Source of the DNA: a virus
Reading direction: 5' to 3' (one strand)
IMG/VR virus record: IMGVR_UViG_3300021373_003472
Location: 1 to 53,518 of that record
Length of the DNA: 53,518 nt
In this document: one piece after another, positions 1 to 53,518 of the stretch
Layout of the letters: every line of letters begins with the position of its first letter
Numbering within the stretch: position 1 is the stretch's first letter
Position numbers and translations under genes: made by a program
The notes under the pieces: model-generated
Databases searched by the model: none
Seen by the model: the letters and a program-made list of their open reading frames with translations, nothing else
What the model was told of the DNA's origin: nothing

Positions 1-185
1 TGTCTTTCTCCAAGTATGTAATTTTCACCTTGGACTAATTTGATTCTAATTCCGTCAAACATAAAACATCTAAATGGCTTATCCAAGTCTTCTATATAAG
101 TTTGTGTTTGCAAAGGAGTATCACTGTGAAAGTGGGTTTCCTTTAAATTTTGTACGTTTGTTTCTATTATTTTAAATTTTTTCAT
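1..185 (-). CDS. Hypothetical protein, 3' part cut by left window edge
   Basis: An open frame starts at the ATG at 183-185 and runs off the window without a stop, giving 61 visible residues that begin MKKFKIIETNVQNLKE and reach CFMFDGIRIKLVQGENY. It follows the large fibre gene through a TAATG overlap, where the fibre stop and this start share one base, which supports real translation and coupling. The visible part looks like a soluble, mixed alpha/beta protein and I recognise no family. From its place after two fibre genes it may be a fibre-associated or chaperone-like protein, but that is a guess. Confidence 0.6.
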   Translation of the reverse strand, partial: MKKFKIIETNVQNLKETHFHSDTPLQTQTYIEDLDKPFRCFMFDGIRIKLVQGENYILGER

Positions 186-3100
186 TAATATGAAGTTAAA
201 TTATTTAATTCTGTGTTTGTGAAAGCTTTATCAAATACTGCTATAGTTTTAAATCTTCCAGAGCTATCTCCACTTCTATTTATTACTAATTTATCAAGTG
301 AGTCTACTGGTCTAGTATTAGTAAAGAAAAAATCAGAACCATTACAACTAATGTTGTAATCTAAATCCTTAATGCTTACAGCTACTTTAGCCATTTTATT
401 ACTATTAAAATAATCACTATTTATTACTATTTGGGGAAATGATACAAAAGAATTACCGGTAGAGGTAAATGCCTCCACCCGTACTAATGATCCGTTTGTA
501 GGAGTATAATTCATAACTATTTGAACATAATTAGTTTCATCTGAAGAATCAACTAATGCTATTGCAAAATCATTTGAAGTTGCACTACTACTATTAGCCA
601 TAGGTGTATAATTAAAAGCACCTTCTACATATAAAGTACCTTCTGTTAAAACCCCCCCAGGTAATGAAGAAGATAATGGAAAATCTGGTATTGCTGTATT
701 ATTTGAAGTAAAATGGAAAGGAACCATTCTAGCGTTTGAATTTATTGCAGAATTTAGACGTGGACTATTATTCCCCCAAACTAGCATACTTGCATTTCCA
801 TCAGCTGTAACTGTTTTAGAATTATCAGCATCTGCTATTCCTACAGTAAGACTACCTGAACCTAATCCAAAAAGTTCGAATTGCATTCCCACTCTTTTCC
901 AATTATCAGGAAAAGATTGGACATCAAAAACACCATCTAATAAGTTATTATCTGTTACACTTCCTGTAACTCCGTTAGTAATATCAAACCAACTAACACA
1001 ACTTCCGTTTTGAAAAGAAGCAGATATATATAACCAATCTGCTCCAGAAGAAGAAGCGAAAGTAGTATATTGGAAATTTGAATTATCTGTAACTGAAATA
1101 GTTTGGGTGAAAAATACTTCTTTACTTCCTCCTGAATTATCATCTGTTAATCTTGCAGCATTATTTTCTCCTTGAACAGGTCCCTGTGGGGTTGAAATTC
1201 CTGCAGCACTTTGTGTAAATACAGTATTTGAACCTGTTGAAAAAGTAGTAGAGTTATTTCTAAAAATAATACCATCAACCCACTTATTCACTGTACTAGT
1301 AGGGAAAAAATCTGGTACAAGACAAAAAGATCCTGACTTACCTAAATCTGTAGAAGAGTAATTGAGAGGTACTAACCCTCCTGTACTCCCTGTAATTACA
1401 TACCCTTCATCATTTATTCTAGATAGCCATTGAGGATATGCTGGTCTGTTAAATATACCTGTATCCATTATTAACATGTCACCAGCACTAGAAGAAGGAA
1501 TTAAACTTTGAATTGAACCCGAACTATATCCTGCTGCTACATATACAAGACTAGCTGAACTTAAAAAGTTATTATCTTCTAAAAATGTAGGAAACTCTTC
1601 TGATTCGGTTTGATTTTCAAAAAATGTAGCTCTTGACTCTAATGAAGAAAATAAATTTTGTATTTCATTTGGTGGGTTGGAATAATTTCTATCTAATACT
1701 TGTTCAAATGGTAAATCTTGAGTTGTTGTTAATTCAAAATTATCTAATCTTTCATTTTCATATTGTACTGAGATTAAAACTATATCTACTATAGTTCCTA
1801 CAGCTAAAGTAAAAGTAAATGATCTATTATCAGTTGTTCCATCTGTTGCATTTTCTATACCCGCTAATTCAGTTTGAGGCCCTGTTGTAGCAGAATCAAA
1901 TATTCTTACTTCGGTGTTATCTTTTAATCCTGTAATTGTAATTTCAACATTACTATTAATAGTTACTGAAGTTCCACCATTAACAACTGTTAAATTACTA
2001 GTTCCGCCCCCTAAAATATTTAATTCTAAATCACCAGTTGCCCCTGGTGGGTTAAAATACAGATCTGAATTATTTTGAAGAAATCCATCAGGGAATCCTG
2101 TAAATTTATTTCCAGTAAAATTATAGGAACCTGTTACAATTATTTCCATACCAAAAGATGATCCATCTCCATTAAAATTACAAAAACTAATTAATGAAGG
2201 GTCATCCACTACTATAACAGCTGGGTTGAGGCTATATGATGCTGTACTGTTAACATTATTAATAGTAGAAGTTGTTATAGAGGATCCACTTTGATAAACT
2301 ACATCACAGTTATTCCAAGTTGATCCTGTAACTTGTACATTTGCTTGTAAGGAAGTACGTCCTATATTATTAAATTGACAGTTTTCTATGGATCCAGTAG
2401 TAGAAGAATCATTAAATACAATTTGTCCTCTGTTATTAGTTCCTTCAGCTGTAAAACTTATACCATTAATATCAAAAAATGTAGAAGGATGGTCTACTAT
2501 AAGTTGAGTAAATTGATCTAATGATTTTGGAGTATCTTTAAATACAATATTTTTATTACTATCTGTAAAATAAGATTGGGTTGTATTAAAATTAGGATCT
2601 TGACCAATTACAAATCTGCCTTTATGGGAAAATCCACCTGGTATAGCTTCAAAAATTCCATATCTATTAGCATTAGAATCATTTACAACAGAAGCACTTT
2701 CAAATGTAATAGGAGTGGTAGCATCACCTTCAGTAATATACAATCCAGTACCATATCTCATAGCATCTAAAGCAAAATTTACACCCCTTGAAGTAGCAGT
2801 TACATCTGCTTGGCCCCCAAAAAATTGTGGGTTAGCACCAGGAGAACCTTGGGTGTTATCAGCAGTTGAAGATGTATGAACAGCATAATTATTCATACCT
2901 CCTTCTGGGAGGGTATCACTTCCGTTTACATACCATTCTCTATAAGCATTTGTACCTGTACCTATAGTTACTCTCAGACCCCCTAAACTTTGAATTTCTG
3001 TGATACCAGGAGTAGAACAAATCATCCAAATTAATATATGTTCATCTGCTCCTAAAGTAATAGTAGAACCAGTATCATAAACCATTCCTTTTAAAGAGTT

Positions 3101-3253
3101 AGATACCTGTTTATCAACTGCATTTGTACCTTGGATAGCAAAATCCACCCCAGCAGATAAACCAGCACCCCCACCCCCTAAGGCAGAGAAATCTGTTGTG
3201 GTTTCACAAAGATTTATATCTTTTAAATCGGTATCGTATACTCCTGCAGCCAA
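185..3253 (-). CDS. Large tail-fibre-like protein: beta-helix region plus C-terminal LamG-like domain
   Basis: A 1022-residue Ser/Thr/Asn/Gly-rich protein of virion adhesin type. Residues 1 to about 523 are paralogous to the whole protein at 3512-5086, both opening with AAGVYDTDL. The stretch around residues 230-400 has the short repeated strands (DHPSTFF, GQIVFN, GSIENCQFNNIG) expected of a right-handed beta-helix. Residues about 870-1022 look like a concanavalin/LamG-type domain ending in KTIAVFDKAFTNTELNNL. The start is TTG at 3251-3253. In-frame DNA upstream reaches a stop three codons earlier, and the paralogue has ATG at the same place, so TTG is the likely true start. It probably binds the host surface. 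Structural class is fairly sure, exact position on the virion is not. Confidence 0.8.
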   Translation of the reverse strand: MAAGVYDTDLKDINLCETTTDFSALGGGGAGLSAGVDFAIQGTNAVDKQVSNSLKGMVYDTGSTITLGADEHILIWMICSTPGITEIQSLGGLRVTIGTGTNAYREWYVNGSDTLPEGGMNNYAVHTSSTADNTQGSPGANPQFFGGQADVTATSRGVNFALDAMRYGTGLYITEGDATTPITFESASVVNDSNANRYGIFEAIPGGFSHKGRFVIGQDPNFNTTQSYFTDSNKNIVFKDTPKSLDQFTQLIVDHPSTFFDINGISFTAEGTNNRGQIVFNDSSTTGSIENCQFNNIGRTSLQANVQVTGSTWNNCDVVYQSGSSITTSTINNVNSTASYSLNPAVIVVDDPSLISFCNFNGDGSSFGMEIIVTGSYNFTGNKFTGFPDGFLQNNSDLYFNPPGATGDLELNILGGGTSNLTVVNGGTSVTINSNVEITITGLKDNTEVRIFDSATTGPQTELAGIENATDGTTDNRSFTFTLAVGTIVDIVLISVQYENERLDNFELTTTQDLPFEQVLDRNYSNPPNEIQNLFSSLESRATFFENQTESEEFPTFLEDNNFLSSASLVYVAAGYSSGSIQSLIPSSSAGDMLIMDTGIFNRPAYPQWLSRINDEGYVITGSTGGLVPLNYSSTDLGKSGSFCLVPDFFPTSTVNKWVDGIIFRNNSTTFSTGSNTVFTQSAAGISTPQGPVQGENNAARLTDDNSGGSKEVFFTQTISVTDNSNFQYTTFASSSGADWLYISASFQNGSCVSWFDITNGVTGSVTDNNLLDGVFDVQSFPDNWKRVGMQFELFGLGSGSLTVGIADADNSKTVTADGNASMLVWGNNSPRLNSAINSNARMVPFHFTSNNTAIPDFPLSSSLPGGVLTEGTLYVEGAFNYTPMANSSSATSNDFAIALVDSSDETNYVQIVMNYTPTNGSLVRVEAFTSTGNSFVSFPQIVINSDYFNSNKMAKVAVSIKDLDYNISCNGSDFFFTNTRPVDSLDKLVINRSGDSSGRFKTIAVFDKAFTNTELNNLTSY

Positions 3254-3264
3254 ATTTCTTTATT

Positions 3265-3480
3265 TTACTTTTCGTCTTCTTGTACTCTTCCAGTATTCAT
3301 TTGTTCAGTTAATTTTCTAGAAATTTCAGCATAGTTAGTTTGGATTTCTTTAGAAGCTTTATCCATAAAAGGCATAATTTCATTAGTGAACTTAAATAAA
3401 TCGTTAGGAGAAACATTATAATCATATATTTTTGATTGTAATTCTCTTAGTTTTTGTGTTGCTAAATCTACGTTATTCAT
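3265..3480 (-). CDS. Small helical hypothetical protein
   Basis: This 71-residue, charged and predicted all-helical protein (NNVDLATQKLRELQSKIYD near the start, RVQEDEK at the end) lies between the two paralogous beta-helix proteins. Its ATG at 3478-3480 is preceded by a clear copy of the ATATTTATAA element at 3500-3509, so it probably begins its own late transcript that continues into the large fibre gene. No membrane segment or known motif is visible. A small assembly factor or chaperone for the neighbouring fibres would fit the context, but nothing in the sequence proves it. Confidence 0.7.
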   Translation of the reverse strand: MNNVDLATQKLRELQSKIYDYNVSPNDLFKFTNEIMPFMDKASKEIQTNYAEISRKLTEQMNTGRVQEDEK

Positions 3481-3499
3481 TTTATATTAATTTAATTGT

Positions 3500-3509
3500 T
3501 TATAAATAT
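3500..3509 (-). promoter_or_regulatory. Candidate late promoter (ATATTTATAA element)
   Basis: The coding strand reads ATATTTATAAACAA, 19 nt before the ATG at 3480. It belongs to the recurrent window-wide motif set and would drive the 71-residue gene and the large fibre gene. Confidence 0.6.
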
Positions 3510-3511
3510 TT

Positions 3512-5086
3512 TTACGGGTTCAAATAATTTCTATCTGTTCTTTGAGATACTGGGAGATCTTGGGTTTGAGTTATTTCAAAATTACTAATTCGTTTATTTT
3601 GGAATTCTAAACTAATTAATACTATATCTACTACAATACCTATTTCTAATGTAAAAGGCCAACTACCTCCTGAAGTATTTTCTATGCCCGCTAATTCTAA
3701 TTGTCCACCACCAGGGTCTAATTCAGTTGTTGACAAGACTCTGATTTCAGTATTATCTTCAACTCCTGTTATAGTAATAGTTGCATTATTTTCTATGGTT
3801 ACAGTACCAGAAGAAGCATTTCTAAAATTAATGTTTGTACCTCCATTAGTAATTTGTAAAGTTAAATCACCTGTTCCTCCAGGAGGATTAAAGTATAAAG
3901 CTTCATTGGCATTAGAACCCGAATCAAAATTTGAAAATAAATTAGCATCAAATACATAACTTCCAGTTACAATCACTTCTATACCGTGTTTACTTCCTTC
4001 ATTATCGAATACACATTCTCTAATCAAAGATGGGTCATCTACCAGTATAGACGCACTAGCTCCAACAGTAGTTCTAAAGGAACTATCAAATAAATCAGAC
4101 CCACTTTGAAATACTGTATCACTAGAAACCCATCCTGAGCCTGAAGAGTCTACATTTGCTTTTAAAAATGTTTTACCTATTGTATTAAAATTACAGCTAA
4201 TAAAAGATCCAGTAGTAGTAGAATTATTAAATACAATTTGACCTGGGTTAAAAGTACTTACCCCTGTAAAATTAATACCTTCTGCTTTAAAGAATGTAGA
4301 TGGATGATCTATTATAATTTGTGTAAAATCATCTTTAGCGAACTCTGTCTCTAAAAAAGTAACTGCTGTATTAGAATCATCAAAATAGGATTGAGTAGTG
4401 TTTAAATTGGGGTCTTGACCAATTACAAATCTACCTTTTAAATCATACCCACCACCTCTTGTAGATAGTATCCCATATCTATTAGCATTAGAATCATTTA
4501 CAACAGAAGCACTTTCAAATGTAATTGGTTCCGTAGCATCACCTTCAGTAATATAAAAACCTGTACCTCTTCTAATAGCATCACAAGCAAAATTATCTCC
4601 TTTCGCTGTACCTACAGTAGAAGCTTGTGAACCAAAGTATCTAGGGTTTGCTCCGGGTGAACCGTTTGTAGCACTTGCAGATGTTGCTGAGTAGTATACA
4701 GCATAATTTCTCATTCCACCACCTGGGAGTGTATCTGAACCATTTACATAAAAATCATACCATGCTCCAGATCCTGCTATACTTGTTCCTATTGTTACTC
4801 TGACTCCTCCATTTGATTTAAGATCAGTAATACCAGGAGTTGCGCAAACAGTCCATACAAAGATATGTTCATCTGCTCCTAATGTTACTGTTGAACCAGT
4901 ATCATATAAAACACCCCTTCGGGTGTTATTAACCTGTCTTGTAATTGCGTTTGTTCCTTGGATTGCGAAATCAATCTCGGCTGAGTTAGCACCCCCACCA
5001 CCTGCTTGATTTACATCCTCCCAGTCAGTGTTAGTTTCTGCTAAATTTATTGTTATGAGATCAGTGTCATATACACCTGCAGCCAT
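3512..5086 (-). CDS. Beta-helix-like structural protein, paralogue of the 1022-residue fibre
   Basis: A 524-residue protein starting MAAGVYDTDLITINLAE. It matches the first half of the 1022-residue fibre along its whole length, with shared segments such as FAIQGTN, VNGSDTLP, FESASVVNDSNANRYGI and GRFVIGQDPN. It stops exactly where the paralogue continues: it ends in DRNYLNP, while the longer protein reads DRNYSNPPNE and goes on. It therefore looks like the fibre shaft or base without the C-terminal receptor-binding half. A terminator and a weak late-promoter element lie just upstream, so it is probably transcribed separately from the genes before it. Virion structural role is likely, precise position unknown. 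Confidence 0.8.
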   Translation of the reverse strand: MAAGVYDTDLITINLAETNTDWEDVNQAGGGGANSAEIDFAIQGTNAITRQVNNTRRGVLYDTGSTVTLGADEHIFVWTVCATPGITDLKSNGGVRVTIGTSIAGSGAWYDFYVNGSDTLPGGGMRNYAVYYSATSASATNGSPGANPRYFGSQASTVGTAKGDNFACDAIRRGTGFYITEGDATEPITFESASVVNDSNANRYGILSTRGGGYDLKGRFVIGQDPNLNTTQSYFDDSNTAVTFLETEFAKDDFTQIIIDHPSTFFKAEGINFTGVSTFNPGQIVFNNSTTTGSFISCNFNTIGKTFLKANVDSSGSGWVSSDTVFQSGSDLFDSSFRTTVGASASILVDDPSLIRECVFDNEGSKHGIEVIVTGSYVFDANLFSNFDSGSNANEALYFNPPGGTGDLTLQITNGGTNINFRNASSGTVTIENNATITITGVEDNTEIRVLSTTELDPGGGQLELAGIENTSGGSWPFTLEIGIVVDIVLISLEFQNKRISNFEITQTQDLPVSQRTDRNYLNP

Positions 5087-5098
5087 ACTACTATTTTA

Positions 5099-5108
5099 TT
5101 ATAACTAT
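5099..5108 (-). promoter_or_regulatory. Weak candidate late promoter (ATAGTTATAA)
   Basis: The coding strand reads ATAGTTATAATAAAA, 12 nt before the ATG at 5086. It differs from the ATATTTATAA core at one position and lies directly behind the terminator at 5116-5142, where a new transcript would be expected to begin. Confidence 0.4.
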
Positions 5109-5115
5109 TTTAAAG

Positions 5116-5142
5116 AGCAGTGGGGATTACCTCCCCACTGCT
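5116..5142 (-). terminator. Hairpin terminator after the 477-residue structural gene
   Basis: An 11-bp perfect inverted repeat (AGCAGTGGGGA / TCCCCACTGCT) with a 5-nt loop lies 24 nt beyond the stop at 5166. On the minus strand it is followed by CTTTAAAAT, a modest T-tract; the plus-strand T-tract is better. High stem GC in such AT-rich DNA makes a terminator the best reading. Confidence 0.7.
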
Positions 5143-5165
5143 TTTATTTATTCTATTCTAACCTA

Positions 5166-6599
5166 TTAAGCTGGGTTAGAGTAGTTTCTTTCTAGTGCAG
5201 CAACAAAGTTAACTGAGTTGGCTGTACTTCTTGTCCAAGTACCTGTTACTACCGTATATTGAGCTGTTCCTAATCCTAAAGCAACTCCTGTAAATGGTAC
5301 ATCTTCTCCAGCAGAAGCTGCTCCCCTTTGTACATTACCATCATAATCATAGTTGAACTCAATTGAAGAACTTCCATCTACAGATCCTGTAATAGGTTGA
5401 TCACTGTTATCTTGGATAATAATTGCATCTTGGGTACCAAAATCTCTTCCTGTATCATCTCCTGCATTATCATTTGTGAAGAATAACTTGTAAATAGCAT
5501 CATTATCATCTGTTAAGTTAACATTGAATAATAAGTTACCTGCTGCTACGAAAGGATAACTATTTTCTGATCCACTATCATCTACAAATACTAAGTCGTT
5601 TGTGTCTGATGATTGGAATCCAATTAAGTTAACACCACCAGGTCCACTACCACTTACATCAGTTTGTAGTTTTGTTTTTAATGTAGCTCCAACGAATTCT
5701 AAAAGTTCTTCTGCTACCGAACCTGTTACCCCTTGTGCTAGGTTTGAACCAGAATCAATATTACTTGCTTGTCTTAGTTGATATTGTGTCCACTCATAAA
5801 TTTGTTGTAGTGAACCACTGTTACCATCCAATTGAACTTTAAATGGTCTAACACCACTACCAAAATCAACTGTAAATGATTCTGTAAAATATTCAAGAGA
5901 CATTCCATTATAAGGTGCAGATCCTGTAATAGTATCATCAGTAGCTGAAATGTTAAGATCTGTTTGTGTAGATAAAGGTAGGGCGAATTTTCTATATGTT
6001 AGAGCTGTTAAGTTCTGTTCTGTTAATAGATCATAGAAACCATAAGTAGCTCCTCTTACTCTTAAATAAATCTTAAAGAAATCTCTATAATCAAAGTTTT
6101 GACCATCATCAGAAGCAGAAGCATACAATCTAATACCTTGGTTAATAGGTCCAGGATAAATAGAATTAACAATCTCACCAGTTGTAGCTTCTTGATAATA
6201 ATAAGCAACATCTGCAGAACTTGAGAATGAACCTAAAGTTGTTAAGTTCATCCACTCTTCAGTATTACTACCAGAAGTGTTTACTACTGCCCATCCTCCA
6301 TCACGTACTAAATATTGTGAGGCACTAACATCACTAAGTGATCCTGAGAGGTTCCAAGTGTTAATAATTTCGAACTGTTCTGTCGTAATTGAAATTAAGG
6401 GGAAAGCAAATTTAACTAGGTTATCATCGTTTTTCCACTCTTCTTTTATAAAAGAGTAAAGTGCCTGCCATGTAACACCATTGTCATTTTCACCTTCTAG
6501 GTTACCAGATATATTTAATCTGATAAGTTTATCTGAACCTGTAAGGAATTCTACCTCTACGCCCTGGTTCAGCTGATCTGGATCTGTAATTCTTGCCAT
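5166..6599 (-). CDS. Virion structural protein, unassigned
   Basis: A 477-residue acidic, Ser/Gly/Asn/Thr-rich protein beginning MARITDPDQLNQGVEVEF. It has the composition of a phage structural beta-protein: many short strands, no membrane segment and almost no Cys. I considered the tail sheath because of its size and place after gp13-gp15, but it lacks any gp18-like segment I recognise. Its last residues, LERNYSNPA, resemble the end of the beta-helix protein at 3512 and an internal site of the large fibre. That suggests these proteins share an assembly or domain-boundary element. It sits 12 nt after the 182-residue gene and is followed by a hairpin terminator. Confidence 0.7.
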   Translation of the reverse strand: MARITDPDQLNQGVEVEFLTGSDKLIRLNISGNLEGENDNGVTWQALYSFIKEEWKNDDNLVKFAFPLISITTEQFEIINTWNLSGSLSDVSASQYLVRDGGWAVVNTSGSNTEEWMNLTTLGSFSSSADVAYYYQEATTGEIVNSIYPGPINQGIRLYASASDDGQNFDYRDFFKIYLRVRGATYGFYDLLTEQNLTALTYRKFALPLSTQTDLNISATDDTITGSAPYNGMSLEYFTESFTVDFGSGVRPFKVQLDGNSGSLQQIYEWTQYQLRQASNIDSGSNLAQGVTGSVAEELLEFVGATLKTKLQTDVSGSGPGGVNLIGFQSSDTNDLVFVDDSGSENSYPFVAAGNLLFNVNLTDDNDAIYKLFFTNDNAGDDTGRDFGTQDAIIIQDNSDQPITGSVDGSSSIEFNYDYDGNVQRGAASAGEDVPFTGVALGLGTAQYTVVTGTWTRSTANSVNFVAALERNYSNPA

Positions 6600-6610
6600 T
6601 TGTTATTTTT

Positions 6611-7159
6611 CTATTTTATGAGATTTGTTATTACTTCTGTTAATAACTCATTTGATTGTTTTATATCAAACTTTTTAGTGTATCTTTCAACTAATACAGC
6701 AGCTTCATCTAATTTTTCTTCTATATTAGTTTTGTTAATTCCTTTCATTTCTAATAATTTAGAAAGTCTTAAAGAATGAGGATTTTCTTCTTTCTTTTTA
6801 ACAGTATTAACTTTAACTGAAATTTTGTTTTCCTTGATTGGGGTTTTAGAAGAACTTAATACTTCAACTGTTACACGTTTATTAGTATCAACAATAAATT
6901 CATCTTCCCAAGGAGAAAAAAATGTATCTTCAGCTATAACTTCTAACTTCATAGTACCTTTAGTACCTTCAGCTAAAAGATTTTTCAGTTTATTAATAGG
7001 AATAGTACAAGTACCACTACTATCAATTGTACCTTCATATAATAAATTTACTTTATCACTATCTAATACTAATCTTGCTTTAGTATCAGATAAATTTGCA
7101 CCTTCTACATCGATGGCACATTTAAAGTTTTCAACTTTGTCGGTATATAAAGTATACAT
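6611..7159 (-). CDS. Beta-rich structural-type protein with helical C-terminus
   Basis: A 182-residue protein. Residues 1 to about 100 are strand-rich (LYTDKVENFKCAIDVEG, ARLVLDSDKVNLLYEGTID, GTMKLEVIAEDTFFSPWED) and look like one or two Ig-like or C2-like sandwiches. The C-terminal 80 residues are charged and probably helical. It begins a new transcript: an ATATTTATAA element sits 11 nt before the ATG. It lies between gp15 and a structural protein, so a virion or assembly role is likely. The family is not recognised. Confidence 0.65.
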   Translation of the reverse strand: MYTLYTDKVENFKCAIDVEGANLSDTKARLVLDSDKVNLLYEGTIDSSGTCTIPINKLKNLLAEGTKGTMKLEVIAEDTFFSPWEDEFIVDTNKRVTVEVLSSSKTPIKENKISVKVNTVKKKEENPHSLRLSKLLEMKGINKTNIEEKLDEAAVLVERYTKKFDIKQSNELLTEVITNLIK

Positions 7160-7170
7160 TCAGAATTTTG

Positions 7171-7180
7171 TTATAAATAT
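7171..7180 (-). promoter_or_regulatory. Candidate late promoter (ATATTTATAA element)
   Basis: The coding strand reads ATATATTTATAACAAAATT, 11 nt before the ATG at 7159. It is one of the best matches to the window consensus and would drive the 182- and 477-residue structural genes. Confidence 0.65.
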
Positions 7181-7193
7181 ATAAAAAAGCAAT

Positions 7194-8141
7194 TTAAGTT
7201 ACATCCTCTATATTAGTAGCGTTTCCTCTTACTGAAGTGCTTCTAAGGGTAGAAGATGGATTATAAACATCAGAATTTGATGTAGTTTCCATCTTAATAA
7301 TAACTTTAGATTTTGAGTTATATTTTTTGATAGCGGTAACATCTTTTTGGATTGTGTCAGGTATAATATATCCTCTTAAATTTATATCAAATGTTCCTCT
7401 TACTAGTCTATCTTGTCCTGCTGTTAATTCAGTAGCTGTAGTAAAACTATCAATTCTAGCTCTAAATTTAAATCTTTCAGGATTACCCCAATAAGAATCA
7501 GAAGCATATTCTATGGATTCAATTACTTTATTTAATTGTTCCATATAATAAGTTTGTATAATACAGCTATAATTTAGAGTAACATAATCAGGGACAGTTA
7601 CGGCATTAAATTGTTTTGCAGGAATTCTGTTATTTAAAGCTGCAAAATTTGAATAAGCATTTTTAGAGTTAAATGCTTTTTGGTAAGAACTATAAATATT
7701 AGGTTGATTAGCATCTATTTTATTAGCTACAGTTCTATCTTTTTCTATACTATCTCTTTGGATTATAATAATAGGTAGCATTACAGCACCTCCATTATCT
7801 CTATAATAACCATCTTTTTGAAATGATTTCCATCTTTCAGGAGAAGAATAAATTATGGGAATACTTCTTCTTTCACCATTTTGGTATACAAAAGGTTGGA
7901 TTACTTCATTAAAGTAATAAAAAACAGCTTCATCTAAATCTTGGATTCCAATTGAAAATGGTTTAGATGTATCATTTCTAAAACTTAATTTAGTAGATCT
8001 ATTAAACCCAGTAGCTGTTTCATCTTTATTAGTAGCAACTTGAGCATTAGGATTACCCCTTTCAAGATCAGTAGCTTTTTGTAAATCTACACTAATCTGT
8101 CTTTGTGTTTTTGGTATGGGTTTTCTATACTTAGTTGACAT
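7194..8141 (-). CDS. gp15: gp15-like tail completion and sheath stabiliser protein
   Basis: A 315-residue protein. Residues about 90-265 show the order of segments I know from T4 gp15: a strand with IPIIYSSPERWKSFQ, then VMLPIIIIQRDSI, then LNYSCIIQTYYMEQLNKVIESI, then RFKFRARIDSF and a final strand region GTFDINLRGYIIPD. T4 gp15 (about 270 residues) caps the tail tube and joins the contracted-tail end to the neck. The extra length here is an N-terminal extension and a Ser/Thr-rich tail. It directly follows the gp14-like and gp13-like genes, as 13-14-15 do in T4, and overlaps gp14 by one base. The assignment rests on motif order plus synteny. Confidence 0.75.
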   Translation of the reverse strand: MSTKYRKPIPKTQRQISVDLQKATDLERGNPNAQVATNKDETATGFNRSTKLSFRNDTSKPFSIGIQDLDEAVFYYFNEVIQPFVYQNGERRSIPIIYSSPERWKSFQKDGYYRDNGGAVMLPIIIIQRDSIEKDRTVANKIDANQPNIYSSYQKAFNSKNAYSNFAALNNRIPAKQFNAVTVPDYVTLNYSCIIQTYYMEQLNKVIESIEYASDSYWGNPERFKFRARIDSFTTATELTAGQDRLVRGTFDINLRGYIIPDTIQKDVTAIKKYNSKSKVIIKMETTSNSDVYNPSSTLRSTSVRGNATNIEDVT

Positions 8142-8671
8142 TAAAATCTTTCTTTATAAGGTGAAATATTAACTTTATCTCTTGGTATGTAATAAGTTTG
8201 ACAAATTATAGATAAATTAGCCCCAAAATTTTCTAAACCTGGATTTAATGGGTTTGGGCTACCATCTGATCCATTATTAGGGTAATCAGGGTTTTTACCT
8301 ACAAAATATTGGTTAGCTACTGTACTTTGTACTCCATAGTAACCATTTTGATATAAAATTATATCTCCTACTTCGGGTACTACATCTGCATCAACTAAAT
8401 CTTGTCTTAAAAAAGCAAATGAAATACCTTGAGCAAAATTAACCCCTTCACTTGATTCAGGGAACTGTTGGTCTTCTCTATCTATTAAACAATCAAATAA
8501 AAATGGACCATCATAATATTTTTCTCCAGCTGCTTCACCATATAAATTTACTTTTGTTTCTTCTAATTTATATTTGTAAATAGCAGCTTGTTGGGTAATA
8601 ATATCACCCATTAATTCACGGTTTAATCCTCTGATTAAACTGATGTCTCTATGTCCACCAAACATTGCCAT
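8141..8671 (-). CDS. gp14: gp14-like neck (head-tail connector) protein
   Basis: A 176-residue protein starting MAMFGGHRDISLIRGL. It shows features seen in marine gp14 relatives: an early helix, a YKYKLEETKVNLYGEA strand pair describing a platform region, a central GPFLFDCLIDRED segment, a VVPEVGDIILYQNGYYGVQ strand pair and a final strand LSIICQTYYIPRDKVNIS. T4 gp14 is longer (about 256 residues) and forms part of the neck ring between portal and tail. It lies two bases after gp13-like and overlaps gp15-like by one base, keeping the T4 order. Synteny carries much of this call. Confidence 0.6.
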   Translation of the reverse strand: MAMFGGHRDISLIRGLNRELMGDIITQQAAIYKYKLEETKVNLYGEAAGEKYYDGPFLFDCLIDREDQQFPESSEGVNFAQGISFAFLRQDLVDADVVPEVGDIILYQNGYYGVQSTVANQYFVGKNPDYPNNGSDGSPNPLNPGLENFGANLSIICQTYYIPRDKVNISPYKERF

Positions 8672-8672
8672 A

Positions 8673-9818
8673 TTATCCTATGTAAATGGTATAAGGAACT
8701 TGTTTAAGTTCTGTTTGTTTAAATTCGGCCTCTTGTGATCTCCTTTCCAATAATGCTTTACGAGAAGTTTCATCAAAATAACCTCTTAGTCTTTCTATTA
8801 AAGATGTTTTTTCTGCTGTTGCTGCTGTAATTAAATCTCCTTGATTTAATGATACTTCAGCATTTGGAATTGGAATACTACTGTATTTTCCTCTTACATA
8901 TCCTAACATTTCTTTTGATATAGCTAAAGTATATTCAAAAATCCATTGACGACCTACAGAATTTATACTTGCATAAGTTGGATTCTGATAAGGTACATCT
9001 GAAACATTAGATACTTTTCCAGGTTGATTATCAATACTTCCAGCAATTCTTTCATCTCTTTTAAGGTACTGAAACCATATATTAGCACTTCCTGATAATG
9101 GAATTGGGAATATTCTTAATTTATTATTATGGATTTCAAAACTATAATTTGATCTCCTAATTTGATCATTTAATTCAATTGCTTGAATTGTTTGTAAATC
9201 ATAATTTAAAGGCATCATTAAGAAATTGATAGCAGGAGAATATGAACCAAATCCAAAACTATCAAATAATGATTGATACCCAAACCCTGTTCCAGCATAT
9301 GGATCATAATATCTTACAATTGCAGGAGATTCTTCATAGAATACTTTTTTAATTTCTATACTACCAGTAATTCCTTGATCTATAGCCCATTGTTCTAAAT
9401 CGTAATCTTGTTGGCTTTGTGTAACAGGGACAGAACCTGAATACCAATTTACATTTCCTCCTGTGCCTGCTTCAGTTCCATATTGTTCAGATAATCTAAT
9501 TATAGATTCAAAACTAGGAGTTATAATAGCATTATTTACATCACTACTAGTTGGTAAACCTTCTAATGTTAATTGGTTATCTCTAATTTTGTAAGCATAC
9601 AATTCATTCCCATAAGTAGTAATTGCTTCTTCAAAAGCAGCATAAAAGCTTATGTCTTGTAATTCTACATCTACTAAAGGATATCCTAATCTTCTAGCAC
9701 AAAAATTTGCTACTTTATCAGCATCAGCTTGAAATTCTTGGTCATTATCATAAAACCCAAAAGGAGTTTCTCCTGGGAAAAATGATGATGAACCGGGCCA
9801 AATAGGAATGTTTGCCAT
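8673..9818 (-). CDS. gp13: gp13-like neck protein
   Basis: A 381-residue protein. The segment near residues 28-80 (ADKVANFCARRLGYPLVDVEL, then a long helix with FYAAFEEAITTYGNELY) is the signature of T4-superfamily gp13 neck proteins, in which the chain folds around a helix that contacts the portal ring. A later LRIFPIPLSGSANIWFQYLKRDE segment is also typical. T4 gp13 is about 309 residues, so this copy has insertions, mainly the Gly/Tyr/Phe-rich loop at about 170-200. It is followed within two bases by gp14-like and preceded by the fibre at 9829, as gp13 follows wac in T4. Confidence 0.75.
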   Translation of the reverse strand: MANIPIWPGSSSFFPGETPFGFYDNDQEFQADADKVANFCARRLGYPLVDVELQDISFYAAFEEAITTYGNELYAYKIRDNQLTLEGLPTSSDVNNAIITPSFESIIRLSEQYGTEAGTGGNVNWYSGSVPVTQSQQDYDLEQWAIDQGITGSIEIKKVFYEESPAIVRYYDPYAGTGFGYQSLFDSFGFGSYSPAINFLMMPLNYDLQTIQAIELNDQIRRSNYSFEIHNNKLRIFPIPLSGSANIWFQYLKRDERIAGSIDNQPGKVSNVSDVPYQNPTYASINSVGRQWIFEYTLAISKEMLGYVRGKYSSIPIPNAEVSLNQGDLITAATAEKTSLIERLRGYFDETSRKALLERRSQEAEFKQTELKQVPYTIYIG

Positions 9819-9828
9819 AATTTATATT

Positions 9829-11829
9829 TTATACGTTTTTCGCCTGTATTTTAAACCATTCAGTACCATCAGACCATACCATTATACCTTCATAACCACG
9901 GTTCATTGTAAATCCGCCTCCACCATCCAGTGTTTGTGAGCCAGAAGGAGATATGTCTATTTGATGTATATTATCTACAGTACTATCTGAAATAAATCTT
10001 ATAGTTCTATTAATTGAATTACCTGCAGTTGCATCTGGGAGCTGTACTGTAAAGGTTCCATTAGAACCTCTTTGGTGGGTTACTTTTACCATTGAAACAT
10101 TATCATATACACTTCCAGTTAGTATAATAGTTTCATTTGTATCACCTGATACAGGGGATGCTATTAGATAGTTAGATCCACTATGGACAACTGATGCTGT
10201 TATTTGTGGGGTAAGAATTGTACCATTTACTTGTAAATTTCCTCCTAAAACAGAATCCATTGCCGCAGGCATGTAAATGTTGTATGCATTTCCACCTACA
10301 TTCGTTGGTACTTCTGCATCAGCTAGTATGTTAGCAAAATCTCCAGATATAGCGAAATTACTGTTAACATTATTGAAAATTCTAAGATTTGCCACACTTG
10401 AAGCACTTCCTGAGGTAAGTGTGAGTGTAGTGGAAATACCATTTAAGCCACCTGTAACATTGGCATTACCGTTAGTAAAAGTAACCTTACTTATAGCACC
10501 GAATATATCTTCTATAGTTGTAGGAGAATTACCTGTTACTTGTATATTACCGGCAAGACTTTGGAGTTCTTTAGTTTGATTTGCTTGGGAATCAGCACTA
10601 CCACTTACTATAATAAGACCAGTTACACCAAACACTGTTCTTACTTTAGAGTAATCTAATATTTGTGTTCTATTAAAAATTCCATATATATCACCTGAGG
10701 TCGATCCGCTTACTCTTACATCAGTAAAATCTACCATACCTGCTAAAATAGGAGCATTACTTACAGAACCTGTAAAATCTGTATGTTGGTTATTTGCTAT
10801 AGTAAAACTAGAAGGATTTCTTATAAAGCTTTGTCTATAATAATTTGCATTATTTAGATCGTAATAAGAATCATCTGCAGTACCGTTGGTAAGGTATACA
10901 CTACCTGTAAGGTTAGTTTCTCCTATAACTCCTAAACTACCACTAACTATGGCAGAGCCGGTTGTTAAAGAACCACTTTGTAGTATCAGAGTACCTCCTA
11001 AAACAGAATCCATTGCAGCAGGCATGTAAATATTATATGAACCGCTTGTTGACTGTATTACATCACTGTCAGCTCTTAAATTAGCAAATGTTCCTTCTAT
11101 GTTAAAATTACTATTTATTGAATTTTCCAAAAGAATAGAATTAACATCTTTAGCACTACCTGTTGTAAGAGTAAGCTTATTCCATAAACCGGTGAAGAAC
11201 GGGGTATTGCTACCTGTATTTGTAAAGTTAGGATTATTTACAGTTACCCGATTGGGTATACCGATGAGTGTATTAACTTGAACAGAGCCTGTACCTGTGA
11301 TGTTTATATAGCTACCAAAATTTTCAAGTTGATCCAACTCTACTGATACTACGTCATCTCCGATTTGAGCAATACTTACTAGATTAAACAGATCATTCAT
11401 TTTAGTTTCACCAACTACTCTGGTTTGTTGATACAAACCGTAACCAGTAGGTCTTGCTGAACCGCTAATGTCTAATCTAGTGAAACTAGTCTCAGCAGCA
11501 AATAAATTGAAACTAGGTCCGGTTGAACCTGTAAAGTTTTGACTTTTACTATTTAATATTGTTAGAGAGGTAGGGTCTTTTGAAAAAAGATGGTGGTAGT
11601 ATTCTGCATTATTAAGAGCATATAAACTATCGTCTGCAGTACCGTTGGTAAGGTAAACACTACCTGTAAGGTTAGTTTGTCCTATAACTCCTAAACTACC
11701 ACTGACTATAGCAGAACCAGTATAAGGAAAAGCATCTGTCCCATCTGCTCCTGCAGGTCCAGTTAATCCAACAGAAGATACTGTTACTGTTGTAGTGTCA
11801 GGTGCTATTACAATTTTATTTTGTGCCAT
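9829..11829 (-). CDS. Duplicated fibre protein in the T4 fibritin (wac) position
   Basis: A 666-residue Ser/Thr/Gly/Asn-rich fibre. Residues 22-34 are a short collagen-like run (GLTGPAGADGTDA). Two repeats of about 250 residues follow, each opening with TGSAIVSGSLGVIG, then LTGSVYLTNGTADDS, and ending with YNIYMPAAMDSVLGG. The C-terminal 120 residues are distinct (TVQLPDATAG, SGSQTLDGGGGF) and look like a fibre cap or trimerisation domain. The gene lies immediately before gp13-gp14-gp15, the place T4 gives to wac, which encodes the neck whisker fibritin. A neck or collar fibre is therefore a reasonable inference, though no fibritin sequence similarity is visible. Confidence 0.75.
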   Translation of the reverse strand: MAQNKIVIAPDTTTVTVSSVGLTGPAGADGTDAFPYTGSAIVSGSLGVIGQTNLTGSVYLTNGTADDSLYALNNAEYYHHLFSKDPTSLTILNSKSQNFTGSTGPSFNLFAAETSFTRLDISGSARPTGYGLYQQTRVVGETKMNDLFNLVSIAQIGDDVVSVELDQLENFGSYINITGTGSVQVNTLIGIPNRVTVNNPNFTNTGSNTPFFTGLWNKLTLTTGSAKDVNSILLENSINSNFNIEGTFANLRADSDVIQSTSGSYNIYMPAAMDSVLGGTLILQSGSLTTGSAIVSGSLGVIGETNLTGSVYLTNGTADDSYYDLNNANYYRQSFIRNPSSFTIANNQHTDFTGSVSNAPILAGMVDFTDVRVSGSTSGDIYGIFNRTQILDYSKVRTVFGVTGLIIVSGSADSQANQTKELQSLAGNIQVTGNSPTTIEDIFGAISKVTFTNGNANVTGGLNGISTTLTLTSGSASSVANLRIFNNVNSNFAISGDFANILADAEVPTNVGGNAYNIYMPAAMDSVLGGNLQVNGTILTPQITASVVHSGSNYLIASPVSGDTNETIILTGSVYDNVSMVKVTHQRGSNGTFTVQLPDATAGNSINRTIRFISDSTVDNIHQIDISPSGSQTLDGGGGFTMNRGYEGIMVWSDGTEWFKIQAKNV
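10243..11720 (-). repeat. Internal tandem duplication, period about 755 bp
   Basis: Two direct copies inside the fibre gene correspond to roughly 10243-10963 and 10994-11720. The best preserved ends are near-identical in DNA: 10243-10290 against 10994-11040, and 10873-10962 against 11631-11720. The middles have diverged much more, as expected when only the conserved ends keep exchanging sequence or stay under strong selection. Confidence 0.75.
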
Positions 11830-12221
11830 TACGGTATAGTTGTTACTTGTTTAGATAATTTGACATTTCCTTCTAATAATCTTATTACATATTCACAGTT
11901 ACTTCCTGAGTATATTTCTAAATCATATACACCTTCAGTAAAATCTAAAGCAGATGAACTAACAGCAGAAATGAATATACCAATAGAGCCAGAGGTAGGA
12001 GGATTATCTCCATTTGAACCACTAAAATTTAATCCTGTACCACAAGGACCTAAACTACTAGAGAGGTTAATATAAACATCTCCTCCAATTGCAGATTTAA
12101 TAGACATTCTACCACTATAGTCAGTAAGATCAACAGGATCATTATTCCCGTCTTTATACTCAATTTGAAAATCTGTGGTAGCGCCTTGTTCTATTACAAA
12201 ATTATATTTTCCAGCTGCCAT
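11829..12221 (-). CDS. Small beta-sandwich structural protein (MAAGKYNF type)
   Basis: A 130-residue protein beginning MAAGKYNFVIEQGATTDFQ and continuing with a strand-rich chain (DLTDYSGRMSIKS, EGVYDLEIYSGSNCEYVIRL, GNVKLSKQVTT). Proteins with this opening occur beside structural genes in many aquatic T4-like phages, where they are thought to be virion or baseplate-associated. The gene starts a transcript: an ATATTTATAA element lies 13 nt before the ATG. Its stop overlaps the fibre start (TAATG), so the two are probably translationally coupled and may act together. Confidence 0.65.
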   Translation of the reverse strand: MAAGKYNFVIEQGATTDFQIEYKDGNNDPVDLTDYSGRMSIKSAIGGDVYINLSSSLGPCGTGLNFSGSNGDNPPTSGSIGIFISAVSSSALDFTEGVYDLEIYSGSNCEYVIRLLEGNVKLSKQVTTIP

Positions 12222-12234
12222 TACTACGTTTTAT

Positions 12235-12244
12235 TTATAAATAT
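12235..12244 (-). promoter_or_regulatory. Candidate late promoter (ATATTTATAA element)
   Basis: The coding strand reads AATATTTATAAATAAAACG, 13 nt before the ATG at 12221. It would drive the small beta protein, the fibre and gp13-gp14-gp15. A second ATATTTATAA at 12262-12271 falls within the phoH 3' end and is probably chance. Confidence 0.65.
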
Positions 12245-12248
12245 TAGG

Positions 12249-12986
12249 TTAGTTTTTATTATTATAAATATAAGAACCTGATGTAATTATTGAGATGCCT
12301 TTTTCTATTGCTTCTTGATAGTATTCTAATAAATCTTCTACTATAGGGTCTCTATGGTTTGTATTTAATGTAATAGCAGCTAAATTTTTAATTCTTCTTC
12401 CTGCTTTATATAAAAATTTAAATCCAGATTCATCACGTTTTTTTAAATCAATTTGATGATCATCTCCACATATAATCATTTTACTTCTTAAACCAATTCG
12501 AGAAGTAATCATTTCCATTTGTTCATGAGTAACATTTTGGGCTTCATCTACAATTATAAGGGAATTTAAAAATGTTCTTCCTCTCATAAAAGATACGGGA
12601 ACAATTTCTATTTTATCATCTGAAATTAATTGTTCTACTTTTAATTTATCATATAATGAGTAAAAATTTTGGTAAATTGGTTGTACCCAGGGATCCATTT
12701 TTTCTCTTAAATCTCCAGGTAAAAAACCTATTTCTTCTTTTGAAACTGTAGGACGTGTAATAATAATTTTGTCATACATTCTTCTTAATAAACCATCAAG
12801 AGCAACATTACAAGCTAAAAGTGTTTTTCCACTTCCAGCACCACCAGCTAATAGGGTGATTGTATTATCAAGTATAACCTGTTTTGCTTGTTTTTGTTCT
12901 TCATTAAGTTGTAGTTTAAACTTAATTGGGTTTTTTGGAATCCTTTTAGGACGATAGATCTCGTCCGTGTGCGGTTTTGACGCCAT
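12249..12986 (-). CDS. phoH: PhoH-family ATPase
   Basis: A 245-residue PhoH-type P-loop ATPase. Walker A is GGAGSGKT at residues 48-55, Walker B LIIVDEA at 143-149 followed by QN, with the family's IITRPTVSKEEIGFLPGD segment and the MIICGDDHQIDL motif. PhoH proteins are RNA/nucleotide-binding ATPases. They are very common in aquatic phages, but their phage role is unsettled, and links to phosphate stress are by name rather than proven. It lies between the gp23 terminator and the structural block and ends 27 nt before the next gene. A possible host-type promoter is at 12996-13027. Confidence 0.95.
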   Translation of the reverse strand: MASKPHTDEIYRPKRIPKNPIKFKLQLNEEQKQAKQVILDNTITLLAGGAGSGKTLLACNVALDGLLRRMYDKIIITRPTVSKEEIGFLPGDLREKMDPWVQPIYQNFYSLYDKLKVEQLISDDKIEIVPVSFMRGRTFLNSLIIVDEAQNVTHEQMEMITSRIGLRSKMIICGDDHQIDLKKRDESGFKFLYKAGRRIKNLAAITLNTNHRDPIVEDLLEYYQEAIEKGISIITSGSYIYNNKN

Positions 12987-12995
12987 AGACTTTTT

Positions 12996-13027
12996 AAATT
13001 ATAGGTTAGACAAATGATTAAAGCAAA
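12996..13027 (-). promoter_or_regulatory. Possible Bacteroidota-type promoter before phoH
   Basis: On the coding strand TTTG (13027-13024) is followed after 20 nt by TATAATTT (13003-12996), then 9 nt to the phoH ATG. This is near the Bacteroidota pattern of TTTG at -33 and TAnnTTTG at -7, although the -7 match is imperfect. It lies just after the gp23 terminator, where a new start is needed. Confidence 0.3.
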
Positions 13028-13129
13028 CAGTGTAAGTACGTTAAAAGACGAGTAAATTTGAATATAGTGATATAGTGAGATAAATAGTAATATACTCATT
13101 AACGTTGTTAGTTATACATATTTTAAGAT

Positions 13130-13155
13130 AAAAAAACCCGGCTAAAAGCCGGGTT
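13130..13155 (-). terminator. Strong intrinsic terminator after the capsid gene
   Basis: A perfect 9-bp stem AACCCGGCT / AGCCGGGTT with a 3-nt loop is followed on the minus strand by seven T residues. It lies 29 nt past the gp23 stop, as expected for the end of a highly transcribed capsid mRNA. Confidence 0.95.
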
Positions 13156-13183
13156 AATTTATAGAATTAATCTAAACTACTAA

Positions 13184-14812
13184 TTATAGAGAGTTTAAAC
13201 CGTTTACTTCTATGATACCATAGAATTCTGGTCTTACCATCTTCTTAGCATATCTAGTTAACAATCCTTTTCTTGGAGTGAAAGTATCTGGATCGTATAC
13301 TAGTGGGGTCATGATTAATGGAATGTATGGAGCAAATACAGCACCAGCTTCTAAGAACTGACCTCCTCTAAATCCTAATAAGATTTTGTTTTCAGTCATG
13401 TATGGGTTCTTATAAACTTTCTGACGGCTGTTTAAGCTACCTACTTTCTGAACACCGAATGCATAGTTAGCTTTAGATACATCACCATCTGAATCAGCAG
13501 CAAATCCTGGGATTGATTCCAAGATAGTACCTACAGTTGGAGAGCATACTAGGAAGTTAGCACCACCTCTAAGAGTTTTCTGGTGGATGATATTAGATAG
13601 TTTTTGGATTTTAGTTCCTAAAGTTTGGAACCATTGTCCTTGGCTATTGTAGAATCCTAAATCGGTTACTGTACCGTTAGCATCTTGAGCAATAGATCTG
13701 TTGTTAACAGCTGACCATACTTCTGTTCCAGCAGCAGCAGAATCAATTAACATATCTAAGATTTCTAGGTCAATTTCTAATGAAATGTACTCACTTAGGA
13801 TTGAAGTTAATTCAGCTTCAGCGTCTAGAGCGTGGTAAGCGTTAAGATCTTGAGCAAACTCAGGAGTCCATACAGCTTTTAGTTTTCTAGTTTTAGCAAC
13901 GATTGCAGATGATTTCATCTGTACGTTAATTTCTGGGATTGAGATTGGGTTGTTTTCACCGTTTAATCCAGTGTTACCGTCTTCAAAATCACCTCTGTAC
14001 TGATCAGTTGGTTGTAGTGAATACACTGCAATTGAATCAGAAGCTGGATCGATTGAATCTTCATCAACTACGAATTCAATGTTTGAACCATTGATTTTAG
14101 TAAATTGTGGATACTGTTCTGCATCAGTTGGGGCATTAGATCCTGTTAATCTAAATCCTCTGATAGCTTCAGCATCATAATTAGAATTTAATTGAGTAAG
14201 AGCTACTTCAACAACTACTACAGTTCCATCAACAATTGATTGAGAGAAGTCTGAATCATAATTAACATCTGACCATGTAGCAGATGAAGTTGTAAGTGAT
14301 GCATTAGCAATTACTGATTCTGTGTTATTGATAGAATATCCAAATCTACCAGCACCATAGAATCCTCCAGTATTTGTGTTACCAAATGGAGTATTTCCTC
14401 CAGCATCACCGTAAAGTGAATCTCCTGAAGTAAATGGAGCTTTATCAGTACCATATTGGAAATCTAGGAAAAATACTAGTCCAGAAGGTAAATTCATAGG
14501 TTGTACTGATACAAATTCTTGAGCTGCGATCTGTCCAAATACTTTACGTACCAATGGAAGAGCTACACCAGCCCATTGCTCACCAACACCAGCAGTAAAA
14601 GTACCTACAGAATTAGTACCTCCACCTGTTTGAGAGCTTTCAACTACAAGTTGTTTAGCTTGGTTTTCAAGGATGATTCCCATGTTGTTTTTCTGAGATC
14701 CTTTTAAACCTTCTAATAAACCTGTTTTTTCCCACTTTTCAGCTAGTCTAGCAGCATCGCCTTGTACTGAGTGATATGGGTTTGCACTTTCTAATAAAGT
14801 TTGTAAACTCAT
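13184..14812 (-). CDS. gp23: Major capsid protein gp23
   Basis: A 542-residue T4-type major capsid protein. Residues 85-125 carry the conserved block LPLVRKVFGQIAAQEFVSVQPM followed by SGLVFFLDFQYG (quoted in parts: LPLVRKVFGQIAAQEF, then VSVQPMNLPSG). T4 gp23 is 521 residues and loses about 65 N-terminal residues to the gp21 protease. Here LVVE at 55-58 followed by SSQTGG is a plausible cleavage site. The gene comes directly after gp22 and gp21, in the T4 order, and ends in a strong terminator. No clear late-promoter element lies in the 27-nt gap before it, so it is probably read from further upstream. Confidence 0.97.
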   Translation of the reverse strand: MSLQTLLESANPYHSVQGDAARLAEKWEKTGLLEGLKGSQKNNMGIILENQAKQLVVESSQTGGGTNSVGTFTAGVGEQWAGVALPLVRKVFGQIAAQEFVSVQPMNLPSGLVFFLDFQYGTDKAPFTSGDSLYGDAGGNTPFGNTNTGGFYGAGRFGYSINNTESVIANASLTTSSATWSDVNYDSDFSQSIVDGTVVVVEVALTQLNSNYDAEAIRGFRLTGSNAPTDAEQYPQFTKINGSNIEFVVDEDSIDPASDSIAVYSLQPTDQYRGDFEDGNTGLNGENNPISIPEINVQMKSSAIVAKTRKLKAVWTPEFAQDLNAYHALDAEAELTSILSEYISLEIDLEILDMLIDSAAAGTEVWSAVNNRSIAQDANGTVTDLGFYNSQGQWFQTLGTKIQKLSNIIHQKTLRGGANFLVCSPTVGTILESIPGFAADSDGDVSKANYAFGVQKVGSLNSRQKVYKNPYMTENKILLGFRGGQFLEAGAVFAPYIPLIMTPLVYDPDTFTPRKGLLTRYAKKMVRPEFYGIIEVNGLNSL

Positions 14813-14839
14813 GATTATTAGTTTTTTTTAGTTTTAAAA

Positions 14840-16021
14840 TTAAATAATTCCAGCTAATTTCTTAAATCTTTCAACCATAACATCGCTTTCAACGATTGGT
14901 TGTTTAGCAGTAGGAGCTGTACCTGTTGCTTTAGATGCGCTACCTTTTACTTCATTAATTGATTTTTTAGCTGAATCAGCAATTCCTTCATTTAATGTTT
15001 CAAAGACAACTTTTGCTTCTTTAACTGTAGATGCATTATCAAAAGCTTTTAATACTTTTAATTTTTTATCTTCAGATAAATTTTTAGATTTGAAGATTTT
15101 GTTAGTGTAAAGTAGTTTAGCATTTAGTAAATTAACTTCTTGAAGTTCTTTCTTAAGTTCCTCTACTTCAGCCATAGCTTCTTCTAAATTAACGGCATAA
15201 GCAGAAGTTGATTTTCCAACCTTTTTAGGATCTAGTTCTTTTTTACTAGCTCCTCTTGTAGGGTTGTTTTTCTCATTCCAGCTTACTTCGTCCATTTCTT
15301 CTAACTCTTCTTTTTCTTCCATCATGACATCCTCCATATCATCTTCCACTTCGATTTCTTCTCCACCTTCGGCTTCGAATTCTTCTCCAGCTTCTAATTC
15401 TCCAGATTCTACCATGTCTCTAATTACATCCTCAATAAATCCTTTAAGGTCGTCCTCAGACATATCCTCTAAATCAATTTCTTCATCTTCCATTTCACCT
15501 TCAGCTTCTTCGTCTTCGACTTCAATTTCGTCTTCAACTTCTTCTTCTTCAGTTACTTCTTCAGATTCTTCAATTTCTTCAGATTCTTTTACTTCCTCTT
15601 TTTCGTCATCTTTTTTAGCTTCTTTGACTTCGTCTTTTTCGTCGTCTTTTTTGGCTTCATCGATTTCTTCAGATTCAGTTACCTCTTCGTCTTCATTAAG
15701 TTCTGCAAGTAATTCGTCTAAGTTAACTTCTTCGTCAACTTCTTCTGCTTCAGTTACTTCATCAGACTCATTTACTTCTTCATTTTCTTCTACTGCTTCT
15801 ACTTCTTCAGAAACTTCTTCGGTCATATCGTCTTCTTCATACTTATCGTATCCTTCGTCAACGTCTTCCTTATCCATTTCTTCTAATTTAGCGGCTAACA
15901 TAGATTTCAAATGTGGAGTAAATGCTTCTTCTAAAGCAGCTTTAGCATTTGCTATAGCAGTTTCTTTAACAGCTTTAGCATCAGCAATTGCTTCTTTAAG
16001 CAAGTCTCTGTTGTTTGACAT
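14840..16021 (-). CDS. gp22: Prohead core scaffold gp22
   Basis: A 393-residue, extremely acidic protein: residues about 60-250 are mostly Glu/Asp with Val and Ser. Helical ends flank this region: SNNRDLLKEAIADAKAVKE at the N-terminus and VERFKKLAGII at the C-terminus. Composition, a predicted long helical rod and position between gp21 and gp23 match the T4 scaffold, which forms the prohead core and is degraded by gp21 before packaging. The acidic repeat is longer than in T4 gp22 (about 269 residues). The 123-nt gap upstream contains two hairpins. Confidence 0.88.
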   Translation of the reverse strand: MSNNRDLLKEAIADAKAVKETAIANAKAALEEAFTPHLKSMLAAKLEEMDKEDVDEGYDKYEEDDMTEEVSEEVEAVEENEEVNESDEVTEAEEVDEEVNLDELLAELNEDEEVTESEEIDEAKKDDEKDEVKEAKKDDEKEEVKESEEIEESEEVTEEEEVEDEIEVEDEEAEGEMEDEEIDLEDMSEDDLKGFIEDVIRDMVESGELEAGEEFEAEGGEEIEVEDDMEDVMMEEKEELEEMDEVSWNEKNNPTRGASKKELDPKKVGKSTSAYAVNLEEAMAEVEELKKELQEVNLLNAKLLYTNKIFKSKNLSEDKKLKVLKAFDNASTVKEAKVVFETLNEGIADSAKKSINEVKGSASKATGTAPTAKQPIVESDVMVERFKKLAGII

Positions 16022-16047
16022 AATCGCAAAATTTAAATTTGTGAAAT

Positions 16048-16108
16048 ACGTTTATTAGAAACGTAATAGGGTAAGTTATCTATATCTAATGCCATATAGA
16101 GATGGCAT
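16048..16108 (-). promoter_or_regulatory. Two hairpins in the gp21-gp22 gap
   Basis: The 123-nt gap holds two perfect inverted repeats: ATGCCAT / ATGGCAT (16089-16095 with 16102-16108, 6-nt loop) and ACGTTT / AAACGT (16048-16053 with 16059-16064, 5-nt loop). Neither is followed by a T-run on the minus strand, so they are not standard terminators. They may structure or stabilise the gp22 leader or mark an RNA processing site. Confidence 0.4.
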
Positions 16109-16144
16109 ATTGTCAGTAATACGTATATGGATATTTTGTAAGAT

Positions 16145-16750
16145 TTACGAAAGTGGGCAAGAACCTTTAGAACAAAGTATTTCTCTTACAATAGTATTTA
16201 CCTTTGTATAATCATACTGCAAGGTTTGTTTACCTTCTTTAATAACATGCATAAATGAACCTGGGTTTGAAGGTGTAGAAACAAAATCCCAACATAATAG
16301 TTCAAAGTCATCTTGTACTTCCATTACATTACCATTTTGTTCTAATGAACCCATTCCTCTAGAAGAAACTCCTACAGTTACTCCCGCTTTAATTAGTTCT
16401 TTAAGTATATTTCCTGAAGGGGTAGGTAATATTTCTATTTTACCTATTACATTGTTCCCATCCCACCAATAATCTGAAATAAGATGTGATACATTTTGAA
16501 GATTTATAACTTGTGATTCAGGGTGGTCTAATTCCCCCATTGAACGTCTTTGCTTAATAAGTTCATCATATTTAGCCATTTCACGTTCCCATAAATCTTT
16601 AGCATAATATCTACCATTGCCATTTTTTACTTCAGCAGTAGCTAAAATACCTTCTACAAGCAAATTTCCAGTTTTTTCATTAACATTTTCAGTTAATTGA
16701 ACAGGGTTTGCTCTAAAAGTATGAGTTTCTATAAGTAATTTTTTACTCAT
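16145..16750 (-). CDS. gp21: Prohead protease gp21
   Basis: A 201-residue T4-type prohead serine protease. The family landmarks are visible: NGNGRYYAKDLWERE (residues 44-57), GELDHPES with the catalytic His at 76, and GVSSRGMGSL with the nucleophile Ser at 129 or 130, followed by a DFVSTPSNPGS segment. It cleaves scaffold, capsid and internal proteins after small motifs ending in Glu during head maturation. T4 gp21 is 212 residues. It overlaps the upstream gene by 8 nt and precedes gp22, as in T4. Confidence 0.95.
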   Translation of the reverse strand: MSKKLLIETHTFRANPVQLTENVNEKTGNLLVEGILATAEVKNGNGRYYAKDLWEREMAKYDELIKQRRSMGELDHPESQVINLQNVSHLISDYWWDGNNVIGKIEILPTPSGNILKELIKAGVTVGVSSRGMGSLEQNGNVMEVQDDFELLCWDFVSTPSNPGSFMHVIKEGKQTLQYDYTKVNTIVREILCSKGSCPLS

Positions 16751-17630
16751 TTTCGAAAGTTTCTACTTCGTCTACAATTTCTTCTTTTTGGTATTTTTTA
16801 CCAGCCATTTTTTCATACATTTTCTCCATCTTAGCTTTTCTTTTTTCTAAGATTTTAACTTCTTTTTGCATGGCTTTCATTTTGGTTTTATCTACTAATT
16901 CTGCTAAGTTAGCATCTTCAGAAACCATATTAATACGTTGTAATTTTCCCTCAATTACTTCATCTATTTTATCTAGTTTAGCTTCCATAGCTACAATATC
17001 AGCTTGTTTATCAATTTCAGCTAAATCAGTATCAATTGATTCTTTTTTAGGTTTTTTAGCTAGTTTTTTCTTTTCTTCTTTTTCACCAGCCATTTTTCCT
17101 TTTTCATATTCTTCAGCTCCATATCCTTCAGTCATTCCCCCCATTAAAGATTCTTTAACTACTTTTTTAAGTTTATCAGAATATCCACTAGAAGCATGTT
17201 TACCAGATACTTCTTCTAACTCAGTTTCTTGATACCCAATACCTTCAACTCCGAAAGCAGCATTTTTCATATAATACTGTCCATCTTTAGCTAAATTTTT
17301 AGCTACGATTTCTTTAATTTCTTCAATTGATTTATCTGGGTTTTGTTTTGATTCAAAATAAACACCATTCATTACTTCTTGACCAATTTGATTATCTAAA
17401 TTACTTTTATCAGTGTAATCAAAATTATGGGCTTGAGTTTCTTCAACTTCTTTAGTTACTTTTTTCTCTTCAACTTTTGCTTCTTCAGCTAAGTATTGAG
17501 CAAATTTATTTTCAAAATCAGCTTTAGGTGTAGAATCTAAATTACCAATAGCAGGAAGATCAACATATCCTAAATTTTCATTAATTAATTCTTTTTTTAC
17601 TGATTCGAATATTTTTTCTGAATTTTTCAT
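16743..17630 (-). CDS. Prohead core-region protein, coiled-coil
   Basis: A 295-residue, Lys/Glu-rich protein with long helices, notably residues about 210-280 (KQADIVAMEAKLDKIDEVI, then KILEKRKAKMEKMYEKM). It occupies the place of T4 gp67/gp68 between portal and protease and has the charged helical look of an inner scaffold component, but it is much larger than either. Its N-terminus (KIFESVKKELINEN) could be a capsid-targeting helix with an LINE cleavage site. It overlaps gp21 by 8 nt and its upstream neighbour by 4 nt. No family is recognised. Confidence 0.7.
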   Translation of the reverse strand: MKNSEKIFESVKKELINENLGYVDLPAIGNLDSTPKADFENKFAQYLAEEAKVEEKKVTKEVEETQAHNFDYTDKSNLDNQIGQEVMNGVYFESKQNPDKSIEEIKEIVAKNLAKDGQYYMKNAAFGVEGIGYQETELEEVSGKHASSGYSDKLKKVVKESLMGGMTEGYGAEEYEKGKMAGEKEEKKKLAKKPKKESIDTDLAEIDKQADIVAMEAKLDKIDEVIEGKLQRINMVSEDANLAELVDKTKMKAMQKEVKILEKRKAKMEKMYEKMAGKKYQKEEIVDEVETFENE

Positions 17631-17875
17631 TCTTCTGGGGTGTTTAATAATGTTTCAATATCTTTTATATAGTCCTTAACTAGATCTGTTGGTTTAACAA
17701 CAGCAAAACTGTTAGGATTATCTCTGTAATATTTTATAGTTTCAATTTTAGCTTGACGTATTGTTTTTTTAATATTTTCTAAACGAGACTCTATATCATC
17801 AAAAACCATGATTCTTTTTTCATGGAATTTTTTTGCTTTGTCTTCTTCTTGTTCAATTAATCTATACTTATACAT
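17627..17875 (-). CDS. Small core-region protein (gp67/gp68-like position)
   Basis: An 82-residue, strongly charged helical protein starting MYKYRLIEQEEDKAKKFHEK. It lies between portal and protease where T4 has the small prohead core genes 67 and 68, and its size (gp67 is about 80 residues) and helical nature fit that role. The T4 proteins are too variable for a sequence match, so the call rests on position. It overlaps the next gene by 4 nt (ATGA type). Confidence 0.6.
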   Translation of the reverse strand: MYKYRLIEQEEDKAKKFHEKRIMVFDDIESRLENIKKTIRQAKIETIKYYRDNPNSFAVVKPTDLVKDYIKDIETLLNTPEE

Positions 17876-17876
17876 A

Positions 17877-18443
17877 TTAAAAGTTTTTTACTTCCAAACC
17901 ACTACTTTTTTGGACATAATTCCCATTTTTATTTTTGGGTATTAATTTATATTTAAACTTTTTAACATAATAATTATCTTTAACTCCATCTGGTCCTGCC
18001 TTAGGACCAGGTCCTAATGTAGCACCAATATTTTCAGGAACAATTTCCTTTTGTTTTTTAGGTAATTTAAAAGCATATTTAGTTAAATAAGAACCAGCAC
18101 CCGCAGAAGTAGACATTTCATCTATTTCTTCTTCTGTCATACTTATTTTAGCATATTCTTTTTGATAATTATTTCTAATATGAGTTCTGTATCGATTAAA
18201 TAATGCTATTGCTTCTTTTGAGATCTTATCAATTTCATCATCATCAGTAACAGCAGATAATTTTTTTATATAATTTCTTAATTCTTTGAATTCTTTAAAA
18301 GTTCTAGTAATATTAGCTACATAATCAACTTTCCAAGAAATAGCACCAGTTTCAGGGTCTACATCATTAACAGTGTATTTAACACCGCCTTGTACTTTAG
18401 TATCCCCAACTTTAATTTCTTTAAGTTTATATTTGTACGACAT
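17877..18443 (-). CDS. Hypothetical core-region protein
   Basis: A 188-residue protein starting MSYKYKLKEIKVGDTKVQGG. Residues 1-45 form a small strand-rich module (GVKYTVNDVDPETGAISWKV). A charged helical middle follows, and a basic C-terminus (VKKFKYKLIPKNKNGNYV) echoes the N-terminal YKYKL pattern and that of the next gene (YKYRL). It overlaps the upstream gene by 17 nt and belongs to the gp20-gp21 block, so a head-assembly role is likely. The family is not recognised. Confidence 0.65.
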   Translation of the reverse strand: MSYKYKLKEIKVGDTKVQGGVKYTVNDVDPETGAISWKVDYVANITRTFKEFKELRNYIKKLSAVTDDDEIDKISKEAIALFNRYRTHIRNNYQKEYAKISMTEEEIDEMSTSAGAGSYLTKYAFKLPKKQKEIVPENIGATLGPGPKAGPDGVKDNYYVKKFKYKLIPKNKNGNYVQKSSGLEVKNF

Positions 18444-19293
18444 TTGCTACTTTAATTTCTTTTATAAGTTCGTAGTATTGTAACAAGTCAACTAAATTAT
18501 CATTATTAACTTTAGCTGTTTTATCTAATTCAACTAAATACTTAGCTACTTCTTGGATTTTAATTTGAGTAGCTTTATCTTTAATGCTTTTAGCTTCTTC
18601 GTTCAAAGTAGCTTTTAATTCTTGAATTTTTGAGTTATAAAAATCTCTTAATCCTGGGGTTGAATCCACTGAATTAATAAATTCTTTAAGAACTTGTTTT
18701 TGTTCTTTTGATAAGTCCTGGTATTTGTTATTGAATTTTTCTAGGATTACTTTATATGTAAGAATTCTTACATCTTTATCATATGTAGAAAATTCTTTTA
18801 GTACGTCTTCTTTAATATTCTTAGCCTCAACTTCTTGTTTAGTTAAATGCTCTAATAAAGTAACTTTACTACTAATTAATTGATTAGCATCCACATTTTC
18901 TTTTACATTATAACCTTCAATTAAAGTATATAATGCAGCTAATTCTTTATAGTTTTTAATTTTAGAACCAAAGAAAACATCTAAATCGTAGTGTTTTTTA
19001 ATTTCATTAATTAAATTATATTTTAATTTTCTTAAAGTAGTACGATTGAATTTTTGAGAAGACTCTAAAATAGTACTAACTACCATATTAGCTCTTCCTT
19101 CATTTAAGACTTTAGACTTTAAAATTGATTCATACAATTTATACTCACGACCTAAAGAGGTTTTTACAAAATATTCTTTAAGGATATCTATAGCAGGAGA
19201 ATCAGACCCTTTAAGGGTATCAGCCGTAATTTGACGTACTAATAATTCAAATAATATCCCTGTATTTTTGTATTTTGAATGCTTAATCTTCAT
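18427..19293 (-). CDS. Hypothetical helical protein following the portal gene
   Basis: A 288-residue, Lys/Glu/Leu-rich, predicted all-helical soluble protein beginning MKIKHSKYKNTGILFELLVR. I chose the ATG at 19291-19293 over a TTG one codon earlier. An ATATTTATAA element 16 nt upstream of this ATG suggests it leads a late transcript covering the core genes, gp21, gp22 and gp23. It sits directly after the portal gene. I know similar proteins from aquatic T4-like phages only as conserved hypotheticals. A core or portal-vertex role is possible. Confidence 0.65.
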   Translation of the reverse strand: MKIKHSKYKNTGILFELLVRQITADTLKGSDSPAIDILKEYFVKTSLGREYKLYESILKSKVLNEGRANMVVSTILESSQKFNRTTLRKLKYNLINEIKKHYDLDVFFGSKIKNYKELAALYTLIEGYNVKENVDANQLISSKVTLLEHLTKQEVEAKNIKEDVLKEFSTYDKDVRILTYKVILEKFNNKYQDLSKEQKQVLKEFINSVDSTPGLRDFYNSKIQELKATLNEEAKSIKDKATQIKIQEVAKYLVELDKTAKVNNDNLVDLLQYYELIKEIKVANVVQI

Positions 19294-19309
19294 CAAAAAA
19301 TATATTTAT

Positions 19310-19319
19310 TTATAAATAT
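19310..19319 (-). promoter_or_regulatory. Candidate late promoter (ATATTTATAA element)
   Basis: The coding strand reads CATATTTATAAATAAATAT, 16 nt before the ATG at 19293. This copy is palindromic enough to contain the T4 late core TATAAATA on both strands. It would drive the core genes through gp23. Confidence 0.6.
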
Positions 19320-19329
19320 GTAGAAAATA

Positions 19330-21231
19330 CTACTCCTTTAACTGAGATTCATCTAACAATGTAGTATTATCTTGATCATTTTCAAATACTAATTGTTTTT
19401 TATTTATTTTCTTAAACATATCTTTATTCTTTAAATAAGTAGTTTTAGCAGACTCTAATGCCATTCCACTTTTATTAGTATCTGTTCTACTATCTAAAGA
19501 ATCATTTTTATCAGTATCCTTCATTCTCTTAGTTCCTAAAGGATCTTTCCCAAAATTGCTATCTTGAGTACCTAATTTACTAATTGAATCTTTTGGTCTA
19601 CCTAATTCTTTATCTTCATCATATCCTGGAGGTACATTTCCTGGGTCAGAATACATTCTTCCTTTACCATATAGAGAAGCTAAATCATGTGGAGTACCAT
19701 ATGATTTACCTGTTTCAACTGGATCATTTCCTTCTGCTTCAATTTGAGATAGTCTAAAAGTACGTTTAGCATCTTCTCTAAGTAAATCTCTATATTCATC
19801 ATATTGATCTTCACTGAAGTTAAAGATATTATCATATATCCAATCTGTAGGGATCAATTTTTGATCTTGTAAAGATTGGGCTAATTCTGCTTTAGATTTC
19901 ATTAATTCAATTCTTTCTTGTTCAAATATAATTGAAGGTGAATTTAATGAAATTTCAAAATTAGTTAAAGATTCATTTTGGTATCCTTGAGTATATAAAT
20001 GAACTAAAGCAATTTTATTTAATTCAGATACCATTATTCTTTGTAATCTTTCAATAGTACGAGCAAATCTAATATCTTCAGCTGCTAGTGTAGCTTTACC
20101 TTCTACATCTTCTTCATACCCTAAAAACGCTTTAGGTATTTTAAGTGCGGCAAATAGTTTTTCTCTTAAATATTCTACATCAGCAATACCATCGTACTCT
20201 AATCCTTTTGTAGTTTCAATTTTTGTGGTAGTATCATTTCCACGAACTGGGATGAAGAAATCCTCCATCATGTTTTGCATATTATACTTCAAATTATACT
20301 CACCAGTATTTTTATCTACATAAGGAGTACGTTTCATATTTGAAATAGTTTTCTGCATGAATGCATCTACTTCGTTTGGAGGGATAGATCCAACATTCAT
20401 ATAAAAAATACGTTTTTCAGGGGCACGTGCAATTCTATGAATTAACATAGCATCCTCCATTAACGTGTATTGTTTAAATAATTTTCTTGCAGGCTCAATA
20501 TATGAACGACCATAAGGAAGATAATTAACATCTGCAATTAATCTAAAATGAGCCATTTCATAATTGTCAAAATAAATACCAGGAGAATTATCACGATCTT
20601 GTCCTGGAACTCTATACATACCTGTGTTAGTATTTACAGTACCATCAGGTGAGAATTTAAATCTTACATCTGAAGGATTATCTGGGTTGAATCCTTCTTC
20701 TCTACTAATATGATATGCAGTATAAGGGATTACATTGTATACACCAAATTTTTCAGCAATTTCTAATTTTAAGAAGAAATCACCATATTTACACATTTGT
20801 CTAGTCCAAGACCAAAGGTTAAACTCAATATTTAAAACGTCATAAAATAAGTTATAAAGTATTTTCTGAATATCTTCATTAGAAGATCGGATAGATAATA
20901 CCTCCCCCATATCATTTTTAAGAGTAGATTCATCAGCAATAATATCAAGAGCAGAGGCAATAATTGCATCTTGATCCATTACATCATATTCTGAATATAA
21001 TTGGGGTCTTAAATATTGGTAATTAAAATTAAATTGTGCTCCATATAAAGATGTAGAGCTATTAGTATAAATTCTATTATACCTGTCTATTAGAGAATTT
21101 GTTTCAATTTCTCCTGTAGATTGGATAGTACTACTATCCATTACTTTTATCTGATTTCCTCCTACATTTCTAATGATAACATCAGTAGAAAATAGTCTTT
21201 GTAGTCTAGAAAAAATGCTTTTATTCGCCAT
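19330..21231 (-). CDS. gp20: Portal vertex protein gp20
   Basis: A 633-residue T4-type portal protein (T4 gp20 is 524). Recognisable blocks are RPQLYSEYDVMDQDAIIASA and LDIIADEST near residues 75-105, WSWTRQMCKYGDFFLKLE, RIARAPEKRIFYMNVGSIPP, and the channel-region segment GLEYDGIADVEYLREKLFAAL with KIPKAFLGYEED. Twelve copies form the DNA entry ring. The extra length is a hydrophilic C-terminal extension of about 100 residues (RMKDTDKNDSLDSRTDTNK). It follows gp17 closely, with a late-promoter element in the gap. Confidence 0.97.
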   Translation of the reverse strand: MANKSIFSRLQRLFSTDVIIRNVGGNQIKVMDSSTIQSTGEIETNSLIDRYNRIYTNSSTSLYGAQFNFNYQYLRPQLYSEYDVMDQDAIIASALDIIADESTLKNDMGEVLSIRSSNEDIQKILYNLFYDVLNIEFNLWSWTRQMCKYGDFFLKLEIAEKFGVYNVIPYTAYHISREEGFNPDNPSDVRFKFSPDGTVNTNTGMYRVPGQDRDNSPGIYFDNYEMAHFRLIADVNYLPYGRSYIEPARKLFKQYTLMEDAMLIHRIARAPEKRIFYMNVGSIPPNEVDAFMQKTISNMKRTPYVDKNTGEYNLKYNMQNMMEDFFIPVRGNDTTTKIETTKGLEYDGIADVEYLREKLFAALKIPKAFLGYEEDVEGKATLAAEDIRFARTIERLQRIMVSELNKIALVHLYTQGYQNESLTNFEISLNSPSIIFEQERIELMKSKAELAQSLQDQKLIPTDWIYDNIFNFSEDQYDEYRDLLREDAKRTFRLSQIEAEGNDPVETGKSYGTPHDLASLYGKGRMYSDPGNVPPGYDEDKELGRPKDSISKLGTQDSNFGKDPLGTKRMKDTDKNDSLDSRTDTNKSGMALESAKTTYLKNKDMFKKINKKQLVFENDQDNTTLLDESQLKE

Positions 21232-21249
21232 TTAGGTATATAATTATTG

Positions 21250-21259
21250 TTATAAATAT
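21250..21259 (-). promoter_or_regulatory. Candidate late promoter (ATATTTATAA element)
   Basis: The coding strand reads AATATTTATAACAATAATT, 18 nt before the gp20 ATG at 21231. It sits in the 30-nt gap between gp17 and gp20. Confidence 0.65.
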
Positions 21260-21261
21260 TA

Positions 21262-22827
21262 TTACAAAAGCCAACTAATATCTTCTTTACCATGGTCTGT
21301 GTCTACATGGTAAGGATTATCAGCTCCCTTTGAAAAATAAGCCCCTTGATAATTTGTTCTATTTACTGTTATATTATTTAGAGCTTGTCTGGTTAGGTCA
21401 ATTCCTCTTTGTCTATATTTTAAAGCTGTATCTCTAATATACATAGCAATACCAAATGCCATAACTAAATCATCATTGTATCCTGATTGAGCTTCTGGTC
21501 TTCCATTTCGCCAAATAAAAGTCTTCATTTCTTCTATTAATCTTTTAGATTGAAATGTTACACCTTTATCTGAAATATATTCTTGGAATTTACCTACCAC
21601 CATAGGTCTAGTTCTAGATGACATAGTAAATCCAGCTGTCATTCTAGATGTATCCATATACTTATCAAAATAAGAATCTACAGTAGATTCTGATTTAGGA
21701 GAATAATATAAATTTGGGTAATTTCTATCAATTGCAACTTGAATGGTTGCCCATCCAATATTTGCATTTTCAATTACAAGTAGTGCTTCATTATATTCTG
21801 AAGCTATTCCTACAAGTAAATGTCCATATTCTTTAGTTCCTATTTGCCCTTTATATTCAGCTACTTGGACATTATTTTCTATATCAATTACATGAAATGC
21901 AGAATAATCTTTACCATCACCTCTTGCTACATCAGCTACAACCATATAAGTTCTAGTATAATCAGGTGATTCCCAAACCCATAAATTTTGATCTGCTCCT
22001 CTTTTTTCTAATGGGTCTTTAATATAAGATTTTTCATAATATTCAATATATTCAGGATAAAATACTATATCACCAGAAGTACTAAAGTCACAGTCACATT
22101 CTTGAGCTGCCATTCTAGGGTCACCTAATAATTCATCTTGTCTATCTCTCCAAGATTGATCCCGTTCTGGGTGTACATACCAGGGTAATTTTATAGGTAA
22201 AAATTCATTTTCACTTGCTTCTGCCCTCACCCAAGTTTGATGGAACCAATTTCCTGTACCGTAAGGGGTACTTAAAGCAATACAACCACCTCCAGTTGCT
22301 AATGTTTGTTGAGCTGAAGCCCATATTTCTCCAATATTATCAATAAATGCTGCCTCATCAATTAATAGTAAGGATACTGCTTCTGATCTACCGGCATCCG
22401 AACTTGCTGAGGTAGCTTTAATTTGAGAACCATTATTTAGTCTTAATGTTAATTTGTTATTTTCATCTGCGTCTACTTTAAGCCAAGAAGGTAAATTTTC
22501 ATACATAAATTTAACCTTTGTAACCATATTTTTGGCTGTTTCTTGTTTTGTAGCGATACAAAGAATATTTCTATCTTTATGAAATAACATCATCCATAAA
22601 GAATAACCAGCAGAAAGAGTTGAAATACCTAACTGTCTTGACTTTAAGATAATCGAATAAGGATTATCTCTCATTAGAGTTAATACCTTTTCTTGGAATG
22701 GAAATAAATTAAATTGGATTCTACCTCTTTGAGGATGTTGAATATAGCAATACTTGCGCATAAAGTGAACTGGGTCTTTAGCACATTTAAGATACTCTTG
22801 TCGTATTACTTTTTTTAAATCAGACAT
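21262..22827 (-). CDS. gp17: Terminase large subunit gp17
   Basis: A 521-residue packaging ATPase/nuclease. The N-terminal ATPase has a Walker A-like KSRQLGIST at 62-70, Walker B LLLIDEA at 153-159 and a coupling-type STPYGTGNWF at 186-195. The C-terminal RNase H-fold nuclease shows ADVARGDGKD with Asp299, IENAN with Glu353 and NDDLVMAFG with Asp452/453. T4 gp17 is 610 residues. Walker A has Ile where T4 has Lys; a Lys at 62, the start of the motif, may take its place, as in some other terminases. It starts one base after the stop of the upstream lysis-type gene. Confidence 0.97.
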   Translation of the reverse strand: MSDLKKVIRQEYLKCAKDPVHFMRKYCYIQHPQRGRIQFNLFPFQEKVLTLMRDNPYSIILKSRQLGISTLSAGYSLWMMLFHKDRNILCIATKQETAKNMVTKVKFMYENLPSWLKVDADENNKLTLRLNNGSQIKATSASSDAGRSEAVSLLLIDEAAFIDNIGEIWASAQQTLATGGGCIALSTPYGTGNWFHQTWVRAEASENEFLPIKLPWYVHPERDQSWRDRQDELLGDPRMAAQECDCDFSTSGDIVFYPEYIEYYEKSYIKDPLEKRGADQNLWVWESPDYTRTYMVVADVARGDGKDYSAFHVIDIENNVQVAEYKGQIGTKEYGHLLVGIASEYNEALLVIENANIGWATIQVAIDRNYPNLYYSPKSESTVDSYFDKYMDTSRMTAGFTMSSRTRPMVVGKFQEYISDKGVTFQSKRLIEEMKTFIWRNGRPEAQSGYNDDLVMAFGIAMYIRDTALKYRQRGIDLTRQALNNITVNRTNYQGAYFSKGADNPYHVDTDHGKEDISWLL

Positions 22828-22828
22828 A

Positions 22829-23275
22829 TTATTTGGCTAGTACCAAAACCCCTACTACAGCTGCAATACCCGCTCCACTGAATAATTTTGTTTTTAATTT
22901 TTGTTTTTTTAAATCTTTTTGTAACTGAGCTGTTAACTCTTTAGATAAAGCTATTTGTTCTGCTTGTGTATTTACTATTCTACAAAAATTATCAATTTGA
23001 GCACTTAGATTAGTATTTAAATCACTTTGAACTAACAATTTATTATTAGTTTGGGTTAAAATTTGTTGCATAAATTCAATTTCTTGAGATACACCATCAA
23101 ATTTAATAAGATCTTTTATAACTAATCTAGCAATAGGTTTAGTTAATTGAATCCTGGTTGTGTCTGGAGCTATTGATTTCGCTTTTATAGCGTTCTGCGA
23201 AAAACTGTTCAAGCTCATCATCACCAAAGAAATCAACAGAATCCACTTTTTGTTGAGTTTGTTTTTTAATAACAT
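22829..23275 (-). CDS. Secreted coiled-coil protein with C-terminal membrane anchor, spanin-like partner
   Basis: A 148-residue protein with a signal-peptide-like N-terminus (residues 1-27, WILLISLVMMSLNSFSQ), a conserved TTRIQLTKPIARLVIKDLI block at about 39-57, a coiled-coil region and a C-terminal hydrophobic stretch (GAGIAAVVGVLVLA). Its first 137 bp overlap the end of the coiled-coil membrane gene upstream in another frame, the arrangement of Rz/Rz1-type spanin pairs. It has no lipobox Cys, so it is not a canonical outer-membrane spanin lipoprotein. I recall similar pairs from Bacteroidota phages. Lysis function is inferred from architecture. Confidence 0.6.
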   Translation of the reverse strand: MLLKNKLNKKWILLISLVMMSLNSFSQNAIKAKSIAPDTTRIQLTKPIARLVIKDLIKFDGVSQEIEFMQQILTQTNNKLLVQSDLNTNLSAQIDNFCRIVNTQAEQIALSKELTAQLQKDLKKQKLKTKLFSGAGIAAVVGVLVLAK

Positions 23276-23519
23276 AAATTCTTGAATTTAATAATTTAAT
23301 TTTTTTATCATATTCAGCTATCTTGCTTTCTAATATTTTAGATTCTTCTTCTAATTTTGAATTTTGTGAATGAAGAGAATCTATCTTTGAATTTAAAGCA
23401 TTAATTTTATTATTATACTCAGCTACGTATTCTTCTTTATTGTTAAAGAATGTTACAACTATTATGGAAGCTCCTAATATAACTAATAAACTAATATTTT
23501 TTCTAAACCATTTAAACAT
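23139..23519 (-). CDS. Inner-membrane coiled-coil protein, i-spanin-like
   Basis: A 126-residue protein with one N-terminal membrane helix (residues 9-26, ISLLVILGASIIVVTFF) and then a long coiled coil (residues about 34-90, NALNSKIDSLHSQNSKLEEE). It ends in DDELEQFFAERYKSEIN. Type II membrane topology with a periplasmic coiled coil is what Rz-type inner spanins have. The 3' end overlaps the next gene by 137 bp in a different frame. It could instead be a general membrane coiled-coil protein. No holin or endolysin lies beside it. Confidence 0.6.
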   Translation of the reverse strand: MFKWFRKNISLLVILGASIIVVTFFNNKEEYVAEYNNKINALNSKIDSLHSQNSKLEEESKILESKIAEYDKKIKLLNSRIYVIKKQTQQKVDSVDFFGDDELEQFFAERYKSEINSSRHNQDSIN

Positions 23520-23524
23520 AATAA

Positions 23525-23887
23525 CTATGCAATATCTAAAGCTTTTTCTAATTCTTTTTTCAGTTTTGTTTTTTCCTTTAGGTCAGCCATAATTTTTTCT
23601 TTTTCTTCACCCTCAGCTTTTTTATAATCACCATTCAAAGATTTCATTTCTTTAGTTAATTTAGCTAATTCTTCTTTCATTTTAGCTAAACTTTTAGTTG
23701 CTTTAATATCAGCTTTAGTTGGACCTTCTTCTTCTTCTTTCATATCCATTTTAGACATTAAATCAGCAGTTTTTTCTAACTCTTTATTTAGTTCCTTTTG
23801 ATTATTAATATCTTCTTGTGATGCTTCCTTAGCAAGAATAGATAAAATTTCTTCTTTAATAAACGATTGTAATTCTGATTTTTTCAT
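23525..23887 (-). CDS. Small charged helical protein with capsid-targeting-like N-terminus
   Basis: A 120-residue Lys/Glu-rich protein, predicted almost wholly helical and coiled. It begins MKKSELQSFIKE, and the FIKE resembles the FIAE that ends the capsid-targeting peptide of T4 internal proteins. After that site follow EILSILAKEASQ and several coiled segments. A late-promoter element lies 17 nt before the ATG. An internal head protein processed by gp21 is a reasonable inference. A scaffold accessory is the alternative. Confidence 0.6.
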   Translation of the reverse strand: MKKSELQSFIKEEILSILAKEASQEDINNQKELNKELEKTADLMSKMDMKEEEEGPTKADIKATKSLAKMKEELAKLTKEMKSLNGDYKKAEGEEKEKIMADLKEKTKLKKELEKALDIA

Positions 23888-23904
23888 TTATATAGGGGTT
23901 TTTG

Positions 23905-23914
23905 TTATAAATAT
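23905..23914 (-). promoter_or_regulatory. Candidate late promoter (ATATTTATAA element)
   Basis: The coding strand reads ATATATTTATAACAAAAAC, 17 nt before the ATG at 23887. It matches the consensus almost exactly and would drive the spanin-like pair and gp17. Confidence 0.65.
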
Positions 23915-23915
23915 A

Positions 23916-24446
23916 TTAAGAATTAATAACATTTAATATCTGCTCTATACGCTGCTCTGTTGTACCCTTAATTTCTGATACATTTTTAGTCATAAAACCA
24001 TATCTATTAATTAAATGAGTAATACTAAAATCGATTAAATCTCTATAATGTTCATCTGTTTCTCTTACTCCATTATCTTCAATAGGAATACCATCAGGAG
24101 AAATATAAAAAATATAATCATATTCTCTAATAAATTCTTTAGCATAATCTTCAAATTTTTCACTATCTATTAAGTCTATTGATTTAGCTGATTTAGTAAA
24201 AGCTATTACATCAAATATTGTTCTATCTGTGATTATGTTTTCATGCATTAATTCAGCACATCTTTCAGCTAAAAATACTGTTTGACCTTTTAATGTTGAA
24301 TCAGTATTTAAAGGAATACCTAAATCACTTAAATATTTACTACGTTCTGTAGCAAAAGTATAATCTTTAAATTGTTCAACTTCTTTTAAAGCATTAACTA
24401 AAGTAGTTTTACCTACTGACATTGTACCACATAAACCTATTTTCAT
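23916..24446 (-). CDS. P-loop nucleotide kinase-like protein (NadR/AAA_28 type)
   Basis: A 176-residue P-loop protein. Walker A is GTMSVGKTT at residues 7-15, next to an MKIGLCG strand. A later segment NIITDRTIFDVIAFTKSA supplies the DR motif typical of deoxynucleoside- and NMN-kinase-like enzymes, followed by a YDYIFYISPDGIPIEDNGVR strand and loop. Enzymes of this kind phosphorylate a nucleoside or nucleotide cofactor; the substrate cannot be read from the sequence. Its stop lies close to the late element at 23905, so it ends a transcript that begins with the FAD oxidoreductase. Confidence 0.7.
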   Translation of the reverse strand: MKIGLCGTMSVGKTTLVNALKEVEQFKDYTFATERSKYLSDLGIPLNTDSTLKGQTVFLAERCAELMHENIITDRTIFDVIAFTKSAKSIDLIDSEKFEDYAKEFIREYDYIFYISPDGIPIEDNGVRETDEHYRDLIDFSITHLINRYGFMTKNVSEIKGTTEQRIEQILNVINS

Positions 24447-24448
24447 AA

Positions 24449-24715
24449 TTAATTTCTATGATTATCTAATTTAGCTTTCATTGATTGGTTTTTATAATAA
24501 GGTAGACCTTCCCTTTGTTTTCTCATTTCTTTCCATTCCTCTATTGTTTTTCTATGACCATAAAGATAATATTCTCCTTTTCTTTCATTACCTTCTGGTA
24601 TTAAAGCTGGTCCATCCCAGTTATGTAACTTCCCATCCCATACATAAGCTATTGTACCATCAGCTTTTCTTAATCTTTTTGATTGTGGAAATGGTTGTCC
24701 TGATTCTATATTCAT
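24449..24715 (-). CDS. Small WDGPA-motif protein
   Basis: An 88-residue soluble protein with an aromatic-rich core (IAYVWDGKLHNWDGPAL, then EYYLYGHRKTIEEWKEMR). The HNWDGPA and YYLYGHRKTIEEW pattern is a small MORN-like motif that I have seen in phage and bacterial proteins without known function. It lies 2 nt before the kinase-like gene and downstream of the FAD oxidoreductase. A TATATTAACG element like that before the FAD gene sits at 24731-24740. Confidence 0.6.
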   Translation of the reverse strand: MNIESGQPFPQSKRLRKADGTIAYVWDGKLHNWDGPALIPEGNERKGEYYLYGHRKTIEEWKEMRKQREGLPYYKNQSMKAKLDNHRN

Positions 24716-24730
24716 ATTTTATAATTTATT

Positions 24731-24740
24731 CGTTAATATA
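24731..24740 (-). promoter_or_regulatory. Second-class A/T promoter candidate (TATATTAACG)
   Basis: The coding strand reads TATATTAACGAATAAATTAT, 15 nt before the ATG at 24715. It is the same layout as the element before the FAD gene (26056-26065), with a 2-nt length difference after the ACG. Confidence 0.4.
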
Positions 24741-24751
24741 TGAAGTGTTTT

Positions 24752-26038
24752 TTACTCCTCCAATATTTTTTCAGCAACTAAAGTACCTTGTGCGCCACTC
24801 ACTGTTATTCCTCTAGCAGAAAGAGCATCCCCAACAAAATGAATATTAGGATATTTGGTTAGGGATAAATCAGAATAATCAACAAGTGGCTCAGGTGACA
24901 AATATTTTACTTCAGGTACATAAATACCCCAATCATCTTTAAGTGTTGGAAATACTTTTTTCATATCCTCAATAAAATCATATACATACATAAAATATGG
25001 TTGCATTGCTTTAGATATTTCATGTAATGTATCTACTTTAATAGCTGATACTTCTACACCTTCAGATGTTTGAGATGGTTCTCTACTTGGGCTGTAATAT
25101 AAACCAGTACCTTCTTTTTGTAATTTATTTACTACTTTTCTAGACCAATCAAATGGTTTTTCAATACCTCTAACTTCCATTAGGATACCAAAATTAGTCA
25201 TATCATTTCTGTATTTTTCATCTTTTTTAGCATGACCATTATAACTGTGATCTCCATATGTTTCTTCTACAGCAACATAAGCAGCATTATTATTAGTACA
25301 GAATGATCTTAATGATACACCTTTATCTTCAAATTTTCTATATAATTTAAAATCATAAGAAACATCAATTAATTTTTGAAAGTGTTTTTGTGGAGCTTCA
25401 AATCTAACACCTATTTGTACTGGTTTAGGTTCAGTTGGTAAATCATATTTTTCAGCTAATTGTTTACCAAAATCAATACCACTTTTACCTACACCAAAGA
25501 TAAGTGTATCATAATCAATTGTAAAACTATCAGTATAGGCAATTTGTTTATCAAAATCAATATCTTCTACTTTAGTTTCCCAATGAAATTCTACACCATT
25601 ATCAACTAAAAAGTCATACCAATTTTTACCTATTTCATGTAAGTAATCAGTACCAACGTGCCATACAGGGAATAAACGTAATCCAAAATATGGTTTAATA
25701 AAATCAGGTTCTGCAACAGGATTTGAGCATTGTACTTCTTCTGGTTTAGGATGGAATCGTTTAAAGTTTTCAATTACTTGATCCATTAATTCCATTGCCT
25801 TTTCATCACCTGTATATTTAGATAAATGACCACCAATGGCAGTATGGTAAGTTAATTTACCATCTGACCAACCTCCTGCACCTAAAAATCCAGTCATTAC
25901 CTCAGAATAAGGTCTTAAATATGGGTCTTTACCCATATCAATAATGGTAATTTTACCACTAAAGTTGTTATCAACTAATTTTGTAGCAGCATTTACACCT
26001 GCTACTCCTGCACCTACAATTACTACGTTTTTAGACAT
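24752..26038 (-). CDS. FAD-dependent oxidoreductase
   Basis: A 428-residue flavoprotein. The N-terminal Rossmann motif is VVIVGAGVAGVNAATKL (GxGxxG at 9-14). The C-terminal flavin-binding signature is HFVGDALSARGITVSGAQG at about 400-418. A central LIFGVGKSGIDFGKQLAEKY segment fits the uncharacterised FAD-dependent dehydrogenase group (COG2509-like). No second dinucleotide domain is obvious, and the substrate is unknown. Such an enzyme is unusual in a T4-like phage and would count as an auxiliary metabolic gene. It starts directly after a terminator with its own promoter candidate. Base composition looks like its neighbours, so a recent transfer is not evident. Confidence 0.85.
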   Translation of the reverse strand: MSKNVVIVGAGVAGVNAATKLVDNNFSGKITIIDMGKDPYLRPYSEVMTGFLGAGGWSDGKLTYHTAIGGHLSKYTGDEKAMELMDQVIENFKRFHPKPEEVQCSNPVAEPDFIKPYFGLRLFPVWHVGTDYLHEIGKNWYDFLVDNGVEFHWETKVEDIDFDKQIAYTDSFTIDYDTLIFGVGKSGIDFGKQLAEKYDLPTEPKPVQIGVRFEAPQKHFQKLIDVSYDFKLYRKFEDKGVSLRSFCTNNNAAYVAVEETYGDHSYNGHAKKDEKYRNDMTNFGILMEVRGIEKPFDWSRKVVNKLQKEGTGLYYSPSREPSQTSEGVEVSAIKVDTLHEISKAMQPYFMYVYDFIEDMKKVFPTLKDDWGIYVPEVKYLSPEPLVDYSDLSLTKYPNIHFVGDALSARGITVSGAQGTLVAEKILEE

Positions 26039-26055
26039 TTATTATAATTTTAACA

Positions 26056-26065
26056 CGTTAATATA
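26056..26065 (-). promoter_or_regulatory. Second-class A/T promoter candidate (TATATTAACG)
   Basis: The coding strand reads TTTGTATATTAACGTGTTAA, 17 nt before the FAD gene start. It follows the terminator at 26071-26096 within a few bases. The half-palindrome TTAAC/GTTAA around it could also be an operator. Confidence 0.4.
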
Positions 26066-26070
26066 CAAAC

Positions 26071-26096
26071 TAAAAATGACCCATCCAAAGGATGGG
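26071..26096 (-). terminator. Intrinsic terminator closing the 36.8-26.2 kb gene run
   Basis: A 7-bp stem CCCATCC / GGATGGG with a 3-nt loop is followed on the minus strand by TCATTTTTA. It lies about 67 nt past the stop of the 35-codon gene at 26163. Confidence 0.75.
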
Positions 26097-26162
26097 CCAC
26101 AGCTCCATAATATTTTTAATTAAATCGACTGGCTATGAATCAGTCTATATGTTTGTTTTTAC

Positions 26163-26270
26163 CTAAAAAAAGGGCATATCTGTACCATCTATTTCAAAGC
26201 CATCTTTTGTGGGGGTAATTGATCCCGTTGGCATAGGTTCCCATGATCCTGTTGATGGTAAGTTACCCAT
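26163..26270 (-). CDS. 35-residue small protein
   Basis: A short open frame from the ATG at 26268-26270 encodes 35 residues, opening MGNLPSTGSWEPMPTGS and ending GTDMPFF. Its ATG lies inside the last codons of the cupin-like gene (AATGGGTAA), giving an 8-nt overlap typical of coupled phage genes, and it fills the space before the terminator. Composition is Gly/Pro/Thr/Ser-rich without Cys or a membrane segment. The overlap and a clean fit between stop and terminator support it. Function is unknown. Confidence 0.5.
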   Translation of the reverse strand: MGNLPSTGSWEPMPTGSITPTKDGFEIDGTDMPFF

Positions 26271-26526
26271 TTATTTTTATTTTTAAATTAGTTGTACCTT
26301 TTAATATTCGGTGTATTCTACCTTCTGCTATAAATATATGATCACCTTTTTTAACCTCAAAGGGGAGTTCGTTGTCAAATTGAACCTGCCATCCTTCTCC
26401 TTCTAAAATTTCAATATTTCTATCTTCAGCATCTTGATGCCAAACTAATTCTAGCTTATTTATATCTTTTGAGAATGTTCTTACGTTACCTTTATTACGA
26501 TAAGGTTTTATTTTGTTTTCCCCCAT
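26263..26526 (-). CDS. Small cupin-like phage protein
   Basis: An 87-residue protein. The segment EGWQVQFDNELPFEVKKGDH followed by IFIAEGRIHRILKGTTNLKI has the strand-turn-strand pattern of a minimal cupin barrel, with HQ, H and H side chains (WHQDAEDRNIE, GRIHR) placed as in metal-binding cupins. Very similar short proteins occur in cyanophages and other aquatic T4-like phages, without known function. It overlaps the upstream basic gene by 19 nt. Confidence 0.65.
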   Translation of the reverse strand: MGENKIKPYRNKGNVRTFSKDINKLELVWHQDAEDRNIEILEGEGWQVQFDNELPFEVKKGDHIFIAEGRIHRILKGTTNLKIKING

Positions 26527-26924
26527 GATTTACCTTTTCCTTTATCTTTGCATTTTGCAGGTGTAGGTCTACATGATGGATATTTTGCCCTTTTTTCTCC
26601 TTTTTTTCTACCACAGGCTTTGTATTTCATTTTACCTGTTTTAGGATCTTTTCTACCTGTATTACAATCAACCCAACCTCCTTCTTTACCTGCAGGGCCT
26701 TGTCTTTTAAACCATGTACGTAAAGATTCTTTTTCTTTTTCACTTAGTGTTTGAACATGTTCTTTTACACCTTTCCAAATATCTCCTTTACGACATCTAA
26801 CTACAGCACCTGATTTATATGCAGATGGTTTTTCAAATTTGCGGTCAGCAATACGGAGACATCTGTCTCGTTTTTTCTTTTTTTCATTTAGAACATTATG
26901 TATTGCTTCCCTAACTCTTTCCAT
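26508..26924 (-). CDS. Basic Cys-containing protein, DUF5872-like
   Basis: A 138-residue, very basic protein. I start it at the ATG at 26922-26924 rather than a TTG two codons earlier; this ATG overlaps the upstream stop as TAATG. The first 14 residues (MERVREAIHNVLNE) form a capsid-targeting-like helix ending in LNE. Next comes LRIADRKFEKPSAYKSGAV, then the DUF5872-type block WFKRQGPAGKEGGWVDCNTG and YPSCRPTPAKC, whose Cys residues may bind metal. Relatives occur in many aquatic phages. A nucleic-acid-binding or internal head protein is plausible. Confidence 0.75.
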   Translation of the reverse strand: MERVREAIHNVLNEKKKKRDRCLRIADRKFEKPSAYKSGAVVRCRKGDIWKGVKEHVQTLSEKEKESLRTWFKRQGPAGKEGGWVDCNTGRKDPKTGKMKYKACGRKKGEKRAKYPSCRPTPAKCKDKGKGKSWGKTK

Positions 26925-27535
26925 TACCAAAAAGTATTCATATTAGCACCTAAACCTAATGCCGATGCATATCTAGGTAAATTGCAAGACCAATATCCTG
27001 CTTTGGTTCTATCTTTTTTATTTTTACAATTATGTCTAGCTGCAAAAGCATTTCTAGCTTCTTTATTTTTAATTTTAGCTCTTAAGCCACCCGAACCAAA
27101 TGATACTTTTTTAATTTTTTTAGTTTTAGGATCCCTTACATAAACATAATATGCTTTAGAACCACCACGTTTTGGTTTATTTAGGGGTACATCTTTACCT
27201 CTAAATTCAGCTTCTTCAATTTCATCTTCATTTAACATAGGTAAATCTAAGGGTACAGATACACCTTCATATAAACCAAATTCACCTAAATGTGTTTTAA
27301 TTAATGCTTCATCTTCTTCACATAAATCAATTACATTTCTAGAATATAATTTTCTAGCTTCTTTAATTAAAGATAAATGTTTATCTGAACCAATACGATA
27401 TACTGTTTCAAATAAAGGAATTTTTTTATCTATATGATATTGTAGACCTTCAGATAATAAAGATTTTACTTTACTTTCTGTAAGTAAAGGTCCTCTAATT
27501 TTAGTTTCACAAGTATTACATCCGCAGTTACACAT
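26924..27535 (-). CDS. Conserved aquatic-phage protein with basic Cys-rich C-terminal domain
   Basis: A 203-residue protein. Residues 1-12 are Cys-rich (MCNCGCNTCETK). Residues about 15-105 are a helical domain (LLTESKVKSLLSEGLQYHID, then EARKLYSRNVIDL, HLGEFGLYEG). The C-terminal 75 residues carry YYVYVRDPKTKKIKKVSFG, then ARNAFAARHNCKNKKDRTKA and GYWSCNLPRYA. Both domains recur in uncultured aquatic myophages, where I know them as conserved proteins of unknown role. LLTE and LLSE could be gp21 sites. It is coupled to the DUF5872-like gene by a one-base overlap, and the two share the Cys/basic character. Confidence 0.65.
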   Translation of the reverse strand: MCNCGCNTCETKIRGPLLTESKVKSLLSEGLQYHIDKKIPLFETVYRIGSDKHLSLIKEARKLYSRNVIDLCEEDEALIKTHLGEFGLYEGVSVPLDLPMLNEDEIEEAEFRGKDVPLNKPKRGGSKAYYVYVRDPKTKKIKKVSFGSGGLRAKIKNKEARNAFAARHNCKNKKDRTKAGYWSCNLPRYASALGLGANMNTFW

Positions 27536-27536
27536 A

Positions 27537-28655
27537 TTATCTTATTATCATATTAGGGTGGGGATTATTCCATTGATAACCACTAATTGGGTTTTTAACT
27601 ATAGTTCCAAATAAACCATCATCAATTGAATCCTCTAAGTTATCAATATCTACTAATACATAATCACCTTTTTTAGAATCCATAAACAAAAAATAACCAA
27701 CATTAGTCTTCTCAGCATATGCTTCAGCATTTAACTTAGTTAATTTTATTTTCATTTCTGCAACATCTTTAAAATCAGCAGGACTGTTAAAATATTTTTT
27801 AGCTAAATCTTTATTAAAGAAAATGCTATCTAAAGCTTTTTGAACATCTTTAATTATAGTTTTTTCTTTCTCCTTTTTCTTTTTTGGATCATCCTCATTG
27901 GTTATAGCTTGATCGTAAAGATTTTTAATGGATACATTAATTATTTTATTTTGAGGATCGTTTAAAAATTCTTCTAATTCTTCTCCTTCTAAATATCTTT
28001 TTCCTAAAAATTCTAAATAATCAAAATCACTACCTCTTCCAGGTTGTTGTCCTAATCTACCTCCTGTTCCTTTTACTTCTAGATTTTTTCCATTATAATT
28101 TAAATCACCTCCACCACCTCTATTATCAATATCATTAAAGGCTAAAGCTAAAAATAATTCACCTTTACCTATAGAAGAACCAGTAGCATCAGCACCCGGT
28201 TCTATATTAATTAAATCTTGTACTAGATTAGATGATAATCCTGTAACTTTTGAAAAATTTCCTTTTTCGGGGGAATTAGAGAATGATTTGGGTTTGTAGT
28301 TTAAAAATTCTTGGACATTAGAATCTGAGATTTTATCTATTACATATTCTAGTGCTTTATCTCCTACTTTAAATGAATCAGCAGTATATCCCTTTTTTGA
28401 TAATAAATTCTTAAGATCACCTTTAAATCCTCTATTAGAAATAGATCTAATATAAGCATTTAATTCTTCGTTGCTTAATTTACTAGAACGAATTATTTTG
28501 ATAAGTTTATCTTCAAGGTTTTCTTCCTCCTCTTCTTTGATTAAGTTATTTACTATTGAAAATAACTTTTCCTTGTCTTCAGGATTATTCATATCAGGAT
28601 AACCCTTCGAAAATCTCCAACTATGTTCTTTTAATATCTTATCAAAAACATCCAT
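27537..28655 (-). CDS. Predicted PD-(D/E)XK nuclease-fold protein with capsid-targeting-like N-terminus
   Basis: A 372-residue protein. GKGELFLALAFND (Glu166) followed by GGGGDLNYNGKNLEVKG (Asp184, Glu193, Lys195) is the core of a PD-(D/E)XK restriction-like nuclease site, and GTGGRLGQQPGRGSDFDY follows. The N-terminus MDVFDKILKE resembles a T4 capsid-targeting peptide with LKE as cleavage site. Related proteins are found in aquatic phages without assigned function. It may be an ejected or packaging-related nuclease. The nuclease fold is a motif-based prediction. It lies one base from each neighbour. Confidence 0.65.
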   Translation of the reverse strand: MDVFDKILKEHSWRFSKGYPDMNNPEDKEKLFSIVNNLIKEEEEENLEDKLIKIIRSSKLSNEELNAYIRSISNRGFKGDLKNLLSKKGYTADSFKVGDKALEYVIDKISDSNVQEFLNYKPKSFSNSPEKGNFSKVTGLSSNLVQDLINIEPGADATGSSIGKGELFLALAFNDIDNRGGGGDLNYNGKNLEVKGTGGRLGQQPGRGSDFDYLEFLGKRYLEGEELEEFLNDPQNKIINVSIKNLYDQAITNEDDPKKKKEKEKTIIKDVQKALDSIFFNKDLAKKYFNSPADFKDVAEMKIKLTKLNAEAYAEKTNVGYFLFMDSKKGDYVLVDIDNLEDSIDDGLFGTIVKNPISGYQWNNPHPNMIIR

Positions 28656-29101
28656 TATATTTCTTCTGTGTCTTCTATTTCAGTTTCTGTTTCTATATCT
28701 TCAGCTCCTTCAACATCAGCTCCTACTCCAGTTGTTGTTTTACCCCCATAAGATAAAATCCTAGCTATAGATTCTGCTGCTCTTTCTTCTTCATCTAAAT
28801 TTAATAAATAATATTTTTTACCTTGAACTTTAGCTACCCAACTTCTATCATTATATTCTAATAAGAAATTTTCACCGTTTAAAAGGTTTACTCTAAAAGT
28901 AGAAGGACGAGGAGCAACCCAATCAATTGATTCTAAAAATTTATCAAAATCAACCGTAAGTAAATCAATGATAACTAACTTTAATTCTGGGAATTTGGTT
29001 AGTTCATCATAGGCAATAGCAGCATCTTCACCTTTGGTTTTTTCCTTATAGACTTCTTTTGCAAGTCTTTTTATTTTTTCTTTTAATTCAGAAGCTGTCA
29101 T
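28655..29101 (-). CDS. Hypothetical acidic protein
   Basis: A 148-residue protein starting [20 protein letters not shown]. The middle is mixed alpha/beta (FRVNLLNGENFLLEYNDRSW, then VAKVQGKKYYLLNLDEEERA). The last 30 residues are acidic (EDIETETEIEDTEEI), as in the scaffold. It shares one-base overlaps with both neighbours (stop and start joined), so it is translated with the polyprotein-like gene before it and the nuclease-like gene after it. No family function is known to me. Confidence 0.6.
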   Translation of the reverse strand: MTASELKEKIKRLAKEVYKEKTKGEDAAIAYDELTKFPELKLVIIDLLTVDFDKFLESIDWVAPRPSTFRVNLLNGENFLLEYNDRSWVAKVQGKKYYLLNLDEEERAAESIARILSYGGKTTTGVGADVEGAEDIETETEIEDTEEI

Positions 29102-30894
29102 TATTTTTTATCTTGTTTAGCTAAATAGGCTGCAACAGCCATTTTGCGTCTTTTATCTTGGGATTTTCCTTTGAATTGTTTAGCATCTGATTTTTGGAAA
29201 TCATCTACAAAATCACCTACATCAGATTTTTTAGTAAGTTTTTCTTTTATAGCTTTTATTTCACCACCTTTATTATAGATGTTTGATGCTTTAGTTTTAC
29301 CTTCACCTTTATCATATAATACATTATAGGTAACATCACCAGTCATTTCTTTATTAACTTTAGTGATTTCACCTGGGTGTCCTAGGTATGTTACTTTATC
29401 TCCTACTTTAAATCCTTCAGCTACTTTTTTTTTACCTAATACCTCTTTAACATGTTTTTTGATTAAATGTTTTAAAGGTAATTCAAATACTGTGTCAGCA
29501 TCCATTTCAATTTTTTCTTCATCTATTGAAGATAAAGGTCTATCTTTATAAAAATCTCTTTGTGCTTTAGCTTCTCTATCTAAACCACTCATTACATGAT
29601 CAACTATATCTCTTAAACCTTCAGTTGAAATATCAACTGGGTTGTAGTTACCATCTGTCATGTAAGAATCTATTCCAACTTTACCTGTAGAGTCTTTTCT
29701 CCTCATTCCCGCTTTTGCAGCTTCTTCTTGATCAATTCTATACCCATACATTCTACTAATCATAAATTGATCAACATCTTTATCATATTGGAATATTACT
29801 ACTTGTGATGGATTTTTACTATTATCAGAGGAAACTGAATAGCCATCAAACCCAGCTTCTTTTCCATCTGGTCGGCGTTCTTCAATATGGTATCCTTTTT
29901 TAGCAAAATAATCAAATAATTGACCGCCGTCCATTTCTTCTTCTTTTAATGGTTTGTCAGTACCCATTGCTTTTGAAAGCGCATCATATGCTTTATTTAA
30001 AATACTTCTATTTTTTTCACTTTTATCTTGGTTATAATTACCTCGTGCAACCCAAATATCTCTATGAAAGGGGCTGAGTTTATTATAATCAAGTTCCTCT
30101 TCTAAAGAAGATTCCTGCATATCATGACCATAGAGTTGTTTTTGTATATTATATATTTTATCTTCAATTTTATTTAATTCATCACCATACTTATCTGCAA
30201 TTGGGCCACCTTCTGGTTCAGCTTCTTGCTCCATATCTCGCATTAATTGCTCTCTTTCATCTACTAAATTAGCTAACATATCTTTTAGAGTTTTAGCTTC
30301 ATTAGAATCAATTGCTTCATCTAACATATCATCAATTTGAGCTACTTTTTCTTCACCATCTAAATAATGTTTAGCTGAGACTAATAGATTTTTAGCGTTA
30401 ATAATTTTAGATTGCCACCAGTGTGGAAAATCCACTTCTCCACCTTGATCGTATTTATCCATCATTTCAAATAATTCAGATGAATATTTAGCTATTCTAT
30501 ATAAGTCTTTTTTAAGCATGTGAGGTTCATTGTCTTGATGACCTACATCTAAATCCTCAGTTTTAAGATCTTGTTTAATAGTTACAGGATGCATTTTGCC
30601 ACTACCTTTTGGAAATTCAAATTCTTTTTTACCTGCATCTCTAGCTGCATCTGCTGCTAAAACAAAAGGAGATGCTTCTTTGACAGCAAGAGCATCTTGG
30701 ATCATTTCTTTAAGTTTGTCTAAGTTCATATTTTCAACTTTTTTCTTAGCTTGTTTAGTGGCAATGCCATACATAACCTTTTCCGCATCCGCACCATATT
30801 TTTTAACTAGAGCACGTTTGTTTTTTAACAAACCTTTTAGAGCGATATTTTGTTGCTCTAGTTCGTTTTCGGTGAGTTTACGCTCGTTTAACAT
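29101..30894 (-). CDS. Multidomain polyprotein-like internal protein
   Basis: A 597-residue, highly charged protein made of several modules. These are an N-terminal helical part beginning [15 protein letters not shown]; a module [20 protein letters not shown] at about 75-95; a helical middle with [20 protein letters not shown]; an SH3/KOW-like module [20 protein letters not shown] at about 500-520; and a basic tail [20 protein letters not shown]. The modules and acidic linkers look like those of aquatic-phage head-associated polyproteins that gp21 could cut. A prohead-internal role is inference from composition and context. Confidence 0.6.
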
Positions 30895-30895
30895 C

Positions 30896-31618
30896 TTATC
30901 TTTCTACTACGTGTGATCTTGTAAAGAAAGTAATAGAATTCCCAATTTGGTCTGCTAACTTTTCGTCTCCAATAGCTACAGCATTGTCATAAGCAGATTT
31001 TAAGTCATCTTGAATTGCTTGCTCTTCTGCTGAAAGGCCTACTTCAGAGGGAGTTGGGTCACCCATTTCTGGTTCTTCCATATCTATTTCATCTTCAACT
31101 TCTACTTCATCTTCAATTTCTGCTTCAACATCTTCCTCTTCTTCTTCTGAGAGTAATTCAATGATATCTTCTTTGATTTTAGCTTTAAGTTCAGATACTT
31201 TTATTTTATAGCTAATTGTATCCTCACCTTTTTCTATTTCACCATCTTTATGAAGATCATCCATTTCATCTTGTGAAAGTTCAATTTCTTCTTCTGTTAC
31301 AGAAGAAGCTTTAGCATCAGCGTCACCAATTTTTTTATTTAATTCATCAAGTGTATCCTTAAATGTTTTAGCTAATTTTACTAATTCTGGTTGGTTTTCC
31401 TCTAGGTATTTTTCTAGAGCAGTAAATCTAGATTCCAGTGTAGATATAATATCAGTATATGATTTGAATTCACTAAATTCTTCAGTAACTGTTTCTTCAA
31501 CTTCAGCTACTTCTTCGTTTTGAATTTCTTGTGATTCAGTAATTAATTGACCCTTTACTTCTTCTTTTTTAAATAAATGATTATTTTTTAAATACTCTGT
31601 GTAATTAAAATCGCTCAT
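30896..31618 (-). CDS. Acidic helical protein, scaffold-like
   Basis: A 240-residue, strongly acidic helical protein. Residues about 15-60 and 150-200 are Glu-rich ([35 protein letters not shown]). The C-terminal 45 residues are a neutral helical module ([20 protein letters not shown] then [13 protein letters not shown]) that I have seen at the ends of other aquatic-phage proteins. It resembles a second scaffold or core component. A late-promoter element lies 16 nt before the ATG, making it the first gene of a late transcript. Confidence 0.6.
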
Positions 31619-31634
31619 TATAATATATTTTTAT

Positions 31635-31644
31635 TTATAAATAT
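31635..31644 (-). promoter_or_regulatory. Candidate late promoter (ATATTTATAA element)
   Basis: The coding strand reads TAATATTTATAAATAAAAAT, 16 nt before the ATG at 31618. It lies just past the stop of the lipoprotein gene. Confidence 0.65.
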
Positions 31645-31946
31645 TAATTTCTTTTTTTATATTTACTCCTAGTTTGGTTGCTTCTTCCACGATTAGGGGA
31701 AACAGTTGAACCTCTACGTCCTTTTACTTTAGATTTTGGTTGAACTACAATAACTCTAGGTGGAACATAGTATGGTAAGTATTCCCTATTATTTCTATTA
31801 TAAAACCACCAATAATTCCAAGATTGGGGTTGTGGATCAACAATTACATTTCTAGGTTGAATATAAGTGGGTTGTAAAGTAGATAATTGGTAGGTACCAC
31901 AAGAGGTTAAACTTAATACTAATAATAAACTTATTAAATATCTCAT
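31644..31946 (-). CDS. Small lipoprotein, basic C-terminus
   Basis: A 100-residue protein with a lipoprotein signal peptide: MRYLISLLLVLSLTSC, lipobox LTSC with Cys16. The mature part is Pro/Tyr/Trp-rich (QPQSWNYWWFYNRNNREYL) and ends in a basic tail (GRRGSTVSPNRGRSNQTR). Phage lipoproteins can block superinfection or act as outer-membrane spanins. The basic tail and lack of a coiled coil do not clearly favour either. It sits between a 100-residue soluble gene and an acidic scaffold-like gene. Membrane targeting is secure, role is open. Confidence 0.65.
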   Translation of the reverse strand: MRYLISLLLVLSLTSCGTYQLSTLQPTYIQPRNVIVDPQPQSWNYWWFYNRNNREYLPYYVPPRVIVVQPKSKVKGRRGSTVSPNRGRSNQTRSKYKKRN

Positions 31947-31954
31947 TATTCTAC

Positions 31955-32257
31955 TTATGATTTGCTTATTTGGGATGATCTAACAATTCGTACTATCTCA
32001 CCTCGATCATCATCATCAGTATGAAATACTTCATATTCACCATATTTTTTACCATGATTTTTATTACCCCAATCATACATGTCTTGTTGAGAACCTCTTA
32101 CATCAATTCTTCTATAAATGTCTGAATCTGGGAAGTTAATAGTAAATGTTAAATCCTTATGTTTATTATTTAAAGTAGCAGCTAATTTTTCTAGATATTC
32201 TTTACTTTCGTTAAGATATCTTTTTTTATTCCATTCGTGTACGTCAAAATTATTCAT
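31955..32257 (-). CDS. Hypothetical 100-residue protein
   Basis: A small soluble, mixed alpha/beta protein (residues 5-35 helical with VHEWNKKRYLNESKEYLEKL; a strand pair LTFTINFPDSDIYRRIDV; acidic loop FHTDDDDRGEIVRIVRSS). No motif or membrane segment is recognisable. It begins near a variant late element at 32281-32290 and is followed after 8 nt by the lipoprotein gene. Confidence 0.55.
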   Translation of the reverse strand: MNNFDVHEWNKKRYLNESKEYLEKLAATLNNKHKDLTFTINFPDSDIYRRIDVRGSQQDMYDWGNKNHGKKYGEYEVFHTDDDDRGEIVRIVRSSQISKS

Positions 32258-32259
32258 AA

Positions 32260-32880
32260 TTATTTAGATTTACTTGTTTGTGATAAATATGTACTTAATA
32301 GGGTACCAATAGTAATTGATTTGTCACGTAAATATTCTAATTGATCTTCATTTAAACTTTTTGCTCTATTACAATATTCTGCTCCTAATGTTCCTATAAA
32401 TTCATTTTTAAGAGAAAATAAGGCAAACATGTAAGAAGATTTAGCTTGGGTTCCTTCTGCAAATGTAGCTAATCCTAGTTTATCATCTTTAAAATTAGGA
32501 ATTAGTATTTCTTTATTTTCATACATGTGCATAAATGGTTTTGTGAATAAAGAAACAGGAATATTTGTATAAGTATCACTTATTCCCTTATTTCCTGGTT
32601 TAATATGTTCATAAAATACAGAAAATTTTTGGATTGATTTACCTGTAGGGTAAAAATTACCTCCATTATGGAACTGGGAAATCCATATTCTGCAGCATTT
32701 TAATTCTGTCATTATTTCTTCTAATTGCTCATCTATTAATAAATTAGATTTAATAGAAGAAACTACAGGGTCAGCAGATTTCTTTTTAGATTCTAAATAA
32801 AATCTATATCTAGTTACTAATATAGGTCCTACAAAAGCAGTTATTATTGCTACTAATATTGCTATTTCCAATTCAAACAT
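32260..32880 (-). CDS. Membrane-anchored GAF-like domain protein
   Basis: A 206-residue protein with one N-terminal membrane helix (residues about 5-24, EIAILVAIITAFVGPILV). A domain with GAF-like order follows at about 55-195: CCRIWISQFHNGGNFYPTG, a strand with FSVFYEHIKPG, a variable loop, SSYMFALFSLKNEFIGTLG and a final helix. GAF domains bind small ligands or serve as signalling modules, and this one faces the cytoplasm if the helix is a signal anchor with a short outside end. No output domain is present. The GAF call rests on pattern, not a clear motif. Confidence 0.55.
   Translation of the reverse strand: MFELEIAILVAIITAFVGPILVTRYRFYLESKKKSADPVVSSIKSNLLIDEQLEEIMTELKCCRIWISQFHNGGNFYPTGKSIQKFSVFYEHIKPGNKGISDTYTNIPVSLFTKPFMHMYENKEILIPNFKDDKLGLATFAEGTQAKSSYMFALFSLKNEFIGTLGAEYCNRAKSLNEDQLEYLRDKSITIGTLLSTYLSQTSKSK
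32281..32290 (-). promoter_or_regulatory. Variant late promoter candidate (ATATTTATCA)
   Basis: The coding strand reads ACATATTTATCACAAACAAG, 23 nt before the ATG at 32257, inside the 3' end of the GAF-like gene. It has the ATATTTAT core and the usual downstream CAAA. Confidence 0.5.
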
Positions 32881-32881
32881 T

Positions 32882-33457
32882 TTAAGTTTTTAATCCTTCT
32901 AAATATTCGACAACCTCTTTAATATTTTTATCTACTAATTCTTTATTAATTTTTCCATTCCACTTTTCAACATCACCAGCTTCAGAAACAAAAGAATTAT
33001 TTGATTCAGACATTTTTTCTTCTACCCAATTCTTAAATTCTACTATTTTATTATCAATCTCATCATTCTTAATATTGCGCTGGTATTCTTCCCACTTGCC
33101 TTGCTTTTTTAATTCAGCTTCAAAATCAATTACACAATCAAAACAAATTTTATGTATATTATAAAATTGTTTATCTACACGTTTTTTCATTACGCGTTTA
33201 CATTTTGGACAAAGTAAAGGCATAACATGTGCCTTTTTTGCTTTATCTAACTTAGTGATATTTTGTTTAATACCATCTTTGATAGTCCAAGTCCTACCAT
33301 CAGATTCCCAAATATCACCTTCTTTATAAAACTCATCTTTTTTAGAGAAACCAACACTAGAACGTGTTTTTTCACCATATTTTCCTTGAACAAGATTTCT
33401 TAATCGTTCTACATCTTGTTTTTGAAACTCTTTTTTTAAAACGTTATCTTGACTCAT
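32882..33457 (-). CDS. Zinc-ribbon protein of unknown function
   Basis: A 191-residue protein with a two-part zinc ribbon: CPKCKRVMKKR at about 83-93 and CFDC at about 104-107. It is flanked by a basic N-terminal half with an IWESDGRTWTIKDGIKQNITKL module and a charged helical C-terminus (VEFKNWVEEKMSE). Proteins of this make-up are conserved in aquatic T4-like phages, and binding to DNA or RNA is plausible. It overlaps the five-domain gene by 4 nt (ATGA). Confidence 0.6.
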   Translation of the reverse strand: MSQDNVLKKEFQKQDVERLRNLVQGKYGEKTRSSVGFSKKDEFYKEGDIWESDGRTWTIKDGIKQNITKLDKAKKAHVMPLLCPKCKRVMKKRVDKQFYNIHKICFDCVIDFEAELKKQGKWEEYQRNIKNDEIDNKIVEFKNWVEEKMSESNNSFVSEAGDVEKWNGKINKELVDKNIKEVVEYLEGLKT

Positions 33458-35529
33458 AAACCTAATTTTTGTAAATCAGAAATAACCTGATTTGCTGATT
33501 GATATAATATACCTGTTCCTCCTGCGTTATTCCAATTATCAATTATATACTGTTTGTCGTCTATAAGTATATCAAAATTGGTTAATTCTGGTTTGATTAA
33601 ATGTTTTTCTTTGGATTTTTCAAAATTTATTTTGGGTTTTGAAGGAAATACATCTCCTATATGATTTCTAATCCAAAGTCTTTTTCCTAAACGGGATTCT
33701 TTTCTAGCAGATGGGGCAGTTAACATTTCATAATCATGTTTAGATACATAATCAACTAATTCTTTAGCACCATCCATAACAGGAATACCAATCCAAAAAC
33801 GTAATTTATGTTCTACATCTATAAAATCCCAAAATTCATTTTTACCAAATTTATCTTCAAATTCTGAAGGTTCCATTCCTGATAATGATCTAAATCTTTG
33901 GTCAAAATCAGCTACAACCCCATCCATATCAAGATAAATTTTATATTTGCCTTCTTCTTCTCTTAAACGAGCTAATTCTTGTGAAAATGCTTTTATACCT
34001 AATTTATCTCCTTTTTTCCCTTCTTCTATTACAGAATTAGTCCAACTTCTAAATAAAATATTTCCAGTTTCATAAGCTTCTCTTTCAATATTTTCTAAAC
34101 GATCATCTTGATTTACATTAGTTGTACCATAATCCTCTAATCTATCTTCCATGTTTTGATGAACATGTACTAATTCATGAGCATAAGATCTTAAAATATC
34201 TTTTGGATGTCTACCATAGGTAAACAAAACTATTTTATTATTATGTGGAGTGTAGTATGCTGTGTTACCTAATAATTTCATCCCATTTTCAACTTCATCA
34301 TGTACAAATTTAACTTCAGGAGATGGTTGTAATTTTAAACCATTATCTTCCATATAAGAAGTTAATGATTCAATATAGGGACTAAAATTAAATTCTTTAG
34401 GGTCTAAAGATTCATTTAAAGTTTGTTTTGATAAATCAACTACCCATATTTTAGGATCTATTCCATTTTTAACTGAACCTGCAAGTCTGGTATTACCAGC
34501 AACTAGATCATAATCATTATTTGAGAATTTAACAGCAATTGGTGTTTCAATATTTCCAACTTTAAATGCTGATATAAATCTTTGTTTTTTAGGTTCTTCT
34601 AGACTATCAAAATCTAAATTTACATTTCCTAGCACTTTTTTAATAGAACTATAAGGAACAGATTTACCTTGTTTAGCTAATTTAACCCATTTTTCTTTCC
34701 CCATTTCTACAAATTCTGGATAACGATTAGCTTCTTCCCATTCTGCATCAAAGTTAGGATTGGTATATGTTATTTGTTTATTTTCTTCTAATCCTAAACT
34801 AACTAATTTAGTATAATACTTTGGGTCCTCAGCTAAATGTTGCAAAGCAATTACTTTAGCTTTAGCTGGGTCATCTGTATGTTCCATTTCAACTTTGATT
34901 CCCATTTTAAGTTCTTTGGGATCAACTTCTTTTTCTTTAGCTGGGGTTTGGATTTCAGCTATTTTATCTGATACTATATTATATACTTCTTGTTTTTCTT
35001 CAGGGGATAAAATATTAGGAACAAATTTTTCAAATTTTTCAAATGAAACTTTAGCAGCATTTCTAGCAGCAGTGCCTGATACCCCACCTGCTGTTACAAT
35101 GGTACGAAGTTCTAAATTTGGGTATTTAGAAATTGATTTAGTTCTGTCTTTAATATCTTTAAAATCTTCTTCATTCCCCTCTCTAGCACCTATAACCCAT
35201 AATACTTCTCTTGTAGGATGGTTTTTAGCAAAATCATATACTGCTTTAACAGGGGGTATTGAGGTAGGTTCTATTTTAACTTTAAATGGAAGATATTTTT
35301 TATAAATTTCCCATATTAATAAAGATTCTACTTGGCTAATACCATTTCTGTCTTTATTCCCTATAAAAAGAATAAGTTCATCTATTTCTGGGTTTTGTTC
35401 AAGGGCTAATTTAGCAACTTCAAAATGACCAGAAGTAGGGGGTTTGAATCCACCAGCGTATACTGCTGTGGTTTGTTTTTTTTCTTCTTCAGGTAGTAAT
35501 CCTTTTACTAATTCATTTACTAAACTCAT
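33454..35529 (-). CDS. Five-module fusion: nucleotidyltransferase, DUF5661-like, ParB-like, HExxH peptidase-like, HAD phosphatase
   Basis: A 691-residue chain with modules in this order. First is a cytidylyltransferase-like fold with GGFKPPTSGHF at 26-36 and WVIGAREGNE at 111-120. Then a DUF5661-like block, VEMEHTDDPAKAKVIAL, at about 213-229. Then a ParB/sulfiredoxin-like domain with LVAGNTRLAGS at 342-352. Then a small metallopeptidase-like module with AHELVHVHQ (HExxH, His451, Glu452, His455) and a likely third ligand in EREAYETG near 484. Last is a HAD-type nucleotidase with YLDMDGVVADFDQRF from 532. It starts MSLVNELVKGLLPE, a possible capsid-targeting peptide. Each fold is motif-based, and the joint role is unknown. 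A virion-delivered, gp21-processed polyprotein is one possibility. Confidence 0.8.
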   Translation of the reverse strand: MSLVNELVKGLLPEEEKKQTTAVYAGGFKPPTSGHFEVAKLALEQNPEIDELILFIGNKDRNGISQVESLLIWEIYKKYLPFKVKIEPTSIPPVKAVYDFAKNHPTREVLWVIGAREGNEEDFKDIKDRTKSISKYPNLELRTIVTAGGVSGTAARNAAKVSFEKFEKFVPNILSPEEKQEVYNIVSDKIAEIQTPAKEKEVDPKELKMGIKVEMEHTDDPAKAKVIALQHLAEDPKYYTKLVSLGLEENKQITYTNPNFDAEWEEANRYPEFVEMGKEKWVKLAKQGKSVPYSSIKKVLGNVNLDFDSLEEPKKQRFISAFKVGNIETPIAVKFSNNDYDLVAGNTRLAGSVKNGIDPKIWVVDLSKQTLNESLDPKEFNFSPYIESLTSYMEDNGLKLQPSPEVKFVHDEVENGMKLLGNTAYYTPHNNKIVLFTYGRHPKDILRSYAHELVHVHQNMEDRLEDYGTTNVNQDDRLENIEREAYETGNILFRSWTNSVIEEGKKGDKLGIKAFSQELARLREEEGKYKIYLDMDGVVADFDQRFRSLSGMEPSEFEDKFGKNEFWDFIDVEHKLRFWIGIPVMDGAKELVDYVSKHDYEMLTAPSARKESRLGKRLWIRNHIGDVFPSKPKINFEKSKEKHLIKPELTNFDILIDDKQYIIDNWNNAGGTGILYQSANQVISDLQKLGL

Positions 35530-36329
35530 GTACGAAGAAATTTATTTATTTTTGATTGTGCCTCTTCTTTATCTAACCCATCTTTTACTATTTTTTCTAC
35601 TTCTTTGCTTTGTATTAAATTTTGGGCTAATTTATTTAATTCTGCTTTTTGTTTATCACTTCGAGCTTGTTGAGCTGGAGTTTTAGGTTTGGCATCTGTA
35701 ACTTTAAAATGGTCTAAATATTCTTTATATATGTCTTCAATTTTTTCCATTTTTTCTCCTTCTAATGTATTAGCTACTAAGGCAAAATTTTCATTACTAA
35801 ATAATTCTTTATAAGGAAAATAATTTTTAGTTACATTTACCCAAGTTCTTAATACTACAGCTGGGGATAAGCTTCTATCTTTCCCTCCTGATTTTTCAAA
35901 TCTAAAGTGGTTTTGTTTTAAAGAACGTTCTAAATCTGTATAAACATAAAGCATGAATACATCATATCCTGCTTCTTCTAATTGTTCTTTTAATTGTTGA
36001 GTATTTTTATAAGATGCAGCAGTACCATCTAATATAAAAGATTCTTTACCTGCAATTACAGTTTGAATTTGACCCTTAAATTCTTTATTAGCTGCCGCCA
36101 TAGCAACAGCAGCATCACTTCTTTGTTGAGCATTTGCTCTTTTTAAATTTAAACTAACATTAGCTTTTTTTAGTTTTTCAATAAAAAGGTTATCTACATT
36201 CATTATTTTTAAACCACTTAGGTCTAATCCATCAAGGGTATATCCTTTTCCTGCACCTGGGGCTCCAGCTAATATAATAGCTTTAGGATTACCTTGAGCT
36301 TCTCTTAATATTTGTACTAAACTTATCAT
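35526..36329 (-). CDS. Zeta-toxin-like P-loop kinase with capsid-targeting-like N-terminus
   Basis: A 267-residue protein. The P-loop AGAPGAGKGYT spans residues 21-31, followed by IMNVDNLF, a long helix, and the SFILDGTA and DVFMLYVYTDLERSLKQ segments typical of zeta-toxin/AAA_33 kinases, which phosphorylate small substrates such as UDP-GlcNAc or polynucleotides. The ten residues before the domain, MISLVQILRE, look like a removable targeting peptide with LRE. The C-terminal 65 residues are charged and helical. It overlaps both neighbours by 4 nt. The substrate is unknown. Confidence 0.8.
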   Translation of the reverse strand: MISLVQILREAQGNPKAIILAGAPGAGKGYTLDGLDLSGLKIMNVDNLFIEKLKKANVSLNLKRANAQQRSDAAVAMAAANKEFKGQIQTVIAGKESFILDGTAASYKNTQQLKEQLEEAGYDVFMLYVYTDLERSLKQNHFRFEKSGGKDRSLSPAVVLRTWVNVTKNYFPYKELFSNENFALVANTLEGEKMEKIEDIYKEYLDHFKVTDAKPKTPAQQARSDKQKAELNKLAQNLIQSKEVEKIVKDGLDKEEAQSKINKFLRT

Positions 36330-36862
36330 GATTTTGGTTTTCCCATCATTACTTTTCTATGCTTTTCTCCTCCGATAACTCTATCATAAGATCCATCTCC
36401 GTTCCAAACAATATCTTTCCCTTTTAATACTTTACGAACTAAAAATTCATCATCAACAGGTTCTACTCCTTTAGCAAGAAGAATATCTTTTATTTTTCCA
36501 CTAACCTCGATATAATATCCTGTTCTTTTAAGTAATTCAGCTTTATGATTAACTATTTTACTTTTTGCTTGTGGTGAATTATCATGACCCGTTGCCACAA
36601 ACTTTATACCTGATGGTTTTTGTTTTGCAACACTAACTGCATCTATTCCTGGATCTGAATCTAAATCAATAACTTCATATTCTTCATCTGGGGTTATGTC
36701 ACTTGGGGATTTATAATTAGGATGACCCCCAATAGGGGCGTATGCTGTAGAAATAAGATCAAAGATCTCATCTTCATAGTCTTTTAATTCAGAAGTGGGA
36801 ATGGGTTGCCATTGTCCTTTAGATAAGGCCATTTCCTTAACAATATCTAAAAATTTTATCAT
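36326..36862 (-). CDS. Conserved aquatic-phage protein, possibly GNAT-like, with capsid-targeting-like N-terminus
   Basis: A 178-residue protein. It begins MIKFLDIVKE, a likely targeting helix. The body has FDLISTAYAPIGGHPNYKSP, a strand VIDLDSDPGIDAVSVAKQ, FVATGHDNSP, a helical AELLKRTGYYIEVSGKIKDIL and a final FLVRKVLKGKDIVWNGDGSY then GGEKHRKVMMGKP. This order recurs in aquatic phages and loosely fits a GNAT acetyltransferase fold, but I see no clear acetyl-CoA loop. It has its own late-promoter candidate upstream and is coupled to the zeta-like kinase by a 4-nt overlap. Confidence 0.6.
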   Translation of the reverse strand: MIKFLDIVKEMALSKGQWQPIPTSELKDYEDEIFDLISTAYAPIGGHPNYKSPSDITPDEEYEVIDLDSDPGIDAVSVAKQKPSGIKFVATGHDNSPQAKSKIVNHKAELLKRTGYYIEVSGKIKDILLAKGVEPVDDEFLVRKVLKGKDIVWNGDGSYDRVIGGEKHRKVMMGKPKS

Positions 36863-37330
36863 TTAAAAGTATTTGTTATAAATATCGACAAATATATCAA
36901 GTGGTGTTTGATGACCCATTTTTTCAATCATTTCTACTCTTTCTGTTCCATCCAACATTGCTTTTGTAGTGATAGGATCAATAATCTTATCTTCTTCACC
37001 TAAAACCACTATTTTGTCAGCATAATTATAACCATACTTAATGTCAGAATCTATTTTTAATGAACGAGAATGAAGTGCAGGATTAAATAACAATGCAGTA
37101 CATCTTTTATGTGAAGCAATAATATCTGCTAAATACCCCCCCATACTTGAACCTATAATTAAAGTATCTTCATCTACTTGAAATAATAAATCATAAAAAT
37201 CATTATAAGTAAAGTTTTCATAATCAATAGCAGGGGCATAAACAAATCCTTGTGTAGCTAAGAAATCAACCTTAGGGCCTCCTTGCTTACTTTCTAACCC
37301 GTGTAAATAAATTATTTCTTTTCCTACCAT
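36863..37330 (-). CDS. YqiA-like alpha/beta-hydrolase esterase
   Basis: A 155-residue small alpha/beta hydrolase. IIYLHGLESKQGGPK provides the oxyanion-hole region, GSSMGG at 60-65 the nucleophile elbow (Ser62), EEDKIIDP an Asp near 114 and GHQTP the His at 140. Size and motif spacing match the UPF0227/YqiA esterase family. The substrate is unknown. It is short, soluble and lacks a signal peptide, so it acts in the infected cell. It overlaps the upstream small gene by 7 nt. Confidence 0.8.
   Translation of the reverse strand: MVGKEIIYLHGLESKQGGPKVDFLATQGFVYAPAIDYENFTYNDFYDLLFQVDEDTLIIGSSMGGYLADIIASHKRCTALLFNPALHSRSLKIDSDIKYGYNYADKIVVLGEEDKIIDPITTKAMLDGTERVEMIEKMGHQTPLDIFVDIYNKYF
36876..36885 (-). 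promoter_or_regulatory. Candidate late promoter (ATATTTATAA element)
   Basis: The coding strand reads CGATATTTATAACAAATACT, 13 nt before the ATG at 36862. It lies inside the 3' end of the esterase gene, so a late transcript for the accessory block can begin here. Confidence 0.6.
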
Positions 37331-37524
37331 CCTCTTTCTCCTCTTTGAACATAAGCATCATGTCTTGCCTGAGATTGGGCTTCAATATCCCAAGCTTCAT
37401 TGGCAGTAACACAAATCTCTTCTCCATTACGAAGAATGACTGCACACTCATCTCCTGTTAAACCACATGTGAAAAATCTTAATACTTGATCGAACATAAC
37501 CTTTATTTTTAATTCGTAACTCAT
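37324..37524 (-). CDS. Small hypothetical protein
   Basis: A 66-residue soluble protein starting at the ATG at 37522-37524. It reads MSYELKIKVMFDQVLRFFTC and then CAVILRNGEEICVTANEAWD with a hydrophilic tail, giving one strand pair and helices. A shorter start at an internal ATG (residue 10) is possible. A GTATATTTACAAAG element lies just before the gene. No family is known to me. Confidence 0.5.
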   Translation of the reverse strand: MSYELKIKVMFDQVLRFFTCGLTGDECAVILRNGEEICVTANEAWDIEAQSQARHDAYVQRGERGW

Positions 37525-37530
37525 TTACTT

Positions 37531-37540
37531 TGTAAATATA
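37531..37540 (-). promoter_or_regulatory. Weak second-class A/T promoter candidate
   Basis: The coding strand reads CGTATATTTACAAAGTAA, ending only a few bases before the ATG at 37524. It shares the GTATATT core with the elements before the primase and FAD genes. Confidence 0.25.
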
Positions 37541-37567
37541 CGAACAGTCTCCTGGGTAGCCAAATTT

Positions 37568-38335
37568 CTACACGGTTCTCTTCACAGTAGTTTGGAAAGA
37601 AGTTGTAGCAGGTTTATGTTTTGGATTTTCTAAATCAAATATTCTTTTAACAGAATTAAATATTTCTAAATTTTCTTCTTGGGTTCTAGGAGATTCATGT
37701 AACTCCCATCCTTTGCCTTTTACCTTTTTTCCAGTTTTATCTGGTCCTCTTGATTTGGATTTTAACCATAATATACCTACCCTATTTACTTCTTTACCAA
37801 AGCATTCTTCATAACATTTAGCATAAACTGCTCCTTGTAAATCATAAACAGTTTGTAAATGGTTTGAGGTTTTAAAATCAATAACCCATAATTCATCATC
37901 AATTTCACAAATACAATCTACAGTGCCAGCTACTTTTAATTCATCTGAAAATAAGTGGGTTTCTGTTTCAACTAGAACAGGTTTATATGTTTCCCAAAAG
38001 TCAACAAAATTTAAAAACATTTTCCAAATGTCAGGATTCATTTTAGGATTACCATATTCATTTAAAAAATTCATTTCTTTACCTTCGAAGTATTCTTCTA
38101 TTAATTCGTGTACAGCTGTACCTTCCTCAGCACTTTTTTTAACAATCCAATCTGCACTATATCCTACTTTTTTAAGCCAATCTTCAAAGTGTTTACCTTT
38201 AGGATATGAATTTAAAACATAAGTTACAGATGGATAAAATTCCCCATTACGTCTATAATAACGTGAATCTGGTAGTGTTATTTGTTTGTGATCATCAGAT
38301 ATTTCTAAGATTCGGTCATATGATTTTTTGATCAT
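37568..38335 (-). CDS. PD-(D/E)XK nuclease, RecB/Cas4-like
   Basis: A 255-residue nuclease of the RecB/Cas4-like PD-(D/E)XK group. The motifs run in order: EGTAVHELIEEYFEG (His76), VETETHLF, KVAGTVDCICEIDD (Asp140), LWVIDFKTS (Asp153, Lys155) and DLQGAVYAKCY (Gln167, Tyr171/175). No Cys cluster for an iron-sulfur centre is seen. Placed next to the primase, it probably processes DNA ends or recombination intermediates in replication. Its start overlaps the primase stop by 4 nt (ATGA). Confidence 0.85.
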   Translation of the reverse strand: MIKKSYDRILEISDDHKQITLPDSRYYRRNGEFYPSVTYVLNSYPKGKHFEDWLKKVGYSADWIVKKSAEEGTAVHELIEEYFEGKEMNFLNEYGNPKMNPDIWKMFLNFVDFWETYKPVLVETETHLFSDELKVAGTVDCICEIDDELWVIDFKTSNHLQTVYDLQGAVYAKCYEECFGKEVNRVGILWLKSKSRGPDKTGKKVKGKGWELHESPRTQEENLEIFNSVKRIFDLENPKHKPATTSFQTTVKRTV

Positions 38336-39261
38336 AGTGCTAATTTTCTTTCCATTAAATTATAATAGGTTAATGGAACAGTGTTTTGGATTAGTTTGGT
38401 GAAATTTTTAAAACCCATTTCACTTGGATCCTTATCTTGTAAATCAACAAGATAGACTTCTTTACCTTCTGCCAATAGCATTTCACAAAATTGTAAAGCT
38501 TGTTTCATAGCATCCCTATCTAATGCTATATAAATTTTATCTACTAATGAAGTAACTATTTTTTTCATTAAGCTACTTTGTATATTTTTTCCTAATAAAG
38601 GAATTGCGTTTCTTTTTATTGCAATAGCATCAAATAATCCTTCACAAATAACAATAGGTAATTTCCAATTTATTAAATGTTCATTTGGGATTATATCTCT
38701 TGATGCTGAGGGGTTTCTATATTTTACATAAGGATCTTTTTCGAATGAACGAGCTGTAAAATAATTTAATCTACCATCTTCATCATAAGTAGGAATTATA
38801 ATCATATTGTTATATAAACCGCTTTTACAATAACCTATATTATATTTTAGAATATCGTATTTACTAATGTGTCTTTTTTTTAAGTACGCTAATGCGTGTT
38901 TAGCAGTGATATCGTTTAAATTACCGGTAGATAGGCTAATAAATTCATCTGGTAATGAAACACTAGATATAATTTGTGTTTCTTTTATTGATTTAGATGT
39001 TTTTACTAGTGATTTTAATTCAGTAAATTTATTACCATCTACTTTTAATTGTTTAAATAAATTATATATAGTAGTTCCTCTAACATTACAAGCCCAACAG
39101 TGCCAAGGGTTTTTACCTTCTCTATTTTCAGTTAAATTAACTTCTAATTTTGGTTTATGATGATGGCAAAAAGGACAATGGTAAGCATAATTATTTCTAG
39201 CGGTTGCCTTTCCTGATCCAAGTACAGAATTAACTAATGTAACTAATAATTGGTTTACCAT
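38332..39261 (-). CDS. DNA primase, DnaG/T4 gp61-like
   Basis: A 309-residue primase. The N-terminal zinc finger has CPFC (Cys29, Cys32) and CWAC (Cys55, Cys58). A TOPRIM-like core follows with FTARSFEKDPYVKYRNP, VICEGLFDAIAI and KIYIALDRDAMKQA. I start it at the ATG at 39259-39261 instead of a TTG two codons earlier. It makes RNA primers for lagging-strand synthesis and would work with a helicase outside this window. A terminator and a second-class promoter candidate precede it, so it heads the transcript that also carries the nuclease. Confidence 0.9.
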   Translation of the reverse strand: MVNQLLVTLVNSVLGSGKATARNNYAYHCPFCHHHKPKLEVNLTENREGKNPWHCWACNVRGTTIYNLFKQLKVDGNKFTELKSLVKTSKSIKETQIISSVSLPDEFISLSTGNLNDITAKHALAYLKKRHISKYDILKYNIGYCKSGLYNNMIIIPTYDEDGRLNYFTARSFEKDPYVKYRNPSASRDIIPNEHLINWKLPIVICEGLFDAIAIKRNAIPLLGKNIQSSLMKKIVTSLVDKIYIALDRDAMKQALQFCEMLLAEGKEVYLVDLQDKDPSEMGFKNFTKLIQNTVPLTYYNLMERKLAL

Positions 39262-39264
39262 AAA

Positions 39265-39277
39265 CAATAATATACAA
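39265..39277 (-). promoter_or_regulatory. Second-class A/T promoter candidate before the primase
   Basis: The coding strand reads TTGTATATTATTG ending 3 nt before the ATG at 39261. It shares the TTGTATATTA core with the element before the FAD gene and likewise follows a terminator. The very short leader would be near-leaderless, so the true start could also lie further upstream. Confidence 0.35.
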
Positions 39278-39305
39278 CCTTATTTTTTTTATTCCAAATA
39301 ATATA

Positions 39306-39332
39306 AAAAGAAAGCCGACGAAAGTCGGCTTT
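39306..39332 (-). terminator. Intrinsic terminator after the small membrane protein
   Basis: A 9-bp stem AAAGCCGAC / GTCGGCTTT with loop GAAA (plus strand) is followed on the minus strand by CTTTTTATA. It lies 23 nt past the stop at 39356 and closes the glycan-locus transcript. Confidence 0.85.
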
Positions 39333-39355
39333 GTTTCTTTTACATAGTTAAAGTC

Positions 39356-39628
39356 TTATTTTAGACCCACTTTAGCTGTAATGCGTCCATAAAGAGCTAC
39401 TGCTTGTCCAATTGCGAAAGTAACCGCAGCCCATACATTATCTAAAGACTCAACTAATCCACCAGGTTCATCTGCACCTAGTACTTCACCTGCAGCTCCT
39501 GCTATATCTACACTACCATTTGTAAGTGCAAATACAACTCCTGAAACTGAGGAAATGATCAAACCAATAATTGTTTTTGATTGGTACCAAGATTTTACAT
39601 CTTGGAATTTGTCTTGGATTTCTCCCAT
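39356..39628 (-). CDS. Small membrane protein, holin-like
   Basis: A 90-residue protein with two hydrophobic stretches: residues 19-36 (TIIGLIISSVSGVVFAL) and 65-80 (VWAAVTFAIGQAVALYG). They are separated by a Gly/Ala/Asp loop, and a short basic C-terminus (RITAKVGLK) follows. Small phage proteins of this design, ending in YGRITA, are commonly annotated as holin-like. A holin is therefore plausible, but the loop is acidic and no endolysin is adjacent. It is the last gene before the terminator. Confidence 0.55.
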   Translation of the reverse strand: MGEIQDKFQDVKSWYQSKTIIGLIISSVSGVVFALTNGSVDIAGAAGEVLGADEPGGLVESLDNVWAAVTFAIGQAVALYGRITAKVGLK

Positions 39629-39664
39629 ATCATAAAAATTTATAATTCTCTTATAATTATGAAA

Positions 39665-40147
39665 TTATTTAGTTTCCTTTACAAGATCTTCAAATTCAAT
39701 ATTAGCTAAATCTCTAGTAAAAAATTTTCCTAAAATATTATCATTAAAAAACTCATCTGGTTTTTCTAATACTTGGTATATCATTTGATACTTTACTTCA
39801 AAGTAGGTTAATGATTTTTTATTAGGACATACTTTTAAAATCATACGTTCAAATTCATCTTTTTTACCTTCTGATAAAAGTGTTTTTATATCTTTTTGGG
39901 AACCATAATAATTCAACCAATCAGATTCTTTAACAGCTAGTTTGTAAGCAGGGCGACGTCCAACTACACCTTGTAGTTGTTCTAACTCTCTTTTTCCAAT
40001 TTTTACTTTACGTGTATGATATAAGACTTTTTTTCCGATGTAAGCTTTTCCAGAGGGTTTGTGAGTAACAATATAAACAAAACCAAATGTATTTTCTGGA
40101 AATTGAGTGATGTCCCCTATTTTTTTAGTTTTATAGGTCCAACTCAT
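39665..40147 (-). CDS. GIY-YIG-like endonuclease
   Basis: A 160-residue protein. FGFVYIVTHKPSGKAYIGKK at 21-40 is a GIY-YIG-like opening (VYI, then YIG), followed by basic residues, ESDWLNYYGSQKDIKTLL (a YYGS element near 80) and a C-terminal KSLTYFEVKYQMIYQVL segment. Close relatives occur in many T4-like phages as small putative endonucleases that may nick competing phage or host DNA. A late-promoter element lies 14 nt upstream. Catalytic competence is not proven because the Arg and Glu positions are not certain. Confidence 0.7.
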   Translation of the reverse strand: MSWTYKTKKIGDITQFPENTFGFVYIVTHKPSGKAYIGKKVLYHTRKVKIGKRELEQLQGVVGRRPAYKLAVKESDWLNYYGSQKDIKTLLSEGKKDEFERMILKVCPNKKSLTYFEVKYQMIYQVLEKPDEFFNDNILGKFFTRDLANIEFEDLVKETK

Positions 40148-40161
40148 AGTATTTAAATTTA

Positions 40162-40171
40162 GTATAAATAT
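40162..40171 (-). promoter_or_regulatory. Candidate late promoter (ATATTTATAC variant)
   Basis: The coding strand reads TTAATATTTATACTAAATTT, 14 nt before the ATG at 40147. It starts at the stop of the 1092-residue fusion gene. Confidence 0.55.
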
Positions 40172-43100
40172 TAATTCTCTCTTCGTTCTTCAGGTTCATA
40201 ATGTTTTATGCGCTCGTGCCATATGGGGGAAGCCAATAAAACTGCTGAATTTATTTCATTATTTTTTTGTTTTAAAAATACATAAGACATCCAAGTTTGT
40301 TCAAAGGGATTATCCCATTTTGTATCAATAAAAACTTTTTGATTACCTTTTTTAGACATAATCATAGGCCAGTTAGTGTATGTAATATCTCCTGTTATAT
40401 AAGCCACTCCATCTATAGCATCAATTCTATTAAATTGGGTTCTAGGGGCGTTTGGATCAATCCCATTAGTAGGAAGTTGGTCATAATCAGGCCAATATTC
40501 TGTTCTACTCTCTTGGGGTACATTATACCAGCTAGTTTGGATATTATTATCCCAATATACTTCTGTAAAAGACATTTTTAAATAATCAAAATCTTCTTTT
40601 ACCATTATCTTATGGAGAGTGTTGTATAAATTAGGGATATACTTTCTTAATCCATTTCTACAAAATTGACCTTCATATTCTGGGGGGTTAGATGTCATAT
40701 CATCTTCAAAAAAGAAATAGTAATCTGCATCCGAGTCATGGAAATGTTCTGCTGCTGCTTGTCTTCCACCACAAATTCCTTTATTTCCTTCTAAACTTAT
40801 ATATTCAAAATTATACTCTTGTGCTATTTCTTTATTTTTATTTCTGGAATCTTCATTTGTAGAATTATCTAAAAGTATAAGTTTTGGGTTTTCTAACCAC
40901 TCAGGTACTTTTTTCATTGATTCTATAGTATGAAGTACTTGTTCTGGAAAGTTAAAGGTAAGTATGTATAGGTTAGTTTTAATTTTATTTGGATTATATT
41001 TAGGTTGAATTAATTTTTTTCTTTCTGCTGGAATAGGTTCTAATTCAATATTATCATTTCCTAAGTTAATAGCAAATTTTACAATTAAGCCATTATCATC
41101 TAACATATACCTTCTATAAGTTTCAGGTTCTTGATACGCCATTATAGTAAAAATACTTTCTTCAGTGCCCATTAATCCTCTGTTTAAAGTATTATTTAAT
41201 AAATGCCAATAGGTTCCATTTCCCTCTTGGATTGTTTCTTTAGTACCACCAAATAAACCACCTCTACAAACATATTCAACAGGACAATTAGTATATTCTT
41301 GCATAGCTTTATGTTCAAACCCATGAACTTCATCTACAGCTTTATAAGGCCAACTTAAAAATAAAAATGGATCTAAATAATTTACTATTTTACTAAACCA
41401 ATTATCGGCAAAATAACTTTCATGTACTGACATTGTTATACCTGCATCAAGCCATATAAAATATTCAGAATCAAAAGGATTCCATACAGTAGCATTGTGT
41501 AATAATGAGTACTTACTCATTACTATAGGATTATACCATTCATTTTTACATTGAGGACTTTCTTTTAACCAACCTCCTTCTCCAGTAATATTCACCCATT
41601 CAGGAGAAGTTCGTATTTTTTGGGTCAAATCCCAAAAACCACCATACATTTCTTTAACGTCAGATAATTCATAGATTTTGACAAAAGTATTTTCTTTACT
41701 TCTTTTTTCCCATACTAATTTTTCTAGTTCTGCTGGAAGGTAAAGGAAAAGATTACAATCAAGAGTCATTAATCTTTCTAAATGATCAATGTACATACTA
41801 AAATCTTTTTTATGATTTCCAATGTCCCAAAGTCCAGATACTACTGTAAGTTTATCTGATGGTTTTTGTTCTTTTATGAATTTTTTGCTAATGTAAGTAT
41901 CTTGTAAAATTAAACCATCCATTTCTGTTGTCTTATATACTTCAAAAGCATCTTTATATGTATTTAAAATAGGTTTTCCATCTACATTAAATGAAGTGTT
42001 TAGTAATACTCCTATACCTGTTTCTTCTTTAAACTTAGTTAAAAGATCATATAACCATGGATTTTGTTCTTTAGTAACTGTTTGTACCCTTGCTGTTCCA
42101 TCTATATGGGTAATAGCTTGTAATTTTTCTTTCCATTCATTTTTTACTAAAGGACAATAATTCATCCATCTAGATTCTTTATCAAAATCAAAATAAATAG
42201 AAACATCTTCTAACCTTACTACAGGGGCAAATGGACGATACCATTCTCTATTTTTTACTTTAGCATTAAGAATATCTTTCATCCTTTCTATATTAGGATT
42301 ACAAATAATACTTCTATTACCTAATGCCCTTGGTCCATGTTCTGCTCCATCTCTTACAACCCCAATTATATTCCCTTTTTGAAGATCATTAATTACTTGG
42401 GAAATATTTGAAGATACTTCAAATTTTCCTTCATATTCATATTCATTTAAATATTGTGTTAAATTAAATTTATCAAATATTTTTGGCCCTGCATATGTTA
42501 TATCTATAGATTCTGTGGGTTTAATATGATTACAAAGCATACCAACAGATAAACCACAATCAGATGGATTTGGTGAAATAAAGGTTTCTCTTAATTTCGC
42601 TAATTTAGTATTTAGTAAAATATTTAATCCTCCTCCGCCAGTAATGTGCAAAGGCAGTGTAGGATAAGCATCAAGATGTGGTTGTAAAATTTCTAGTACC
42701 TTTTTTTCTAACATATATTGGTTAGTAGCCGCAAGGTCTTTACTATCCTCTGAATTAGCTAGGTTGTTTTCATCCAATGGAATGTTTAATCTGGTTAGTA
42801 TTTCTTTAAATATACCTTCGTGATCTACTCCAGTTTCTAATTCATACCATTTTTCAAATTCATCTAACCATTCATTTCTAACTTTACCATATCCTGCTAA
42901 TCCCATTAGTTTACCAGCATATACTAAGTTTCCAATTAAGTAATTAGATTCATGTTTTAGTTCACTAACATAATGACCAACCATCCCATAACAAACTCCA
43001 TAATTAACATTTTTATTTAAAATATCTTCAGGATTCTCTCCTTTTTTATGTTTAAATATTCTAAACCATCCATCATTACCACCACCATCAAATGATAGCA

Positions 43101-43449
43101 CTAAAGCTTCATTGTGGTTTGATTGGTATAAAGAACTACAAGAATGATTTTCATGATGGTTAGTTTGGATATACTGGTTTGATTTAAATACTTCTTTTAC
43201 TAAATCTAAATCTACTACATCATAATAGCAATAATCATAAGATTCTATTCCATACTTATCTTTAAAAATATCTTTAACAGATATTAATACATCTTTACTG
43301 TTATCCACTAATGTTGGGGGGTAAAAAAATAGAGAAGCATTTTTTTTATTTACTAATCTTTCAATTTCAATAACTTCTTTTATTTTTCCATCTATTGCTA
43401 AACTAATAGAAGCATTGTGAGAACCATATATTGCTAAAACTGTGTTCAT
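40171..43449 (-). CDS. Carbamoyltransferase / HtrL-like glycosyltransferase / GT-A glycosyltransferase fusion
   Basis: A 1092-residue three-part protein. Residues 1-525 are a NodU/CmcH/TobZ-type O-carbamoyltransferase (LSFDGGGNDGWF at 118-129, HITGGGGLNILLN, RDGAEHGPRALGNRSI at 366-381, LLNTSFNVDGKPI at 482-494), which transfers carbamoyl from carbamoyl phosphate through an adenylate. Residues about 535-800 resemble HtrL/YibB-type glycosyltransferases (VVSGLWDIG, LECN-like strand, FIWLDAGIT at 664-672). Residues about 825-1092 look like a GT-A enzyme (LYILTFNFPEQVLHTIESM, FFFEDDMTS at 912-920). The first part is paralogous to the next gene. The fusion would add and decorate a sugar on one polypeptide. 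Acceptor (virion protein, host glycan or DNA base) is unknown. Confidence 0.85.
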   Translation of the reverse strand: MNTVLAIYGSHNASISLAIDGKIKEVIEIERLVNKKNASLFFYPPTLVDNSKDVLISVKDIFKDKYGIESYDYCYYDVVDLDLVKEVFKSNQYIQTNHHENHSCSSLYQSNHNEALVLSFDGGGNDGWFRIFKHKKGENPEDILNKNVNYGVCYGMVGHYVSELKHESNYLIGNLVYAGKLMGLAGYGKVRNEWLDEFEKWYELETGVDHEGIFKEILTRLNIPLDENNLANSEDSKDLAATNQYMLEKKVLEILQPHLDAYPTLPLHITGGGGLNILLNTKLAKLRETFISPNPSDCGLSVGMLCNHIKPTESIDITYAGPKIFDKFNLTQYLNEYEYEGKFEVSSNISQVINDLQKGNIIGVVRDGAEHGPRALGNRSIICNPNIERMKDILNAKVKNREWYRPFAPVVRLEDVSIYFDFDKESRWMNYCPLVKNEWKEKLQAITHIDGTARVQTVTKEQNPWLYDLLTKFKEETGIGVLLNTSFNVDGKPILNTYKDAFEVYKTTEMDGLILQDTYISKKFIKEQKPSDKLTVVSGLWDIGNHKKDFSMYIDHLERLMTLDCNLFLYLPAELEKLVWEKRSKENTFVKIYELSDVKEMYGGFWDLTQKIRTSPEWVNITGEGGWLKESPQCKNEWYNPIVMSKYSLLHNATVWNPFDSEYFIWLDAGITMSVHESYFADNWFSKIVNYLDPFLFLSWPYKAVDEVHGFEHKAMQEYTNCPVEYVCRGGLFGGTKETIQEGNGTYWHLLNNTLNRGLMGTEESIFTIMAYQEPETYRRYMLDDNGLIVKFAINLGNDNIELEPIPAERKKLIQPKYNPNKIKTNLYILTFNFPEQVLHTIESMKKVPEWLENPKLILLDNSTNEDSRNKNKEIAQEYNFEYISLEGNKGICGGRQAAAEHFHDSDADYYFFFEDDMTSNPPEYEGQFCRNGLRKYIPNLYNTLHKIMVKEDFDYLKMSFTEVYWDNNIQTSWYNVPQESRTEYWPDYDQLPTNGIDPNAPRTQFNRIDAIDGVAYITGDITYTNWPMIMSKKGNQKVFIDTKWDNPFEQTWMSYVFLKQKNNEINSAVLLASPIWHERIKHYEPEERREN

Positions 43450-43916
43450 TATTTATTGTGTTATATAATGGTTTTCTATTATTAAACCATCTAATTCTGT
43501 TGTTTGAAGTATTAAAAAACCATCTTTAATAGTAGATAAAATAGGTTTTCCTGCTACATTAAATGAAGTATTTAGTAATACTCCTACACCTGTTTGTTTA
43601 TCTAATTCAGATAATAATTCATATAAAAATGAATTTTGTTCTTTGGTAACTGTTTGTATCCTGGCTGTGCCATCTATATGTGTAATAGAAGGTAATTTTT
43701 CTTTCCATTCTTCTTTAACCATAGGGCAAAAATTCATCCATCTACTTTCTCCTTCCCATTCAAAATATTTAGAAACATCTTCTAGTCTTACTACAGGAGC
43801 AAACGGACGGTACCATTCTCTATTTTTTACTTTAGCATTAAGAATATCTTTCATATTTGGAATACTAGGATCACAAATAATACTTCTATTACCTAATGCC
43901 CTTGGTCCATGTTCTG
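42239..43916 (-). repeat. Near-identical DNA blocks in paralogous carbamoyltransferase genes
   Basis: Two 44-nt blocks are identical between the two genes: 42239-42282 with 43811-43854, and 42301-42344 with 43873-43916. They encode the catalytic REWYRPF and EHGPRALGNRSI regions. Even synonymous positions agree, unlike the rest of the genes, which suggests recent duplication or gene conversion. Confidence 0.7.
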
Positions 43917-45054
43917 ATTGGTCCCTAATTACTCCTATTATTTTACCATCTTTTAAGTTTTGTACTAATTGTTCAATATTTAATTCATTTACATCATGAG
44001 TATTTAAATATTCTAAAAGAGTACCTAAGTCTAAAATCGGAATACCTTTATAAGTTATATCAATTGGTGTTTTTGGTTTTAAATATGATAATAATAACCC
44101 TACTCCAAGACCACAATCATTAGGATTTGGACCAATAAAAACTTCTTTATTAAATTCAGTTTTAATTCTAGTATTTAGTATAATATTTAAGGCACACCCC
44201 CCAGTAAGTATTATAGGCATATCTTGATATTTTTCCATATAGGGTAAAGCAACTTCTAAAAAACATTCTTCAAAAGCTTTTTGTGAAGTAGCAGCAATAT
44301 CATATGCAATTTGTCCTTTTAACCTGTTATTTCTATCAAATTTTACTCCTATATTATCACCAATAATTTTATTAATTTCTTCTTCATACTCACCAGATGC
44401 TGCATTTGCTTTATAATAATCCATAAAATAAGGAATCCAATCTTCATGTACTTCCCCAAAAGCACATAATCCCATAATTTTACCTGGGTATATTAGATTA
44501 CCATCTGTTAGTGGGATTTGTGTTATATCATCAAAAAAATCTCCAAAAGTTGCATATGGAAAACCTAAATCATAATAAATGTGATCATTTCCTAAAATAG
44601 GATTTTTAACTTTATTAACTAACATAGGTCCTTGTTCTCTATTAGCTAAATAAATATTAAATTTACCATCATCACCCCCTCCATCAAATGAAAATATTAA
44701 AGCACTTTCATATGGAGATTGATAAAAAGCTCCATTAGCATGAGACTCATGATGATTAGGATAAATAAAATTTTTAGCATTAATTTTTTTTGCTAAATTA
44801 GTTGACACTCCATTATGATGAATTACAGAACAATTAGCTATGCAGTTATCAAATTCTTTTATACCATATGTTTTTTCAATCCAATCAAGAATAAAATCTA
44901 CAAGTGTCCAAGGATGTCTGTAAGTTTTGTACTGACATATACCTGAGTTTTTTACACCTGTAATTCTTTCTGTTTCTATAACACATAAAATTTCTCCTTT
45001 ATCTTCTACTACTATAGAACCGTTATGTGAACCGTAAAATGAAATATTAGCCAT
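43453..45054 (-). CDS. NodU/CmcH-type carbamoyltransferase
   Basis: A 533-residue stand-alone O-carbamoyltransferase, paralogue of the first half of the following 1092-residue gene. It shows NHHESHANGAFYQSP, FSFDGGGDDGKFN, LTGGCALNIILN, RDQSEHGPRALGNRSI, VKNREWYRPFAPVVRLEDV and LLNTSFNVAGKPI, the usual set of kinase-like (Kae1-type) N-domain and YrdC-like C-domain landmarks. Such enzymes carbamoylate sugars or antibiotics; some phage members are thought to modify DNA bases. It starts 8 nt inside the upstream glycosyltransferase gene, so both are probably translated together. Confidence 0.93.
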   Translation of the reverse strand: MANISFYGSHNGSIVVEDKGEILCVIETERITGVKNSGICQYKTYRHPWTLVDFILDWIEKTYGIKEFDNCIANCSVIHHNGVSTNLAKKINAKNFIYPNHHESHANGAFYQSPYESALIFSFDGGGDDGKFNIYLANREQGPMLVNKVKNPILGNDHIYYDLGFPYATFGDFFDDITQIPLTDGNLIYPGKIMGLCAFGEVHEDWIPYFMDYYKANAASGEYEEEINKIIGDNIGVKFDRNNRLKGQIAYDIAATSQKAFEECFLEVALPYMEKYQDMPIILTGGCALNIILNTRIKTEFNKEVFIGPNPNDCGLGVGLLLSYLKPKTPIDITYKGIPILDLGTLLEYLNTHDVNELNIEQLVQNLKDGKIIGVIRDQSEHGPRALGNRSIICDPSIPNMKDILNAKVKNREWYRPFAPVVRLEDVSKYFEWEGESRWMNFCPMVKEEWKEKLPSITHIDGTARIQTVTKEQNSFLYELLSELDKQTGVGVLLNTSFNVAGKPILSTIKDGFLILQTTELDGLIIENHYITQ

Positions 45055-45952
45055 CTTGATGAATAATTAAATGATAATGATCCATCATTTCTTTTACCCA
45101 TTTTTCAGGGTATGTTACTTGGTCATTAACATGTGTTCCTGTAATATTTCTTAATACGTGGCAACCTGTGTGATCAGGAAAAGGTAAATTATCTAAAACA
45201 GGGAAGCTATTACAATTTCTGCCTAAAGTATTAATCACTCTCCAATCTGTTTCTTTATCCCAAGCTACACATTTTATATCCTTTTTATGTTTATAAGCAT
45301 AATATCCTACTAAAATATCATCAGACCAATGATTATTAAATATAAATTCTTCATTTAAAAAATCATCTTCAAAAAAAGATCTTTTATAACTTACTGAATG
45401 CCAATGCCCTGTAATCATTATATTATGATCATAAAATAAAGGGAAAACATCTGGCATAGGAGCAAAAGTAAATTTCTTATTCCCTTCTTCATCAGTCCAA
45501 GTTCTTTTCTGGAGTAATCTATCACCTCTGAATGCAATTGCACTATCAGGATATTGTTCTAATTTTTTCAGATGATATTCTAACATATCAGGATGGTATA
45601 AATTATCATCATCTAATATAATTAGAGTATCATCTTTTTTATCTGTATACTGTAAAGCACCAACAATTTTAGTTGGAGGACCATAATCTTTTAATCTGTT
45701 AATTATCAAATGGTCGTATTCTTTTTTTAATTCTTCTACCCATTGTGGAATTTGAATTTCATCACCTTTATCAGTATTTTGAGGCAATCTTCCAATATTA
45801 TCTGCTAATCTTGCTGTATATTTAAAAGGTACATTATAAAGAACTTTATATTTCTTATCAGTATTTTGGGTTAAAAGAGAAACTAAATTTTGCCTTGATG
45901 ATTGTTCAAAATTCATTCTATCAGGTACGGTAGTTAAAGATATATAAATCAT
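45047..45952 (-). CDS. Glycosyltransferase, GT-A type
   Basis: A 301-residue enzyme. MIYISLTTVPDRMNFEQSSR begins a nucleotide-sugar-binding fold, and LIILDDDNLYHPDML with DDD at 114-116 is the metal-binding DxD-type motif. A GPPTKIVGALQYT segment and a C-terminal WSDDILVGYYAYKH region (candidate catalytic base) complete it. There is no membrane segment, so it is cytoplasmic or bound to a complex. Sugar and acceptor are unknown. It is coupled to the carbamoyltransferase gene by an 8-nt overlap. Confidence 0.8.
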   Translation of the reverse strand: MIYISLTTVPDRMNFEQSSRQNLVSLLTQNTDKKYKVLYNVPFKYTARLADNIGRLPQNTDKGDEIQIPQWVEELKKEYDHLIINRLKDYGPPTKIVGALQYTDKKDDTLIILDDDNLYHPDMLEYHLKKLEQYPDSAIAFRGDRLLQKRTWTDEEGNKKFTFAPMPDVFPLFYDHNIMITGHWHSVSYKRSFFEDDFLNEEFIFNNHWSDDILVGYYAYKHKKDIKCVAWDKETDWRVINTLGRNCNSFPVLDNLPFPDHTGCHVLRNITGTHVNDQVTYPEKWVKEMMDHYHLIIHQDG

Positions 45953-45956
45953 GTTT

Positions 45957-46700
45957 TTATATTAAATTTAAAAAAGATAAATCACTGTCAGGTCTAGATA
46001 AATCATTTCCTCTATCTAAAAAACTACAAGGATAATGTTTTTTATCCTCTTTAATATAAGGAACTAAATCTTTATTTACAAAAGAAAGTTCAATTACTTC
46101 AGGAAGGGAATATTGTTTTATATAATTTGTATTAGGAACAATTTCTTCATATGCAAAGTTATTAGCATAATTATTTCCATGGACATGAATTAAATAATAA
46201 TACTCATTAAGTTTATTTATACATTCAAAAAATTCTTTTTGTCTAGTAGGATCTTGAAGCCAATGAAATTCAAAAACTAACCCAGTTGTTACTTCACTAA
46301 GTTTTTGAATATCTGTATTTAGGATATATTCACATTCTGCTCCTTCTACATCAGCTTTGAATAAAACTCTATCTGTAATTCCTGATTGTTCATAATGGGA
46401 TAAAAAATTATCCATATTATCTGTTTTAAACGATGATATTCCTTCTTTGGTATAAATTATATTATTTTTATAATTTTCATCTATTTCAATTCCTTCTATA
46501 GTATGGTCATAACAAAATGCTTTATTTCCAGTTGCATCTACATATGCTTTTTCAAAAGATATATCATTTCCTACTCCATAACTAAAAAGTGAAACACTTT
46601 TTCCTATTGATTGTAAAGCCACAACATACCCCCCATCCCAAAGATTTCCAATTCTTACTTTTTGTAAAATAGGATCATAAAGTTTTAAAGAGTTTATCAT
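45957..46700 (-). CDS. FkbM-family methyltransferase
   Basis: A 247-residue SAM-dependent methyltransferase of FkbM type. YGVGNDISFEKAYVDATGN at 41-59 is the SAM-binding start, VLFKADVEGAECEYI at 112-126 is the family's acidic motif, and FEFHWLQDPTRQ follows. FkbM enzymes O-methylate sugars or polyketides. Within this locus it most likely caps a glycan hydroxyl. It lies 4 nt from the next gene and 6 nt after the previous one. Confidence 0.85.
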   Translation of the reverse strand: MINSLKLYDPILQKVRIGNLWDGGYVVALQSIGKSVSLFSYGVGNDISFEKAYVDATGNKAFCYDHTIEGIEIDENYKNNIIYTKEGISSFKTDNMDNFLSHYEQSGITDRVLFKADVEGAECEYILNTDIQKLSEVTTGLVFEFHWLQDPTRQKEFFECINKLNEYYYLIHVHGNNYANNFAYEEIVPNTNYIKQYSLPEVIELSFVNKDLVPYIKEDKKHYPCSFLDRGNDLSRPDSDLSFLNLI

Positions 46701-46706
46701 TTTTTT

Positions 46707-47666
46707 TTATTTTAGTTTATTTAAATTAATTAATTCTGTAAATATTTTAGTATGAGATTCTAAAGTACAATTTTCATCCCACCATTTTCTTCCGTTTTCT
46801 GATAGAAAAATTCTATAATCTTTATCTTGTTTTACTTTTTCAAAAGTTTCTATATAAGCATCCGCTAATGATTTATAATCTGAAAAATCAGGGCATGGTA
46901 CTTCTGCATAATGGTAGTTAGGGATTAATTTATTATGGTATTGTATATGTAATTTTGGTCTTACTAAAGCAGCCCCCAATCCTAAAGCCTCAAAAGTTCT
47001 ATTAGATACTTCAGCTCCACCATTAAAATCAATATGAATTGAATATTTAGATAATTCTTTAATAAAATCTCTAGGGGGAATAGCTGGGGTTAGGTTAAAT
47101 CTAGTATCATATTTTTTTATATATTCTCTAAAATTCCATATTCCTCCTCCTATAAAAATAGGCTTCTCAGGAGAAATAGTTGATCTTTTTTTATTTTGAT
47201 AATATTGAATAGCTTTATATCCTTCCCAAAACCAAGTACTATTTGTACAAGGAGTATATTTTATAAGAGGGTGAAAGGGTTCATATGTTACATCTTCATG
47301 TTGTAATCCACCACAGGCAAATAATTCTATACAATTATCTAAATCTTCCCATAAATTATCTTTTCGTATTAAATGGTTTTTATCACAATAAGATATGGCT
47401 ATATGTTTACCATTATCTGGGTTTTCTAATAAAGGAATAAATATATTATATTTGGTACAACAACAATATGTTTCTGCTTTATCTTTATTATCAATAGGTA
47501 TTATTTCTATATCAGGATACTTTTGTTGAAGGCTTCTATACAAACTAACCATTGCATAAGATAAAAAAAAGTTACTTGCTCCTATAGAGGTAGAATCTAT
47601 AGGAGTATTTTTAACATCTTCTATAGTCCATCTTGCAGGTAGGGGTAAGTAAAAATTGATTTTCAT
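46707..47666 (-). CDS. Glycosyltransferase, GT-B-like
   Basis: A 319-residue protein. The C-terminal half has a GT-B-type donor-site segment: FNGGAEVSNRTFEALGLGAALV at about 214-235, reported here as NGGAEVSNRTFEALGLG, followed by PKLHIQYHNKLIPNYHY and a helical tail with FLSENGRKWW. The N-terminal half is less typical and carries CCC at 68-70. It resembles CgeB/spore-coat-type glycosyltransferases that act on surface proteins or glycans. It overlaps the gmd gene by 4 nt. The donor sugar is unknown; a GDP-sugar would fit its neighbour. Confidence 0.7.
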   Translation of the reverse strand: MKINFYLPLPARWTIEDVKNTPIDSTSIGASNFFLSYAMVSLYRSLQQKYPDIEIIPIDNKDKAETYCCCTKYNIFIPLLENPDNGKHIAISYCDKNHLIRKDNLWEDLDNCIELFACGGLQHEDVTYEPFHPLIKYTPCTNSTWFWEGYKAIQYYQNKKRSTISPEKPIFIGGGIWNFREYIKKYDTRFNLTPAIPPRDFIKELSKYSIHIDFNGGAEVSNRTFEALGLGAALVRPKLHIQYHNKLIPNYHYAEVPCPDFSDYKSLADAYIETFEKVKQDKDYRIFLSENGRKWWDENCTLESHTKIFTELINLNKLK

Positions 47667-48634
47667 AGTTTATTTCTCCAATATTTTATCATTTCATCTA
47701 ACATCTCTTTAAAACTATATTCACGTTTCCAACCAGTCATTTCTTCTAATTTAGAAGGATCCCCTTTTGTTAATTTAATTTCTTTAGGTCTTAACATATT
47801 AGGATCAGTTTCAATATATTCTTTGTAATCCATTCCTAAACTAGAAAAAACATATTCACATAAATATTTTAAACTATTAAGTTCTCCTGAAGCACATACA
47901 AAATTATTAGGGTTTGATTGTTGTAAAATTAACCACATAGCTTGGACATGATCCTTAGCATGACTCCAATCTCTATAAACATCTAGATTACCTAATTTTA
48001 ATTTATCTTGTTTATTTTTATATATATTAACTGCTCCTTTTATAACTTTAGTAGTAACAAAATTATCTCCTCTACGTGGAGATTCGTGATTAAATGCAAT
48101 CCCTGTACTTATATACATGTTATAGGCTTCTTTATAAGTATTGCATATATTATAGCTAAATACGCGTGAACAGGCATATGGGTTATTAGGATTAAATGGA
48201 GTGCTTTCTCTTTGAAATCCATCACTATCTATATTATTCCCGAACATTTCAGAAGAAGAAGCTTGATAAATTCTTGTTTCAGGAGATATATTTTTTATAC
48301 ATTCTAATACATTCAAAGTCCCAGTTGATATAGTATTATTAGTATAAACTGGATTGTCAAAACTAATTCTAACATCTGATTGGGCTGCTAGATTATAAAA
48401 TTCGTTTGGTTTATATTTTTTTACAACTTTTTGTAAAGAATCTAAATCAGTTACATCAGCATATTCTAATATTATTTTATCTACTAAATGAGATATTCTA
48501 CTATTAGATAAATTAGCATTAAAAGAATGTCTTCTAATAGTACCTATAACTTTATATCCTTTAGATAACAATAACTCAGCAAGATATGAGCCATCTTGCC
48601 CTGTAATTCCAGTTATCAAAGCTGTTTTTTTCAT
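47663..48634 (-). CDS. gmd: GDP-mannose 4,6-dehydratase
   Basis: A 323-residue short-chain dehydrogenase-type enzyme, nearly the usual GMD length. The NAD(P) loop is ITGITGQDGSY at 7-17, IRRHSFNANLS follows, QASSSEMFG at 124-132 holds the catalytic Ser/Glu region, and the product-pocket motif FNHESPRRGDNFVT is at 181-194. It converts GDP-mannose to GDP-4-keto-6-deoxymannose, the precursor of GDP-fucose, GDP-rhamnose and perosamine. The catalytic YxxxK reads YACSR (Tyr153, Arg157), so the usual Lys is Arg. No reductase or aminotransferase for the next step lies in the window. Confidence 0.93.
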   Translation of the reverse strand: MKKTALITGITGQDGSYLAELLLSKGYKVIGTIRRHSFNANLSNSRISHLVDKIILEYADVTDLDSLQKVVKKYKPNEFYNLAAQSDVRISFDNPVYTNNTISTGTLNVLECIKNISPETRIYQASSSEMFGNNIDSDGFQRESTPFNPNNPYACSRVFSYNICNTYKEAYNMYISTGIAFNHESPRRGDNFVTTKVIKGAVNIYKNKQDKLKLGNLDVYRDWSHAKDHVQAMWLILQQSNPNNFVCASGELNSLKYLCEYVFSSLGMDYKEYIETDPNMLRPKEIKLTKGDPSKLEEMTGWKREYSFKEMLDEMIKYWRNKL

Positions 48635-49896
48635 TATAAGTTTATTTCGTATCTTTCAGTCCAACCTCTTTTTTCACTATGACCCCAATAAACTACTTTA
48701 GAAGGATTTTTTTCAGTCATAAACATTTTTTCATAATGTATTGGTTGACCTTGTTCTAAAAATAATTTTAATCTATAATCATCTATATACTCAGATTCAA
48801 TTCCAGTTCCATTTTCATCATCAAAAGCAACTAAGATAAAATTATAGTCTTTTTCAGGTAAATAAGAAGGTTGAATATCTACTAAATGGTAAAAAGAATG
48901 CATAAAACTATCTTCCCATTCTTGTTTATCTTCTATAATAGGGTTTGGGGGTAAAAAATTATCTTTTGTATATTTTTGAAATGATTTTTTTTCAAAATGT
49001 ATACCAGCGTATTTTTCATAATCTCTTAAAGTACGAACTGTTCCTAAATCATAACCAGTTAAATCAAACCCATTATCTTCTACTCTTAGTAATTGTCTTA
49101 TTTTAGCTCTACCTACATTATTTTCTCTCCACCAACTATCTTCACCTCTTTTAGATTGATCATCCCATACTAATATTCCATCTCTTTCTTCTCTCATTGT
49201 AGCATGCCATATTACTACTCTATGAGGATGAAATAAATCGTAACCATGTGTATAACTTCTTACTGTTAAATTTATTTCTTCTCCTGCAAAGAAAATATCT
49301 GAATCGTGTTTTACTTCTCTAGCCCATTTATTAGGACCAAAACAAAAATGTCCAGAAATAAACCTAGCAGGAACTGGTTTGTTTAATTTTTTCCAGTCTA
49401 TTGCAAATCCTGTAGGTCTAATAAAGATAGTGCCATGAGGGTAAAATGAAGCTGCTTCACTATACCATGGTTCTTGAACTCTATCTTCTGGGTCATTAAA
49501 TGGGTTATAATAGGGTAAATAACCACAAATTAAAGGATTATGACCATCTTTAACTAATTGATCGTACCATTCAATTAAAGTTTTATCCCAATCTTTTGTA
49601 AATCTATGATGTGAATCTAATTGTAAAACAAAATCTTCATCTTCTAATAATTGATCATTTATAATTGCTCTTGCATAGGCTAAACCTTTAGCTTCTTCAT
49701 AGGGCATATCATAAATTTTAAATCTTTTATCTTTTCTATATTTGTCTACATTATCAAACCCATCTTCAGGGTTAAATTGCCTACAAATTCCAAAATGTAT
49801 ACGGTTAGGATATTTAGCTTGAGCTAAAGCATCTTCAATTGTAGGTATTAATTCTGGTTCCCTGTAAGCAGGAAGATGTAACATTATTTTTCTCAT
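48634..49896 (-). CDS. Glycosyltransferase, GlcNAc-transferase family (PF11397-like)
   Basis: A 420-residue enzyme. PAYREPELIPTIEDAL at 9-24, MPYEEAKGLAYARAI at 64-78 and FVLQLDSHHRFTKDWD at 89-104 (DSH metal motif), followed by FFAGEEINLTVRSYTHGYDLFHPH (reported as THGYDLFHPH), match the GlcNAc-transferase family whose studied member, Dictyostelium Gnt1, glycosylates hydroxyproline in a protein. The next gene is a paralogue. Acceptor is unknown; a protein is favoured by family. It overlaps both neighbours by 1-4 nt. Confidence 0.85.
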   Translation of the reverse strand: MRKIMLHLPAYREPELIPTIEDALAQAKYPNRIHFGICRQFNPEDGFDNVDKYRKDKRFKIYDMPYEEAKGLAYARAIINDQLLEDEDFVLQLDSHHRFTKDWDKTLIEWYDQLVKDGHNPLICGYLPYYNPFNDPEDRVQEPWYSEAASFYPHGTIFIRPTGFAIDWKKLNKPVPARFISGHFCFGPNKWAREVKHDSDIFFAGEEINLTVRSYTHGYDLFHPHRVVIWHATMREERDGILVWDDQSKRGEDSWWRENNVGRAKIRQLLRVEDNGFDLTGYDLGTVRTLRDYEKYAGIHFEKKSFQKYTKDNFLPPNPIIEDKQEWEDSFMHSFYHLVDIQPSYLPEKDYNFILVAFDDENGTGIESEYIDDYRLKLFLEQGQPIHYEKMFMTEKNPSKVVYWGHSEKRGWTERYEINL

Positions 49897-51359
49897 AAAA
49901 GTTTCTCTAGTCTTTCTTCATGGATATACCCTTTAGATACAGAGTGGGGCCAAATAACATATTTGTAAGGATATTCACCAAAAAATTCCCTCCATATTCT
50001 TACTATCCCATCTCCTTGAGAAGAAGTATGTAATAAAGTATCTATTTCGTTAGTATCAGCATCAACCCTAGATATAACAGTTCCATCTTCTTTTTCAAAA
50101 GATACTACCCAAAAATCATAATCATTTTCTTTAAAATGACCTTCATGTACATCAATACAATGTTTAAAATGTGGAAGTAAAGAATTTTCATATTCTAATT
50201 CACTTAAAGTTTGTGGATTTGGAGGTGGTTTTAAATCTAAAGTATATTGTTGTACTTTTCTATCTTTAAATCTTAACCCAGCATATTTTTCATATTCCTC
50301 TAAAGTACGTTCTTCACCAAAATAAAATTTACCAAAAGACTTTTTAACACAAGGGGTACATACTTCTCCATCCATTTCATGCATTAGTCTATATCTGTGG
50401 TGGGACTGAGCATCTCTTGTTTCCCAATCACTATTATCATCCCAATGTCTTTTTCCTGTACTTCTAGTATATTCATGCCATCCAATAATTTTATGTGGAT
50501 GAAATAAGTCATAGCCATGAGTAAAAGCTCGAGCTGCTATACTTGGTTCTTCTCCATGGAAATACATTTGAGGATCGTGTTGAACTTCTTCACAAAATTT
50601 ACCTGTAGTAAAAGCAAAATGTGCTGAATAAAATCTAGCAGGAATTGGTTCTTTTAATTTTTGCCATTCAGGAATTAATGAAGGGAAAGTGAATATATAA
50701 CCTTCTGGGGTATATCTGTTAAAATCCATTTGCCAAACTTCTTGGGTTCTGCCTTGAGGATCATTATTAGGAAAAAAGGATGGTAAATAAGAAGTAATTA
50801 AAGGTTTTTTACTTCCTTTAGATTGAAGTTGTTTATACATTGCTATTAAATGTTTATCCCATTCTTCAATAAATCTTTCATGGGAATCTATTTGCAATGT
50901 ATATCTTTCTCCTTTATAATATTGTTGGATTTTATGTCTAGCCCAGCATACTCCTTCAGCTTCTTCATATGGTATATCTAATATTGTAAACCTAGAATCA
51001 TTCCAATATTGTTCAGGAATTACATCCCAAGTATCTTCAGCTGCATGTTGCCAGGCAATACAAATTCTTAAATTTTCTGGGTGTTTTGCGTTATATAATA
51101 AACTTTGAATAGTAGGGACAAGTTGGGGGTCTCTATAAGCTGCTATTTGTACAAAAATGGTATCTTTTTTTGTTTGTTTATAAGGAATAAGTATAGTTTT
51201 TTTCTTTTTAGGTTTATTATAAGAAACTAAATCATTTAATTTTTCTTGTCTTTCATCACACCCACAATCATCACCTAAAATTTTTTTAACTAACCATTTT
51301 ATACCCGTAAATTTAGTAATAAATTCGATAGTATCACCTAATCCCTTGTGTTTCCCCAT
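49893..51359 (-). CDS. GlcNAc-transferase-family enzyme with an N-terminal phage Cys module
   Basis: A 488-residue paralogue of the preceding-coordinate gene. Residues about 70-420 carry QIAAYRDPQLVPTIQSL, PYEEAEGVCWARHKI, YTLQIDSHERF (DSH at 158-160) and THGYDLFHPH. Residues 1-48 are a different small module, GKHKGLGDTIEFITKFTGI and ILGDDCGCDERQEKLNDL, which I know as a free-standing short protein in Bacteroidota phages. Fusion to a glycosyltransferase suggests it docks the enzyme to a target. The ATG lies directly after TTATTTATA. Otherwise no promoter is seen. Confidence 0.82.
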   Translation of the reverse strand: MGKHKGLGDTIEFITKFTGIKWLVKKILGDDCGCDERQEKLNDLVSYNKPKKKKTILIPYKQTKKDTIFVQIAAYRDPQLVPTIQSLLYNAKHPENLRICIAWQHAAEDTWDVIPEQYWNDSRFTILDIPYEEAEGVCWARHKIQQYYKGERYTLQIDSHERFIEEWDKHLIAMYKQLQSKGSKKPLITSYLPSFFPNNDPQGRTQEVWQMDFNRYTPEGYIFTFPSLIPEWQKLKEPIPARFYSAHFAFTTGKFCEEVQHDPQMYFHGEEPSIAARAFTHGYDLFHPHKIIGWHEYTRSTGKRHWDDNSDWETRDAQSHHRYRLMHEMDGEVCTPCVKKSFGKFYFGEERTLEEYEKYAGLRFKDRKVQQYTLDLKPPPNPQTLSELEYENSLLPHFKHCIDVHEGHFKENDYDFWVVSFEKEDGTVISRVDADTNEIDTLLHTSSQGDGIVRIWREFFGEYPYKYVIWPHSVSKGYIHEERLEKLL

Positions 51360-51415
51360 TATAAATAACTTTTATTATTAATGTACAACTTAATTATTTA
51401 AAAACCAAATTATTT

Positions 51416-51754
51416 TTATCTATCTATATTAATTATTATATTAGTATCTGTTATTTTAGATGTTGGTAAAGGTTTAGCTAATTTAGCAACTGCTAATAAA
51501 TTATGATTGTCATCATATAACCCTACAGTAGTTACATAAGGAGCAAAATAAGAACCTGTTACAAAATCATATACAAACCCTTCACTACCTGTAAGTAATG
51601 TTGGGTTATTAGAATAATTATACTCATCTGCTCCTATAGTACAATTATATTGGGTTTCAAATATAGTAAAAGAACTAGAGAATGAAATTGTTACATCAGA
51701 ACCTGTAATGTATGTATTTAAAAAATTATTATAAACCTCTCTTGGAGTAGCCAT
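51416..51754 (-). CDS. Small beta-rich structural-type protein
   Basis: A 112-residue protein (MATPREVYNNFLNTYITGS). It has a beta-rich core FVTGSYFAPYVTTVGLYDD and a LLAVAKLAKPLPTSKITDTN segment, followed by IIINIDR. Such LAKP-containing tails occur in virion proteins of related aquatic phages. An ATATTTATAA element lies 16 nt before the ATG, so it is a late gene. A fibre-associated or structural role is likely from context, next to the Ser/Thr-Pro fibre and glycan genes. Confidence 0.6.
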   Translation of the reverse strand: MATPREVYNNFLNTYITGSDVTISFSSSFTIFETQYNCTIGADEYNYSNNPTLLTGSEGFVYDFVTGSYFAPYVTTVGLYDDNHNLLAVAKLAKPLPTSKITDTNIIINIDR

Positions 51755-51770
51755 ATTATATTATTATATA

Positions 51771-51780
51771 TTATAAATAT
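51771..51780 (-). promoter_or_regulatory. Candidate late promoter (ATATTTATAA element)
   Basis: The coding strand reads AAATATTTATAATATATAAT, 16 nt before the ATG at 51754. It would drive the small structural gene and could feed the glycan locus behind it. Confidence 0.6.
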
Positions 51781-51796
51781 TTTAAATTAATACTTT

Positions 51797-52303
51797 TTAA
51801 TTTTTTGTCCAAAGAGTATTATTTAAACAGATATATATACTTCCATTTTGATTAACATTGCCCTTAAATCTATTTAATAATATAGGTTCATTTTCAGGTA
51901 TATTTTCGAAATCTTTCCCCCACCAAATGTCTAATAAAATTAAATCATAAGTATTTGTAGTAGTATAATTAAATACATCACCCACAATTAGATTAATAGA
52001 TGAATCTAAATGATTGTTATTTTGTACCCAATAAACTAATTCACTATTATTATCAATTACATCTATAGTACTACAATCTGTATTATTTGAAATCCAATAA
52101 GGCATATATCCTAATCCTAAACCTCCAATTAATATAGAATCATAAGTTAAATCATGAATTCTACTGCAAATATTTAAATAATCTTCATTATTTTTTAAAG
52201 GTTGTCTAAAATGTTTTTGGTCAAAAAACCAATAACTATTTTCTATAAATTTTATATTAAAGCTATTGCCATCATATTCAGTAAGTAAATTATTAGGTAT
52301 CAT
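51797..52303 (-). CDS. Spermidine-synthase-like small methyltransferase fold protein
   Basis: A 168-residue Rossmann-fold protein. ILIGGLGLGYMPYWIS at 57-72 is a SAM/decarboxy-SAM-binding loop, STIDVIDNNSELVYWV gives the acidic strand end (Asp81 to Asp84), VGDVFNY is at 107-113 and YDLILLDIWWG is at 119-129. It resembles the C-terminal core of spermidine synthases and related methyltransferases but is much shorter. It lies between the fibre and glycan genes and might methylate or aminopropylate a surface component. Substrate is unknown. Confidence 0.7.
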   Translation of the reverse strand: MIPNNLLTEYDGNSFNIKFIENSYWFFDQKHFRQPLKNNEDYLNICSRIHDLTYDSILIGGLGLGYMPYWISNNTDCSTIDVIDNNSELVYWVQNNNHLDSSINLIVGDVFNYTTTNTYDLILLDIWWGKDFENIPENEPILLNRFKGNVNQNGSIYICLNNTLWTKN

Positions 52304-52319
52304 ATTATTTTATTTTTAA

Positions 52320-53518
52320 TTAAAAACTACACAGTCCTGTTAATGTTAATACTCCACTACCATTAGTTGTACCATATTCAAAACCATCTGAAACAAAGAA
52401 GTTATTAAGTGTTTTAACACAACTTGTATTAGTATATATAGTTATACCATTTGTAAAACTACTGCTACTAGCTCCTAAGTTAGATGGTATTGCTTCACAG
52501 GCAGTGGCAGCAGAGACACTACTAAATCCTAATGATTGAGTAAAACAACTTACGGCATTAGTTGGAGTTCTAGAAGGTGTTCTACTAATTGAAGGTGTAA
52601 TACTTACACTAGGAGTTCTAGATACAGATGGAGTCCTTGATTTAGAAACTGATGGTGTGGGAGTAGTACATGTACTAGCTATATCAATTACTTCCCCAAC
52701 ATTATTAATCTGAATTGCTTTTGTAGGTGAACCTGTTGCTGATGCTATACCATAGTAATAAGATTGGCCATTAAAAGGTGTACCAACATTATCAGTTATA
52801 ATTGTTCCTGTTGTAATAGCTGAGAATGTTGAAACATTAGCATATAATCCATTAGCTGCAAACCCAGCACAAGCATCAACTACATTAGTATAATTATTAC
52901 TATCTGCTGTTCTAGCTCCTACAAAGAAGAAACCAGGTGTTGTTGAAATTGAAGGTGTTCTAGATACCGAAGGAGTTCTTGATGGAGTATTTGAAACACA
53001 AGTTGAAACTACTCCAACTTTAGCATAGTTAGTTCCTCCTTCAGGGCTAATAGTATAAACATTAGCTCCATTAGCTATATAAACAGGAGATGTAGCTCCC
53101 CCAGGAAGAAAATCTCTAAGATCCGTAGTATAATCCGCAGGGGTTCCAGCACTATCAGTTGTATATAGGTAATCTCCTACTTGTAATGGGGCTCTATCAT
53201 AGTAAACTTTTGTTGTATGAGGATTAAAACATGCATCTACAGCAGTTAATGCTAAATTATATGTAAGTCCAGTTAATGGTGATGTTGGTGTTCTTGTAAT
53301 ACTTGGTGTTATACTCACACTAGGGGTTCTTGAAGGTGTTCTAGTAATTGAAGGTGTTAGAGATACAGAAGCAGTTCTTGTTATACTAGGAGTCCTAGAT
53401 ACACTAGGTGTTCTAGAAGGAGTCCTTGTAATTGAAGGTGTAATACTTACACTAGGGGTCCTAGATACACTAGGTGTTCTAGAAGGAGTCCTTGTAATTG
53501 AAGGTGTAATACTTACAC
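52320..53518 (-). CDS. Beads-on-a-string Ser/Thr-Pro fibre protein, 5' end cut by right window edge
   Basis: The frame stays open from the stop at 52320 to the window edge, about 400 codons; the GTG near 53318 is an internal Val codon. The visible chain is an N-terminal Ser/Thr-Pro repeat region (SITPSITRTPSRTPSVS type) and then three small globular units of roughly 75-100 residues. Each has a DAC or TAC near its start and a Cys near its end (VVSTC, ASTC, LTGLCSF), and Ser/Thr-Pro linkers such as SRTPSVSRTPSIS separate them. The Cys pairs may form one disulfide per bead. This is an extended virion fibre or adhesin by design, and its linkers are typical O-glycosylation targets. Confidence 0.8.
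   Translation of the reverse strand, partial: VSITPSITRTPSRTPSVSRTPSVSITPSITRTPSRTPSVSRTPSITRTASVSLTPSITRTPSRTPSVSITPSITRTPTSPLTGLTYNLALTAVDACFNPHTTKVYYDRAPLQVGDYLYTTDSAGTPADYTTDLRDFLPGGATSPVYIANGANVYTISPEGGTNYAKVGVVSTCVSNTPSRTPSVSRTPSISTTPGFFFVGARTADSNNYTNVVDACAGFAANGLYANVSTFSAITTGTIITDNVGTPFNGQSYYYGIASATGSPTKAIQINNVGEVIDIASTCTTPTPSVSKSRTPSVSRTPSVSITPSISRTPSRTPTNAVSCFTQSLGFSSVSAATACEAIPSNLGASSSSFTNGITIYTNTSCVKTLNNFFVSDGFEYGTTNGSGVLTLTGLCSF
53393..53518 (-). repeat. 66-bp tandem repeat coding a 22-residue Ser/Thr-Pro unit
   Basis: The 66-bp unit beginning at 53393 recurs from 53459. All 60 visible bases of the second copy are identical to the first, and the window ends inside it. Weaker copies of the same phrase occur at 53280-53392 and inside the linkers. 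The unit keeps the reading frame (22 codons), so copy number can change without breaking the protein. Confidence 0.85.

Follow-up and report, generated by a model that had tools for sequence, protein, structure and literature searches.

Does the accessory gene block next to a T4-like head module encode proteins that carry T4-type packaging tags at their N-termini? In T4, only a few proteins have long been known to bear this tag, and three of them have since turned out to disarm restriction enzymes of the host. We addressed the question in the virus record IMGVR_UViG_3300021373_003472 of IMG/VR, whose complete 53.5 kb are referred to here as the window and whose genes lie nearly all on the minus strand. 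A first-pass annotation had pointed to seven N-termini in this block as resembling capsid-targeting (CTS) peptides and had proposed that the proteins are packaged, trimmed by gp21 and injected. All seven exist as quoted and lie on the minus strand; the genes are named below by their higher coordinate, where the start codon is located.

The window contains a T4-like head module of gp17, gp20, gp21, an acidic gp22-like protein without a PHROG match, and gp23 (Table 1), and the block bearing the leaders is located immediately upstream of gp17. Among cultured phages, the closest one found for the window is Flavobacterium phage immuto, whose 101-128 kb region is syntenic with this block; it is solely from this relative that we infer the host of the window phage. 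In gp23, a gp21 site is predicted after Glu58 (QLVVE/SSQTGGG, the slash marking the cut), which is aligned with FLTE/AEIGG of T4 and conserved as VVE. Since the window gp21 aligns with T4 gp21 and the VVE site of gp23 is conserved, [LIV]xE is probably an accepted cleavage motif in this lineage.

Table 1. Head module genes and N-terminal regions of the accessory block in the window.
Feature	Position	Strand	Gene, evidence or remark
gp23 major capsid protein	13184..14812	-	phrog_138 1.9e-67
Acidic gp22-like scaffold	14840..16021	-	Position (between gp21 and gp23) and composition
gp21-type prohead protease	16145..16750	-	phrog_207 2.8e-60; GELDHP and VSSRG aligned with T4 gp21
Possible prohead core protein	16743..17630	-	MKNSEKIFESVKKELINE/NLGY; strict in relatives: MKKADKIFKDLLNE/NLGY
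gp20	19330-21231		
gp17	21262-22827		
Putative leader MKKSELQSFIKE of coiled-coil-like protein	23852..23887	-	Gene 23525-23887
Putative leader MERVREAIHNVLNE of DUF5872 protein	26883..26924	-	Gene 26508-26924; DUF5872 2.5e-6
N-terminus with LLTE and LLSE sites	27476..27535	-	Gene 26924-27535; not in first-pass annotation
MDVFDKILKE, weak candidate	28626..28655	-	Fits pattern, not conserved
MLNERKLTE, rejected	30868..30894	-	0/35 strict
Putative B-type leader region, 28 residues	31535..31618	-	Gene 30896-31618; not in first-pass annotation
Putative C-type leader MNNFDVHEWNKKRYLNE	32207..32257	-	Gene 31955-32257; not in first-pass annotation
Putative cargo body of fusion: nucleotidyltransferase-like, DUF5661, ParB-like, HExxH, NT5C/HAD	33454..35487	-	phrog_2643 2.4e-21; DUF5661 1.5e-10
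Putative leader MSLVNELVKGLLPE of multi-domain fusion	35488..35529	-	Gene 33454-35529; alternative leader MNQLTKHLVDGILNE
Putative cargo body, zeta-toxin-like P-loop kinase	35526..36299	-	Pfam PF06414 1e-16
Putative leader MISLVQILRE	36300..36329	-	Gene 35526-36329; predicted cut after Glu10
Putative leader MIKFLDIVKE	36833..36862	-	Gene 36326-36862

For T4 IPIII, the first ten residues are enough for incorporation, targeting resides at residues 4 and 7 and processing at residues 8 and 10, and gp21 cleaves after L/I-x-E (PMC9026906). An Asp at position 10 blocks processing and still allows targeting (PMC9026906); the two functions are therefore separable. From positions 4, 7, 8 and 10 of IPIII (MKTYQEFIAE) we derived the strict pattern h..hh.E, with h being L, I, V, M, F, Y or W, and this regular expression was fixed from T4 and window N-termini before any comparative set was looked at. 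As a control, 134 T4 genes were searched, and IPII, IPIII, gp24 and Alt were the only ones with the pattern ending precisely at residue 10. All four are head proteins and gp21 substrates. Since T4 IPI is missed, the sensitivity of the pattern is incomplete. About 3.5% of internal Met windows match it, and false positives include the gp17 N-terminus (6/43) and one probable tail or neck family near gp21 (F27, VFIRE; 15/19). A plain hydrophobic-x-Glu search at the N-terminus was discarded as too weak a criterion, because the exonuclease family F1 keeps RILEISDD in 37 of 39 members without any leader. Starts in the IMG/VR loci were called by a simple ATG rule.

Motif statistics for N-termini across the genome, which the first-pass annotation had named as a check, set the block apart: counting patterns that end at residue 8-16, we found the strict form in 6 of 18 block genes versus 0 of 37 elsewhere in the window (Fisher 6.4e-4), with all six matches falling within 23.5-36.9 kb. 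Residue shuffles of the block gave a mean of 0.48 matches, and six were reached in 0 of 2000. As the block had been picked beforehand by that annotation, independent sets carry more weight. Taking one member per family across 289 loci, 97.8 of 550 families match compared to 15.5 ± 4.1 after shuffling, where the loci were mostly fetched with cargo proteins, a choice that favours cargo neighbours and not their N-termini. Loci anchored on gp21 showed 50 matches among 633 genes (10.3 ± 3.1 in shuffles), 15 of them from a single probable false-positive family. In the complete annotated immuto genome, 11 of 31 genes in the syntenic block match versus 9 of 195 elsewhere (Fisher 4e-6). As a separate observation, several of these nine seem genuine as well, for example MIKLIDLLTE and MENFDLKKFLVE.

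The position at which the pattern ends shows sharp peaks at residues 10 and 12 (191 and 168 of 2710 genes), and the families fall into a bimodal partition. High strict fractions were found for the kinase (65/70), the 36862 family (14/15), F29 (16/18) and F34 (14/16), versus 0% for gp20, gp21, gp23, the exonuclease, the 24446 P-loop protein and the 26038 FAD protein; the leader is nearly absent from most tail families, and the primase family has it in 1 of 66 members. A few families are intermediate, some of them (F0, F1) because single linkage merged unrelated members. The controls 24446, 26038, 37330 and 33457 showed no strict pattern.

Six of the seven N-termini proposed initially fit the T4-like pattern, and five of them retain it across relatives: 36329 (61/64 orthologues strict), 36862 (13/14, usually as MIKLVDLLNE), 35529 (38/60, with hydrophobic-x-Glu in 52/60), 26924 (41/57) and 23887 (12/14). 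In 30894 only LTE fits, and the position after MLNERKLT is Glu or, often, Lys in orthologues, for which reason it was rejected as a leader. The PD-(D/E)XK candidate 28655 could not be upheld as tagged cargo: only 4 of 11 orthologues are strict, others having Q, N, D, K or V in place of Glu10, with conservation running on unbroken past the leader-like N-terminus. Because this Glu is not conserved, 28655 should be dropped or held as a weak leader candidate. The invariant residues of its E...GD...ExK motif (E166, G183-D184, E193, K195) fit a PD-(D/E)XK nuclease without proving one; its model reached a mean pLDDT of 80, and Foldseek against the PDB gave no match below E 1. A leader placed directly before the folded domain, as initially described, applies to 36329, 35529 and 26924 and fails for 28655. 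Leader lengths are 10, 10, 12, 14 and 14 residues for 36329, 36862, 23887, 26924 and 35529, respectively. The determinant positions are exact in 36329, 36862 and 28655 and shifted by 2 or 4 in 23887, 26924 and 35529, where the 26924 start is an ATG within an ORF that has an alternative TTG start at 26930.

The zeta-like kinase 36329, for which the proposed CTS-type leader was supported, provides the clearest view of the junction. The best Foldseek matches of its body are zeta toxin 1gvn (2.4e-6) and PezT 2p5t. The AF2 model has a pLDDT of 50 over residues 1-10 and of 83 to 97 in every later block of ten, and a helix at 4-12 precedes the first strand at 16; such a low-confidence N-terminus in front of the predicted fold is as expected of a detachable leader. 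Across 75 kinase homologues, the body begins near PKAIILAGAPGAGKG, and in front of it stands MISLVQLLKE, MNDFDFKKYLAEGRLLKE or MIDTFDIHKWNYKRYLAE, three unrelated leaders that all end in [LIV]xE at one junction; outside this set, locus L143 is an exception that has no Glu. A C-type leader is also present on the zeta kinase of loci L037 and L058. The residue before the Glu varies (R, K, N, L, M, I, A, G), and unrelated leaders nevertheless all retain the Glu and a hydrophobic residue at -2. General PHROG/Pfam profile matches of the neighbouring genes 36862 and 35529 included no antitoxin. The kinase adjoins the nucleotidyltransferase/nucleotidase fusion, and nucleotide or NAD metabolism would be a guess at its target.

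The leader on this fusion, 35529, was likewise supported. Its nucleotidyltransferase-like domain is a weak match (phrog_395, 0.004), and the ParB-like and HExxH domains were read by eye. In the window, NT5C forms the C-end of the fusion behind a single leader at the fusion start; free-standing NT5C nucleotidases elsewhere have leaders of their own, MISLNKLFEE and MIKLIDLLNE. The fusion homologue of locus L063 is without any leader. A homologue of the first domain in S-SM1 was not established, the similarity to a pelagiphage cytidyltransferase being marginal (24%, E 0.009). The DUF5872 body of 26924, KRDRCLRIADRK, is preceded in different relatives by MERVREAIHNVLNE, MIKLTDILNEILSE, MDRLNRIIQEVLQE and other unrelated leaders, and by none in locus L163.

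Three further genes came to light in the block. The 32257 body follows an HEWNKKRYLNE leader or, instead, MKLRDIILSE or MRLSDIILNE (L198, L201), and 15 of 16 members of the 31618 family carry a leader of the FDxxKYLxE type; a tblastn search of this leader B against phages, a weak test for 22 residues, found nothing. Homologues of the 27535 body begin with a strict leader in 32 of 56 cases, whereas the window copy is without one, and 27535 is probably cargo as well. No T4 internal-protein family appeared among the PHROG/Pfam matches as a sign of body homology to IPI-IPIII. An ADP-ribosyltransferase cargo analogous to T4 Alt is not claimed, since the Tox-ART-HYD1 matches (6e-4, 0.015 and 0.03) are all below the Pfam cut-off.

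The same leaders recur on unrelated bodies. Decapeptides of the MIKLxDLLxE type were found on 23 families with unrelated bodies; 14 such families carry the KKSELRQIIKEE type of 23887, and 29 carry the NFDLKKYLAE type. Between families, 4553 pairs of decamers with at least 7 of 10 identities were counted among 535 strict N-termini versus 47 among 2147 internal Met decamers. Leaders within one genome are more alike than permuted ones (2.13 versus 1.76 ± 0.05 identical residues of 11), and in locus L134 five unrelated genes start with MKKSELRQIIREE or near it. Such genome-specific dialects may reflect co-evolution with the core. Recent DNA copying of a leader cassette as the cause of shared leaders is unsupported: synonymous codon identity at shared leader residues is near-random, 0.70 within a locus versus 0.66 between loci. 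As this is close to the between-genome level, it is the peptide and not the DNA that is kept by selection. At the sequence level, the leader is an exchangeable cassette, modular across cargo.

Virion proteomes of relatives allowed a comparison with packaged proteins. Our literature search found no virion mass spectrometry of Flavobacterium phage immuto. For cyanophage S-CREM2, the virion proteins listed in Table 3 of PMC10665884 were matched to the genome N-termini. Detected enzymes with the leader are an APH-like kinase (MKRFDAFLTE), a SAM lyase (MKDFDSFLEE; PF23780, 2.3e-19) and a cytidylyltransferase (MKNFSSFLTE), and detected hypothetical proteins are ORF13 (MKDLHSFLTE) and ORF136 (MQTFSMFFSE); a protein annotated as Cas9 has LRFASFMAE/AA further in. 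Outside the annotated structural and lysis classes, the strict pattern is present in 5 of 26 detected versus 7 of 166 undetected proteins (p 0.013). When restricted to patterns ending at residue 10, a narrower form that is the one seen in T4 but was selected post hoc, the counts are 5/26 versus 1/166 (p 1.7e-4). With all 52 detected proteins included, the strict test loses significance (p 0.16), since baseplate and tail proteins need no leader, and the residue-10 form remains significant (p 0.003).

In other cyanophages, the cytidylyltransferase of S-SM1 (T4-GC190), reported from virions in PMC3037559, begins with MKKFSAFLNE, and that of S-SZBM1, the only virion enzyme reported in PMC9146016, with MRFRQFIIE. 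The kinase of S-CRM01, whose virion detection is cited in PMC10665884, begins with MISFDQFLSE; the S-N03 and S-H34 relatives of the S-CREM2 kinase are without the strict form. The S-CREM2 authors named both entry into the host and contamination as possibilities for such virion proteins (PMC10665884), and a leader common to cyanophage virion enzymes argues for packaging over contamination. A homologue of the 36329 kinase lies inside the P-SS2 head protein ORF030, aligned from kinase residue 14, and ORF030 yielded 96.5 peptides in the virion.

Taken together, we consider it likely that the N-termini of 36329, 36862, 35529, 26924 and 23887, along with the other leader types of 32257 and 31618, are T4-type capsid-targeting propeptides that gp21 cuts and whose cargo is ejected. 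That they are an artefact of chance, gene calling or composition is a negligible prospect. Start codons are predicted, the region was picked by eye and some 3.5% of internal Met windows match, but the pattern greatly exceeds shuffles in sets picked on grounds other than cargo, is enriched in a complete annotated genome, goes along with detection in a virion proteome obtained independently and shows synonymous drift beneath a conserved peptide; the shuffle, complete-genome, virion-proteome and codon tests already contradict such an origin. The leaders might instead have nothing to do with the head and be amphipathic helices that dock onto the tail, the membrane, a replication complex or each other, a role in which short helices of this kind are common. 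However, the positions match those of the T4 CTS exactly, the junction ends in a protease motif, exonuclease, gp20 and gp23 have no such leader and primase and most tail families hardly any, and it is associated with virion detection in S-CREM2, all of which makes docking very improbable.

Two other explanations retain targeting to the head. The leaders could be packaging tags that gp21 leaves uncut here, with the Glu kept for core binding, and Asp10 of IPIII indeed uncouples targeting from processing (PMC9026906). This is unlikely given that a free residue before the Glu, together with the kept Glu and hydrophobic -2 residue, is the gp21 L/I-x-E form and that gp23 carries the same kind of site. 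It is also conceivable, if rather doubtful, that most of the tagged proteins, though packaged and cut, help the core or scaffold in head assembly and are not injected effectors, which would be compatible with capsid targeting. The T4 core includes two cleaved proteins, gp67 and gp68; 23887 and 31618 are coiled-coil-like and small or acidic, and the gene 16743-17630 adjoins gp21; on the other hand, 36329 and 35529 resemble enzymes with no known assembly role, and the tagged virion proteins of S-CREM2 include a kinase, a SAM lyase and a cytidylyltransferase.

If the capsid-targeting reading is correct, the hydrophobic face of the leader would bind the prohead core and thereby enclose the attached protein in the prohead, where the gp21 homologue would cut after the conserved [LIV]xE and free the mature protein inside the head, to exit with the DNA at infection. 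Phages of this lineage would have fitted such leaders onto kinases, nucleotidyltransferases, nucleotidases and many unknown proteins. For the window phage, we infer core binding, cleavage, ejection and a takeover role; because its cargo differs from T4 Ip1-3, which inhibit distinct GmrSD restriction enzymes (PMC12373910), takeover or counter-defence is put forward as a suggested function. With somewhat better than even confidence, we extend this to a general head-loading code across T4-like phages of coliphage, marine cyanophage, pelagiphage and flavobacterial type, in which a few interchangeable classes of hydrophobic-x-Glu leaders would be recognised by the core, removed by gp21 and used to bring tens of unrelated proteins, including many enzymes, into the head. 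Abundant marine phages would then carry a large and diverse pre-loaded protein set, and injected proteins and effectors could be listed from genome sequence alone. It would also explain how kinases, a SAM lyase and nucleotidyltransferases come to be in cyanophage virions, proteins that their authors could not tell from contaminants, and the new leaders are offered for loading proteins into phage heads.

Compared to known systems, the window leaders most likely represent a much-expanded variant of the T4 mechanism. They share with the CTS of IPII/IPIII, Alt and gp24 the 10-residue leader with hydrophobic positions 4, 7 and 8 and Glu 10, the use of one leader on unrelated bodies and a gp21-type protease in the same genome. 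They differ in their far larger number of cargo families (three leader types are found on 23, 14 and 29), in the several leader classes, including the longer FDLKKYLAE/LLKE and HEWNKKRYLxE types, in a cargo with many predicted enzymes, and in that cleavage here is predicted. A T4 review noted that the CTS may serve T4-like phages for the uptake of various proteins into the head (PMC9026906); in a search of open literature that covered few subscription journals, capsid targeting was found joined with cyanophage or marine phage proteins only there and in general T4 papers. The virion enzymes of S-CREM2, S-SM1, S-SZBM1 and S-CRM01, detected by mass spectrometry, have the same decapeptide leader, which goes unmentioned in the accessible parts of their reports, and differ in cargo (SAM lyase, APH-like kinase) and in their cyanobacterial hosts. 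In P-SS2 ORF030, by contrast, the kinase is fused into a 1500-residue siphovirus head protein and has no leader. Finally, 35529 resembles the polyvalent proteins of Iyer et al. 2017 (PMC5512222), among which zeta-like kinases are named as fused to MuF head domains, in joining disparate enzyme domains, including the weak nucleotidyltransferase-like one; injection was inferred there from domains and neighbourhood, whereas here the putative leader would supply the route.

A leader, that is, a short N-terminal peptide of the T4 capsid-targeting type, begins each of the proteins with a YHFT or YHYT motif listed in the table. Their Tox-ART-HYD1 matches were weak and under the cut-off, and these proteins are possible analogues of T4 Alt. 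The small leader-bearing protein of locus L129 showed a weak match to a kinase PHROG. The window product adjoining gp21 is probably a prohead core protein; its relatives begin with MKKADKIFKDLLNE|NLGY.

For gp12 of the T4-like cyanophage S-CREM2, a Pfam search returned no match. A leader-like LRFASFMAE lies at about residues 17-25, and its relatives have MS.SRWSRW...GFSSFLKE in common. Family F27 (e.g. L218, L219, L225), whose conserved N-terminal VFIRE matches the leader pattern, is probably a tail or neck family and a false positive of that pattern.

Coordinates of the features discussed
Feature	Locus	Position
YHFT/YHYT protein	L116	1478-2107
YHFT/YHYT protein	L146	5669-6487
YHFT/YHYT protein	L151	10526-11344
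Small leader-bearing protein	L129	7916-8452
S-CREM2 gp12, virion protein annotated Cas9/Csn1	L306	7704-10313
P-SS2 gp030	L298	2714-7213
Probable core protein	window	16743-17630
Zeta-like kinase	window	35526-36329 (-)
Two large ORFs	window	40171-45054

The two large neighbouring ORFs (1092 and 533 aa) start alike, with YGSHN(A/G)SI, and are followed by sugar-metabolism-like genes.

In zeta toxins, Ser or Thr is usual at a Walker A position that is occupied by Gly in the window kinase (GAPGAGKGY); the GKG is also found in siphovirus P-SS2. There, the 1500-residue head protein gp030 contains a zeta-like kinase domain, and this fusion is a second way into the virion for the same cargo.

Follow-up and report, generated by a model that had tools for sequence, protein, structure and literature searches.

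A cassette of sugar enzymes beside a mucin-like fibre gene: candidate threonine O-glycosylation of the fibre in large environmental phages

Why would a tailed phage carry a run of sugar-enzyme genes directly beside the gene of a fibre rich in Thr-Pro repeats, and on which molecule would these enzymes act? The question is raised by a 53.5-kb virus record (the window, i.e., the whole stretch of DNA that was analysed), which is open at both ends. An earlier note on this DNA had proposed that the locus builds a glycan on the fibre linkers, naming the host surface or DNA bases as alternative targets.

The cassette and the adjoining fibre gene

Portal, terminase, capsid and protease genes elsewhere in the window identify an ordinary tailed phage; for the gene at 29101-30894, the best relative comes from Flavobacterium phage immuto, and a FAD/NAD-dependent oxidoreductase-like gene (24752-26038; PF07992, 8.3e-11) lies near the structural genes. 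The cassette genes are all encoded on the minus strand, at the coordinates that the earlier note had claimed; in order from the fibre, they are:

52320-53516, minus strand: Thr-Pro-repeat (mucin-like) fibre, C-terminal part, open at the right window edge
51797-52303, minus strand: 168-aa weak methyltransferase-like protein (PHROG 15480, 5.6e-4)
51416-51754, minus strand: 112-aa conserved protein with no assigned function (homologues in 12 of 87 loci)
49893-51359, minus strand: GT60A, GT60-family polypeptide glycosyltransferase (PF11397, GlcNAc, 8.4e-70)
48634-49896, minus strand: GT60B, paralogue 39% identical to GT60A (PF11397, 2.6e-48)
47663-48634, minus strand: gmd, GDP-mannose 4,6-dehydratase-like (PF16363, GDP_Man_Dehyd, 2.4e-107)
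46707-47666, minus strand: probable glycosyltransferase, weak (PF13524, 0.0073, below cut-off)
45957-46700, minus strand: FkbM-type methyltransferase (PF05050, 2.3e-5)
45047-45952, minus strand: GT2-type glycosyltransferase (PF00535, 3.9e-6)
43453-45054, minus strand: NodU-type O-carbamoyltransferase (PF16861, 6.8e-61; PF02543, 1.7e-23; PHROG 1601)
40171-43449, minus strand: three-part fusion of NodU (aa 1-530), HtrL_YibB and GT2 (Pfam, NCBIfam)

The gene list of the earlier note was right in substance, with eight sugar-enzyme genes in 40171-51359 and a ninth only if the weak gene at 51797-52303 is counted; of its "at least five" glycosyltransferase units, four are confident, to which YibB and the weak product of 46707-47666 can be added. 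The gmd gene and the two NodU-type carbamoyltransferases were borne out by Pfam matches, the identity of gmd being given by NCBIfam at a score below its strict cut-off. The two least secure assignments are FkbM, which barely exceeds the Pfam cut-off (25.1 versus 22.7 bits) and falls under that of NCBIfam, and the 46707-47666 transferase, whose Pfam score is below the cut-off; this transferase has homologues in 13 GT60 loci. A methylated, carbamoylated deoxy-sugar is plausible as the exact sugar, but a reductase completing a GDP-deoxysugar was not found. The position of the 168-aa gene is kept across the four closest relatives, and the 112-aa protein, 90% identical to its counterpart in the related genome G004, has homologues adjoining Thr-Pro ORFs in other phages.

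The mucin-like Ser/Thr-Pro fibre reported beside the cassette is real. Its repeat part, of about 215 aa, contains 40% Ser+Thr, 24 Thr-Pro and 3 Ser-Pro; full-length counterparts measure 1235 aa (G005) and 3617 aa (G004), with 40-44% Ser+Thr, and Thr-Pro outnumbers Ser-Pro by 487 to 17 in G004 and by 111 to 7 in G005, despite serine being more frequent than threonine in the latter. An acceptor motif centred on threonine would account for this excess; since repeats can also multiply by copying, it counts as supporting evidence only. A PHROG search of the fibre and a tblastn search of it against cultured phages returned nothing useful. The closest relatives preserve the order fibre, 168-aa gene, 112-aa gene, GT60A, GT60B, and upstream of the fibre they encode gp25-like and gp6-like baseplate wedge proteins, along with a protein of 2736 aa that weakly resembles tail fibres, a context that places the fibre as the last gene of a baseplate/tail operon. 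One criterion for virion glycosylation is a glycosyltransferase gene beside a structural module, and fibre and baseplate genes do adjoin the cassette in these relatives.

GT60 enzymes, their fold and their gene neighbourhoods

The PF11397 profile agrees with the earlier assignment of both transferases to the family of Gnt1, with matches (8.4e-70 and 2.6e-48) far above the cut-off of 21, and the DxH metal-binding motif (D158, H160) is invariant in the 79 and 81 sequences aligned. An AlphaFold model built from 79 sequences reached a pLDDT of 90 (only 55 in a six-sequence version); its 30 best PDB matches were all polypeptide GalNAc-transferases, several of them solved with mucin peptides, with COLGALT1 appearing later, and the best match (E 2.0e-10, TM about 0.45) is a distant one. 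A PDB sequence-profile search with a six-member GT60 alignment gave chance matches only. The polypeptide alpha-GlcNAc-transferase of T. cruzi, from the same CAZy family, starts mucin glycans on threonine (PMC6939170, PMC3769586), and Gnt1, likewise a GT60 enzyme, acts on hydroxyproline of Skp1 (PMC6939170). The phage enzymes share PF11397 with these eukaryotic proteins, which act on protein (PMC3769586, PMC6939170), and differ from them in three ways: they appear to be cytosolic, their genes lie in clusters with those of tailoring enzymes, and they are longer by an additional C-terminal region. GT60A is the likely initiating enzyme of the glycan, and GlcNAc is probably its donor, by analogy with the family. 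At its N terminus, GT60A is extended by about 60 aa (51174-51359), a part that was modelled with low confidence and matches PHROG 32048 weakly (0.0011). In BFVD, the giant-virus proteins A0A5J6VLN4 and S4W0H0 (Megaviridae, Pandoravirus) resemble the modelled GT60.

A six-member GT60 profile matched at least 591 viral stretches, and hundreds of viral contigs encode such GT60s; 80 loci, chosen by GT60 alone, were kept. When the cultured phages XacN1 and RAS14 and the first matches are added, the recurrent set of GT60 and YibB-GT2 is present in 69 of 87 loci, and NodU in 19. The genes around and between these two, surveyed in 56 loci after near-duplicates had been weeded out manually (the scan covered 145 of the 158 proteins), encode mostly sugar enzymes: GT34 (10), DUF273 (10), NodU (9), FkbM (8), Methyltransf_24 (8), GT25 (7), GT2 (7), epimerase (4), PLOD-type glycosyltransferase (3), fucosyltransferase GT10 (3), TylF (3) and gmd (2), these counts overlapping, as a single protein may match several families. 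The fusion partner of YibB-GT2 also varies, being NodU in the window (40171-43449) and a methyltransferase in L002:16220-18634; in this last locus, the cassette adjoins replication genes (DNA polymerase) and not fibres.

The association of GT60 with Thr-Pro ORFs (defined by at least 10 Ser/Thr-Pro within 60 aa) was assessed in both directions. Half of the GT60 loci (40/80) contain such an ORF, and the other 40 have none within 10 kb; in 18 of the 80 it is the gene immediately preceding GT60 on the same strand, where 2.19 would be expected from the remaining genes of these loci, and after removal of GT60s more than 80% identical, in 10 of 49 (1.23 expected; Poisson 7e-7). Likewise, the gene upstream of GT60 has at least 20% Ser+Thr in 17 of 48 cases, versus 74 of 766 (p 4e-6). 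Among whole contigs, 21 of 24 encode a Thr-Pro ORF, adjacent to GT60 in 8 (1.03 expected), although some of these contigs were picked after repeats had been seen near GT60, which makes the test on all 80 loci the fairer one. For the reverse direction, contigs were picked independently of GT60 by a DNA scan for TPTPTPTP, and PF11397 was found in 8 of 18 long Thr-Pro contigs versus 1 of 18 without a repeat ORF in the stretch examined (Fisher 0.009), or 4.5 versus 0.9 per Mb, given that the contigs of the two sets were unequal in length; none of 14 control genomes contained PF11397. In addition, a Thr-Pro ORF accompanies NodU in 8 of 19 loci with GT60 and in 0 of 14 without it (Fisher 0.005). Thr-Pro ORFs are nevertheless often found without a nearby GT60 (62 of 67 loci, in the stretch examined), and a tally of Pfam families downstream of them was mixed, with no dominant partner; thus, repeats alone predict no glycosylation cassette. 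Three whole contigs (G011, G031 and G033) encode GT60 and no Thr-Pro ORF, which means that in some phages GT60 must act on a different protein.

In bacterial genomes, GT60 is often located inside type VI secretion loci (TssG, TssA), directly after a secreted fimbrial-fold protein. A T6SS marker was present in 19 of 79 bacterial GT60 loci, for instance L402:4759-10066, L366:6970-7983 and L356:6738-7901, from Yersinia, Burkholderia, Paraburkholderia and relatives. A locus from an Eremiobacterota MAG (L407:1-10648), where GT60 occurs with a phage-baseplate/VgrG-like domain and an eCIS_core protein, is probably an extracellular contractile injection system. Both arrangements are consistent with GT60s serving appendage proteins of contractile machines.

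The likely acceptor of the glycan

A cultured phage and published work on virion glycosylation offer points of comparison. The jumbo phage XacN1 encodes a GT60 (ORF334), NodU and YibB together, near a giant Thr-Pro-rich ORF, as in the window, with a shorter tailoring set. According to the main text of its report, the virion proteome of XacN1 includes at least two glycoproteins, which the authors suggest are made by phage transferases; another transferase, ORF328, is noted, and the glycan carriers are not named there (PMC5852040). For a glycan on the virion of the phage in the window, these glycoproteins are indirect evidence (PMC5852040). In mycobacteriophages, phage-encoded transferases glycosylate virion proteins (Freeman et al. 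2023, cited in PMC12619734, PMC10877033); as that work is described where it is cited, the carriers are capsid and tail tube, whereas the candidate carrier here is a mucin-like fibre, the enzyme family is close to mucin initiators and the tailoring set is replaceable. A description of GT60/PF11397 phage systems or of mucin-like phage fibres was not found in the open literature, subscription journals and preprints lying outside the search. We regard the locus as probably a previously undescribed form of the known phage-encoded glycosylation of virions.

Taken as a whole, we consider it quite probable that the locus O-glycosylates the phage's own fibre on threonine, with tailoring genes that are exchanged. 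A cytosolic GT60 would place the first sugar, probably alpha-GlcNAc from UDP-GlcNAc, directly onto threonine of the Thr-Pro repeats. Lengthening of the chain would fall to GT60B, the remaining transferases and YibB-GT2, and the supply or modification of its sugars (6-deoxy sugar, O-methyl, O-carbamoyl) to gmd, FkbM and NodU. Recombination would exchange the tailoring genes between the constant GT60s and, usually, YibB-GT2. The part of the earlier proposal that survives is the decoration of the phage's own fibre, favoured by the linkage in both directions, the tail-operon context, the mucin-type fold and the XacN1 glycoproteins; its lead towards hydroxyproline gained no support.

The main rival explanation is that the cassette does glycosylate the virion, but mainly on some tail or head protein other than the fibre, with the Thr-Pro repeats as mere neighbours in the fibre module. 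The half of GT60 loci devoid of a Thr-Pro ORF within 10 kb speaks for it, as do L003 and L004, where the genes preceding GT60 are large, rich in Ser/Thr and virion-like but lack Thr-Pro repeats, and the bacterial GT60s that follow fimbrial-fold proteins; however, adjacency to GT60 is more frequent for Thr-Pro ORFs than for the remaining genes of the viral loci, and threonine is strongly preferred before proline, and we judge this explanation unlikely. Glycosylation of hydroxyproline within the repeats, as performed by Gnt1 on Skp1, would suit a GT60 enzyme (PMC6939170) and a proline-rich substrate, but PF13640 was absent from the window and was found in only 1 contig out of 42, and PF13759 in 0 of 31, these contigs being fragments, and the T. 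cruzi member of the family acts on threonine (PMC6939170, PMC3769586). The search covered these two families in phage contigs, host enzymes and other 2OG families lying outside it; the lack of linkage to prolyl hydroxylase families favours threonine as the acceptor, and leaves the hydroxyproline route highly improbable.

Two further explanations place the modification on something other than a virion protein. That the enzymes hypermodify phage DNA, as phage glycosyltransferases do in T4, would accord with a weak PHROG match to HMC-glucosyltransferase (0.0054) and with the L002 cassette adjoining DNA polymerase; the thymidylate synthase/hydroxymethylase family is encoded by only 3 of 26 contigs, themselves fragments, and the modelled GT60 fold would be that of a polypeptide transferase, which makes this the least probable of the explanations weighed. 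Temperate phages alter the host surface with O-antigen transferases, a precedent for enzymes that would change host surface glycans and block superinfection. Against such a role, which we hold to be very unlikely, no cassette enzyme has a membrane segment (the highest 19-residue hydropathy is 1.31), no flippase or bactoprenol-linked enzyme domain was detected in the cassette by Pfam, and the closest solved structures are of enzymes acting on protein. Both alternatives of the earlier note are therefore less likely than glycosylation of the fibre.

Exchange of tailoring genes and its significance

Replacement of the middle genes was observed directly between relatives. G005 and G007 share 90% DNA identity over 30 kb, ending a few bases from the GT60B stop, and 95% identity resumes at the start of YibB-GT2; between these points, one carries NodU and one further gene, the other two different genes and a diverged NodU. 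When the window is compared with G004, the flanking exonuclease and primase (96%), gmd (90%; missing in G005-G007) and GT60B (85%) are conserved, and YibB-GT2 (63%), GT2 (45%) and FkbM (28%) have diverged, with NodU absent. A systematic comparison, whose fibre comparisons are made meaningless by low-complexity filtering, found conserved flanks and matchless middle genes also in several further groups, among them L047/L061, L042/L066, L029/L062, L036/L086 and L027/L064, with a median flank identity of 82.5-96.5%; YibB-GT2, part of the 40171-43449 fusion and the constant boundary opposite the GT60s, is itself replaced in some of these groups. Immediately next to the exchanged cassette lies a gene (39665-40147) whose 160-aa product matches homing-endonuclease PHROGs (2.6e-9; the best PHROG bears the name "NAD synthetase"). 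Relatives retain this gene, and its product could take part in the exchange.

Since the GT60s and usually YibB-GT2 are constant and the tailoring genes are exchanged, close relatives should carry different glycans, and this swapping favours a glycan that is variable and exposed. Bacterial O-antigen and outer-core polysaccharide loci, among them the OC locus of A. baumannii, have constant ends and exchangeable tailoring genes. The phage cassette is built alike, and differs in that its glycan is probably linked to protein on a virus, with no lipid carrier or flippase. More tentatively, at somewhat less than even chances, we put forward a joint reading in which large environmental phages possess a polymorphic "glycotype" locus and GT60s also serve appendage proteins of T6SS and eCIS; in such a locus, the constant GT60s and YibB-GT2 would bracket exchangeable tailoring genes and thereby give near-identical phages different sugar coats on their fibres. 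As to the benefit, our guess is that the glycan shields the extended fibre linker or allows escape from host factors recognising it.

If fibre glycosylation on threonine is true, phages own a mucin-type route of protein glycosylation, with an enzyme related to eukaryotic mucin initiators, and apply it where the virion makes contact with the host. The enzymes would then be tools for producing O-glycosylated repeat proteins in the bacterial cytosol. Exchange of tailoring genes between near-identical phages would add a level of surface variability over and above that of protein sequence, of interest for how phages recognise hosts, compete with one another and stay stable in water.
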